Shown one piece after another: positions 1 through 38,008 of a DNA stretch of 38,008 nt. The stretch is taken from the IMG/VR virus record IMGVR_UViG_3300027580_000007, positions 1-38,008 of that record; one strand, written 5' to 3'. The notes beneath the pieces are model-generated. The model worked only from the letters and a program-made list of their open reading frames with translations. It did no database searches and had not been told where the DNA came from. The stretch comes from a virus. How positions within the stretch are numbered: position 1 is the first letter of the stretch; each line of letters opens with the position of its first letter. The position numbers and the translations under genes were made by a program.

Positions 1-552
1 GAGGGCGGCGTCGTTTGCAACCTGAGCCGCTTCCTGCCTCTCGTCGGCCTGAGCGGTCTCGGCGTTGGCGGTCATGGCCGCGGCCTCGAAGGGATCGCCT
101 TCGCCGCTCGTGTCCCTCATGTGATCCCAGGTCCCAAGGATCTTGAAGAACTTGTATCCCTGCTCGTCCCGCTTATTGGGGACGACTGTATAATGCACGA
201 TCTCGCCGGTATCCTCGCGCACCCGGCTTCGCACGTAGCCCTGCAGGTGCATCCGGGCGACCTTATTGTTCTGGATTAGGTGCTTGCGAAAGAGGTCGGC
301 CAGCTCGTCGTAGAGCTGGACCCGGTGCCACGTGACGCCCTGATCCGAATTGACCGCCACGGATGTCTGAAACATGCGGGGCAGCGTCCTGTATTCCCCG
401 GATTGCTCGTCGTAGAACGTCTTTTCGGGGAAATACTTATTGTATTCAGGCCTTCCCGAACACACATTGGAGTATGTGCGCCACGTATAGTCGTCGCGGA
501 CCTCTTCCGTCATTGCCTGGATCATGCCGCTAGCGGTTCTTGCGATACTCAT
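1..552 (-). CDS. SSB-like single-stranded DNA-binding protein, partial at left edge
   Basis: This minus-strand frame is open from an ATG at 552 to the window edge (184 residues, stop not reached). AAGGAG lies 8 bases upstream of the ATG, which fixes the start. Residues about 50-125 follow the OB-fold pattern of bacterial SSB: the WHRV motif with a following L-x-DELADLFRKHL helix, then a K-V-x-x-x-LQGYVRSR strand, a TGE turn and HYTVVP. That is the order seen in SSB (WHRV, LAE..., V.EG.LRTR, G...YTT.V). The C-terminal part in view is Ala/Glu/Gln-rich and acidic, like the linker of an SSB. The expected role is coating single-stranded DNA during phage replication. It points away from the late operon, so it probably belongs to the early/replication block continuing to the left. 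The OB core is divergent, and the family call comes from pattern only. Confidence 0.7.
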   Translation of the reverse strand, partial: MSIARTASGMIQAMTEEVRDDYTWRTYSNVCSGRPEYNKYFPEKTFYDEQSGEYRTLPRMFQTSVAVNSDQGVTWHRVQLYDELADLFRKHLIQNNKVARMHLQGYVRSRVREDTGEIVHYTVVPNKRDEQGYKFFKILGTWDHMRDTSGEGDPFEAAAMTANAETAQADERQEAAQVANDAAL

Positions 553-599
553 GGTCAGTGCTCCTTGTGGTTTTGGTTGATGGTCACTGTTCCTTGGTT
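551..599 (-). repeat. Duplicated ribosome-binding/start region of the SSB-like gene
   Basis: On the minus strand the sequence AAGGAGCACTGACCATG at the SSB start is preceded, about 29 bases upstream, by AAGGAACAGTGACCATC. These 17 bases differ at three positions, including the last one, which turns ATG into ATC. This looks like a small duplication that left a dead copy of the translation start. Confidence 0.5.
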
Positions 600-879
600 A
601 GTGGCTGAGACAAACCTGGATCGGCGCTCACCCAGGCTAGTCACCCTTGTTGCAGGGATTCTTTGATCAAAGCCCTATGGCGAGTGGTCTTTGAATCTTG
701 CGGGTTAGCGATTAGAAAACGCGCCTGCCTGCCCAAGTGAAATAAATTGCACTCATTACATGAAGCACCTCCTATGGTTGGAATAGGAAAAAATGAAAAA
801 AAGATGAAAACGTGACCTAGAAACCTGTAAACAAAAAACATAGAGAAATGGACAATGAGCTTGATGGAAGGAAGAAAGA
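600..879. other. Gene-poor leader region with a start-stop mini-ORF
   Basis: No convincing gene is visible. On the minus strand a perfect AGGAGG (plus 768-773) sits 6 bases before ATG-TAA (761-756). This start-stop pair overlaps a second ATG (756) that opens a 14-codon frame ending at 712. Upstream of it lies the 17-base repeat shared with 1736-1752. A minus-strand frame of 66 codons crosses 641-841 but has no ribosome-binding site of its own. The segment could be an untranslated leader for the SSB-like gene or the remains of a decayed small gene. Confidence 0.4.
822..838. repeat. 17-bp repeat AACCTGTAAACAAAAAA, copy 1
   Basis: It is an exact copy of 1736-1752. Both copies lie upstream of minus-strand ribosome-binding sites (44 bases before the 1692 start; 60-66 bases before the AGGAGG-linked starts at 761 and 756). 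On the minus strand it reads TTTTTTGTTTACAGGTT. A promoter element or protein-binding site is plausible. Confidence 0.55.
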
Positions 880-975
880 ATGAATGATGGAGAGGTTGGT
901 GCGTTCTGGTCTTGGAGAGCTAGATCGTTTAGCGAGGAGGAATGGGGAGTGCTTGCAGGGTTAGGCCTAATTTAA
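880..975 (+). CDS. Possible 31-residue peptide, unknown function
   Basis: An ATG at 880 follows a purine-rich GGAAGGAAG about 5 bases upstream and opens 31 codons. The peptide is short, acidic in the middle and unusually rich in tryptophan (three W), with a hydrophobic C-terminus. It is the only plus-strand frame in the gene-poor region with a plausible ribosome-binding site. It stands alone and no family is recognised. It could easily be chance, so the call is weak. Confidence 0.25.
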   Translation: MNDGEVGAFWSWRARSFSEEEWGVLAGLGLI

Positions 976-1081
976 CCCCCAAAAGGAGCGCATCGCCCGA
1001 GGTGCAGCGTAGCACCATGCACTGAGCCCCGATTTGCATGGCATGAGCGTGGATCACGGTTACTTGAGCCTGCCGTTAGGG
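976..1081. other. Non-coding stretch with overlapping stem-loops
   Basis: Two perfect short stems overlap: GGTGC (1001-1005) with GCACC (1012-1016), and CCATGCA (1015-1021) with TGCATGG (1035-1041). Because they share bases 1015-1016 they cannot both form fully. No open frame with a ribosome-binding site crosses this stretch. It could be a small structured RNA, a leader or part of a replication or control site. Confidence 0.35.
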
Positions 1082-1123
1082 GCGTTGAGTGGGGAGCAAG
1101 AAGCGTTGAGCGGAGAGCAAGAA
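1082..1123. repeat. Two tandem 21-bp units
   Basis: Two adjacent 21-base units, each starting GCGTTGAG and ending GAGCAAGAA, differ at two positions. The next bases (GCGTAGAG) begin a third, decayed unit. The repeat is non-coding on both strands as far as can be seen. Confidence 0.7.
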
Positions 1124-1169
1124 GCGTAGAGTTGCTGCCTCGATGGTTGAGGCTGAATGGGGAAGGAGA

Positions 1170-1198
1170 GCCGCCCCGAGCTTGGGGGCCGGGGCGGC
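1170..1198. terminator. Strong GC hairpin downstream of the small minus-strand gene
   Basis: GCCGCCCC (1170-1177) pairs perfectly with GGGGCGGC (1191-1198) across a 13-base loop. It begins 6 bases beyond the stop of the 33-residue minus-strand gene, where a terminator would be expected. Neither side has a real T-run, so it may be a processing or pausing hairpin rather than a classic intrinsic terminator. Confidence 0.45.
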
Positions 1199-1203
1199 TT
1201 GGA

Positions 1204-1305
1204 TTATGATGAGATGGAGCGCGTTTTTCGCTTTATGCGCCAGATACGCAAGTCCGTTATCATTGCGTTCAGGACTTTGCGGATCTTTCGGGGAAGGCTT
1301 TTCAT
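1204..1305 (-). CDS. Small basic peptide (33 residues), unknown function
   Basis: On the minus strand GGGAGGA lies 7 bases before the ATG at 1305, and the frame ends at TAA 1206-1204. The peptide is strongly basic (R-K-I-R-K, W-R-I-K-R-K-T-R) and could bind nucleic acid, but no family is recognised. It follows the 117-residue gene by 33 bases in the same direction and is followed by a GC hairpin. This fits the last gene of a short minus-strand transcript. Confidence 0.5.
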   Translation of the reverse strand: MKSLPRKIRKVLNAMITDLRIWRIKRKTRSISS

Positions 1306-1338
1306 TGTCTATCCTCCCTGTTCTTTGTTCCTTGTGGC

Positions 1339-1692
1339 TTAATACCCGGCTTGTCGCTTCAAGTTGGCATTGCGAGCTGCGCGTTGCTTCGCGTTGTGCC
1401 ATTTCTCCAGCCTTTCCAGCTCGTCGTATGTGAGGGTGCGGATCAGGCCGTTGTCGTTCCTGCGAAGGAGCCCGATGCAAAACGAGTCGTTCATAATGAT
1501 CTTGATCGTGCCCAGACTGCAGGGGAAGAGAACGCTTGTCGCTTCCCGAGCCACGAAGAACCCGTCCAGGAAGGCTTCGCCGCGCTTGGCGTTGTTGTAA
1601 TAGAGCCCCGATGCTTGCCTTGGCAGGACGCTCTTGCCCGTGGCTGGATGCACTTGCCTACCAAACACTTCGCATTCGCCAACCTGTGTCAT
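1339..1692 (-). CDS. Small phage protein of unknown function (117 residues)
   Basis: The ATG at 1692 is preceded by AAGGAGG at ideal spacing (6 bases), so translation is likely. The protein has no membrane segment. Its N-terminal half has YYNNAKRGEAFLDGFFVAR and an SLGTIKIIMNDSF stretch. Its C-terminus is basic and helical (LERLEKWHNAKQRAARNANLKRQ). No domain is recognised; the basic helix could contact nucleic acid. It is the first gene of the minus-strand block and lies directly under the operator-like cluster at 1700-1783, so an early or lysogeny-linked role is possible. The frame on the opposite strand over the same bases lacks a ribosome-binding site and looks like a shadow. Confidence 0.6.
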   Translation of the reverse strand: MTQVGECEVFGRQVHPATGKSVLPRQASGLYYNNAKRGEAFLDGFFVAREATSVLFPCSLGTIKIIMNDSFCIGLLRRNDNGLIRTLTYDELERLEKWHNAKQRAARNANLKRQAGY

Positions 1693-1699
1693 GTCCGTC

Positions 1700-1783
1700 C
1701 TCCTTGGAGATAGGGGTTGAATTGATTACCCCTGCAACCTGTAAACAAAAAAATTGCGCTACTCTCCAAGGTGATAGGGGTAT
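1700..1783. promoter_or_regulatory. Operator-like cluster of AGGGGT half-sites upstream of the minus-strand gene
   Basis: AGGGGT (1712-1717) faces ACCCCT (1728-1733) as a perfect inverted repeat with a 10-base spacer. A third copy, AGGGGTAT, is at 1776-1783. The surrounding 19 bases at 1700-1718 and 1764-1782 form a direct repeat (CTCC..GG.GATAGGGGT) exactly 64 bases apart. On the minus strand the inverted repeat encloses TAATCA, a possible -10 for the 117-residue gene. This is the layout expected for a repressor binding at a promoter. Confidence 0.5.
1736..1752. repeat. 17-bp repeat AACCTGTAAACAAAAAA, copy 2
   Basis: It matches 822-838 exactly and lies between two of the AGGGGT half-sites, 44 bases upstream of the start of the 117-residue minus-strand gene. 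This placement suggests a promoter or regulator-binding element used twice in the minus-strand block. Confidence 0.55.
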
Positions 1784-2133
1784 GGCTCACGATCCCTCTT
1801 CACTCAGCACGCAGCAAGCACTCAACAGCGTAGCTCCTCGTGCTCACCTGCCGGTGGCAGGGTATCTACCCATCCCCCTCCCCCCTAATGAAGGTGACGG
1901 GGGCCCCATACCCCTAAAGGGTATAATATATACGCCCATGCAAATACGCTTCATTTTCCCGCCCGATCTCCCCTATTCCATGGATCGGAGTCCCATTTCC
2001 CTTATGAGTCCCGCAGATTACGGGGGTTATTGTGTGTGGTGTGACGGTTTAAAAAGCGGCGTGGTAGATATGTCGTAAGAGGAAGGACAAAGGTAGGGAC
2101 AAGGAAGGCAATTCAAGGAAAACGAAGAACCTC
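1784..2133. other. Gene-free leader ahead of the late genes
   Basis: No supported gene lies here. A plus-strand frame crosses it but has no ribosome-binding site and a low-complexity, Pro/Ser-rich product. The stretch holds the TATAAT-type promoter with its inverted repeat (1908-1927), then about 200 bases of leader that become purine-rich just before the terminase start. The packaging (cos or pac) site and a small-terminase gene might be expected near here. Neither can be identified. Confidence 0.4.
1908..1927 (+). promoter_or_regulatory. Probable late-operon promoter with overlapping operator
   Basis: A perfect TATAAT sits at 1922-1927. The inverted repeat ATACCC (1908-1913) / GGGTAT (1919-1924) overlaps it. 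ATACCCCT at 1908-1915 is the exact reverse complement of AGGGGTAT at 1776-1783. No convincing -35 box is seen at 16-18 bases (the region is GGGGCC), so an activator may be needed. It points towards the terminase gene about 200 bases downstream. Confidence 0.45.
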
Positions 2134-3723
2134 ATGTCGTTAGCAAACATCTGGATGCCGCAGCCCGGGCCCCAGGCCCTGGCCGTGACCTGTCCCGGCG
2201 ATCAGATCTTTTTTGGTGGCGCACGTGGAGGTGGAAAAACAGACTGCGCGATCGGCCGACAGATCACGGGGGCCATGGAACACGGCCATGCGTGGAACGG
2301 CCTTTTCGTGCGGAAGAACTACAAGCATTTCGGCGAGCTTCGCCGCCGGATCGACGAGCTGATCCGCAAGGGGCTTCCGGCGAAGCGCACGGGAGGCCCG
2401 AGCCAGACGAACTACGTCTATTTTGAGAACGGGGCGATCATCACCCTGACGGCGATCCAGCTTGCGGAGCAGCTCGATTTCTTCATGGGGCATCAGTATA
2501 CCGAGCTTTCCGTGGAAGAGGCCCCGACCATCCCCTTCATCGACCGCTTGATCGACGAGCTGAACGGCTGTCTTCGCTCGCCGCACGGGGTCAAGTGCAC
2601 CATGTTCCTGACAGGCAACCCGGGCGGACCAGGGCACAACTACGTCAAGTCCAAGTTCATCTCCCCCGCGCCGGAGGGCGGGGTTCCGATCAAGGAGCAC
2701 GAGAACTCCGACACCAAGGTCTTCATCCCGAGTAACGTCGAGGACAACAAGATCCTCATCGAGAACGACCCCAGGTATAAGCAGAAGCTGGAGTCGATCG
2801 AGGATCCCATGCTTCGCCGGGCATGGCTGCTTGGCGATTGGGACGTGGTGCTTGGCGGCTTCTTTGACGATATATGGAACCGGTCCAAGCATCGCATGGT
2901 GCTACCCTACTTCCGGCCCCCCAAGCATTGGGACCGGATCGTCGGCTTTGATTGGGGCTCTGCCCGGCCGTTTTCCGTTGGCTGGTATGCAGTCAGCGGC
3001 GGGGAGTATGTGCCGGATCTTGGCCGGGCGCTCCCGCGTGGGTCACTCGTCCGGTATTTTGAGTGGTATGGCTGCGTGAAGGATAGGCCGAATACGGGGC
3101 TTCGCATGGAGTCCATGGCGGTCGCCGAGCATATCTTGGAATTGGAGCGGCGGCACGGTCTGCTAGGTAGCGGCGCTCCTGACCGAATCGCGGACCCGGC
3201 GATCTTTAAGCAGGACGACGGCCCTTCCACGGCTGAAAAGATGGCCGAGGCGGGTGTGGTCTGGCGGCGTGGGGAGAACAAGCGGATCCCCGGATGGGAT
3301 CTGGTGCGCTCTTACATGCGCGGGGAGATGACGGATTGGGAGGTCATGGAGACCGAGGACAACGAGCGGATCGTCTACAACGCGGTCTTTGAACCGCATT
3401 TCTACATTACGGAAAACTGCAAATCATGGATCAGAACGGTTCCCGTCTTGGAACGCGACGAGAAGGACCCCGAGGACGTGGACACCACGGGCGAGGATCA
3501 CGTCGCGGACGAGACCCGGTATGTCTGCGCCTCCCGTCCGGGTAAGGGCACATCGAATTTTGACGAAGTGATCCCGAAGACGCCGATGGAGCTGGAGCAC
3601 GAGGAGATCGCCGCGATCAGCGGGGATGCGGACGATCTGGAGCTCCCGGCATCTGCGTCCATTGAGGGGATCGACCCTGGCAAGGACTGCATCACGGCGC
3701 AGGATCAGGCGTTTTGGATCTAG
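2134..3723 (+). CDS. Terminase large subunit (DNA-packaging ATPase/nuclease)
   Basis: This 529-residue protein has both halves of a TerL motor. The Walker A motif is GGARGGGKTD (residues 28-37), and the Walker B-like YTELSVEEAP is at 122-131. A TGNPGG coupling motif follows at 160-165. The nuclease half has GFDWG (D273), RIADPAIF (D354) and EDHVADETRY (D455/D459) as likely metal-binding acids. TerL pumps DNA into the procapsid through the portal and cuts genome units from concatemers. The length is normal for the family. The ribosome-binding site is a loose purine stretch (AAGGAAAACGAAG). It is the first late gene after the control region. No small-terminase gene is recognisable before it. 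Confidence 0.95.
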   Translation: MSLANIWMPQPGPQALAVTCPGDQIFFGGARGGGKTDCAIGRQITGAMEHGHAWNGLFVRKNYKHFGELRRRIDELIRKGLPAKRTGGPSQTNYVYFENGAIITLTAIQLAEQLDFFMGHQYTELSVEEAPTIPFIDRLIDELNGCLRSPHGVKCTMFLTGNPGGPGHNYVKSKFISPAPEGGVPIKEHENSDTKVFIPSNVEDNKILIENDPRYKQKLESIEDPMLRRAWLLGDWDVVLGGFFDDIWNRSKHRMVLPYFRPPKHWDRIVGFDWGSARPFSVGWYAVSGGEYVPDLGRALPRGSLVRYFEWYGCVKDRPNTGLRMESMAVAEHILELERRHGLLGSGAPDRIADPAIFKQDDGPSTAEKMAEAGVVWRRGENKRIPGWDLVRSYMRGEMTDWEVMETEDNERIVYNAVFEPHFYITENCKSWIRTVPVLERDEKDPEDVDTTGEDHVADETRYVCASRPGKGTSNFDEVIPKTPMELEHEEIAAISGDADDLELPASASIEGIDPGKDCITAQDQAFWI

Positions 3724-3764
3724 ATTGAAGAGCGGGGCGCGATTTGTATCACCAAAATGCAGGG

Positions 3765-3791
3765 TTTACAGTTAAATCATGATCATATAGT
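3765..3791 (+). promoter_or_regulatory. Possible internal promoter before the AT-rich insert
   Basis: TTTACA (3765-3770) and TATAGT (3786-3791) resemble -35 and -10 boxes but are only 15 bases apart. They lie in an AT-rich gap just before the 112-residue membrane-protein gene. A private promoter would fit a late-acquired cargo gene. Confidence 0.3.
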
Positions 3792-3808
3792 AACAAGGAA
3801 TTTTTTTT

Positions 3809-4147
3809 ATGGAAACAAGAACTTTACTGTTGATAGCTGTTGCACTTGGTTATGTTAACGCAATTTTCACACTTTTGGGAGTAGGACTGGGGGGCTATCT
3901 CGTGCATCGGACAAAGCGTGAACCTTACGAAACGCTATTCACTAAGATGGAGTCTCCAGGATCTGGAATTGCTGCAACTGATTATGAGCCAACACAATCA
4001 AATCCTTTCATAGGAGAAGAGGAGGGTAAATGCGTGTTAGGATCTGAAGTTTCACAATACAATCAACAGTTCTTGAGACAATACAAAGAGGACCACCCTA
4101 CATTTGTTACTGACTGTGAACATTCAGGAGAGGAGGACCATGAGTAG
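3809..4147 (+). CDS. Small membrane-anchored protein, unknown function (possible moron)
   Basis: The start ATG at 3809 follows AAGGAA and a run of eight T. The 112-residue product has one N-terminal hydrophobic segment (about residues 5-31, Gly-rich, LLLIAVALGYVNAIF then LLGVGLGGYLV). It is followed by a basic HRTKR and a hydrophilic acidic tail with two Cys, so a single-pass anchor with a cytoplasmic tail is likely. The gene is clearly AT-richer than the terminase and portal genes. With its own promoter-like sequence it looks like an inserted accessory gene rather than part of the packaging machine. A role in superinfection exclusion or holin control would be a guess. Confidence 0.65.
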   Translation: METRTLLLIAVALGYVNAIFTLLGVGLGGYLVHRTKREPYETLFTKMESPGSGIAATDYEPTQSNPFIGEEEGKCVLGSEVSQYNQQFLRQYKEDHPTFVTDCEHSGEEDHE

Positions 4148-4169
4148 GGTAGCGTAAAGGAGAGGAGAG

Positions 4170-4940
4170 ATGACCTATGAAAAAGAATCCAGATATTTTT
4201 CTTATCCTGATGACAATGCAAACGATCCTTACGCTCGAATGGAAGCGGACGCAAAACGAAGAATTCAGTTTATAAAATCGAATATTCCTTTTTGGTGCAA
4301 TAGAAAAAATGAGACAATCACACCAAAGGCTTGTGCTCTTCGACATGAAGACGAGGAAGACCACGAATATTGTGCAATGTGTTGTTCTTTTGGAAGAGAA
4401 GCTAATCGAATTTTTCCTCCGAAGCCGCCAGAGAGCCAGTTTTTATCCAGTTTGAGAGAGATTGCAGAAGAGGAAAAGGGAAAATCACAAGAACAGGACC
4501 ACAAGATGAGTGATATTCCAGTAGCTGAAAGAGAAACTCGACCAATTTCTCTTGAAGCGTTTAATTTCAGGCCGCACAACCCTGGTGAAGTAAGTTGCGG
4601 CTGGAGACCTTCAAGCCCTAGTGTTACCTTGGCCGCGAATGTTCTCTACATTAACTCAGCCTCTATAAAGAAATTCCATCTTGAGCACCGTCAGCTTGTA
4701 TCCCTGCACTTTGATCCGGAAAAAAGGGCGTTCCTCCTCGACTTTTCCGACGATCAGCCTCCACATCTTCAACTGCGAGTGACCCACCGCAAGGGCGGCG
4801 ATGCCAAAGTCTCCTTGCGTGGCTTCCGCCGCAAGTTTCATTTCGACCTTGAGGGCAAATATAAGGTTGCCCTGTTTGATACAGTGCAGAATAAGATGCT
4901 TATCTTGCTGGACGAAGAAAAAATCAATGGAGATGTCTGA
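4170..4940 (+). CDS. Protein of unknown function with Cys cluster and beta-rich C-terminal half
   Basis: GGAGAGGAGAG before the ATG supports this start, and the product has 256 residues. The N-terminal part has Cys at 43, 55, 68, 71 and 72 with nearby His and acidic residues, a possible metal site (ending C-x-x-C-C). The C-terminal half (about 140-256) is rich in beta-hairpin-like segments, such as LVSLHFDPEKRAFLLDF and KVALFDTVQNKMLILL. This resembles a class of small hypothetical proteins with paired 'value, D-x-E-x-x, value' hairpins, but I cannot name the family. The first 400 bases are AT-rich and the last 350 GC-rich. The gene may therefore be a join between an inserted 5' part and a resident 3' part. 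Its stop overlaps the next start (TGATG). Confidence 0.7.
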   Translation: MTYEKESRYFSYPDDNANDPYARMEADAKRRIQFIKSNIPFWCNRKNETITPKACALRHEDEEDHEYCAMCCSFGREANRIFPPKPPESQFLSSLREIAEEEKGKSQEQDHKMSDIPVAERETRPISLEAFNFRPHNPGEVSCGWRPSSPSVTLAANVLYINSASIKKFHLEHRQLVSLHFDPEKRAFLLDFSDDQPPHLQLRVTHRKGGDAKVSLRGFRRKFHFDLEGKYKVALFDTVQNKMLILLDEEKINGDV

Positions 4941-5392
4941 TGGTATACGGAATCCTTATGTGTTCGACATGCGGGGGGAAGTATCACGAGGTCAAAGCGT
5001 ACAAATACGATCCTGACAAGCGCCCCAACGGGACATGGTTCCAGCTCCTTCACGTCTATCGCAGGGATTGTTGGGGTTCCTTTCCGGAGAACGACCCGGC
5101 CATTTCCGGGGCTGATCTCGCCTGTCCCGCCTGCGGCTCGGCCTACATGAACATCCACAATCGGATTACATGGCACGACGGCGACGAGAACATCGCCCGT
5201 GGCCGAGGGCCGGAGGCGTTCAAGGCACTGACCGCAAAGCCAAAACCGATTGGTGCGGAGTATTCGCCAGACTTTGACTTCTTCATCGAGCAGCAAACGG
5301 ACCCCTTCGCCCAGATGGGCAGGATAACCGCCGCGGCCAAGGCGACGAACCCCCATGTGAAAAAGAAGAAGGGCAAAGGCAAGAAGGCATGA
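4940..5392 (+). CDS. Zinc-ribbon-like phage protein (150 residues), unknown function
   Basis: The start overlaps the previous stop (TGATG), which indicates translational coupling. Two CxxC pairs (C8/C11 and C62/C65) make a plausible zinc ribbon, with an extra Cys at 44. The C-terminus is strongly basic (KKKKGKGKKA). Such ribbons often bind nucleic acid or act as small adaptors. Lying between terminase and portal, a packaging accessory role is possible but unproven. Codon use and GC match the core late genes, unlike the AT-rich insert upstream. The stop overlaps the next start (ATGA). Confidence 0.7.
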   Translation: MVYGILMCSTCGGKYHEVKAYKYDPDKRPNGTWFQLLHVYRRDCWGSFPENDPAISGADLACPACGSAYMNIHNRITWHDGDENIARGRGPEAFKALTAKPKPIGAEYSPDFDFFIEQQTDPFAQMGRITAAAKATNPHVKKKKGKGKKA

Positions 5393-5526
5393 GTGACAAG
5401 CACGGCAAGTCCGACCGTGATCTCAAGCTCGATGCGCTCATTGCCGCCCTGATTCGGATCTTTGGCTTTGGAAAATCCATGCTGGAGAAGGTCCGGGACG
5501 GGGAATACAACAAGATCCACAACTAG
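5389..5526 (+). CDS. Small protein (45 residues), unknown function
   Basis: The ATG overlaps the preceding TGA (ATGA), so it is probably translated by re-initiation. The product has a charged N-terminus and an amphipathic hydrophobic helix (LDALIAALIRIFGFGKSMLE), then a polar tail. It could be a small accessory protein of the packaging machine, but no family is recognised. It is the last gene before the hairpin that precedes the portal gene. Confidence 0.55.
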   Translation: MSDKHGKSDRDLKLDALIAALIRIFGFGKSMLEKVRDGEYNKIHN

Positions 5527-5573
5527 GCACTCGCCCCCGGGCAGCGCCGCTCATATTTCAAGGCAGCGCCGAC

Positions 5574-5615
5574 AAGGCCTCGCTTGGATAGATTCTTATC
5601 CGACGAGGCTTTTTT
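5574..5615 (+). terminator. Terminator-like hairpin that also covers the portal ribosome-binding site
   Basis: AAGGCCTCG (5574-5582) pairs with CGAGGCTTT (5604-5612) through one G-U. The stem continues inward as GGATA (5586-5590) with TATCC (5597-5601) around a 6-base loop, and a T-run ends at 5615. This has the form of an intrinsic terminator. The portal ATG begins at 5616, directly after the T-run. The only SD candidate, GAGG (5605-5608), lies inside the 3' arm. The element could therefore damp transcription, translation or both. Confidence 0.75.
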
Positions 5616-7595
5616 ATGGCGAATACGACTCGTATCAATCCCAAGCAGGTCATCAAGAAGAACGAGTGGAACCTGACCAGCCTCCCGCCGAAAGACGATC
5701 TGGATGTAGGGGGCTATTTCTTCCAGCTCTATCAGGCCGCTCTCGTGGAGCGTCAGCGCCTGGGCCTGAAAGAGCGGTGGCTCGATAACTACAGGCACTT
5801 CCGGCCCGGCAACGCTTCCATAACGGATCTTCTTCCGGGCGTCCGGAGGGGCAAGACCAAAAAGCTGTCCCTCTCCATTCTCACGGCGAACATCCAGCGC
5901 ACCGTCGCCAACATCACAGCCCGGGCCCCGCAGGCCACGGCCCATGCAGCAGGGGGGTCAAGCTCTCCCTATGATGAGGCCCTGACCCAGAAGCTCAAAA
6001 TCTGGAACAACAGCGAGAACCAGCAGGAATCCCTGGCCCGAAGCGTCACGCAGCAGGAGGTCTACGGCCCGACGATCGAGAAGATGGTCTATCATCGCAA
6101 GAGCCGCGCCCCCGACGCCGTGGTGCTCGATCCCCTGGCCTTCCTCCAGGCCCCCGGCTACTACAAGAACCCCAACGACGCGCCGTATGTGATCCATCAA
6201 TATTCCGAGGCAGTCAGCGTCGTGGAGAAGAAATACGGCGTGAAGGGGGTTCGGGCCGAGGACGCCTATTCCGTTCTTGGAGAGGAGCGTGAAAAGGATC
6301 GTATCGTTCCGGCCGGGACGAGTCAGCACTCCATCAATGCCTCCGGCAACTACGCCCCGGTCAAGCATCCCCGCCCCGATGGCCGGCCCTCACTTCAAGA
6401 CAACTGCCTCGTGATCGAGGTCTGGATCCGCGACTACTCGACCTTTACCGAGGTCATTCAGGAGGAGATCCGGGATCCGGAGACCGGCGAGGTCCTGGTC
6501 GAGGAGGAGACCCGAGAGAAATATCGCTATCCGGGCAACATCCGGGTCGTGACCATCACCAACCAGGGTCACATGGTCCTCGATGACCGGATGAATCCGA
6601 ACATCAATCCGGAGCTCCCCGACGCTCTCGTCCGCAACACCTACCTCTATGACAAGTATCCTTTCTTCAAGGGGGTCTCATACGAGGATCCGCACTCGCC
6701 GTGGGGCTTTTCCATGGCCGAGCTGGTCGGCGACATCAATAGCGCCATCGACGACCTGTGGTCCACGATCACCAACTACCTGCGGATGTGTCTGCACCCG
6801 CCGCTCGTGCTCCCGCGTGACACCGGCTTGAACGAGTCCCACGTCCGCTACACGCCGCGCCTCGTGTTGAAGCCGAACAGCTACCAGACCTCTCTTGGCA
6901 TCCGCTGGCTGGAGCTTCCCACGCCGCCTTCCTGGCTTTTCCAGGCCTTAGATACCCTGCTCACCTTCTTCGACCGCATCTCCCAGATCGAGGACGCACA
7001 GCGCGGCCAGCAGCCGGGTGGGGTCATCGCGGCCAGCGCGATCCAGCAGCTCCAGGAGCGGTCGGCGGTCTTGATCCGGGCCAAGATCCGGGCGGTGGAC
7101 CACTTGGTCCGCGAGCGCGGCAGGTGTTTCATCTCCTTTTACCAAAACTTCGCCACCGACCCCGAAAGCGTGGAGGTGAACGGGGAGCAGACGACGATCT
7201 GCGGCATAGATATGGCAGCCATGCAGTTTGAATACATGGTCGAGTCCGGGAGCACTGTGGCCCGGACGGAATCCCAGGAGCAGCAGCAAGCGGTGCAGCT
7301 CTACCAGCTTGGGGCGATCGACCGTCGGGCTTTGCTTGAAAAGGTCAATTTCGACAACTGGAGCGAGGTCATCGAGCGCATGGGCGAGAACGAGCTGGAC
7401 GCGGCCCTGAACATTCTGATCGCGGCCGGGATGCCGGAGGAAAGCGCCCTGGAGCTGAAAAAAGTCCTCATGCAGGACCAGGGCGGCCCGGGAGACAAAA
7501 AGAGCGGAAGCATCAATGGTCCTGGAGCTCCGGCAAAGCCCGGGACACCGAAGGCTGAACAAGGCCAGAACATGGGAATGGGTCAGATGGCCTAG
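5616..7595 (+). CDS. Portal protein
   Basis: This 659-residue protein sits at the portal position, between terminase and scaffold/capsid, and its length is typical of podovirus portals. The N-terminal region has a long helix of the type seen in portal clips (YQAALVERQRLGLKERW), followed by RHFRPGN. The middle is mixed alpha/beta. The helical stem-like region is around residues 440-560 (LFQALDTLLTFFDRISQIED, then AVLIRAKIRAVDHLVRE). The C-terminus is Gly/Pro-rich and flexible. Portals form the dodecameric ring at one capsid vertex through which DNA enters and leaves. No catalytic motif is expected. The ribosome-binding site is inside the preceding hairpin. Confidence 0.85.
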   Translation: MANTTRINPKQVIKKNEWNLTSLPPKDDLDVGGYFFQLYQAALVERQRLGLKERWLDNYRHFRPGNASITDLLPGVRRGKTKKLSLSILTANIQRTVANITARAPQATAHAAGGSSSPYDEALTQKLKIWNNSENQQESLARSVTQQEVYGPTIEKMVYHRKSRAPDAVVLDPLAFLQAPGYYKNPNDAPYVIHQYSEAVSVVEKKYGVKGVRAEDAYSVLGEEREKDRIVPAGTSQHSINASGNYAPVKHPRPDGRPSLQDNCLVIEVWIRDYSTFTEVIQEEIRDPETGEVLVEEETREKYRYPGNIRVVTITNQGHMVLDDRMNPNINPELPDALVRNTYLYDKYPFFKGVSYEDPHSPWGFSMAELVGDINSAIDDLWSTITNYLRMCLHPPLVLPRDTGLNESHVRYTPRLVLKPNSYQTSLGIRWLELPTPPSWLFQALDTLLTFFDRISQIEDAQRGQQPGGVIAASAIQQLQERSAVLIRAKIRAVDHLVRERGRCFISFYQNFATDPESVEVNGEQTTICGIDMAAMQFEYMVESGSTVARTESQEQQQAVQLYQLGAIDRRALLEKVNFDNWSEVIERMGENELDAALNILIAAGMPEESALELKKVLMQDQGGPGDKKSGSINGPGAPAKPGTPKAEQGQNMGMGQMA

Positions 7596-7625
7596 ACGTT
7601 TTTCCTATAAAGAGGAGTTTTCTCA

Positions 7626-7910
7626 ATGCCACTTTATGAGTATCGGTGCGATGATTGCAACAACGTATCCGAGGAATACCGTCCATTTAACCAATATCGG
7701 GAAAATATCCCCTGCAAAAGCTGCGGCAAGACGGCGAGAAAGATCCTTTCAGTCGCAAATATACAGGATGATCACCCTTCGTGGCTCGATGATAGCGTTC
7801 GCAGTCAAATAGCAGACGAGTTCGATCCGCCCATAGAAAACAGAACACAGCTCAATAGAGTCCTCAAGGAAAAAGGAATTGTTGAAAATCCCAAGTCAAA
7901 TTCCAGGTAA
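7626..7910 (+). CDS. FmdB-family zinc ribbon protein
   Basis: The 94-residue protein begins MPLYEYRCDDC and has a second pair IPCKSCGK (C8/C11 and C30/C33). This is the signature of the FmdB putative regulatory protein family (a CxxC-CxxC zinc ribbon). AAAGAGGAG precedes the start. The C-terminal half is polar and acidic. FmdB-like proteins occur in many bacteria and in phages, but their biochemical role is not settled. Between portal and scaffold it may help head assembly or act as a small regulator. The surrounding bases are somewhat AT-richer than the portal gene. Confidence 0.75.
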   Translation: MPLYEYRCDDCNNVSEEYRPFNQYRENIPCKSCGKTARKILSVANIQDDHPSWLDDSVRSQIADEFDPPIENRTQLNRVLKEKGIVENPKSNSR

Positions 7911-7972
7911 TTTGACGGACGGAAAAGGCAAAAGAGATAATAGAAACACAAGAAAGGCAGAAGGAGTCAATC

Positions 7973-8797
7973 ATGCCCGACAAGGACAAAAAGGACAACG
8001 CAGTACCCGCAGGGTCAAAGCCGGTGGACAACTCTAAGGCCACCAAGACCGAGCCAGGACAAAGCGACGATCACAAGGGCGGGGCGAAAGATCAGCCTCC
8101 GGCCTCTGGTGATAATAAGGCCGCTGCCGCCACGGACGACAAAGGGTCTCAGGCCAAGGGCGACGGGGCAGGTGCGGCAACTGACCAGCTAGGTCAAAAG
8201 TCTACGGAAGAGCTGATGAAGTCTATCGAGGACGTGAACCGTAAGCTCGATGGCCTCTCCAAAACGTCAGAGGACGGAAAAACCGAAGTGCCGGACCATG
8301 ACGCGCAGCTCGGAAAACTGGACGAAATGCTCAAGGGCGGGGAGATCGACCTGGAACAGTATCAGAAGCAGTCCAGGGAGATCATGCGACAGCAAAGCCA
8401 GGAGCAAGCAGCCCAGGCAGTGGACAAAAAGCTCCAGGAGCGGGAGCTGGAAGAGGCTTCGGACAAGTATATGCAGGACAATCCGGATTTTCATCAATAC
8501 ATGGAATCGCCCGAGCTAAAGCAACTGATGAAGCAAAATCCGTTGTTCGACGAGGTGAGCGGTTTTGAGCGGCTCAAGCGGATGGAGGCCGAGGCCAAGA
8601 GCGCCGAGCTCAATAAGCAGATCGAGCAGCTCCAGCATGAGCGCGATCAGGCCGTCAAGAACGGAGCCCACGTAACGGATAGCGTGGGCAAGGATAGCGG
8701 GGCCGCTATCCAACACGGTGAGATCGAGGAAAACAAGAATCTATCGGCCAGAGATGGGATGCTTGCCGCTTTGCGGCGATCCCGCCAGACGGCCTAA
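7973..8797 (+). CDS. Scaffolding protein
   Basis: The 274-residue, highly charged protein has no hydrophobic core. Residues 1-75 are low-complexity (K/D/A/G/T-rich), and 75-240 are coiled-coil-like and rich in Glu, Gln and Lys. This composition, and its place immediately before the capsid gene, are typical of podovirus scaffolds, which guide capsid assembly and then leave the procapsid. The C-terminal end is basic (ALRRSRQT), as expected for the capsid-binding end of P22-type scaffolds. AGAAGGAG supports the start. Confidence 0.85.
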   Translation: MPDKDKKDNAVPAGSKPVDNSKATKTEPGQSDDHKGGAKDQPPASGDNKAAAATDDKGSQAKGDGAGAATDQLGQKSTEELMKSIEDVNRKLDGLSKTSEDGKTEVPDHDAQLGKLDEMLKGGEIDLEQYQKQSREIMRQQSQEQAAQAVDKKLQERELEEASDKYMQDNPDFHQYMESPELKQLMKQNPLFDEVSGFERLKRMEAEAKSAELNKQIEQLQHERDQAVKNGAHVTDSVGKDSGAAIQHGEIEENKNLSARDGMLAALRRSRQTA

Positions 8798-8816
8798 CAC
8801 ATAGGAGGTAGGCAAT

Positions 8817-9797
8817 ATGCCTTTGCCGCTCACAGAACTGCAAGCGATGACGGACGACTATATTTACCAGCGCCAGCCGGTGGATATTTACTTTAAAAGT
8901 AACGTCCTGCTCTACAAGCTCCTTACCCGGGGCAACACCTATGACGGGGGCCTGAAAATTCAGGCCAACCTGGAATACGGCAAGTCCAATTCCGGGTCCT
9001 ACGGGCCTCGCGACGAGATGCCCGTCGATAAGCGGGAGATTCTGACTGCTGCGTTTTTCATCTACGCTGCCTACTTTACGACCCTCACGATCGACATGGA
9101 GGACGACTTGCAGAACGTCGGCTCCGATGCGGCGCTTGTCGATCTGGTTCAGGCCAAGCTGAATAACGCCGAGAAGTCCATCCGTGACGACATGGGCGGT
9201 CAGATCTACGGCACTCGATCGGCAAATATTGCCGCGGCCAAGGCCGCTGGCCGCAAGGATCCCCGGCCATTCATCGGTCTGGGCGACCTGTTCAACACCG
9301 ATCCCGCCACTCCCTACGGGGAGATCAAAGAGAACGACCTTGCCAACTGGAAGGCGAACGTTATCACTGCCGCCGAGACCATGAGCTTCGAGTTCATGCA
9401 GCGTCTGCGCCGCACCGCCAGCACTGACACGACCCGCGAGGGCAAGCCCGACCTGTACCTGACCACGGAGCTCCTCCAGGACGCTTTTGAGCGGACGCAG
9501 CAGCCCCAGGTCCGCTACTCAAACGAGGACCTGCTCAATGCCGGGTTCGATAATGTCATGTTCAAGAGCGCAGCGATGGTGGCGGACGACAATCAGGCCG
9601 CAGGGCACATCGACGCCCTGAACACCCGCTTTCTGGACATCAAGTCTCACAAAAAGCGGAACTTCACTAAGCCCGAGTGGCAGAGCCCCATCCGCCAGCC
9701 GGATACCGCCACGGCGAACATCCGCTGGGCCGGACAGTTGCTTTGCACCAACCGGAAAGCCCACGCCCGGGCGAGCGATGTCAGCGAGCCAGCCTAG
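8817..9797 (+). CDS. Major capsid protein
   Basis: The 326-residue protein follows the scaffold gene by 19 bases, with a perfect AGGAGG ahead of the start. Motif-free alpha/beta composition, an N-terminal LTELQAMTDDYIYQ helix and a long central spine-like helix (VDLVQAKLNNAEKSIRDDMG) suit an HK97-fold shell protein. Position, size and strong ribosome-binding site are the main grounds. It should form the icosahedral head. Confidence 0.85.
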   Translation: MPLPLTELQAMTDDYIYQRQPVDIYFKSNVLLYKLLTRGNTYDGGLKIQANLEYGKSNSGSYGPRDEMPVDKREILTAAFFIYAAYFTTLTIDMEDDLQNVGSDAALVDLVQAKLNNAEKSIRDDMGGQIYGTRSANIAAAKAAGRKDPRPFIGLGDLFNTDPATPYGEIKENDLANWKANVITAAETMSFEFMQRLRRTASTDTTREGKPDLYLTTELLQDAFERTQQPQVRYSNEDLLNAGFDNVMFKSAAMVADDNQAAGHIDALNTRFLDIKSHKKRNFTKPEWQSPIRQPDTATANIRWAGQLLCTNRKAHARASDVSEPA

Positions 9798-9859
9798 CCG
9801 CTGACTGAGAGGAGAGGGGACGAGACTGATAACACTTAGCCCTTGATAGGGAGGCGAAT

Positions 9860-10252
9860 ATGAGCATGAGCGGAACGGAGATAGTCCCTGTTGTGATTGA
9901 AGGAACCACGTCGGCGGTGACCTACCCGGTGGCTCCCCCGAGCCACAAGGGTCGTCTGGTCGGGATGCGGGTTGGCACGAACACGTCGCAGACCGGAGCG
10001 GCCCCGGTGAGTGCCGGGCTGGCCGGAGCGACGAACCCGGTCTACAGCCTGGATCTGGACAGCAAGGCGACCGGGCAGATGCATAACGCCGACAACGATG
10101 CGAGCGCGACCGAGGCTGAGATCAATCAGCTATTCACGGACGCCGCGCCTGTCGAGCTGTCCGTGGATTTGGCCGTGGCCGGTCAGGTCGTGGTCTATCT
10201 CGAGTTCGACGCCTTCATCATCGGCCAGGGCCAGAACTCCACCTACGCCTAA
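9860..10252 (+). CDS. Probable head decoration or minor structural protein
   Basis: The 130-residue protein follows the capsid gene and starts after AGGGAGG. It is rich in Val, Ala, Gly and Thr with alternating beta patterns (VELSVDLAVAGQVVVYLEF). It has no Cys, no charge cluster and no membrane segment. This place in podovirus maps commonly holds a head-stabilising or decoration protein. No family was recognised from the sequence. Confidence 0.55.
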   Translation: MSMSGTEIVPVVIEGTTSAVTYPVAPPSHKGRLVGMRVGTNTSQTGAAPVSAGLAGATNPVYSLDLDSKATGQMHNADNDASATEAEINQLFTDAAPVELSVDLAVAGQVVVYLEFDAFIIGQGQNSTYA

Positions 10253-10265
10253 TAGCGGATAAGGC

Positions 10266-10964
10266 ATGGATCTTAACATTCTAGTGCGCCGAATAAGCCA
10301 CAAGATCCGGGACGATTCCTACACGTCCGAGGATCTTGTGGCTTTTATCAATCAGGGAATTGGCGAGATCGCCTCAACCGTGGCCCTGCCGGATCTTGAA
10401 ACGGTTGGGACCATCGAGTGCGGGGCGGGGCCCTTTGTCGCTCTGCCAAGCGATTACTACGCCAATCTGCAACACGCCTACAATCAAACCCAGGATCGCC
10501 CGGTCAAGGTGGTAAAGGCGGTCACTGACCTTCGGGCCAAGTTCCCGAGCCTTGCCGAGGAAGGGGCGGTCACGCACGTCTCTCCCCACGGCAAGAAGCT
10601 CTATTTTCAATGTGCTCCGGGAGACAGTGCGCCCGAGACCTTGCTGATCACCTATTCCAAGCAGCCGCAGCTATTCGACTTGGAGGAGGGCATAACGGAG
10701 ATCGACTATCTCCCTCATCTGATGCAGGCCGCGCTTTTAGTCAACTACGCCTGCCGGGAGGCTTTTGACGAGATCGAGGACGGCGTGGAAGGCCCCAAAA
10801 TCGAATGGAGCACCCACAACAAGCTCTTCAACGATGCCATGGGCAACCTGCGGGAGTTCCTTGGGATCGCCCCCGGGACCCCGACCCATGTAGAGGGTCC
10901 AAGCATCGGGGAAGGCTATTTCTCCGATCGGGGCCATGCGGATCTTGATGACATTCTAATCTGA
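10266..10964 (+). CDS. Head-tail connector (adaptor) protein
   Basis: This 232-residue protein begins with ILVRRISHKIRDD followed by SEDLVAFINQGIGEIAS. That pattern is common at the start of phage adaptor proteins that bind under the portal. The middle is beta-rich, and a helical C-terminal part (LMQAALLVNYACREAFDEIED ... LFNDAMGNLREFLG) completes the typical adaptor pattern. It should dock to the portal ring and link it to the tail nozzle. Its position just after the head genes agrees. Confidence 0.7.
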   Translation: MDLNILVRRISHKIRDDSYTSEDLVAFINQGIGEIASTVALPDLETVGTIECGAGPFVALPSDYYANLQHAYNQTQDRPVKVVKAVTDLRAKFPSLAEEGAVTHVSPHGKKLYFQCAPGDSAPETLLITYSKQPQLFDLEEGITEIDYLPHLMQAALLVNYACREAFDEIEDGVEGPKIEWSTHNKLFNDAMGNLREFLGIAPGTPTHVEGPSIGEGYFSDRGHADLDDILI

Positions 10965-10979
10965 TTAGGGGCGGACATC

Positions 10980-11339
10980 ATGACCTTTGATGAGCTTCTC
11001 AGCCGCCCTCTGGCGCTCATTCCGCAACAGGATGACCCCTCGCCTGCCGCCTTTACAAGCGTCTATGAACAAGGAGATGTATGGGTGAAGATTCGCGGCT
11101 GTGAGGACTGCCCGCCAGAGGTGCTCGCCAAATGCTGCGGCAACTGCCCCCTAGCCTCATCGGCCGGTTGCCTACTCCATCTTCTCAATAAACGAACCAG
11201 CCAGAAGCCCTACAACTGTGTGGTCAAGCCGACGCCTGAAAAGACGCTTTCCTACTGCGTCCAGGAATTTCAATGTGTCCGCGGCACGTATGAGGGACGA
11301 ATCCGCAGAGTGCGGGATAAACGCGGTGAGCTGATATGA
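10980..11339 (+). CDS. Cys-rich small protein, unknown function
   Basis: The 119-residue protein has nine Cys (41, 44, 52, 53, 56, 64, 80, 93, 99), including CEDC and CCGNC. The density suggests a zinc or iron-sulfur centre rather than disulfides, since most late phage proteins assemble in the cytoplasm. No family is recognised. Its stop overlaps the start of the giant repeat protein (ATGA), so the two are translationally coupled. It may assist folding or assembly of that protein or be a minor tail component. Confidence 0.6.
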   Translation: MTFDELLSRPLALIPQQDDPSPAAFTSVYEQGDVWVKIRGCEDCPPEVLAKCCGNCPLASSAGCLLHLLNKRTSQKPYNCVVKPTPEKTLSYCVQEFQCVRGTYEGRIRRVRDKRGELI

Positions 11340-14300
11340 AGCGCATTGTTCAGGCCGTGATGGTCCTTATCAGGAAGCTGATAGAGCTCCACGCCCGATT
11401 CAAAGCCTGGAAGCCGATCCACTTGTGCTGGTGGTTCGAGAAACACGGTCTCCCCATTCCGCCCTATCTGATTGGCGGATCGGGGCATTTTGAACAGGGA
11501 TATTGGGCTATAGCTCCGGATGATCCATCTACAATAGACGATCCATCTAGTTGTAGCTTTGATAAATATCCTTATGAAGAAACAGTAATGATTAGGGATA
11601 TTAAGCATCTGCGTATTGATTTTGGTGAAACAGGTGGTGCTAATGCTAAAGGAAATTTGCAGCTTTGGACTAATAACACAAATGATTTTTCCACAGCCAC
11701 TCAAGTAACGACAAGCAGTAGCCCTGTAAAGATTGTTCCGGATGCGAATAATATGCTTGCTGACGCAATCAGGACGACTACAAGTGTATGTGTCAATGCT
11801 ATTCAGGCAACTGTTATTGATGGATACTATATAGATGCATCAGATGAGTCACCTAAAATAGATTTTGGTGGTTGTCAGGCAGAAATGCAGTTCTGTATTC
11901 AGTGGGACGATACAGCAAAACATGGAGAATATCATTATTTCTTTCTTGCTTTAGATGGAACTGGATTTGATGAAATACATGACGTTATAGTTATTCAGTC
12001 GTTAAAGCCGTTAACTCTTTCTTTGAATGATGTTGTATCGAATTCAGAGACAACAATACTTAGTGGTGGAGAGCTGCTTGCAAAATATATTTTCAGTCAG
12101 GTGGTCGATTTTTCTTCTGCGGTGTCTTTGGCTGCGGTAATTCCATCAAATTATCAAATTGCAGATATAGCTTGTCAAAACATTGAACTCTCCGTCGAGG
12201 TTTCTTTTGAGGCGTTGAATGTCTCGCTGCATCATTTATTTCCTCAAAACACAGCTTCTTCATCGAAAGTTCAGGAGTTGTCCGGTCGGATAGGCTGGCT
12301 CGTAGACATTTCTCTGAATCCTGTAAAAGGTAGAGCAGAAGTCTCTCATGATGTCCTTTATGGTCGGGGAATCCTCACGAGATGTTCTAAACAGGTAGCA
12401 GTAGGGGGGACATCCTCGAGTGACATGTTTGTGCTTGTTGTTCTGGACGATGGGACAGTTGTTGGTTCTGGCGGCGACCCCTCCGGGGCGAGGTCGGGGG
12501 CCGAGGGCTGGACTGATATAGTAGCGCTCGCCGCAAGCACCGATCATGTTGTCGGAGTCAAAAGAGACGGTTCATGTGTCGCGGCGGGGAATAACTCTAA
12601 TTATGCCTGCAATGTGGGGGAGTGGAAGAATACAATTAGAGTTTATACTCACAGAAATGATTATACAATCGGATTAACACGCATTGGCGAGGGGTGGTCT
12701 AGCGATGGTGAACAGAATGTATATGATTGTGGAACATGGCATATGTGCGACAATATATACTCCTGGACAGATATTGTTGATATTGCAGCAGGAAGCGGAC
12801 ACGTCATAGCATGTGATGTAGATAGAAACATAAAGTATAACAACCGTGCAGGCAATGAAGATACTTGGAGCAATATAGTTCAGCTTGCGGCAGGCGACAG
12901 CCATTCAGTCGGTCTCCAGGGCGACGGGACCGTAGTTGCGACAGGGGATGATACCTACGGGCAAGTGTCTAGTGTTGACGGTTTAACAGGGGTTCTCGGA
13001 GTCCATGCCGCTCACAATCACACCGTTATTATTTACAATGACCTGACAATGGAGGCTTTCGGTGATGACAGTAATAGTATAGTGACTTGTATCAACAACT
13101 GGACAGAAGGATTCACAACACTTGATTCAGAACCAGGAGTAGTCGCTGCATTAACCCTTGAGCGCGATTTGAATGTCTGCGGTGATAACGCTACTTTTGA
13201 TATAAGCTACTTATTAAATCATTGGCTAGTTCCTTCTTCGGTTGCTTCTTTAACAGAAGTAGAGAATCATGCACGTTTTAGAGTTCCTTATGAATTTTCT
13301 CTTTTCTCTGTTGTTTCTAATGCAGAGATCAATTCTGTAACGATAACTAGTTTTGAAAACCTCGTTACAATTCAGCCTTCTTCCATCTCTTTGCCTTCCT
13401 CCATTCAAGAAGTGTATGCCGAACGCTTCACAAGCCTTGCAGAGCTCGTATTTACCGGGGTTCAGTCCACAACAAGCGTGGGTTCTATTCCGATGGAAGG
13501 GACCCGCCAGCTCTCCTTCAAAAACGTAGTTTCGCGTCCCCAATGCACCCGCTCCTTCATGTGGGGTGGCCGCTCCGGTCGCGGCCTCCTGATGCGCTGC
13601 ACGAACTCGAAGCTCACGCAGGGCGGGCAGGATTATGATGGACAGGAAAACACCCTCATCTACGCAGTTCGTCAGGATGGGCGCGTCGAATCAATTCAGG
13701 AAGGAATCGACACTTCTACATATAGCGATGTCTATTTGGTCCCGCGTGAGCAGTGGACCCATGCGGCGAAGATTTCCGCCGGTCACATGCACGTCGTCGC
13801 CGTTCGGGCCGATGGCTACTCGATGGTCGTGGGCGACAATACCTACGGTCAGGTCACGGACATGGATACCTGGAGCGGCGGCGTGGCAGGGGTCGCCTGC
13901 GGCTACGAACAGACCCTCGGCCTCATAGTAGACGGGACAGTGAATACGGCTGGCAGGGACGATTACGGCCAGCTCTCTTGCGTCTCCACCTGGACCGACA
14001 TTTTCGACCTGGACGTGGGCAAGTGTCATTCCCTCGGCTGTAAGACGGACGGCACGGCCCTAGCCTGCGGCGCGGACAGCGGCGAGGACGCCGACCTAGG
14101 ACAATGCGACGTGAGCGGCTGGTCAAACATCGTCCAGGTCGCTGCGGGGAATTTCTTTTCGGCTGGCCTTGGGTCCGACGGAACCGTGGTCGTGACGGGG
14201 CAGTTCGCGGGTGATCCCTCCGGCTGGACGGACATCATCGAGATTTGCGCCTACAACGAGACCCTTCTCGGAATTGACTCCTCCTTCAACATTCACGCGG

Positions 14301-16270
14301 AAGGCGATGCCAGCACCCGCACTGAAATATCCTGCGTTCAAAATAACTGGACAGGTCAGTTCATCCGGGCCGCTGCCGGGAATGTTCACACCTTGGGAAT
14401 GAAGCCGGATCGGTCTCTCAAACTTTGCGGCAATGTTTTGAGCGACCCCGATGTGGATCATTGGTTCAACGCCCGTGTTTGGCCCCTCGCTCTTTCGGCG
14501 AGCACCGAAGTCGGCAATATGCACGGCAACGCGCTCCAGCAGCTTTACGAACTTGGTATATCGAGCGTATCCGCCGACTCTCTCATCACTCAGGCCGCTG
14601 TTTCCGCGGCCAAGACCGTCATGTTTTCCGGGGTCACATCCGCCAGCGAGATTGTAAATATCGCAATCGGGGCCCTCAAGGACGTTGGCTTCGATGACAT
14701 GGCCTCGCAGACCGAAGTGGTCAACGTGGTCTTTTCGGTGCTGCGCCAGCTCTATTTCCCGAAAGTGGAGCTCTCTTCGGACGTGCTCGCCGCCGTGGTC
14801 AGGGCCGTCAGGATCGCCAGACAGAGCAATCTCCAATCCGCGGCCCAGGTAACAGACCTCGTGCTGCGAACTGTGAGCTTCCAGGGGCTGCACTCGACAG
14901 ATGTTGAGGCTAAGGCCCAGATCACGGGGCTGGCTATATCCCTCCTGCGGACGCTCCAGGTGGCGGGGCCGATCTCCGACAGCACGATCATAGAGCCCCT
15001 GATGAACGTAAGGCGGCTCCTGGCCGTCGAGGATCCCGGGATCGACAGCTCGGTGCTCGAGGCCTACCTCGGCGTGATCCGCAAGCTCATGGCCTATGAT
15101 GTGGCTGCGCCCTCAAAGGTCTCGGCCCCCCTGGCTTACGCCATCCGTGCTCTCATGGGCTTGGACGCCCAGGTCGATTCGCAGGTCCTGGAAGCCACGC
15201 TGATAGCTGTCCGGGGGCTGCATGAGGCCAAGGTCGAGAGCGCCGCGATGGTGGCCCAGGCCTTCGCCCAGGCCATCCGGAATTTTCATCTTGAAGGGCT
15301 TGTCCTGTCTTCTGAGGTCGTCAACGCAGCGATGGTCGCTGTTCGGCAGTGTCTGGGCCAGGGCCCGTCCACCGTGGCTTCCATATCCGACGCCATCCTC
15401 CAAGCGGTGCGCGAAGTCGCGCCCGACTCTCTCACCGTGGATAGCGAGGTCGCCCACGTCCATTACTCCCTGCTTCGCCATCTCCTTCTCAACGATGCTC
15501 GCTCGCCGGTCGAGGTCACGAACGCGACTTTCGACATTTACGGCAAGGCATTCTCTCGCCCCGAGGACGTGGGAACAGTGGCCCAGGTAACGACCCTGGT
15601 TGTCTCGTTGCTGCGAGCCGCTCTTGTGGCGCAGAGCGTGACCGCCGGGTCAGAGGTCAAGGATGGCCGTCTTGGGCCCATACGGCTGCTCGCCTCGAGC
15701 GATGTGGATGCCGCGTCGGAAGTGACCGCTCTCGCCATTCAGAGTGCCCTCCTGCTCCATATAGACGGCCCCTCGGTTCCTGCCAGAGCGGATAACGTGG
15801 CTCTGTCCCTGATCCGGGCCCTGGAGCTGAATGAGATCGACGCCGGGTCCGAAGTCGTGGACGGTCTGCTCCAGGCCATTCGCCATACACCTCTCCATCC
15901 TTTGCTCGCAGGGTCGAGGGTGGGAAGCCCCTATATGGAGCTTCTGCAGGGGCTTAGAGGCGAGAACCTGACAGTGAATACGCTAATTCAAAATGTATTG
16001 GTCGAAGCAGCTACTTTATTTCGTCTCTATGAAGTGAATTGCGACACCACCATTTCACAAACTATAATTGAAATGAAACGAGGATTGTTTACAGGTATAA
16101 TTCAAATTGATTCACAAATTACAGATATGAAAGTAATACTAGCATCAGTAGGACAAAAAGGTCGCATTAATGTCAGGTTTTATGGAAAATCTTACACAGT
16201 TAAATACTCCGGACAAAAATCAGAAATAGACAAAGAAGGGTTTGTTCCTGAAATATACTTTAATGCATAA
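11336..16270 (+). CDS. Giant tail/fibre protein: 22-residue repeats with two RCC1-like propeller blocks
   Basis: This 1644-residue protein has two blocks rich in RCC1-type repeats, at about residues 360-600 and 765-1035. Typical phrases are DGTVVATGDDTYGQVS, WTDIVDIAAGSGHVI and GHMHVVAVRADG. RCC1 repeats fold as beta-propeller blades. Residues about 1050-1604 are about 25 tandem repeats, nearly all 22 residues long (for example GLHEAKVESAAMVAQAFAQAIR, ALELNEIDAGSEVVDGLLQAIR). They share a 'L-x4-V-x-S-x-S-E-V-x3-h-x2-h-R' pattern. Similar but weaker repeats precede each RCC1 block. The protein therefore looks like a rod made of 22-residue units with two propellers inserted. Residues 1-60 are basic and aromatic. 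Late-module position and size point to a tail fibre or spike that may bind receptors. Nucleotides about 11.5-13.45 kb and 15.97-16.27 kb are AT-rich, unlike the rest. Confidence 0.75.
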   Translation: MKRIVQAVMVLIRKLIELHARFKAWKPIHLCWWFEKHGLPIPPYLIGGSGHFEQGYWAIAPDDPSTIDDPSSCSFDKYPYEETVMIRDIKHLRIDFGETGGANAKGNLQLWTNNTNDFSTATQVTTSSSPVKIVPDANNMLADAIRTTTSVCVNAIQATVIDGYYIDASDESPKIDFGGCQAEMQFCIQWDDTAKHGEYHYFFLALDGTGFDEIHDVIVIQSLKPLTLSLNDVVSNSETTILSGGELLAKYIFSQVVDFSSAVSLAAVIPSNYQIADIACQNIELSVEVSFEALNVSLHHLFPQNTASSSKVQELSGRIGWLVDISLNPVKGRAEVSHDVLYGRGILTRCSKQVAVGGTSSSDMFVLVVLDDGTVVGSGGDPSGARSGAEGWTDIVALAASTDHVVGVKRDGSCVAAGNNSNYACNVGEWKNTIRVYTHRNDYTIGLTRIGEGWSSDGEQNVYDCGTWHMCDNIYSWTDIVDIAAGSGHVIACDVDRNIKYNNRAGNEDTWSNIVQLAAGDSHSVGLQGDGTVVATGDDTYGQVSSVDGLTGVLGVHAAHNHTVIIYNDLTMEAFGDDSNSIVTCINNWTEGFTTLDSEPGVVAALTLERDLNVCGDNATFDISYLLNHWLVPSSVASLTEVENHARFRVPYEFSLFSVVSNAEINSVTITSFENLVTIQPSSISLPSSIQEVYAERFTSLAELVFTGVQSTTSVGSIPMEGTRQLSFKNVVSRPQCTRSFMWGGRSGRGLLMRCTNSKLTQGGQDYDGQENTLIYAVRQDGRVESIQEGIDTSTYSDVYLVPREQWTHAAKISAGHMHVVAVRADGYSMVVGDNTYGQVTDMDTWSGGVAGVACGYEQTLGLIVDGTVNTAGRDDYGQLSCVSTWTDIFDLDVGKCHSLGCKTDGTALACGADSGEDADLGQCDVSGWSNIVQVAAGNFFSAGLGSDGTVVVTGQFAGDPSGWTDIIEICAYNETLLGIDSSFNIHAEGDASTRTEISCVQNNWTGQFIRAAAGNVHTLGMKPDRSLKLCGNVLSDPDVDHWFNARVWPLALSASTEVGNMHGNALQQLYELGISSVSADSLITQAAVSAAKTVMFSGVTSASEIVNIAIGALKDVGFDDMASQTEVVNVVFSVLRQLYFPKVELSSDVLAAVVRAVRIARQSNLQSAAQVTDLVLRTVSFQGLHSTDVEAKAQITGLAISLLRTLQVAGPISDSTIIEPLMNVRRLLAVEDPGIDSSVLEAYLGVIRKLMAYDVAAPSKVSAPLAYAIRALMGLDAQVDSQVLEATLIAVRGLHEAKVESAAMVAQAFAQAIRNFHLEGLVLSSEVVNAAMVAVRQCLGQGPSTVASISDAILQAVREVAPDSLTVDSEVAHVHYSLLRHLLLNDARSPVEVTNATFDIYGKAFSRPEDVGTVAQVTTLVVSLLRAALVAQSVTAGSEVKDGRLGPIRLLASSDVDAASEVTALAIQSALLLHIDGPSVPARADNVALSLIRALELNEIDAGSEVVDGLLQAIRHTPLHPLLAGSRVGSPYMELLQGLRGENLTVNTLIQNVLVEAATLFRLYEVNCDTTISQTIIEMKRGLFTGIIQIDSQITDMKVILASVGQKGRINVRFYGKSYTVKYSGQKSEIDKEGFVPEIYFNA

Positions 16271-16281
16271 GGAGAATTTCA

Positions 16282-16494
16282 ATGGCACTTAAAACGATCA
16301 AGCCTTTGAAGGTGGAAAAGGAATTGGGTTTAAAGTTCGGCCGCAAGAAACAAAAAGGAGACCAGAATGTCGGAGATCAACACAAAGAAGGAGCGAGAAA
16401 ATCTTTACATGAAGCTGGATCAACTGGATCTGGTGACCAAATTGAAGCCCTTGCTCGAGAAGCAAGGCTACATTCTCAGGGCGGACGACGCTAA
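16282..16494 (+). CDS. Possible small basic protein overlapping the next gene
   Basis: AAGGAG lies 7 bases before the ATG at 16282. The first 27 codons (basic, K-rich) lie in otherwise free sequence, while the remaining 43 overlap the 269-residue gene in another frame. The overlapping part is Gly/Ala/Arg-rich with no recognisable fold. It may be a short coupling peptide or a remnant. It sits in the AT-rich join after the fibre gene. Confidence 0.35.
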   Translation: MALKTIKPLKVEKELGLKFGRKKQKGDQNVGDQHKEGARKSLHEAGSTGSGDQIEALAREARLHSQGGRR

Positions 16495-17176
16495 GTTCGT
16501 TCCCCGCAATGTCGCTACGGCGTGGGACGCGCCGTGGATGTATGTGCAGTTTGATCCCATAGGAAGGTGCGACCTTTACCACCGGGTCTTTTACAACGTT
16601 CTCGGCCATATTCACAGCTTCTGCCGACAGTGTTGGAAGGTCGTGGTCCGGCCCTTCAATCTGGAACAACTTTTCAATCTCTATGAGCTGCAACGGGAGA
16701 TGGGAGTGCCCTGCAAGTGCGGCATAGAGCTACGAAGAACGGTCGAGGGGCTCTACGGGGGCTATTTCTACACCCGGTCCAGGGATGAAGGCGAGGCGAG
16801 ATTCCGAGAGGTCCGCAGCCTCGTGGACGAACATTTGAGCCCCCACGTCCCGGTTATTCTCAAACGCTACTGTACAGAGTTCGAGTGCGGCGGGGAGCAG
16901 ATCAAAGGGCTTGGACCAAGCGACGAAATACCGGAAAGCGTTACTGCACAGGAGCGGGAGATGGAAGCCTACATCGAGGCTCATTTCCCTCGCATATCTC
17001 CTCAGACGCCAATGCCCAAACATCTGAGAGCTTACGTGATGAAGAAGTGGATCCACCACGCCGCCGAGCACGGGGACAAAACCTATCTGCGATTCACGAA
17101 TGGAGAAAAGCTCTTCCCGAGCTACGTCACCTATAACCCTAACGATGGAGGCAAAGAGTATGGCGCTTATCCATAA
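16367..17176 (+). CDS. Cys-containing phage protein (269 residues), unknown function
   Basis: AAAAAGGAG precedes the ATG. The product has FCRQCWK (C86/C89) followed by VPCKCG (C116/C118), plus YCTEFEC (C169/C174). This set could bind zinc or an iron-sulfur cluster. The rest is helical and soluble with many aromatic and charged residues. No family is recognised. It lies between the fibre gene and small structural genes and overlaps the next start. An enzyme or assembly factor is as likely as a virion part. Confidence 0.65.
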   Translation: MSEINTKKERENLYMKLDQLDLVTKLKPLLEKQGYILRADDAKFVPRNVATAWDAPWMYVQFDPIGRCDLYHRVFYNVLGHIHSFCRQCWKVVVRPFNLEQLFNLYELQREMGVPCKCGIELRRTVEGLYGGYFYTRSRDEGEARFREVRSLVDEHLSPHVPVILKRYCTEFECGGEQIKGLGPSDEIPESVTAQEREMEAYIEAHFPRISPQTPMPKHLRAYVMKKWIHHAAEHGDKTYLRFTNGEKLFPSYVTYNPNDGGKEYGAYP

Positions 17177-17537
17177 CAATGTATTCGATGCGGCCCTGAA
17201 CTACGTTGCGAGCAACGCAAGCGTGGCCGAGGTCCGGGACGGCACGGACACGGGGCTCGTGACCGGCGTTTCTTTGGACGGAGGCAATTTTGGCTCTCCC
17301 TTGGACAATGCGGCCTCCAGTGGAGGCGGTCGAAAGATTACCTGTCTTGTGTCCAGTGCCTCAGACATGAAGAACATCAGCGTGGGCACTGCGGGCTCCG
17401 CTCAGAAGGTGGCGCTCATCGACGCATCCACGAACGTCCTGGTCGAGGCCAGTATTACTAGTGCCCCGATCAGCCTGGGCGCTTCGGATCAGGTCAACTT
17501 GAGCACTTTCGACACAATCCTCAAAGACCCCGTTTAA
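17160..17537 (+). CDS. Small structural protein (125 residues), unknown
   Basis: GGAGG lies 8 bases before the ATG at 17160, which is preferred over an earlier in-frame ATG lacking a ribosome-binding site. The gene overlaps the end of the previous one by 17 bases. The product is rich in Ser, Ala, Val, Asn and Gly, with a Gly-Gly-Gly loop and alternating beta segments. This is typical of phage tail or fibre-associated proteins. No motif names the family. Confidence 0.6.
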   Translation: MALIHNNVFDAALNYVASNASVAEVRDGTDTGLVTGVSLDGGNFGSPLDNAASSGGGRKITCLVSSASDMKNISVGTAGSAQKVALIDASTNVLVEASITSAPISLGASDQVNLSTFDTILKDPV

Positions 17538-17546
17538 GGTGAAGCT

Positions 17547-17885
17547 ATGACTACGGAGCTCGTACTCGACAGGAAACCGATTGAGCGCGGGACGCTCGTG
17601 GTAACGGCCAAATTCAGGAATGAAAAAGGCGATGCCATGACTCCCAATTCAGGCCTTACTTGGTCTCTGTATCGCAGGGACGGGAGTTACGTGAACACCC
17701 GGCAGCAAGTAAGCATGGCCTCTTCTTCGGAAGTGGACATTGTGCTGACGGATGCGGACCTTCCCCAAGGGCGGCTCTTTCTGCTCATCGAGGGCACGTA
17801 TAACTCCGAGATTGACGGCCAGCCCTATCAGGACCTCTCGATCCGCGACGAGTGCGAGTTCCAGGTCAAACCTACAATCAATTAG
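17547..17885 (+). CDS. Small beta-rich structural protein (112 residues)
   Basis: The frame starts 9 bases after the previous stop. The product has an immunoglobulin-like order of strands: GTLVVTAKFRNEKGDAM, LTWSLYRRDG, SSEVDIVLTDADLPQGRLFLLIEG, then DECEFQVKP. Small Ig-like or beta-sandwich proteins are common adhesive parts of phage tails. The fold is inferred from strand pattern only. Confidence 0.6.
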   Translation: MTTELVLDRKPIERGTLVVTAKFRNEKGDAMTPNSGLTWSLYRRDGSYVNTRQQVSMASSSEVDIVLTDADLPQGRLFLLIEGTYNSEIDGQPYQDLSIRDECEFQVKPTIN

Positions 17886-17893
17886 GAGCCGGT

Positions 17894-18121
17894 ATGGCTG
17901 AGCAAGCAGTAGATCAGCAGGAAAACAAGGAGCAAGGACCACAGGATCTGCCCGAGGAATTGCCCGAGCGAGTGCAGCGGGTGCTCAATGTCATCGCCGC
18001 GCATATCGGGACTTTTTATCACCAAAAGCGCACCGGGGAGCTCTCATTCCGGGTCAAGTTCGATGAGGGCGAGATCCCCCGCAAGGGATACAGCCAAACC
18101 ATAGACGAGGATGTCCTGTAA
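17894..18121 (+). CDS. Small acidic protein (75 residues), unknown
   Basis: AGGAG sits 6 bases before the ATG at 17894, so this start is preferred over an upstream in-frame one inside the previous gene. The N-terminus is Gln/Glu/Pro-rich and probably disordered. It is followed by a helix (PERVQRVLNVIAAHIGTFYHQK) and a short beta end. The stop overlaps the next start (TAATG), giving coupling to the beta-rich tail protein. Confidence 0.55.
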   Translation: MAEQAVDQQENKEQGPQDLPEELPERVQRVLNVIAAHIGTFYHQKRTGELSFRVKFDEGEIPRKGYSQTIDEDVL

Positions 18122-19149
18122 TGGCCGATCCGATAACGATCTTTCGCGGGGCCAGGGGCCTTTATACCAAGGCCGACCCGGCCAGGGTCCAGAATAGCGA
18201 CGAGGACGGCATCGTGGACCTGCCAGTCGCCATGAATGTTGACATCAGCGACACGCGAAGGGTCGGACGGCGCAGGGGCTTCACGTGCAAAGCGAGTGTT
18301 CCTGCCCATTCGGCCTTCTGCGAAGGGGGCCCGTGCCTTTTCGTTTCCGGAAATAGCCTTTGTCGCCTGGGAACGGACTACTCCTATGCGGTCCTTGGCT
18401 CGATTGCCGCGCCGGAGCGCCGGATGCGCTACGTCCAGGCCACGGACGGCATGATCTACTTCGGAAACGGGCGTGACAAGGGAATCTATAATCCCAAGCA
18501 GGATGTCCTCGAGCCGTGGGTTTCAGAGCAACCGGAAGCGGGTCCGGCACTCAGCCGAATAGATGACTTGAAGCGTCGATTTTTCGCCGGAGAGATCGGT
18601 TTCGGTCAGTATTCCAGAGAGGCACAGGATAACCTCGCGGATCTGGAGCTCACTTACAGCTCTCCGCTTCCGCCGGTGCATCTGGAATATTACCGGGGCC
18701 GCATCTACACGGCTTACGATCGCTTTCTGATCTACTCCGCTGAATGGGGATTTTCCTGGTTCGATTTCAAGAATTGGTTCACTCCCATGCCGGTAGGGAC
18801 CCGGATCACCATGCTGCGCCGCGTGGATAGCCCTACTGTGGGAGGGCTGTTCGTGGGCACGACCGAAGGGGTTTACTTCCTGGGCGGACGCTCCCCGGAC
18901 GAGTTTTCCCAAGCCAAGGTATCCGATAACCCCCCGATCGAGCACACCGATGTGCGGGTCAAGGCCAGCCGGGTGCTGGAGCAGGGCAGCGGAGAGGGGA
19001 TCATGTGGACTTCCAAGGAGGGGATTTGCTTCGGAGGACCAGACGGCGTGTTCATCGACCTGACCGAGAGTCGAATAGATTTTCCCAACGCGCAGTCCGG
19101 CACGGCCCTGGAGCGGGACGGCAAGTATCTCTGTCTCCTAACCGTATAA
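18121..19149 (+). CDS. Tail structural protein, beta-propeller-like
   Basis: The 342-residue protein starts in a TAATG overlap with the previous stop. Repeated short beta segments ending in G-x-x-Y/F-x-G are spread through it (YVQATDGMIYFGNG, VGTTEGVYFLGG, TSKEGICFGGPDGVFI). This pattern is common in nozzle or gatekeeper proteins of podovirus tails and their relatives. It probably forms part of the short tail tube under the adaptor. No sequence motif gives a firm family name. Confidence 0.6.
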   Translation: MADPITIFRGARGLYTKADPARVQNSDEDGIVDLPVAMNVDISDTRRVGRRRGFTCKASVPAHSAFCEGGPCLFVSGNSLCRLGTDYSYAVLGSIAAPERRMRYVQATDGMIYFGNGRDKGIYNPKQDVLEPWVSEQPEAGPALSRIDDLKRRFFAGEIGFGQYSREAQDNLADLELTYSSPLPPVHLEYYRGRIYTAYDRFLIYSAEWGFSWFDFKNWFTPMPVGTRITMLRRVDSPTVGGLFVGTTEGVYFLGGRSPDEFSQAKVSDNPPIEHTDVRVKASRVLEQGSGEGIMWTSKEGICFGGPDGVFIDLTESRIDFPNAQSGTALERDGKYLCLLTV

Positions 19150-19170
19150 AATCCCTATGGAGGTCATACC

Positions 19171-19911
19171 ATGACACTCAGATTAACGACGGGGCTCAGA
19201 AACGAGATTCTGGGCAAGGCCCCTTCCTTCCCGGATCTATCCAAGATCATCGTTGACGCGGTGGGAAACACGGATTTCGTGCCTTCCACGTCGAGCGCGT
19301 CCGGCAATCCCGAGATCCAGAACACGGTGGACGATCTGTCCATATACGCCGCCGGGGACATGATCACGATTGGAGGTCCGAACAGCAACAACGGGATCTT
19401 TGTCGTCCAAAACGTCCAAAGCACGGACATCATCGAGGTGCAGGAAGAGGTCGTGGCCGAGACCGGCCAGGCCGCCTTCCTGGGGATCGTAGATGGCGGT
19501 TCCCTGCGGGAGATCCTCAAGAACGGGATCCTGGTTATCTTCGAGGGAACGCAGCCCTCTTCCGCGGAGAAGGACGAGTCTGCCTACAAGATCCTCTGCA
19601 AGATCACCCTGGCTTCAGGGACGTTTTCGGCTGGCAGCGGCCTGAACGGGATCAACTTCGAGCCGGTGTCCGGGGGAACCCTTTCCAAGAAGAGCGGCGA
19701 AACGTGGTCCGGTGTGAATGTCGCAACCGGTGTAGCGGGATGGTTCAGGTTCTACGACAACGACTACGTGACCGGCCCGAGCCAGACCGCCAAGCGGTTC
19801 GACGGAGCTATTGCGGTTTCCGGAGCACAGCTCAACCTGACCAACACGTCCCTCTTCTCCGGCGTGGAGACCACGCTTGGGACCTTCAACGCGACCATGC
19901 CGGCCTCGTAA
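19171..19911 (+). CDS. Tail-associated structural protein (246 residues)
   Basis: The frame begins after GGAGG and is followed after 10 bases by the CAP-domain protein gene. The product is soluble and beta-rich, with many Gly, Ser, Thr and Asn residues (SGTFSAGSGLNGINFEPVSGGT). The composition is virion-like. No signal peptide, Cys pattern or catalytic motif is seen. It may be a fibre or baseplate part. Confidence 0.6.
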   Translation: MTLRLTTGLRNEILGKAPSFPDLSKIIVDAVGNTDFVPSTSSASGNPEIQNTVDDLSIYAAGDMITIGGPNSNNGIFVVQNVQSTDIIEVQEEVVAETGQAAFLGIVDGGSLREILKNGILVIFEGTQPSSAEKDESAYKILCKITLASGTFSAGSGLNGINFEPVSGGTLSKKSGETWSGVNVATGVAGWFRFYDNDYVTGPSQTAKRFDGAIAVSGAQLNLTNTSLFSGVETTLGTFNATMPAS

Positions 19912-19921
19912 GGATAGAGCC

Positions 19922-21922
19922 ATGCCAACGCGCATCCGCCTGTTTGGAGATATACAGCGAGCGGACCAGTACCGCTTCACTGCCTACAACCGCCATCTGG
20001 CGGATGCGCTCAAACTGCGTTCTTTTCAAAATCTGGCTATCTACCGGCACATGGTTCGCATTCCGGATGGTGGGATGATCGACATTGTATGCCACCATGA
20101 CGACAACGAGATTTGTATCCATGTTCCGCCAAGGCCTCATCCGGAGCAGAAGCAACCGGAGCATAAGGGCGGAGCAAATCTTCTGATCATGCTTGGTGAC
20201 GATTTTGCTGGCTATCACTTTTTCCTTTGGGATGCTTACGGAAATGCTCAGGTAGGTCCGATCAGGACTGCGGATACTCTGGAGGAGATCTATTTGCAGT
20301 TTCCTCCGGCCATGAACCAGGACGATGCCTACATTTATGGGACCCAGGCAGGTGTGGCGCAGGGTGATTTCTACCGTTACGAGGGGACTTACTTTACACA
20401 AAAGCTATTTGGTGATGTGGCTTGGTCAGGAGACTATACTGATTCCTTTACTAGAACGTATGAGCATCCTGTTGAAGGGACAATCAGTTGTGAAGCGAAA
20501 ATTGAACAGAACGAATATTTTACCTCCGAAGAAGTAGAATTTGATGGCCCTCAAAGATTCGAGGGATGCAAAGAACATATGCTGTCACTTGAACAAAAAT
20601 TTTGGGATTCTGCATCACCTTACGTAATACGCTATGCACATCGACTTATAGATAGAAATACAGGAATATTTGTTGGGAAGATGCCACCAACGATTCTTGT
20701 AAAAAACATTCCAGTGTTTGAAGGCGACCATTACAGCGCAAGCGCGACCAAAATAGCTGAAACGACACATAGGGATTACCGGATACTGGATGCAATCAAC
20801 TGGACTTCCTATGTTCCACATAAGTTTCGAGACATTGCTGAAATAGCCCATAGCTGGACCTGTCCTCTAGGCAACCTCAATCTCATACGCCGTAATCCAC
20901 ACTCAGAAGTGGATGCAAATAAGCCGTGGCATTTCTCTTATTGGGACGCAGCCATGACCCCGCAGCCTCAAGATTCAGAGAGCGTCTATCTTGTGACAAC
21001 AATACGAATAAGCACAGAAAGGGATGAGGCAAGCAGGTTATTTTATCCAAATATCGAGAAGAAGTACCCAAGCGGTTTCCCTGATACAAGCGATGGGAAC
21101 CCCATTGGCAACAGAACCATCGAGTTCCGGTGCTGGCGAGAAAAGGAGCTGATGTTCCAAATCTACTCCGTATCGCTGGTCGAGTGGGCGGGGAAGCCCG
21201 TAAGTGACGGGTCGGCAAACTACGAGGAGCTCTACAAGGCGGATTGCACTTGGATCGCGGCAGGATGCGGCCGCATGACCAATGAAGACGATCCGGCACA
21301 GCAGGAACGGTCCCCAGAGTTCGAGGCAGCTATTGCCAAACTCATTGATCAGGCTGTTCTGGATCAGTTCCAGAGCGGAAAGATCAACGAGCACCGGCAT
21401 TATCGCGGCTATATCCACGGCTATTTTTTCGACCTGGGGATCCAAGACATATTCGATTATCCCCGCTCTCGGGACGCGGAACGGCTCAAGCTCCTCAAAT
21501 TGGTCAACGAGGCCAGGGCGAACAATGGTCTGGATCCGGTCAAGATGAATTGGGACTTGGAGAAAGCCGGGATCCGTTTCACCTTCGACATGATCGACGA
21601 TTTTCATATCGGCCACACCGGGCAAGACGGCAGCACTCCCGTCCAGCGCCACGAGGAGGCAGGTCTTAGCATAAATGCGGATGTGCATACAACGGAGATG
21701 GAAAACAATAACGAGTTGCCTTACGTCGGCGGGGAAAATACCGGCTACGGACCTTCCTACACGGCAGAGGAGATGTTCGATCTTTGGATGAACTCCACCG
21801 ATCATAAGGCCAACATCCTCGATACACATTGGAATTACGGCATGATGGGTGCGGATTGTCGGGATGCCTTAGACGGGAATACCTATTGGGCGCAGGAGTT
21901 CGCCTTCAACCCGAACTATTGA
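19922..21922 (+). CDS. Virion-associated protein with C-terminal CAP (SCP-like) domain
   Basis: AGGATAGAG before the ATG at 19922 supports this start (666 residues). The last 140 residues match the CAP superfamily: LVNEARANNGLDPV, then HTGQDGSTPVQR, GGENTGYG, and AEEMFDLWMNSTDHKANIL. The two His of the CAP pocket and the GEN motif are present. The N-terminal 520 residues have no recognised domain; they contain HPH and aromatic-rich beta segments. CAP proteins are usually secreted and bind lipids, metals or polysaccharides, so here it may touch the cell surface during adsorption. Bases about 20.38-20.98 kb (residues about 155-350) are AT-rich compared with both ends, which suggests recombination. 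Confidence 0.8.
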   Translation: MPTRIRLFGDIQRADQYRFTAYNRHLADALKLRSFQNLAIYRHMVRIPDGGMIDIVCHHDDNEICIHVPPRPHPEQKQPEHKGGANLLIMLGDDFAGYHFFLWDAYGNAQVGPIRTADTLEEIYLQFPPAMNQDDAYIYGTQAGVAQGDFYRYEGTYFTQKLFGDVAWSGDYTDSFTRTYEHPVEGTISCEAKIEQNEYFTSEEVEFDGPQRFEGCKEHMLSLEQKFWDSASPYVIRYAHRLIDRNTGIFVGKMPPTILVKNIPVFEGDHYSASATKIAETTHRDYRILDAINWTSYVPHKFRDIAEIAHSWTCPLGNLNLIRRNPHSEVDANKPWHFSYWDAAMTPQPQDSESVYLVTTIRISTERDEASRLFYPNIEKKYPSGFPDTSDGNPIGNRTIEFRCWREKELMFQIYSVSLVEWAGKPVSDGSANYEELYKADCTWIAAGCGRMTNEDDPAQQERSPEFEAAIAKLIDQAVLDQFQSGKINEHRHYRGYIHGYFFDLGIQDIFDYPRSRDAERLKLLKLVNEARANNGLDPVKMNWDLEKAGIRFTFDMIDDFHIGHTGQDGSTPVQRHEEAGLSINADVHTTEMENNNELPYVGGENTGYGPSYTAEEMFDLWMNSTDHKANILDTHWNYGMMGADCRDALDGNTYWAQEFAFNPNY

Positions 21923-21930
21923 GATAGATC

Positions 21931-22458
21931 ATGGCTATAACTGTATCCGCCCTCAATGTCATGAGCGATGGACGTGTTCTCTCGCCCCGTATGCGGATCG
22001 TGAGCGGACATGCTCGAGTCGTTCTCCCGAGCCTTGTGGTCGAGGCCTACGACACCGGCTGGCCGAGTCAGATCCTTGGCGACGGGGAATTCGTTCTCCC
22101 CGCTCTGGAGGTCTACGCCACCGGTGGTCCCAAGCCGCAGCCGGTATCAGGCGTCGGGGACATCATCTTTCCGTCTCTCGCGGTCGAGGGAAAGGGGACG
22201 GTCTCTATTTATGGGGCTGGTGAGTGTCGGTTCCCTGCCTTGGTCGTGACCGGCGCAGGACATTCGGGACGCATGGGAAGCGGCGAGATTGTCCTCCCCA
22301 GGCTCGAGGTCAACGCTTCCGGCGGGATGCGAGTCGTGGGACACGGAGATGTTGTCCTTCCAGCCCTGCAAGTGACAGCCGAGGTCCTGGCACGAGAGGT
22401 CGGCTATCCGCTTCTTACCTATGACGAAGACGGGGAGAACTGGAAATGGCAAAGCTAG
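21931..22458 (+). CDS. Beta-repeat structural protein (fibre-like)
   Basis: The 175-residue protein is built from six repeats of the form G-x-G-x-h-h-h-P-x-L-x-V-x-A-x-G. The repeat prolines fall at residues 33, 57, 81, 102, 123 and 144 (steps of 24, 24, 21, 21, 21). Each repeat would give two or three short strands, as in a beta-solenoid or fibre shaft. The C-terminal 20 residues differ (LLTYDEDGENWKW). The next gene overlaps its last 13 bases. It probably trimerises as part of a fibre or tail needle. Confidence 0.65.
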   Translation: MAITVSALNVMSDGRVLSPRMRIVSGHARVVLPSLVVEAYDTGWPSQILGDGEFVLPALEVYATGGPKPQPVSGVGDIIFPSLAVEGKGTVSIYGAGECRFPALVVTGAGHSGRMGSGEIVLPRLEVNASGGMRVVGHGDVVLPALQVTAEVLAREVGYPLLTYDEDGENWKWQS

Positions 22459-22925
22459 GCTTGCGGATGAATCTGCGGAACCAGGGGCTTTCGCAGTATC
22501 AAGGATATGACTTCGATTCGATGCTCGAGTTCAACGGCAAGCCCCTTGGATTCGGCCCTGGCGGAATATATCAGCTTTTCACCGGGGACAATGACAACGG
22601 CAAGCTCATTCAGGCCATGTTCGACCTGCCCCTTACCAACATGGGGACATCGCGCAACAAGTGGCTGCGCTCGCTTTATCTTTCTCTATCTGCGAACGGC
22701 AAGGTCCGGATCACGGTCACGGACGACGAGCACAATTCCCACAGCTATCTGGCGGTTCCGCAGCGCGTGGACAAGCAGCACACGGTTCGGATCAACGGGG
22801 GCCGCAACTTCAACAAGGGCTGTTTCTACTCTTACCGTGTCGAGAACGTGGAGGGGAGCGATTTCGATATTGATACGATGCAGGTTGTCCCCGTTATGAG
22901 CAACCGCAACACGGGAAAATTCTAG
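22446..22925 (+). CDS. Small beta-rich virion protein (159 residues)
   Basis: The start overlaps the end of the beta-repeat gene, and GGGGAGAAC lies upstream. The product has alternating strands with Gly/Asn/Asp turns (LYLSLSANGKVRITVTDDEHNSHSY, HTVRINGG). No hydrophobic anchor or catalytic motif is seen. The tight overlap with the beta-repeat gene suggests the two act together, perhaps as shaft and cap. Confidence 0.55.
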   Translation: MAKLGLRMNLRNQGLSQYQGYDFDSMLEFNGKPLGFGPGGIYQLFTGDNDNGKLIQAMFDLPLTNMGTSRNKWLRSLYLSLSANGKVRITVTDDEHNSHSYLAVPQRVDKQHTVRINGGRNFNKGCFYSYRVENVEGSDFDIDTMQVVPVMSNRNTGKF

Positions 22926-22934
22926 GAGAGAGCC

Positions 22935-24149
22935 ATGCCGGAAGTCATATCTACAAACGGTTATTTGCACGTCCCTGGGGGGTATTTTGCCGGAGACCTC
23001 GCAGTTCAGGAATATGTCGAAAACAAGATCGACGACTCCCAAGACTTCGCGGAGAAGACACGCGAGATGGCCTTGCAGATGATGCGGAATCTCTCAAGCG
23101 AGAGCTTTCCAGGTTTGAGCAATGTCGATCACAACTTTGAATACAGTGTGAGGCCTCCGGAAATACGCGAATTAACAGTCCCGGATCCGCCGAGCAATCG
23201 GACTTTTCCACCCTTTGACGGGGAAGTTCCCCGGATAGGCGATCTCGAGCCTCCGGATGTGCCGGAGATAATCGTGGATATGAACGTCCCGGGCGATGTT
23301 CTTGCATCGCTCCGCGATGAGTTCTTCGAGGGTCTCAGGGCCCCCTCCGGGTATTCCCCGGAAGTGGAGCAGGGCATCTACGACCGGGCCCGTTCGCGCC
23401 GGAAGGACGATTTGCGGCAGAAAAAAGACGCGGCGTACAATGAATTTGCCAAACGAGGATTCTCAGGGCCTCCCGGGGCATTGCAGGAACTTCTGCTCCG
23501 CTATGACATCGAGGACCACCGTGAGGAAACCGACCTTAACCGAGACATTATCAAGCAGCAAGCCGATCTTGTCCGGCAAAAGTATGAGCTCCTGATGCAG
23601 CTTGGACAGAATCTCAACACATATCTGCTTGAAAAGGCGAGGTTCCAGGCCGGGACGGCCATGGAAAAAGCCAAGGCTCAGTTGCAGTTTGCCCTCGACG
23701 TGTTTTCTTCCAAGCTCCGCAAAGCGGAAACTCAAAGCACCATCCTTCAATCCGAGGTCCAGCTATATGCAGAACAGGCCCGGATGGAATCGCTCAAAAT
23801 CGACATCTACAAGGCTCAGATTGAAGGGGTCCAGAGCGAGGCCGAGCTGGAAAAGATCAAGGCTCAAATATTCTCCGAGGTCTCGCGAGCTGATGTTGAA
23901 ATGAACCGACTAAAGCTCGAGCAAGACCGGCTTAATGTTGAGAGCTCTATCAGCAAGCAGGAGCACCAGAGGGCCATTGCCCAGGCGTCGGCCAATATCG
24001 CCGCACAGCTTGCCGCTTCGGCGATGACCGCGGTGTCTACCTCCGCTCAGATCAGCGGATCCCAGAATGAACAACGATCCCGCAGCGTCCAGGCGGGTGT
24101 AAGTCGCACGGATGGTGTGTACTACAACTATTCAGGATCCGCGGAATAA
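22935..24149 (+). CDS. Coiled-coil virion protein, probably internal or tail (404 residues)
   Basis: AGGAGAG precedes the start. Residues 60-120 are Pro-rich (PPEIRELTVPDPPSNRTFPP), then a helical start (YSPEVEQGIYDRARSRRKDD). Residues 150-380 form a long, nearly unbroken Lys/Glu/Gln/Ala-rich helix without Pro, best read as a coiled coil. Long coiled coils in this position of podovirus maps are often ejected internal proteins or tail rods. No domain family is recognised. Confidence 0.65.
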   Translation: MPEVISTNGYLHVPGGYFAGDLAVQEYVENKIDDSQDFAEKTREMALQMMRNLSSESFPGLSNVDHNFEYSVRPPEIRELTVPDPPSNRTFPPFDGEVPRIGDLEPPDVPEIIVDMNVPGDVLASLRDEFFEGLRAPSGYSPEVEQGIYDRARSRRKDDLRQKKDAAYNEFAKRGFSGPPGALQELLLRYDIEDHREETDLNRDIIKQQADLVRQKYELLMQLGQNLNTYLLEKARFQAGTAMEKAKAQLQFALDVFSSKLRKAETQSTILQSEVQLYAEQARMESLKIDIYKAQIEGVQSEAELEKIKAQIFSEVSRADVEMNRLKLEQDRLNVESSISKQEHQRAIAQASANIAAQLAASAMTAVSTSAQISGSQNEQRSRSVQAGVSRTDGVYYNYSGSAE

Positions 24150-24175
24150 CCTCTTCCTCTGAAGGAGGAAAAGAT

Positions 24176-25291
24176 ATGGCAAAAGATAGGAAAACACCAG
24201 CAGAGCTTAGAAGAGAAAAGATGGAGGCGAGGAAAAAAACTTCTCCTCCGAAGATTCCATGGGAAAACTTTAATCCTCTTAGCAACTTTAACAGTGAAGG
24301 CGCACGAAAAGCGTCTCAATCCATGAAAAAATCAGTGGATAGACAAAACGACACAATGAACGTGGATGTTTCTGCGACAGACACTTATGACGCTACGAAA
24401 AAGAAACTTGCAAATATGCGTAGTAAAAAGGTTAAGCAAACAGAGGATCGTCTCAAAAAGAAGAAGCAAGAGAATAAAAAGAAGGAAAATAGCGGCACAA
24501 GCCCCAAGGACCCCACGCAGGCGCAAGCCCGAAAAGGGGTTCACCTGAGAAGGGGTAAGGATGGAACGCCTCGCATATCGGGCTCCGGCGAAAAGCTCAC
24601 CCCAGAGCAAATAAAGGCGAACAAGGCCTTAGCCAATCAGAAATTTTCCTATGCCGATCTTGCCAAAGGGGCTGCGGAGGGCGTTAAGGCCAAGGCCAAG
24701 CTCGCGGCGGCAGAGCGTGGTGAACGTACAAAAGGGTATTCCAAGTATGAGCGTCTGCAACAGAAGCTACGTCAGTTGGAGATTGATCGAAACTACTGGC
24801 AGTCCCACGACGGGCCGCTCGTTGATGAAGAGGCCCGTCTCAAGAGCCTTCAAAGCGACATCGAGGCCACGCAAAAGAGCTTGCGCGAGCGAGGTGTGCA
24901 GATGCTCGCGAACAAGGGCAGGAAGGAAGCGGCCAAGATCAGCCGTCAGGCTACCCTCGACGCGGCGAAGATAGGTTTCGAGGGCGAGAGGTTCAAAGCG
25001 ATCCTCGATAAGAACAAGGCGTTCGATCCCAAGGAAAAGCAAAAGCAAGTTTCGGATATGATGAAGCAGATGTCCCAGGACACCATGGCACAGTTTCCGG
25101 TGGAGGAGGGAAGCGATCAAATGGCTGCTTACGTCGATCTGCCGGAGAATCGCCAGCTCGAACTCGCAATCCAGCGACTTCGACGGATGTATGAGAGCAC
25201 AGGAGAAGATCCGGAGGCCCTCGGCTTCCCTACCGCGTCGTCCGGCTCCGACAGGCTTGGTCTGGGCAACCTCATGAACAGGAAGGGGTAG
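24176..25291 (+). CDS. Basic coiled-coil internal protein (371 residues)
   Basis: AAGGAGG lies before the ATG at 24176. The N-terminal 120 residues are very rich in Lys (RSKKVKQTEDRLKKKKQENK) and probably disordered or DNA-binding. The central part is helical, with a long basic coiled coil. The first 300 bases are AT-rich and the rest GC-rich. It is 3 bases from the giant gene, in the place where podoviruses keep internal proteins ejected with DNA. That role is inferred from position and charge. Confidence 0.6.
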   Translation: MAKDRKTPAELRREKMEARKKTSPPKIPWENFNPLSNFNSEGARKASQSMKKSVDRQNDTMNVDVSATDTYDATKKKLANMRSKKVKQTEDRLKKKKQENKKKENSGTSPKDPTQAQARKGVHLRRGKDGTPRISGSGEKLTPEQIKANKALANQKFSYADLAKGAAEGVKAKAKLAAAERGERTKGYSKYERLQQKLRQLEIDRNYWQSHDGPLVDEEARLKSLQSDIEATQKSLRERGVQMLANKGRKEAAKISRQATLDAAKIGFEGERFKAILDKNKAFDPKEKQKQVSDMMKQMSQDTMAQFPVEEGSDQMAAYVDLPENRQLELAIQRLRRMYESTGEDPEALGFPTASSGSDRLGLGNLMNRKG

Positions 25292-25294
25292 AAC

Positions 25295-28200
25295 ATGCCG
25301 CAGGAAGGGAGCCCCACCCTCAGTCAGATCCGCAGGGATTACCGCGAATACGACAATATGAACGACAGCGAGCTGGCCGAAGCCCTGTATCTCAAGTACC
25401 AGCCGAATGAGGACTTCGATGTCTTCTCCCGGGGTATTGGCTTCGATGAGGAGGCTCAGACCGCCCGGTTCTCGCCCAAAGAGCTCAATCAGCGCAAGCA
25501 GAACCTTGAGGAGAAAAGCTCATTACATCGGGGCTTCTATGGCGGCGTGGAAAAGACGAAAGCCCTTGGGGCCGGAGCTCTTGCCGCCGTTGGCTCGGCC
25601 ATGGAGGAAACGGTCGGCGTGGGCGAATCCCTGCGGGATTGGGGAATCTCTGAATACAAGGAGAACATGCGCGAGGCGCAGATCAAGTATCCTCAGAAAA
25701 CATCTTTTCAGGAGCTGATCGACGACCCTTCCGTTTCCGGGGCCCTCGATTGGGGGGCCTACACATTGGGCGACCTCGCCCCGACCATTGCGGCCACTTT
25801 CGCGACAGGCGGCGCGGGTGGACTTATGGCCGGGACTGCACGTGCCGCCGGAAAGAGGGCCCTTTCCTACATGAGCCGCAAGGTCGGCACAGAGGCTATC
25901 GAGAAGGGGATCAGGAACGCGGAGCGAAAGCTCATCAACCGCCAGCTCGCCAAGGGCATTGCGGAGGACGTGGCCCAGAAGATGACCACTCGCGGCCTTG
26001 GGGCCCAGGCCGGGATGGTGGCAGGGTCTGGGGCGCTTGAGACCGGCGGCATGTATGGCGAGGCCGTGGAAGAGCTCGGCAGGGAAGAGGCCAATCCGTT
26101 TACGGCGCTCACCTTGGGCGCGGCAGCCGGAGCGGTGGAGCTGGCCGGTGGTAATATTCGGGTGCTGAGAAAGATTTTTGGGGATCAGATCGACGATGGG
26201 GTCAAGTCCGCGATCGAGCTTGCCAAGCGAGACGCCAAGGCCCGTCCCGCCGCGATCCGGTTTCTCTCTCGCGTCGTCGGCGAAGCCGCCCGGCAGGCCC
26301 CAGCGGAAATGGGCCAGGAGGCCGTGCAAGAAGCTCTCGCGATCACCAACATGAACTTTCAGGACCCCGATGCCGAAAGCATCCTCTCGCGGGAGAATGC
26401 GTGGCGGATCATCGAGGCCGGGGCCGCTGGCGGTTTGGCCGGTGGTGTATTTGGCGGGGCTGGGACGGCGACCACGGAAGCCGCCCAGAACGCCGGGGTC
26501 ATGCAAGGGGCTGGCAGGGCCAAGGACCAGATTGACGAACTCTCGCAGCGGATAGGGAGGCAGAAGGCGCTGCGGGAAAGGCTTCCCGAATCCCAACGCG
26601 CCGAGGTTGATAAGCGGATTCAGGAAAACGAGCAGAAGGTCGCCGATTTGCAGAATAAGGTTCTTGCCAAGCAGAAGGGTAAGATCAGCTACGAGGAAGC
26701 GGCCAAGCGGCTAAGTAGCGAGGCCCCCAAGCCGGACGGAAAAAAGACCACGCTCAAGACCGTTCGTAAGCTGGTGAAGAACGACCGTGTTTCCGGGGAT
26801 CAGTTCGGCGTGGACGAGGCCGCGCTCATGAAGCACATCGAGGCCCGGCAGCAGGAACAGGCCAAGGAGCTGCAGAAGCAGGGCCTTGATCAGCTCGATA
26901 CCTCCAAGAGCTATTTCGATCAGGCCGGGGATCTCGTCGGGTTTGCCGATCAGCAGCAGGAACTCAATCAGGATACGATCGACCGCGGCCAGGAGCTGGT
27001 CGGCTCGCTCAAGACCGAGTATGAGAGCTTGCTGGATCAGGGGAAAAAGAAGGAGGCCGAGCAGCTACGCGCCCGGGCCAAGGAGCTTTCTGATCGCGTG
27101 GGGATTCCCGTTCACTTACAGAAGGCCAAAGAAGAGAAGCCCACGCAGCGGGCTCAGACAGAAGAGCAGCCCCTCGACGAGTTCGAGTCCGCCCCAGATC
27201 TGACCGGGCAGAACGTAGCCTTTAGCCTGTCCGATGATCTTGTTCCGGTCTCCGAGGCCGGAGAAAAAATCGCCCAAATTCAGGCTCAGGACCCCTTCCA
27301 GGCCAAAAGCCGGGCCAAGATACAAATCGACACCGCGTGGCAGCACACGGGCGAAAATGTGACCGAAGACGAGTTCGCCGCGGCCATGGGGAGCGTTATC
27401 TCCAACCGGGCCTACTTTACTGATGAGCCGAACAAGGTCACCCAGGCTGGCCTCTCCGCGCTCTCCGAGTGGAAGGCAGAGCGGCAGTCCGCGAAACACA
27501 CCTTTCCCGCTCCCTCCATCACGGACCCCAGGCAGCAAGCCTCCGGACGAGCTCTGGAAGACATGGACGCCGGGACGAGAGCCGCCTACCTCACATCCGG
27601 ATACGATTTCCTGCTCAATTCCGTGGACAAGGAAGGTAACATGCTGGCGGACAAGTTCCTCCCGGAACGGCTAGGCGTGGATGCCGAGACTGTCCGCGAG
27701 ATTGCCGAGCTTGAGAAGCAGCGGCTCCTGGAGGAGCAAGGCGTCTGGGACGACAGCTTTCAGGAAACGCTTCGCACCAGCATGAGCGAGAAGTGGACCC
27801 GGCAGGAGAAGAACAAGCTCGCCACGGACCTTGTGGGGCGGCTGCGCCAAGCAGTCCAGGCCTTTGAAGAGGTCAAGAAAACCTCCGAGAACCCGCGCCA
27901 GGACTACATTGAAATGCACCGGGAATTTGATCGGGTGGCGGTCAAGAGCGGATCCCGGGCGGCTATGGAGCCCTCCGAGGAGCTTGACCGGCTCAGGGCC
28001 GACTACATCAAGACCCGGGCCGAGCTGATCGAGGCTGAGAAGGGACGGGCCAAACAGTCAGCCGAAGCGCCCCAGGTCAAAAAGACCTTGCCTATGGATT
28101 TTGTCTTCGGCCAGGGCGGAACCCCGGATAAGGCTGAACGCGTCCAGGCGGACAACACCTTCGAGGCCATCGTCCGGGGCGAGCGGACGGCCACCTCCCG

Positions 28201-31200
28201 CAAGGACGGCTCTCTCGATAACGTCCAGATCGGGGACATTCTCGCCTTCAAGCACAAAGACACTGGCCGTACGATCCGCGTCCGCGTGACCGGCAAGCGC
28301 AAGGCAGGGTCTGTCTCCGCAGAGCAGTGGGCCCAGGTCGAGGGATACTCCACGGAAGGGGCTCAGGAGAATTGGACCAAGGGCAATAAGTTCTCCGATT
28401 ACACGCAAATCACCTATGAGGCGGTCTCCAAGCCCCACATTGATGTGTCCGCCCGGGAAGAGGCCAAGCTGCAGAACATCCGCAACCGCCTCTTCTCCAT
28501 CCTCTTCGAGTCCCTGGACGACAAGTATTTCCGGCCCGAGGTCCGCCCCCTCAAGAGAGCGGTTGTCGGCCCGAAGGAGACCATGCGGGAACGAAATACC
28601 GAGCAGGGGATTCATCCCAGAACCAAGAACGCACGAGGCGAGGAGCTCTCTAAGGAGCAGAAACAGGCCGAGAAGAAACGGGCAGACTATCAGGCTTTCA
28701 GAGCGGCCCAGGCCCTGGCCTCCCGCATGATCGAGCTGAAACTCGACTTCCGGCGACAGGGCAAAGACCCCGAGGCCCAGGTCCAGAAATTCCAGGGCGG
28801 ACGGGTCGTGATCGAGCAGCACCAGGACGCCGAGGATCGGCAGACGGACCTTAACCGACTGACCCAGGACATCGTGCCTCTGTTCAAGGAGGACGTATTC
28901 GGCGTGGACGACTACCAGCACGTGGTCGGCGTCCCCGAATACATGGGCGCGATCTACCATCAGTTCATCGACCGCAAGGCTTTAGAGCAGAACAAGCTCC
29001 ATCCTCACTACGCTCGGCTCGTCGATTCAGCGGTGGAGAAGATCGAGGACATCTACAAGCGAAGTAATGGCGGCGAGAACAGGGAGGTCCTCAAGGAGTT
29101 CCAGGACGTTCTCTCGCCCTACCTGACGGACGTGGCCTCCAACAACCTCGCCCTGGCAATCTCCTCCAAAGTCCTGCACCATCAGGACCAAAACCTTGCC
29201 TCCGCTTACAAGCACGCCCTCAAGAACCTGTTCTCCAAGTCCTTCGGCCAGGACCCCAAGGCAAAGATCCCCAGGACGCAGTTCAACGCCCAGAAGCACA
29301 TAACCGATGCTTCCGCGCTCAAGCTGGACTTTGGTAAGCATGTGACGCCCCTTGATCCCACGCGCTTTTCTCCCTTGCTGCGGAAGACGAGAACCGAGCA
29401 GTATAAGGCCGGGGAGATCGAGCACATCTTTCAGACCGATCCCGTGTTTCAGGAGCAATACCGGGAGCAGGAGATCCTTGATGCCATGCGCCGGAACAAT
29501 TTCCTCGTTGGTGCCAACGACAAGGCGATCAGCATGGACGACCGCGTCCGGCAGGAGCTGGCTAGGGGGATCGCCAAGTCCCAGGTCAAAAAGGTCTACA
29601 CCGGCAACAAGAGCGCGGCCCGGAAGGAGGTGGACGAGCAGACAGCCCCGGAAGCCCCCGTGGGAACTATCCCCGCGCCGGTCGCACAGCTCATTGTCGA
29701 TCAGATGAGTTCGATTGATGAGCAGCTTGCGAACGAGCATGAGAGTGTCGAGCAGTCCGCCACGGACGCCCTCAACAAGCTCCTGTCTCCGGAAACCCTG
29801 CGAATGGTCAAGTCCCACGCGCCCTATTCCGGGGAGGCCAAGGAACAGCTCGATTTCGTCTATGACCTGCTTGGCAAACTCTTCAAGCAGTACGGAATGC
29901 GGGTTCAGACAAGGCCGGAGACCCTGCGGGAAGGGGCCGACAGCTCCAACCTCAAGGCCAGGGTCACGGATAAGCAGGTCGGGAACAAATACGTCGGCGT
30001 CGCGCATCTCAAGTATGACGGGGACATCGTGTCCTTCGAGAAGGACGGCGAGAAATACGTCGTTACCGATTTCGTGAGGGACGAGAAGAGCGGCGAGGCC
30101 GAGCAGAAGAGGCTGGAGGAGCTGGACGAGAATAATCCCGAGCATTGGGCCGAGTTGGCCGAGCTGGAGAGAATGCGCCCAAGCAGCCGGATCCAGCTCA
30201 AGAATTTAAGAACAGGGGAAACGACGAGCGTGGCTGAGGGGACGCAGCTCGTGAAGCATCCCCGGGTGGACCACTATCTCTATTTTGGCCCGAGCGATCG
30301 GGGTATGGGCGAGCTGCGGAACTTCTTTGAACAGGCAATCAAGAGATACTACCAGAGCCACGCAGAGGCTTCCCGCAAGCAGGCCGTTCCCAAGACACAT
30401 GCCCGGATCGTGACAGACGAGGATGGCAAGAAATTCCTGCGGCTCTTTCCAGACCGCAACAGCCCGGTTTTCGAGGACTACGAGGTCACTCCCGGGGAGA
30501 GCGCACAGCTTGAGAAGGTCAACGAAGTGCGCCGCGCCCTGGAGGAAATGCGCAGCGGCCTGAGGGAGACCCCTCAGATTTCAGACTACGGGATCCGTGA
30601 GCTGCTCGATGCCTACGCCAACCTGGAGGAGGCGACCTACGCACAGGAAATGGCCGACACGGCCACTTTTAGCGGTGGCCCGTCCATGGACGAGCGCGAG
30701 GACGTGGAGCATTTTGAGGACCAGATGAAACGGGCCGCGGATGTGAGCGCCGATGTGTCCGGCGAGGGCCCGGACGCTTCCGGGGACGTGACCGTGGATT
30801 CCATGAGGGCCCCGGCGACCGAGAAACAGGCGGAACGGGAGCGATCCGCCGAGCTGGAGGAAAACCGTCAGGCCAAGATCATCAATTACTTGACCGACGA
30901 CAGCACCTTTGATTTCGGGACCATGGCCGACGAGCTGAAAGAGCTCGCCAAGGACATGCCAGCAGAGCGCAAGACCGGCGTGCTCGCGGTTGCCCGGGAG
31001 TTCGAGAAACACCGGGGCGAGGCCGGGACCAAGGAAGAGGTCAACGCGGCTGAGAGGACGGCCCGGATCAAGCAGATGCTCCTAGAAAGCGAGAGCCTGT
31101 CAAGAGAGGACAAGGAGAAGGTCCAGGCCCGATATGCTGAAAAAGGGGATAAGGCGGGGAACGCCCTTGGCCTGGAAATGCTCATTGAATCGCAGTTCAG

Positions 31201-34200
31201 GGCCAAGGACAGGAAAGAGCTGGACAAGCTGCGAGCTGAGGGCCGGGAGAAGGAACGCCGCGAGGAAGTCCAGCGGCTCCTCACACAGCAGCTTACCAAG
31301 GGGCCGACCACGCCGGAATACACCACCATCGAGCCGGAGAAACTGGAGCAGGCTATTCTCTCCGTGGTGGCGGACGATTCCTTGACCGCAGAGGAGAAGG
31401 AAAACCTGGTCATGTTCCGGGACCCGGAAGAATACGGCGACCTCTCCGGGCTGTCGCAGCTTGAGGAGAAGGGGTTCCGGTTTAGGATTCACCTTCCCAA
31501 AGAGATGCAGGAGTTTCGTCCCGGCGGCGGGGATGTCAGGAAGTATGCCTGGGTCAAGCCAAGCGAGTTGTCCCGCTTCAAGGATAAGGACGGAAACCTT
31601 CCGCAGGTTGCTGGCTTCCAGCACGTGATGACCTTCAAGGATCCGGACAAGGAAGGCGAGACGATCAGAAAGCCCTACATCTTCCAGGTCACGGACAAGC
31701 AGCGGCTGACCCCGCAGGAGGAAGAGCGGTTCACGAAGGGCTACCGGTTCCACGTTCCAAAGTCCGCCATGTATTCCCCGGAAACTGAAGGGGTCAAGCG
31801 AGAGTTCGGCCTCCAGGTCCAGATCGGCGGCGAGTGGTATCACGTGGTCCCCGACGACACCGTGACCCGCGACCTGGACGAGGAGCAGCTGCGACTTGCC
31901 TCCAGGCAGCGATTCGATCAGGAAAAGAAAACCTGGGAGAACGTCGAGCGAGCCGGACGGCATTTTCCTTGGCCTGCCGATTCCTACTGGATGGGATTCA
32001 GCCTGGAGGAAGAGGACGTGGCCCGTGTGGACCTTACTGAGGAGGTCAATCGGGACAATCTCTCCCGCCAGCTCAACAATATCTCCGAGCGCCTCGTCCA
32101 CGGTTCCCGCAATGTCCATCTCCACCTGACCCCCTATGATGAGACCGTGCCCAAGGAGGTCCGGGAGCAGCTCTTCAAGGAGGGCGTCGACCACCGGGTC
32201 AAGGGGCTCTACAACTACCAGACTAACGCGGTGCACATCTTCCTCAACCGCCACGCCGACAAAGAGGGCAAGCTCGACAAGCGGTCGTTGACCAAGACAC
32301 TGCTCCACGAGGCGGCGCTGCACGGGGGGCTGACCAATATCTTTGAGGGGGATCAGGAGTTCGAGGCCTTCATGCACGACGTGCACCGGGCCTATAAAAA
32401 CGAGCTCCCCGATCCGGAGACCATGACCAGGGCCAAGTTCCTGCGGACCATCGAGGAGTTCCTGGCCCGAAAGGTCGAGCAGACCGAGGTGGACGCCAAG
32501 GGCAGGTTTGTAAATCCCGAGATCAACACCTGGTATGACAAGCTCGCGGCCTTCGTGGTGAAGGCGGCTCGCAAGATCGCGACGCAGCTTGGCATGACCA
32601 TCCACCTGACCAAACCCGAGATCAGGGAGACCATTGGCAAGACCTTCCGTGGGCTCGACGTGAAGCGCACCCACGGGCTCGCCCACATGATCCCGGGGGA
32701 TATGAAGCCGGCCCGGAATGTTCCCCGCTATAAGGAGTTTCAGACCTACGAGGAGAACCGCGGGGACTGGTTTCTCCGCAAGATCGAGGACGCGCAGCGG
32801 CAGTGGCTCCTACTGAAAAAGTCTATGTTCAATCAGGGGATCAAACTCCGCGACGACGAGGATGTGGAGACCCATTTGCGCCTCTACCCTGGCCGGGTTG
32901 AGCCCAACGAGAAGCTTGTCCGGGACCGGATGCAAAACGCCTACGACAAGATCGCCAAACATAGGCTTTCGATAGAGGAAGTGACCAAATACCTCTTTGC
33001 CAAACACGCTCTGGAGCGAAACGCTCGAATCAGGAACAATCCCAAGATCCAGAAGAGAGTTCGGAGCCAAGCAGAGATCGACCTTCAAAACGCCGGGAGC
33101 GGGATCCACGACGAGACGGCCAAGCAGTGGCTTTCGGAGCTGGAGAAAGCAGGCAAGACGAACGCGGTCCACGAGGTCGCGCAAGAGGTTTGGAAGACCA
33201 ATGAGGAGTTCCTGGACAACCTTGTCTTATACGGCTTTAAGACCCAGAAGGAGGTCGATCGCATCCGCAAAACCTTCGACTACTTCGTTCCCATGGGCCA
33301 TGAGGACTTTTTCGAGAAGGCGGTCGAATCCTCCGGTATGGCCGGATCGAGCAACTTGGTGAAGGGCTTGAAGCCCAACCTCGAGCCGGGGCTCAATCCC
33401 CTTGCCATGACCTTCAACCGGGCCCAGAACGCCGTGGCAAACGGGGAGAAGAATCTGGTCAAGCAGTCCCTGTATCACATGATCTATAACCACCCGCAGA
33501 GCAACCTCTTCGAGCTCTACCTCCCGGAAGAGGAGGTCCGCCAGCTCCAGGCGGACATGAACCTGTCGGATGCGGACATGACCGACTGGCTCATGGAGCG
33601 CGGCTTCCATTCTGAGGCGGACATTGCCGAATCCCTGCAACAAGATTTGCGAGAGAACCGGATTATTCCTGTCACCATTGACGGCAAGCGGTCCTACATC
33701 CGGATCAAGCACGAGGGCTTACGCCGGGCCTTTTTGCAGGAGGGAATCGTTAGAGGGAAAGGGCTGGTCCGGGCCCTTGGCGGGCTCTCCCGCTGGCTGG
33801 TCATGGCAAATACCATGTTCAATCCGGAGTTCTGGTATACGAACTTACTGCGCGACGTGGGGACCGCCGTGGGCAACACCATCACCATGCAGCGGCTCGG
33901 GAAGAATCAGGACACAAAGCAGCTTGCCAAGCAGGTCTTAAAAGGCGTGCCCCACGCCATGCGCGGGATCGCCAACTACAATTTCGGCAAAGGCGACCAC
34001 GAGTTTGCCGCAATATTCAAGGACTACGTGGAGCACGGCGGCAAGATCGGTGCGCCTTTTCATGGGAACAAGGACATGACGGAGCTGGTGCAGGAGATGC
34101 AGCGGGAGATCGACCGGCGGGGCAGCGGCGGGATCGCGGCGGTCATGCTCCGGCACAAGGACAAGCTCATGGATCTGACCACGCGGATCAATGACGTGTT

Positions 34201-35488
34201 CGAGAACGCCTCCCGCGTGTCCGCATACAAGACCGCCATAGATAACGGCGTCTCCAAGGTTCAGGCCGCGAAGATGGCCCGGGAGCTGACCGTTGATTTC
34301 AATAGGAAAGGTGAGCTCGGACAGTTGATGAATACGTTCTACCTCTTTTCCACAGCAGGTGTCGGGGGAACGGCGAGGATTTTGCGGGGGCTCGTGAAGA
34401 ACCCCCAGAGAGCGGGGAAGCTGATTGGGGGGATCGCTCTGGGTGGGGCCTCCCTGGCGCTGATGAACCGGCTGGCCGGAGGCACGGACGAGGACGGACG
34501 CTGGCATTTCGAGAGGATCAATAGGGACACGCGAAGCAGGCACATGATCTTCATGGTTCCCGGTGGCAACGGGGACTACATGAAGATCCCGCTTCCATAC
34601 GGCTTCGGGTTCTTCTTCGACCTGGGCCAGCTTATGGTGGACTACGCGCTTAGCGAGCGCGGCCACGGGACGTTCGATACCGCCGGGCAGATCCTTGGCT
34701 CGGCCACGCACAATTTTAATCCGATCAGCGCGGCCGGAAAGCTGAATACGGCCCACGGCTGGCTGCAGCTCGTCTCTCCGACCCTGGCCGACCCGATGGT
34801 GGACATCAGCATGGAGAAGACCCCGTTCGGGAGCCCCTTGATGCCCACGCCGGAATACAAGGGCCAGCCGGACGCGAGCCGCCATTGGGATTCTGTCGGC
34901 GTGGTGTCCAGGGAGGCTTCGCAGTTGTTGAACGAGCTGACCGGCGGGGCTCCTGAGGTCCCGGGGGCCGTGGACATTTCCCCTGAGACCATGGACTACA
35001 TGCTGGAGACCTTCGGCGGCAGCGCGGGACGCTTCTGGATGCAGCGGCTTCCCGGCTATATCACGGGTAAACTCCAGGGCAAGCAGATGGATTATAACGA
35101 CGTGCCAGCCCTTCGCCGCGTGATGGGCGAGCCTTACGATTGGCAGAACCGTCAGCTCTTCAACGAGGCGGTCTATGAAGTCCAGTCAGCCGGGGATCGC
35201 CTGGATAACATGCGGAAACGTGCGCAGTATGCTAAAACGGAGTCAGCAAGGCAAAGTGCAATGGAGACCATCAGGAACTACCAAAAGGACAACCGGAAAC
35301 TCCTTGCACTTGATGGCCTCAGAAAAGATATGTTCGCTAGGATAAAAGATATCGACACTCGGAAAGAGAGGATACGAAAGTCCGGATACTCCCAGTCCCA
35401 AAAGGATAAAGCGTTGAATGATCTTGACGAAAGACAGTATAAGTTTATGAAGCAATTCAATAATCGATTTCTCCAATCTACCGATTGA
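25295..35488 (+). CDS. Giant polyvalent internal virion protein with ASCH-like, zincin-like and LPD38-like regions
   Basis: This 3397-residue protein is the largest in the window. The N-terminus (residues about 8-50, with YDNMNDSELAEALYLKY) is of a type often found on phage ejection proteins. Gly/Ala-rich hydrophobic stretches follow at about 90-105, 158-180, 270-287 and 375-404, then charged coiled coil. Residues about 934-1048 resemble an ASCH domain (FEAIVRGERTATSRKDG ... IGDILAFKHKDTGRTIRV). At 2338-2343 HEAALH follows VHIFLNRH, as in the zincin-like peptidase regions of polyvalent proteins, though spaced HExxxH, not HExxH. Residues about 2835-3260 resemble LPD38, which caps many such proteins. 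The last 100 residues are a basic coiled coil. Such proteins are thought to travel with the DNA and act early in the new host. It may be processed into parts; no cleavage site is obvious. Confidence 0.75.
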   Translation: MPQEGSPTLSQIRRDYREYDNMNDSELAEALYLKYQPNEDFDVFSRGIGFDEEAQTARFSPKELNQRKQNLEEKSSLHRGFYGGVEKTKALGAGALAAVGSAMEETVGVGESLRDWGISEYKENMREAQIKYPQKTSFQELIDDPSVSGALDWGAYTLGDLAPTIAATFATGGAGGLMAGTARAAGKRALSYMSRKVGTEAIEKGIRNAERKLINRQLAKGIAEDVAQKMTTRGLGAQAGMVAGSGALETGGMYGEAVEELGREEANPFTALTLGAAAGAVELAGGNIRVLRKIFGDQIDDGVKSAIELAKRDAKARPAAIRFLSRVVGEAARQAPAEMGQEAVQEALAITNMNFQDPDAESILSRENAWRIIEAGAAGGLAGGVFGGAGTATTEAAQNAGVMQGAGRAKDQIDELSQRIGRQKALRERLPESQRAEVDKRIQENEQKVADLQNKVLAKQKGKISYEEAAKRLSSEAPKPDGKKTTLKTVRKLVKNDRVSGDQFGVDEAALMKHIEARQQEQAKELQKQGLDQLDTSKSYFDQAGDLVGFADQQQELNQDTIDRGQELVGSLKTEYESLLDQGKKKEAEQLRARAKELSDRVGIPVHLQKAKEEKPTQRAQTEEQPLDEFESAPDLTGQNVAFSLSDDLVPVSEAGEKIAQIQAQDPFQAKSRAKIQIDTAWQHTGENVTEDEFAAAMGSVISNRAYFTDEPNKVTQAGLSALSEWKAERQSAKHTFPAPSITDPRQQASGRALEDMDAGTRAAYLTSGYDFLLNSVDKEGNMLADKFLPERLGVDAETVREIAELEKQRLLEEQGVWDDSFQETLRTSMSEKWTRQEKNKLATDLVGRLRQAVQAFEEVKKTSENPRQDYIEMHREFDRVAVKSGSRAAMEPSEELDRLRADYIKTRAELIEAEKGRAKQSAEAPQVKKTLPMDFVFGQGGTPDKAERVQADNTFEAIVRGERTATSRKDGSLDNVQIGDILAFKHKDTGRTIRVRVTGKRKAGSVSAEQWAQVEGYSTEGAQENWTKGNKFSDYTQITYEAVSKPHIDVSAREEAKLQNIRNRLFSILFESLDDKYFRPEVRPLKRAVVGPKETMRERNTEQGIHPRTKNARGEELSKEQKQAEKKRADYQAFRAAQALASRMIELKLDFRRQGKDPEAQVQKFQGGRVVIEQHQDAEDRQTDLNRLTQDIVPLFKEDVFGVDDYQHVVGVPEYMGAIYHQFIDRKALEQNKLHPHYARLVDSAVEKIEDIYKRSNGGENREVLKEFQDVLSPYLTDVASNNLALAISSKVLHHQDQNLASAYKHALKNLFSKSFGQDPKAKIPRTQFNAQKHITDASALKLDFGKHVTPLDPTRFSPLLRKTRTEQYKAGEIEHIFQTDPVFQEQYREQEILDAMRRNNFLVGANDKAISMDDRVRQELARGIAKSQVKKVYTGNKSAARKEVDEQTAPEAPVGTIPAPVAQLIVDQMSSIDEQLANEHESVEQSATDALNKLLSPETLRMVKSHAPYSGEAKEQLDFVYDLLGKLFKQYGMRVQTRPETLREGADSSNLKARVTDKQVGNKYVGVAHLKYDGDIVSFEKDGEKYVVTDFVRDEKSGEAEQKRLEELDENNPEHWAELAELERMRPSSRIQLKNLRTGETTSVAEGTQLVKHPRVDHYLYFGPSDRGMGELRNFFEQAIKRYYQSHAEASRKQAVPKTHARIVTDEDGKKFLRLFPDRNSPVFEDYEVTPGESAQLEKVNEVRRALEEMRSGLRETPQISDYGIRELLDAYANLEEATYAQEMADTATFSGGPSMDEREDVEHFEDQMKRAADVSADVSGEGPDASGDVTVDSMRAPATEKQAERERSAELEENRQAKIINYLTDDSTFDFGTMADELKELAKDMPAERKTGVLAVAREFEKHRGEAGTKEEVNAAERTARIKQMLLESESLSREDKEKVQARYAEKGDKAGNALGLEMLIESQFRAKDRKELDKLRAEGREKERREEVQRLLTQQLTKGPTTPEYTTIEPEKLEQAILSVVADDSLTAEEKENLVMFRDPEEYGDLSGLSQLEEKGFRFRIHLPKEMQEFRPGGGDVRKYAWVKPSELSRFKDKDGNLPQVAGFQHVMTFKDPDKEGETIRKPYIFQVTDKQRLTPQEEERFTKGYRFHVPKSAMYSPETEGVKREFGLQVQIGGEWYHVVPDDTVTRDLDEEQLRLASRQRFDQEKKTWENVERAGRHFPWPADSYWMGFSLEEEDVARVDLTEEVNRDNLSRQLNNISERLVHGSRNVHLHLTPYDETVPKEVREQLFKEGVDHRVKGLYNYQTNAVHIFLNRHADKEGKLDKRSLTKTLLHEAALHGGLTNIFEGDQEFEAFMHDVHRAYKNELPDPETMTRAKFLRTIEEFLARKVEQTEVDAKGRFVNPEINTWYDKLAAFVVKAARKIATQLGMTIHLTKPEIRETIGKTFRGLDVKRTHGLAHMIPGDMKPARNVPRYKEFQTYEENRGDWFLRKIEDAQRQWLLLKKSMFNQGIKLRDDEDVETHLRLYPGRVEPNEKLVRDRMQNAYDKIAKHRLSIEEVTKYLFAKHALERNARIRNNPKIQKRVRSQAEIDLQNAGSGIHDETAKQWLSELEKAGKTNAVHEVAQEVWKTNEEFLDNLVLYGFKTQKEVDRIRKTFDYFVPMGHEDFFEKAVESSGMAGSSNLVKGLKPNLEPGLNPLAMTFNRAQNAVANGEKNLVKQSLYHMIYNHPQSNLFELYLPEEEVRQLQADMNLSDADMTDWLMERGFHSEADIAESLQQDLRENRIIPVTIDGKRSYIRIKHEGLRRAFLQEGIVRGKGLVRALGGLSRWLVMANTMFNPEFWYTNLLRDVGTAVGNTITMQRLGKNQDTKQLAKQVLKGVPHAMRGIANYNFGKGDHEFAAIFKDYVEHGGKIGAPFHGNKDMTELVQEMQREIDRRGSGGIAAVMLRHKDKLMDLTTRINDVFENASRVSAYKTAIDNGVSKVQAAKMARELTVDFNRKGELGQLMNTFYLFSTAGVGGTARILRGLVKNPQRAGKLIGGIALGGASLALMNRLAGGTDEDGRWHFERINRDTRSRHMIFMVPGGNGDYMKIPLPYGFGFFFDLGQLMVDYALSERGHGTFDTAGQILGSATHNFNPISAAGKLNTAHGWLQLVSPTLADPMVDISMEKTPFGSPLMPTPEYKGQPDASRHWDSVGVVSREASQLLNELTGGAPEVPGAVDISPETMDYMLETFGGSAGRFWMQRLPGYITGKLQGKQMDYNDVPALRRVMGEPYDWQNRQLFNEAVYEVQSAGDRLDNMRKRAQYAKTESARQSAMETIRNYQKDNRKLLALDGLRKDMFARIKDIDTRKERIRKSGYSQSQKDKALNDLDERQYKFMKQFNNRFLQSTD

Positions 35489-35497
35489 GAGGTTTTT

Positions 35498-35656
35498 ATG
35501 CAGTGGCACGAAAAATTCTTGAAGAACATTCAATATAAACAAGAACAGAGGAAGAGGGCGCTTAAAGGTAAAAAGATTCAAGACAAGAAAAATTACATGA
35601 AAGAGGAAAGAGTCAAAAACATAGAGGAACGACGAAAAGAGCTACGTCAAAAATAG
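35498..35656 (+). CDS. Small, highly basic protein (52 residues)
   Basis: GAGAGG overlaps the end of the giant gene, and the ATG follows at 35498. Of 52 residues, 21 are Lys or Arg and 9 are Glu or Asp. The sequence is one charged helix (QEQRKRALKGKKIQDKKNY, EERVKNIEERRKELR). It could bind DNA or RNA, or stabilise the end of the internal protein complex. No family is recognised. It opens the lysis end of the operon. Confidence 0.55.
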   Translation: MQWHEKFLKNIQYKQEQRKRALKGKKIQDKKNYMKEERVKNIEERRKELRQK

Positions 35657-35673
35657 TAAACCACGGCGAGCCT

Positions 35674-35985
35674 ATGTATAACGGCATTGACCGGAACACC
35701 TTCGTGGCTATGGAAAGTAGTGATGACAAGATGAATATCTTGTTTGATCTATTGAAGGATACACGTAATCAATATGAAGAGATCATAAAAAGGCTGGATG
35801 ATATGGTAGATGTTCGCCAGGGCGATTTACATAAAAGAAAAGAGCATTGTGACAGTCAAAAAGAAGAGTGCGAGAAACGGTTCAGAAAGATTGAAGGTCC
35901 TCTTCATAAAATCGTCGGAGCATTGATGCTTTTGAACGCTATCTTGCTTTTACTTAATGGCATTTCGTTTGCTTTCCCATTTTGA
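35674..35985 (+). CDS. Coiled-coil protein with C-terminal membrane segment (holin-like accessory)
   Basis: This 103-residue protein has an acidic N-terminal helix, a basic coiled coil (residues 35-80, with two Cys) and a C-terminal hydrophobic segment (about 82-103, VGALMLLNAILLLLNGISFAF). This topology matches XhlA-type or antiholin accessory proteins of phage lysis cassettes. It is followed directly by a two-segment membrane protein and an endolysin. The ribosome-binding site is weak. Confidence 0.6.
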   Translation: MYNGIDRNTFVAMESSDDKMNILFDLLKDTRNQYEEIIKRLDDMVDVRQGDLHKRKEHCDSQKEECEKRFRKIEGPLHKIVGALMLLNAILLLLNGISFAFPF

Positions 35986-35996
35986 AAGGGTTAACC

Positions 35997-36209
35997 ATGT
36001 CCAAGATTGAGGTTTTTAACTACCTCTTGTGTAACATCCTCAACGCCTCTCTCGCCCTGTTCTTCCTTCTCTTTGGCTATTTTCTCTTCTCCAAGCTGAC
36101 CAAGTGGCGGTTTGCCGATGTCCTCACACGTCAGGTTAGTGGCGGCAGCATTGTTGTTGCCTCTTTTCTGCTTGGCCTGTCCCTTGTCATCGCAGCCGCG
36201 GCCTTCTAG
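35997..36209 (+). CDS. Putative holin (two membrane segments)
   Basis: The ATG at 35997 with AAAGGG upstream is preferred over a TTG at 35982 that overlaps the previous gene. The 70-residue product has two membrane segments (about 8-31 and 49-69) joined by a charged loop (KLTKWRFADVLTRQ). The loop plus second segment (VSGGSIVVASFLLGLSLVIAAA) resembles half of a DUF350 membrane repeat. Position directly before the endolysin makes a holin role likely: it would open the inner membrane at the lysis time. The last 92 bases also encode, in another frame, the signal peptide of the endolysin. Confidence 0.6.
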   Translation: MSKIEVFNYLLCNILNASLALFFLLFGYFLFSKLTKWRFADVLTRQVSGGSIVVASFLLGLSLVIAAAAF

Positions 36210-36597
36210 CTGCGAGCGGATAAAGGCAGCGTGGAAGGCTATCGACCCCTTGCCCTATGTCTGGGGCGGGGAGTCCAGGCACGAGGGCGGCGTGGACTGC
36301 TCCGGAGCGATCTTCAATGTGCAGAAGAGGATCGGTCGGCCCGTCCCCAGGACCACGGCCAGAAAATACTTCGTTTTGGCCTCTGGTGAGCGGAAGGGGT
36401 GGCGGGAAGCTGGCTGCGGAGACTGGATCTGGTGGACGTTCAAGCCGAGCAGGCCCCACGGGCATATCGGGATGCACGTAGAGCAGCCCTTTGTCTGGCA
36501 GTCCGGGTCGAGCACCGGGCCGGAGAGGGAACTGCTCTTTGAAGGCGGGTTCTGGGATCGGTATTTCGATGGGAGCAAGTCGGTGGGACTTCAATAA
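36118..36597 (+). CDS. NlpC/P60-type endolysin with N-terminal signal segment
   Basis: The product has 159 residues from the ATG at 36118 (a TTG at 36112 would add two). Residues 5-24 are hydrophobic (VRLVAAALLLPLFCLACPL) and may be a signal peptide or signal-anchor. The catalytic domain shows YVWGGESRHEGGVDCSG (Cys61) and PHGHIGMH (His116), the NlpC/P60 Cys/His pair. Such enzymes cut peptide bonds in peptidoglycan. The signal segment would let it use the host Sec pathway, so the holin may act as trigger rather than gate. The first 92 bases overlap the holin gene in another frame. No later in-frame ATG or GTG offers a start that keeps the full domain. Confidence 0.8.
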   Translation: MSSHVRLVAAALLLPLFCLACPLSSQPRPSSCERIKAAWKAIDPLPYVWGGESRHEGGVDCSGAIFNVQKRIGRPVPRTTARKYFVLASGERKGWREAGCGDWIWWTFKPSRPHGHIGMHVEQPFVWQSGSSTGPERELLFEGGFWDRYFDGSKSVGLQ

Positions 36598-36608
36598 GGA
36601 AGGGATGG

Positions 36609-37154
36609 ATGTGGGGGATTTTAAGTAGCGCGGCGGGACTGCTGCGGCTGAGGTGGAAGGGGATTGCCGTGATCGGCGGGATCCTCGTTTTTGGTCTCAC
36701 CATCTGGCAGTGGCACACGGACATCGTTTCCCGCGTCCGGGCCATGGCCGGGTACGAGCAGGTGGTCCAAGCTTTAAAGGAGCAAAAGCAGGCCCTGGAG
36801 GCCTACCGGGAAGAGACGCGCCGGGTGCGGCGGATAAACGAAAAGTCAGCGAAGAAGCTGCAAGAGATCGAAAGGGTGCTGGCTATACTGGAAGGGAGCT
36901 TCTATGAGCTGGAACAAAAGAGCGAGGCGGTGGCTGATTGGGCTGATAATCGGGCTCCTGGCCCTTTGCTCGACTGGCTGCGGGAAAGCCCAGCGGACGG
37001 TGATCAAAGCGAGGGTCGAGCCGATCCTTCCGCCCAGGCAGTGGGTCGAGCCGATCGAGCATCCCCGGCTTTCCGGGCCCTACAACCGGGATCTGGCGAT
37101 CCTTCTCAAGCGGCAAAAGAAGATACTCGAAAAATACGAGGTCCGTCTGAATAA
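36609..37154 (+). CDS. Inner-membrane spanin (Rz-type)
   Basis: AAGGAAGGG precedes the ATG at 36609. The 181-residue protein has one N-terminal membrane segment (about 18-35) and a coiled coil (about 45-110) of the type that spans the periplasm. The last 55 residues are Pro/Ala/Gly-rich and low-complexity, and they arise over the nested lipoprotein gene. In lysis the pair disrupts the outer membrane after the cell wall is cut. The role is based on topology and on the nested partner; spanin sequences are hardly conserved. Confidence 0.75.
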   Translation: MWGILSSAAGLLRLRWKGIAVIGGILVFGLTIWQWHTDIVSRVRAMAGYEQVVQALKEQKQALEAYREETRRVRRINEKSAKKLQEIERVLAILEGSFYELEQKSEAVADWADNRAPGPLLDWLRESPADGDQSEGRADPSAQAVGRADRASPAFRALQPGSGDPSQAAKEDTRKIRGPSE

Positions 37155-37188
37155 AATTCGCAGTTGGCGCGAGGATTACGCCAAGTAG
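36904..37188 (+). CDS. Outer-membrane spanin lipoprotein (Rz1-type), nested
   Basis: This 94-residue frame starts inside the Rz-type gene and ends 34 bases beyond it. The signal peptide (residues 1-25, two Arg pairs then LIGLIIGLLALCSTG) ends in a lipobox with Cys26. The mature part has a Pro-rich stretch (VEPILPPRQWVEPIEHP), as in Rz1 proteins, and a basic helical C-terminus. It should be lipid-anchored in the outer membrane and bind the Rz-type partner. Nested frames of this kind are a hallmark of two-gene spanins. It is the last gene of the late operon. Confidence 0.8.
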   Translation: MSWNKRARRWLIGLIIGLLALCSTGCGKAQRTVIKARVEPILPPRQWVEPIEHPRLSGPYNRDLAILLKRQKKILEKYEVRLNKIRSWREDYAK

Positions 37189-37258
37189 AATCAGCGGACA
37201 GACCGGTCGTCCGGCGGCGCAAGAAGGGTTCACTCCTGCCTGTATCTTGCGCCATAAA

Positions 37259-37299
37259 AAAAGCCCTTCCCGGCGGGGTACGTTCCGGGAAGGGCTTTT
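37259..37299. terminator. Strong bidirectional intrinsic terminator
   Basis: AAAAGCCCTTCCCGG (37259-37273) pairs perfectly with CCGGGAAGGGCTTTT (37285-37299) around an 11-base loop. T follows on the plus strand and A precedes it, so it can stop both the late operon and minus-strand transcripts leaving the tRNA gene. Confidence 0.9.
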
Positions 37300-37305
37300 C
37301 TTTTG

Positions 37306-37360
37306 GTCTACCACTTTTGAGGGTCTGGTAGATATGTGGTAGACAAAATTTCGGACCCTC
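37306..37360. repeat. Repeat cluster between terminator and tRNA, possible attachment-site flank
   Basis: GTCTACCAC (37306-37314) and GTGGTAGAC (37336-37344) form a perfect 9-base inverted repeat. TGGTAGA occurs twice in direct orientation, 11 bases apart (37326-37332, 37337-37343). GAGGGTC (37319-37325) also faces GACCCTC (37354-37360). Such clusters lie beside the core site of many tRNA-targeted integrases. No second copy of the tRNA end is visible in the window, so attachment is inferred. Confidence 0.45.
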
Positions 37361-37369
37361 TCTGTGAGA

Positions 37370-37446
37370 TGGTGCGCCAGGGAGGATTTGAACCCCCGGC
37401 CTTCGGATTCGTAGTCCGACGCTCTGTCCGACTGAGCTACTGGCGC
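37370..37446 (-). tRNA. tRNA-Arg (anticodon ACG)
   Basis: The 77-base minus-strand gene folds as a tRNA. The acceptor pair is GCGCCAG / CTGGCGC with discriminator A and an encoded CCA. The T arm contains GGTTCAAAT. The anticodon loop is CTACGAA, giving anticodon ACG (Arg, CGN codons). Its 3' end points to the phage genes, and the promoter lies to the right. It is likely a host gene used as the integration target. Confidence 0.95.
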
Positions 37447-37456
37447 GCAATTAAAA

Positions 37457-37485
37457 TATGTATAGTCTACCCAGCGCTATGTCAA
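37457..37485 (-). promoter_or_regulatory. Sigma-70-type promoter of tRNA-Arg
   Basis: On the minus strand TTGACA (37485-37480) is followed 17 bases later by TACATA (37462-37457), placing transcription start about 4-5 bases before the tRNA. The -35 is perfect and the spacing ideal. Confidence 0.75.
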
Positions 37486-38008
37486 GCTCCTCCTCGGACG
37501 ACCCGTTTTCCCATTCGATTCTGGATTTTTTAAAGCTCGCCATGTGGGGGCATCCCTGCTCTCACCCGACTCTCGTTGGTTGCTGTTGTTCCAAGGCTCG
37601 GCAAGATATCTTCAGCAATGAGCTTTTGGACAGAAGGAGCATGTTCACGGTCGGGTTTTCCCGACGTGGCGAGCGAAGAAAATCGAACAGAAACTTCGGT
37701 GAATTGATTCGAAAAGGCTCCCCTGAGGACTACGCTGAGGCCAGAGTAGTGGCGAATAGTTACCTTCTTTTGTTTTCCGTTTTCAATTTGCTTTTCAGGT
37801 TGAGGCTGCTATCCGAATGCCCAAAGAAAGAGGCATATCACCTTTGAATTTTGAGATGCAGATTCCGTTTGTCTTCCATGCCACCTTCCTTTAATTATAA
37901 TTGGGCCATAGTTTATGGCTTGCATGAACAGGTTGTTTGGACTTAGAGATTCCAATAGGGAAAGATCCGCTTTTCCCAGGTGCTGTGAGGGTAATCGAAT
38001 TTGAGCAC
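37486..38008. other. Right-hand flank, no supported gene
   Basis: Composition is less GC-rich than in the phage core. A plus-strand frame over 37458-37847 has no ribosome-binding site and starts inside the tRNA promoter. Minus-strand frames are short. No family, repeat or RNA could be recognised. It is probably host sequence beyond the attachment site. Confidence 0.4.

Follow-up and report, generated by a model that had tools for sequence, protein, structure and literature searches.

A 1644-residue protein encoded in the window, a stretch of 38,008 nucleotides of viral DNA (IMG/VR record IMGVR_UViG_3300027580_000007), carries in its last third a long array of tandem 22-residue units that probably serves as the shaft in a long tail fibre of modular design. 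The unit is a member of a repeat family that the curated libraries lack, and the fibre would further comprise an N-terminal attachment segment, RCC1 binding modules and an exchangeable tip. The coordinates of these features and of the neighbouring genes are given in Table 1.

Table 1. Features of the putative fibre cassette and its surroundings (window coordinates).
Feature	Position	Strand	Basis
SU10-type tail adaptor protein gene, 232 aa	10266..10964	+	PF24175 SU10_adaptor, E 2.3e-13
119-aa cysteine-rich protein gene	10980..11339	+	ATGA start/stop overlap with fibre gene; ORF list and sequence
1644-aa repeat-bearing putative long tail fibre protein	11336..16270	+	Adjoins adaptor region; missing here in L002 and L003-L008
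Putative N-terminal attachment motif, helix-like stretch then WKPIHLCWWFEKHGLPIPPYLIG	11336..11479	+	Residues 1-48; heads about 19 other distinct phage proteins
First RCC1-type beta-propeller block	12356..13225	+	Residues ~341-630; PF13540
Second RCC1-type block	13556..14470	+	Residues ~741-1045; PF25390, PF13540, PHROG 16766
Repeat array, 24 full and one partial 22-residue units	14495..16129	+	Residues 1054-1598; self-offset scores, profile parse
C-terminal tip	16130..16267	+	Residues 1599-1644; end of low-GC3 stretch starting near residue 1560
269-aa partner gene with conserved Cys/His, cassette marker	16367..17176	+	Nine IMG/VR loci, 48-71% identity
145-aa partner gene	17100..17537	+	Beside 16367 homologue in L009, L010, L011, L012, L013, L025, L026, L028
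112-aa gene, cassette end	17547..17885	+	Homologue in L025, tblastn E 9e-6

The 22-residue repeat array

The array was parsed with an iterated circular 22-position profile. The spacing between units was exactly 22 residues in 20 of 24 cases and 23, 24, 24 and 25 residues in the remaining four. The consensus reads x-[SA]-x-S-[EQ]-[VI]-x-x-A-x-[LMI]-x-A-[LI]-R-x-L-x-x-x-[DGN]-V, with V/I6, R15, S4 and L17 as the best-conserved positions. The earlier note on this DNA had described about 25 tandem 22-residue repeats with the pattern V-x-S-x-S-E-V ... h-x-x-h-R, and its coordinates, period and motif agree with the parse. When residues 1051-1604 were scored against themselves with BLOSUM62, offsets of 22, 44 and 66 gave 0.271, 0.245 and 0.041, the next best offset gave −0.437, and the maximum in 500 shuffles was −0.326. 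Self-alignment thus displays the 22-residue period at three offsets that exceed every shuffle, and the periodicity is genuine and well beyond chance. Since Ala, Val, Leu and Ser are abundant in the units, a low-complexity or compositional artefact was considered, but this explanation is refuted to near certainty: shuffles of the same composition all failed, S4, V6, R15 and L17 are conserved in a position-specific manner, and the array is recognized by independent profiles from other phages, as described below. At the nucleotide level TRF and blastn detected no tandem repetition in the array DNA, which indicates that the copies are old.

Similar units had also been reported ahead of both RCC1 blocks, leading to the suggestion that the unit is the basic building block of the whole fibre. 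Single units in these segments are convincing by eye (e.g. residues 710-731, QSTTSVGSIPMEGTRQLSFKNV), and they appeared to belong to the family when scored with a profile that contained them. With profiles built only from other phages or only from the main array the segments stayed within the shuffle range, the independent profile giving 6.2 and 3.2 against shuffle maxima of 7.0 and 10.6. Their membership in the repeat family is unproven, and with no significance for these units the building-block idea was not sustained.

Searches of the repeat units against Pfam, NCBIfam and the PDB gave nothing credible and nothing over a cut-off, in line with the earlier failure to assign a known repeat family. 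In PHROGs weak, chance-like matches were found (best E 1.7e-5), with no stretch passing alone and with functions of the matches that were unknown or implausible. The PDB profile search listed REST corepressor 1 and symportin at E 0.19-0.91, which we judged to be chance. A leucine-rich repeat, one of the folds suggested before, is not supported: the consensus L11xxI14xxL17xA19xD21V22 does not follow the LxxLxLxxN order and no LRR model occurred among the Pfam matches up to E 1. A literature search found no paper on a 22-residue phage fibre repeat. Repetitive fibre shafts as such are already known; what seems not to have been described before is the repeat unit, together with its partner genes and the attachment motif.

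The repeat family and its cassette in other phages

Relatives of the array were reached only via gene 16367 and the N-terminus of the fibre protein. The window repeats gave no tblastn match in 50,697 phage records, nor did those of loci L025 or L026; the L010 repeats gave none in plasmids and a direct IMG/VR scan with the repeats none either, and scans of genomes using the 16367 alignment or the units of Octadecabacter Antarctic DB virus 2 (DB2, L017) returned no relatives. Homologues of the 16367 product were found first in L009, L010, L011, L012 and L013 and afterwards in L025-L028. Six cysteines (C68, C86, C89, C116, C118 and C169) and H72 are invariant in five homologues; the protein matched no family and is possibly zinc-binding.

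A protein with 20-23-residue units occurs near the 16367 homologue in seven of seven IMG/VR loci with enough flanking sequence (L009, L010, L011, L013, L025, L026 and L027), a count that excludes L012 and L028, whose flanks are too short to judge; as in the window, a 17100 homologue is present as well, except in L027. All seven were counted as carriers on the basis of a profile scan and a gapped parse of L027. The scan covered open frames with a minimum length of 120 codons in the loci collected by then. Frames of L013, L017, L010, L009, L026 (two frames), the window, L025 and L011 scored 40.7-148.9, and all others −8.3 or lower; most of the scoring families had supplied the profile, whereas L025, L026 and L011 had not. 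Next in the scan, at −8.3, came L027, which scored low because its units have 20 residues instead of the 22 of the window; a gapped parse recovered them with a score of 157.7. With a profile built from L013, L026 and L017 only, the window array scored 92.8, whereas 100 shuffles reached 14.8 at most; in the reverse test a profile of the window units recognized L009, L010, L013 and L017. On these profile comparisons, the 22-residue unit is a real repeat family common to several phage lineages.

The proteins around the units differ. Two RCC1 blocks accompany the array in the window, whereas the 16367-bearing loci scanned gave no RCC1 match. In L025 a concanavalin A-like lectin domain (PF13385, E 1.2e-7) precedes the repeats and in L011 a DUF2341 domain, and these domains support the reading as a modular tail fibre. 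The L011 protein (4811-6664) has few 22-residue units, followed by a second repeat type, DATLPxMTAxxxG. DB2 gp11 (URC15513.1) shares with the window protein 22-residue units of the form V-E-S-A-S-E-x-x-x-P-x-[IV] ... L-T-A (example: ESASEVTAPAISEVHALTANSV) and a position downstream of an SU10-type adaptor (E 3e-37), the gene order being adaptor, 'tailspike', repeat protein and 'tail fiber'. It differs in its length of 508 aa, in having about nine units with Pro and Gly in most of them, and in that no RCC1 blocks and no WKPIHLCWWF motif were seen; a 16367 homologue was not found in the stretch examined. Its label 'ribonuclease E' is to be regarded as a misannotation. Thr-rich repeats of 22-23 residues that resemble the DB2 units (ITGQQTHELTA...) occur at L019:4152-7493; at 35% identity (E 5e-5) their kinship with the family is weak, and the ungapped scan did not separate L019.

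Comparison with close relatives delimits the cassette. In L002, with an 84% identical major capsid protein, the adaptor homologue is followed by homologues of 17852 and 18121, and in L003-L008 (60% identity) by that of 18121. Since both lack the 10980-17885 segment, this segment is a gained or lost cassette. Elsewhere it lies between the adaptor and 18121 homologues (L009), before the adaptor (L025) or after the 19171 homologue (L011), so the combination of repeat protein, 16367 and 17100 recurs across genomes in different gene orders. It is conceivable, though we regard it as tentative, that the undescribed repeat serves as an interchangeable shaft across lineages, with the 16367 and 17100 products acting as its dedicated assembly or tip factors in a portable fibre cassette.

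Some further features of these genomes were recorded. In L004 (2826-4799) and L008 (1893-3866) the terminase large subunit match splits at residues 35/36; the two parts lie some 510 bases apart, which would fit an intron, an intein or another insert at this point. The match in L002 is likewise in two pieces. Among named phages, Methanosarcina virus MetMV has the closest major capsid protein to that of the window (8817-9797; 35% identity). The window also encodes a 3397-aa product (25295-35488) that is probably a large ejected or polyvalent protein and has an LPD38 domain close to its end (PF18857, E 1.2e-32). Within the structural gene region lies the gene of a 681-aa protein (19877-21922) whose residues 540-651 match the CAP (cysteine-rich secretory protein) domain (PF00188, E 1.1e-7).

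Fold of the repeat units

The fold of the units was modelled with AlphaFold2. Six window units with a nine-row alignment gave one helix per unit at a pLDDT of 48.6, and six L013 units with 14 rows gave short strands near unit positions 5-7, 10-14 and 17-21 at a pLDDT of 51.0. The solenoid proposed in the earlier note was not borne out by these two low-confidence models, which contradict each other (helix versus beta-helix-like). The helical model would correspond to an alpha or alpha/beta solenoid in which each unit contributes an amphipathic helix of about 14 residues, capped by S2-x-x-E5 and packed into a HEAT-type superhelix, which would act as a flexible spacer or binding surface. The hydrophobic moment of the window, L009/L025 and L010 units, which peaks at 100 degrees as expected for an amphipathic helix, agrees with such an arrangement. 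We nevertheless consider it rather unlikely, given the low pLDDT of the window model and the beta structure of the L013 model. Moreover, the homologous units of L013, L026 and L017 contain 1.4-1.9 Pro or Gly residues per unit within positions 4-17, often at position 9 or 13, which would break the helix, and the two-residue loss in the 20-residue units of L027 would rotate a helix face while preserving strand alternation.

Because helix-compatible and Pro/Gly-rich units belong to one family and L027 tolerates the shortening, we lean towards a beta-rich structure, which may be a beta-helix or a trimeric beta rod. Each coil of a right-handed parallel beta-helix takes up about 22 residues. A Foldseek search with the L013 model, itself of low confidence, gave no match at E ≤ 0.001; the non-significant matches included several tailspikes with a right-handed parallel beta-helix and pectate lyase-type proteins, and such proteins had no significant sequence or fold match to the repeat units.

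Mosaic composition and probable role of the putative fibre protein

The first 48 residues of the protein resemble the starts of proteins in L014-L016. A scan with the N-terminal alignment of the latter retrieved 25 loci with about 19 distinct proteins, which share the motif [WY]KPIHLCW-x-F-x(7)-P-x-Y-[FL]-I. The search pattern itself partly dictated KPIHLC, but not the downstream P and Y. The bodies behind the motif differ and many are strongly repetitive, with best offsets of e.g. 6, 14, 20, 31, 32 and 52 residues. Some share body domains with each other, and a clear 22-residue array was found in none of these about 19 proteins. A specific docking of the motif to SU10-type adaptors is not supported generally, since most searched motif-bearing records have no detectable adaptor; one was detected in only two (G006 and G007), and some records may be incomplete.

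Directly before the motif-bearing gene, and often overlapping its start, small cysteine-rich proteins are encoded in the window and at L029:2817-3164, L031:4164-4517, L044:4031-4426 and L052:3990-4409, as well as in L030. The protein of the window gave no credible Pfam match. In L033, L040, L043, L046, L038 and L042 the same slot is occupied by methyltransferase-like proteins (no Pfam match over the cut-off). The gene ahead of the motif gene may be a dedicated fibre modification gene.

Residues 341-1045 were assigned to RCC1 beta-propellers because the RCC1 repeat model was matched over its cut-off. PF13540 gave E 3.2e-24 and 84.5 bits against a cut-off of 22, with residues 514-543 as the best stretch, and the PF25390 RCC1-like domain matched residues 797-913 under its own cut-off. 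The two blocks are 28% identical to each other. GC3 varies along the fibre gene: residues 1-40 have 0.80, residues 41-720 0.2-0.6, residues 721-1520 0.5-0.9 (mostly 0.7-0.9) and residues 1561-1644 about 0.2 (0.20-0.23). The terminase, portal, capsid, 18121 and 25295 genes lie at 0.71-0.81. GC3 is backbone-like at the start and in most of residues 721-1520 and low at about residues 41-700 and in the tip, as expected if body and tip were exchanged while the start stayed constant.

In phage SU10 (Kuravirus), six trimeric long fibres dock on the adaptor, which is gp11; gp12 and gp13 are the long-fibre proteins and gp17 is the nozzle (PMC9509320). The fibre gene of the window, separated from the adaptor gene by one small gene, occupies the same slot after the adaptor as gp12/gp13, which supports the phage tail context suggested in the earlier note. 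The likeness seen is one of gene position, and the consulted text of PMC9509320 describes no 22-residue repeat for gp12/gp13. The capsid gene is also close by and RCC1 domains are known in phage proteins of unknown role, so that the product could instead be a head fibre, a decoration, another surface appendage or a secreted protein that is not part of the virion. We consider these options improbable in view of the adaptor gene upstream, the match to the SU10 long-fibre slot and the homologous DB2 repeat protein, which lies among genes annotated as tailspike and tail fiber.

As a long tail fibre the protein would be part of the virion and attached to it by the N-terminal motif. The two RCC1 propellers would be binding modules strung along the fibre, with a role in receptor binding suggested by analogy, the 22-residue units would lengthen the chain in the form of a rod, and its C-terminal tip would be an exchangeable end. 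Host contact would then be relayed via the fibre to the adaptor.

In other phages the family recurs next to these same partner genes, which suggests that its unit most likely represents a so far undescribed element from which the rod-like portion of tail fibres is built. Fibre shafts set the reach of a phage and its host contact, and in environmental phages many fibres escape annotation, since no model matches their repeats. The unit profile, together with the 16367 marker and the 23-residue attachment motif, would allow such fibres to be found and compared across metagenomic phages.

What the first reader, a model, noticed from the sequence alone, without database searches (positions are those of the whole stretch)
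25295..35488. 3397-residue polyvalent virion protein joining ASCH-like, zincin-like and LPD38-like regions
One gene takes up over a quarter of the window. The ASCH-like region suggests binding or modification of RNA or nucleotides, the HEAALH site suggests a protease, and the C-terminal region resembles LPD38 of polyvalent proteins. Between residues about 1050 and 2300 lie more than 1200 residues with no recognised domain. Together they look like a package of early-acting effectors injected with the DNA, which may include anti-defence functions.
Basis: partly seen in the sequence, partly recalled or inferred. Interest (0 to 1): 0.7.

Follow-up and report, generated by a model that had tools for sequence, protein, structure and literature searches.

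The report
Giant injected phage protein with ASCH
A virus of bacteria encodes one 3,397-residue protein that it most likely packs in its particle and injects with its DNA; the two ends of the protein belong to a widespread phage delivery family, and the middle carries a small RNA/nucleoside-handling (ASCH) domain that also turns up inside two unrelated kinds of giant phage protein that are likely injected too.

Summary
The C-terminus is an LPD38 polyvalent-protein module (Pfam E=1.2e-32), with at least 548 IMG/VR matches. HEAALH is an HExxxH zincin site in a predicted zincin topology. Residues 926-1049 are an ASCH domain: a confident AlphaFold2 model matches E. coli YqfB (Z=11.0). New here: residues about 84-480 also match the N-termini of relatives, so the protein is two conserved end modules around a swappable middle. 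In relatives the middle holds RadC, ART, InPase, helicase, RNase-like or Acb1-like (anti-CBASS) domains. The ASCH belongs to a distinct phage subfamily (GERTAT[ST]R...W..LEG). All 24 viral copies found lie in giant ORFs; with the window they span LPD38, T7 gp16-like and crAss-RNA-polymerase-like backbones. The YqfB catalytic Thr, Arg and Glu are kept; Lys is Arg in all copies. A Bcep22-type relative is proven in virions by published mass spectrometry. This is a new variant of a known kind. Injection, cleavage and any anti-defence role of this protein are inferred. Residues 1050-2290 remain unassigned.

The parts
25295..35488 (+). Giant gene, 3397 aa, stop included
25544..26734 (+). N-terminal family module, residues about 84-480, Ala/Gly-rich
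   Evidence: Profiles of relatives' N-termini built without the window: best E=4.2e-9 (Z=100), 20 of 65 profiles below 1e-3, no control below 0.036; composition
28070..28441 (+). ASCH domain, residues 926-1049
   Evidence: AF2 pLDDT 88.6; Foldseek YqfB E=4.5e-5; VIA Z=11.0, rmsd 2.6 over 96 residues; Pfam below cut-off
28184..28201 (+). RTATSR, residues 964-969, part of the GERTAT[ST]R signature: R964, T967 and R969 match YqfB K21, T24 and R26
   Evidence: YqfB residues from PMC9599836
28340..28342 (+). E1016, matches YqfB catalytic E74
28442..32161 (+). Middle region, residues 1050-2289, no recognised domain
32120..32584 (+). Zincin-like domain, residues about 2276-2430
   Evidence: Predicted strand-helix-strand-strand-helix-helix order; alignment of relatives
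32306..32323 (+). HEAALH (HExxxH) site, residues 2338-2343
32456..32458 (+). E2388, invariant Glu in the following helix, candidate third zinc ligand
   Evidence: invariant column E99; helix
32732..35485 (+). C-terminal family core, residues 2480-3397, mostly helical
34508..35071 (+). LPD38 domain, residues 3072-3259
   Evidence: Pfam PF18857 E=1.2e-32
22446..25291 (+). Three genes (159, 404, 371 aa) directly upstream, in the place where relatives have a mid-sized gene (median 421 aa); possible ejection partners by position only
   Evidence: virion structural protein match for the first; no homology detected to relatives' upstream genes

Best explanation
It is a phage-type polyvalent protein of a 933W/Bcep22-like short-tailed phage: one long chain packed in the head and ejected with the DNA. 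The conserved N-terminal module and the conserved zincin plus LPD38 C-terminal module act as the delivery vehicle (packaging, passage through tail and envelope, release). The middle is exchangeable cargo. Here the cargo includes an ASCH domain that most likely binds or processes RNA or modified nucleosides in the newly infected cell, plus about 1,240 residues of unknown cargo. The zincin may cut the chain to free the cargo. Shown here: the modular homology, the ASCH fold (by prediction), the conserved residues, the genomic setting, and that the same ASCH subfamily sits in other giant phage proteins. Inferred: packaging and ejection of this protein, zinc binding, cleavage, and the ASCH substrate.
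For: LPD38 and core homology. N-terminal module shared. Variable cargo in 21 relatives. ASCH fold with invariant pocket residues. Conserved HExxxH plus Glu and predicted zincin topology. Gene order terminase-portal-capsid-connector-giant-lysis. A Bcep22-type relative, JC1 gp69, gave 51 unique peptides from CsCl-purified virions (PMC9144972). Same ASCH subfamily in a T7 gp16-like protein and in crAss RNA-polymerase-type giants.
Against: No virion data for this phage. The record is a fragment without a known host. The core has no solved relative. The ASCH lacks YqfB's lysine. About 38 of 72 relatives show no HExxH/HExxxH within 330 aa of the core (some have inserts there), so the protease may be dispensable.
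Confidence: 0.75

Rival explanations
1. A purely structural ejection protein: the giant forms part of the DNA-ejection conduit, as T7 gp16 or P22 ejection proteins do, and the ASCH and middle regions are spacers or assembly domains, not effectors.
For: Position after the tail genes and before lysis; Ala/Gly-rich N-terminus; the ASCH also sits in a gp16-like protein.
Against: The middle is the part that varies between relatives and often holds enzymes; the ASCH keeps its pocket residues across unrelated backbones.
Confidence: 0.15
2. The ASCH is a modified-cytidine amidohydrolase like YqfB, recycling or deacetylating ac4C.
For: Closest solved fold is YqfB; Thr, Arg and Glu of its active site are kept.
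Against: The catalytic Lys21 is Arg in all 23 copies; Lys is the proposed base in YqfB (PMC9599836).
Confidence: 0.15
3. The ASCH is an RNA-binding accessory of early phage transcription, and its place here is a relic of, or a partner to, an RNA polymerase module.
For: Most copies lie in giants with a DxDxD motif that looks like the crAss virion RNA polymerase.
Against: No RNA polymerase motif or match in the window protein; the closest ASCH relative is in a gp16-like protein without a recognised polymerase.
Confidence: 0.2
4. The zincin acts on host proteins as an effector, not on the giant itself.
For: Discussed as a possibility for polyvalent zincins in PMC5512222.
Against: Its fixed place next to the conserved core rather than in the variable cargo suggests a vehicle role.
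Confidence: 0.25

Closest known systems
LPD38 phage-type polyvalent proteins: Stx phage 933W-type giant (phrog_616), Bcep22/BcepMigl gp69 'DarB-like', Vibrio phage 1.205.O NVP1205O_20
   Same: Zincin plus LPD38 C-terminal core, N-terminal module, place in the late gene cluster
   Different: 23-27% identity in the C-terminal module; different middle. None of the 21 other middles scanned matched ASCH at E<=0.001, a cut-off the window's own ASCH also misses
N4 virion RNA polymerase gp50
   Same: Similar size and plan: N-terminal domain, cargo, then a zincin domain and a large helical C-terminal domain (PMC12633501)
   Different: No detectable sequence similarity in the C-terminal part; no polymerase found in the window protein
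E. coli YqfB (ac4C amidohydrolase, ASCH)
   Same: Fold, and Thr24, Arg26, Glu74
   Different: Lys21 is Arg; embedded in a giant phage protein
L090 T7 gp16-like protein (1866 aa) and crAss RNA-polymerase-type giants (cr272_1, L092)
   Same: Carry the same ASCH subfamily (48% identity for L090)
   Different: Only chance-level similarity outside the ASCH in the comparisons made (L090 and L092)
Phage P1 DarB/DdrB
   Same: Large virion proteins thought to be injected (PMC9024508)
   Different: No helicase, methylase or ParB domain found in the window protein

Membership tests
Phage-type polyvalent protein (PMC5512222) | Two or more domains of unlike activity in one chain | tested here: met
   ASCH, zincin-like and LPD38 in one ORF; the activities themselves are not tested
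Phage-type polyvalent protein (PMC5512222) | A domain typical of the phage type, such as LPD38 | tested here: met
   PF18857 E=1.2e-32
Phage-type polyvalent protein (PMC5512222) | Zincin with HExxH or HExxxH and a Glu in the next helix | tested here: met
   Motif, invariant Glu and predicted topology; zinc and activity untested
Phage-type polyvalent protein (PMC5512222) | Transferred into the host with the DNA | not testable with these tools
   Only a relative is known to be in virions (PMC9144972)
ASCH superfamily | ASCH/PUA-like fold | tested here: met
   Predicted model; Foldseek E=4.5e-5, VIA Z=11.0 to YqfB, other ASCH proteins next
ASCH superfamily | Match to the curated ASCH profile | tested here: inconclusive
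   14.8 bits against a cut-off of 21.2 for the window; 3 of 4 subfamily members match at E<1, best 0.0017
YqfB-type ac4C amidohydrolase | Catalytic Lys21, Thr24, Glu74 (with Arg26) | tested here: not met
   Thr, Glu and Arg kept, Lys replaced by Arg in all copies
N4-type virion RNA polymerase | T7-like polymerase domain | tested here: inconclusive
   No Pfam or PHROG match, but residues 480-925 and 1050-2290 were not folded
N4-type virion RNA polymerase | Homologous helical C-terminal domain | tested here: inconclusive
   No sequence match; not seen among fold matches
DarB-type protein (helicase plus methylase) | Helicase and adenine methylase domains | tested here: not met
   No such match in the window protein, while helicase and methyltransferase matches were found in relatives with the same library

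The most novel reading that the evidence does not exclude
A dedicated ASCH subfamily (GERTAT[ST]R...W..LEG) is a mobile cargo domain of injected giant proteins, traded between unrelated ejection backbones (LPD38, gp16-like and crAss RNA-polymerase-type), with a new RNA- or nucleotide-directed activity needed in the first minutes of infection, possibly against a host defence.
Probability: 0.35. Interest if true: 0.75.

Novelty: new variant of a known kind. Interest (0 to 1): 0.55.

Why it matters
Recurrence of one small domain in unrelated ejected proteins would point to a function that phages repeatedly need at DNA entry. It gives a compact, testable domain with a fixed signature, and a clear vehicle-and-cargo layout that could guide the discovery of other injected effectors: the variable middle of LPD38 giants is where to look.

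Tried and rejected
No close relative of the whole protein in IMG/VR. Pairwise phmmer of the stretches upstream of the core against 86 giants found one hit, to the zincin piece only (best domain E=0.0015). No sequence link of the C-terminal core to N4 vRNAP and no PDB sequence match. No PDB fold match for zincin plus core: Foldseek best E=0.28, VIA best Z=8.3 confined to the terminal helices; this does not show that the fold is new. The neighbouring genes (159, 404 and 371 aa) showed no homology to relatives' upstream genes. Two genome scans for the ASCH subfamily gave only two loci. No attachment-like repeat of the tRNA-Arg gene in the window. Weak Pfam hits to Ntox30 and Ntox37 over the ASCH (E about 0.1) were judged chance. 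Base composition does not mark the ASCH as a recent gain (GC3 0.79, like its neighbours).

Full report
Setting. The window is a 38,008-base IMG/VR record. Genes on the + strand run terminase large subunit (2134), portal (5616), major head protein (8817), head closure protein Hc3 (18121), three smaller genes (22446-25291), the giant (25295-35488) and an Rz-like spanin (36609), by PHROG matches. This is a short-tailed phage layout. Published work notes that the Bcep22-like phage JC1 shares portal, capsid and head closure proteins with 933W (PMC9144972), and the giant's C-terminus matches the same groups.

Observation. The ORF and its 3397 residues are confirmed. LPD38 is certain. The other two domain claims needed more than profile searches.

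C-terminal vehicle. Residues 2290-3397 align with giants of Vibrio, Stx, Burkholderia and uncultured phages and of two plasmid records at 23-27% identity, with invariant residues throughout. AlphaFold2 on 54 sequences gave pLDDT 81. The model matches LPD38-type polyvalent proteins in the viral library (best E=4e-50, TM 0.69) and nothing convincing in the PDB.

Zincin. The site is HEAALH, an HExxxH form. All six annotated relatives have HExxH or HExxxH before the core, and a downstream Glu is invariant. The predicted order of strands and helices fits the zincin description in PMC5512222, which also reports HExxxH forms. Of 72 relatives, 34 have such a motif within 330 residues of the core, against 1.9% in shuffles; some of the rest, such as Stx phages, have an insert there. 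Activity is untested.

N-terminal vehicle. Pairwise searches miss it. Profiles built from relatives' N-termini with the window left out match residues about 84-480, best E=4.2e-9 at Z=100; 20 of 65 profiles pass 1e-3, and in those listed no control (100 shuffles, the reversed sequence, later stretches of the same protein) scores better than 0.036. Many of the 65 profiles overlap in membership, so they are not independent tests. The region is Ala/Gly-rich with mild hydrophobic stretches. N4 vRNAP also has a likely membrane-spanning N-terminus (PMC12633501).

Cargo. Between the two ends, relatives carry different domains: RadC, InPase, ART, LPD1, LPD5, helicases, ddrB-ParB, PBECR5, and one Acb1-like anti-CBASS match (22 proteins including the window). 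The window has none of these. Its one recognisable cargo is ASCH.

ASCH. Pfam alone is weak. With four homologues the model reaches pLDDT 88.6. Foldseek ranks E. coli YqfB first (E=4.5e-5), and VIA-align gives Z=11.0, rmsd 2.6 over 96 residues, followed by other ASCH proteins. In the YqfB alignment, catalytic Lys21, Thr24, Arg26 and Glu74 (PMC9599836) fall on R964, T967, R969 and E1016. Across 23 copies the first three positions are invariant and Glu is kept in 22; Lys is always Arg. So the pocket looks kept, but YqfB chemistry cannot be assumed.

Distribution of the ASCH subfamily. The first match was in a crAssphage giant. Alignment-based scans gave 24 viral loci and two genome loci. All 24 viral copies lie in ORFs of at least 1,085 residues, two of them only if TAG is read as sense, and many ORFs run off the fetched stretch. 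Nineteen share one backbone by blastp, and 17 of these have a DxDxD-type motif that I read, from general knowledge, as the crAss virion RNA polymerase; crAss RNA-polymerase giants are virion cargo (PMC10172136). L090 (the same contig as L096) carries the closest ASCH (48% identity), shares nothing else detectable with the window protein, and its C-terminus matches the PHROG 'internal virion protein with endolysin domain', which I take to be the T7 gp16 type (E=4e-42). The window is the third backbone. Caveats: the loci are not independent, giants make up a fair share of such genomes, the scans use short patterns, and no formal background rate was computed.

Literature. PMC5512222 defines polyvalent proteins, lists LPD38 as phage-only and does not mention ASCH in its main text. 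I found no paper describing ASCH as a domain of injected giants, within an open-access library only. JC1 gp69, the DarB-like giant of a Bcep22-like phage, gave 51 unique peptides from CsCl-purified virions; its relative BcepMigl gp69 is in our alignment.

Verdict. An LPD38 polyvalent virion protein with a new cargo domain. Packaging, injection, cleavage and function are inferred.

Noticed in passing
window 11336-16270 (+): A 1644-aa gene between capsid and connector genes with RCC1-like repeat matches (phrog_16766, E=3.5e-10); possibly a tail fibre or spike.
   Followed up: no
window 37370-37446 (-): A tRNA-Arg (ACG) gene on the opposite strand close to the end of the record; no repeat of it elsewhere in the window.
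   Followed up: partly
one of the 22 proteins of alignment A2: The middle of one LPD38 giant has a Pfam Acb1 (anti-CBASS) match, E=5.5e-9, together with 2'-5' RNA ligase-type matches: a candidate pre-loaded anti-CBASS domain.
   Followed up: no
L092 1-8460: A crAss-like RNA-polymerase-type giant carries ASCH, AlkB-like 2OG-Fe(II) oxygenase (E=1.3e-18) and NADAR (E=1.9e-11) domains near its C-terminus.
   Followed up: partly
L102 3329-10915; L108 6428-11446; L095 2-9253: Three further giants with the same ASCH subfamily and no similarity to the other backbones; L102 (from a 244.7-kb contig) also has a DprA-like match.
   Followed up: partly
window 32999-33094 (residues about 2569-2600); positions 280-314 of the first sequence in alignment A1: A highly conserved motif in the core of relatives, HAPERNAHIAxINPKMxDGGSGMT, diverged in the window (HALERNARI...NAGSGI), looks catalytic or ligand-binding and has no assigned function.
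   Followed up: no
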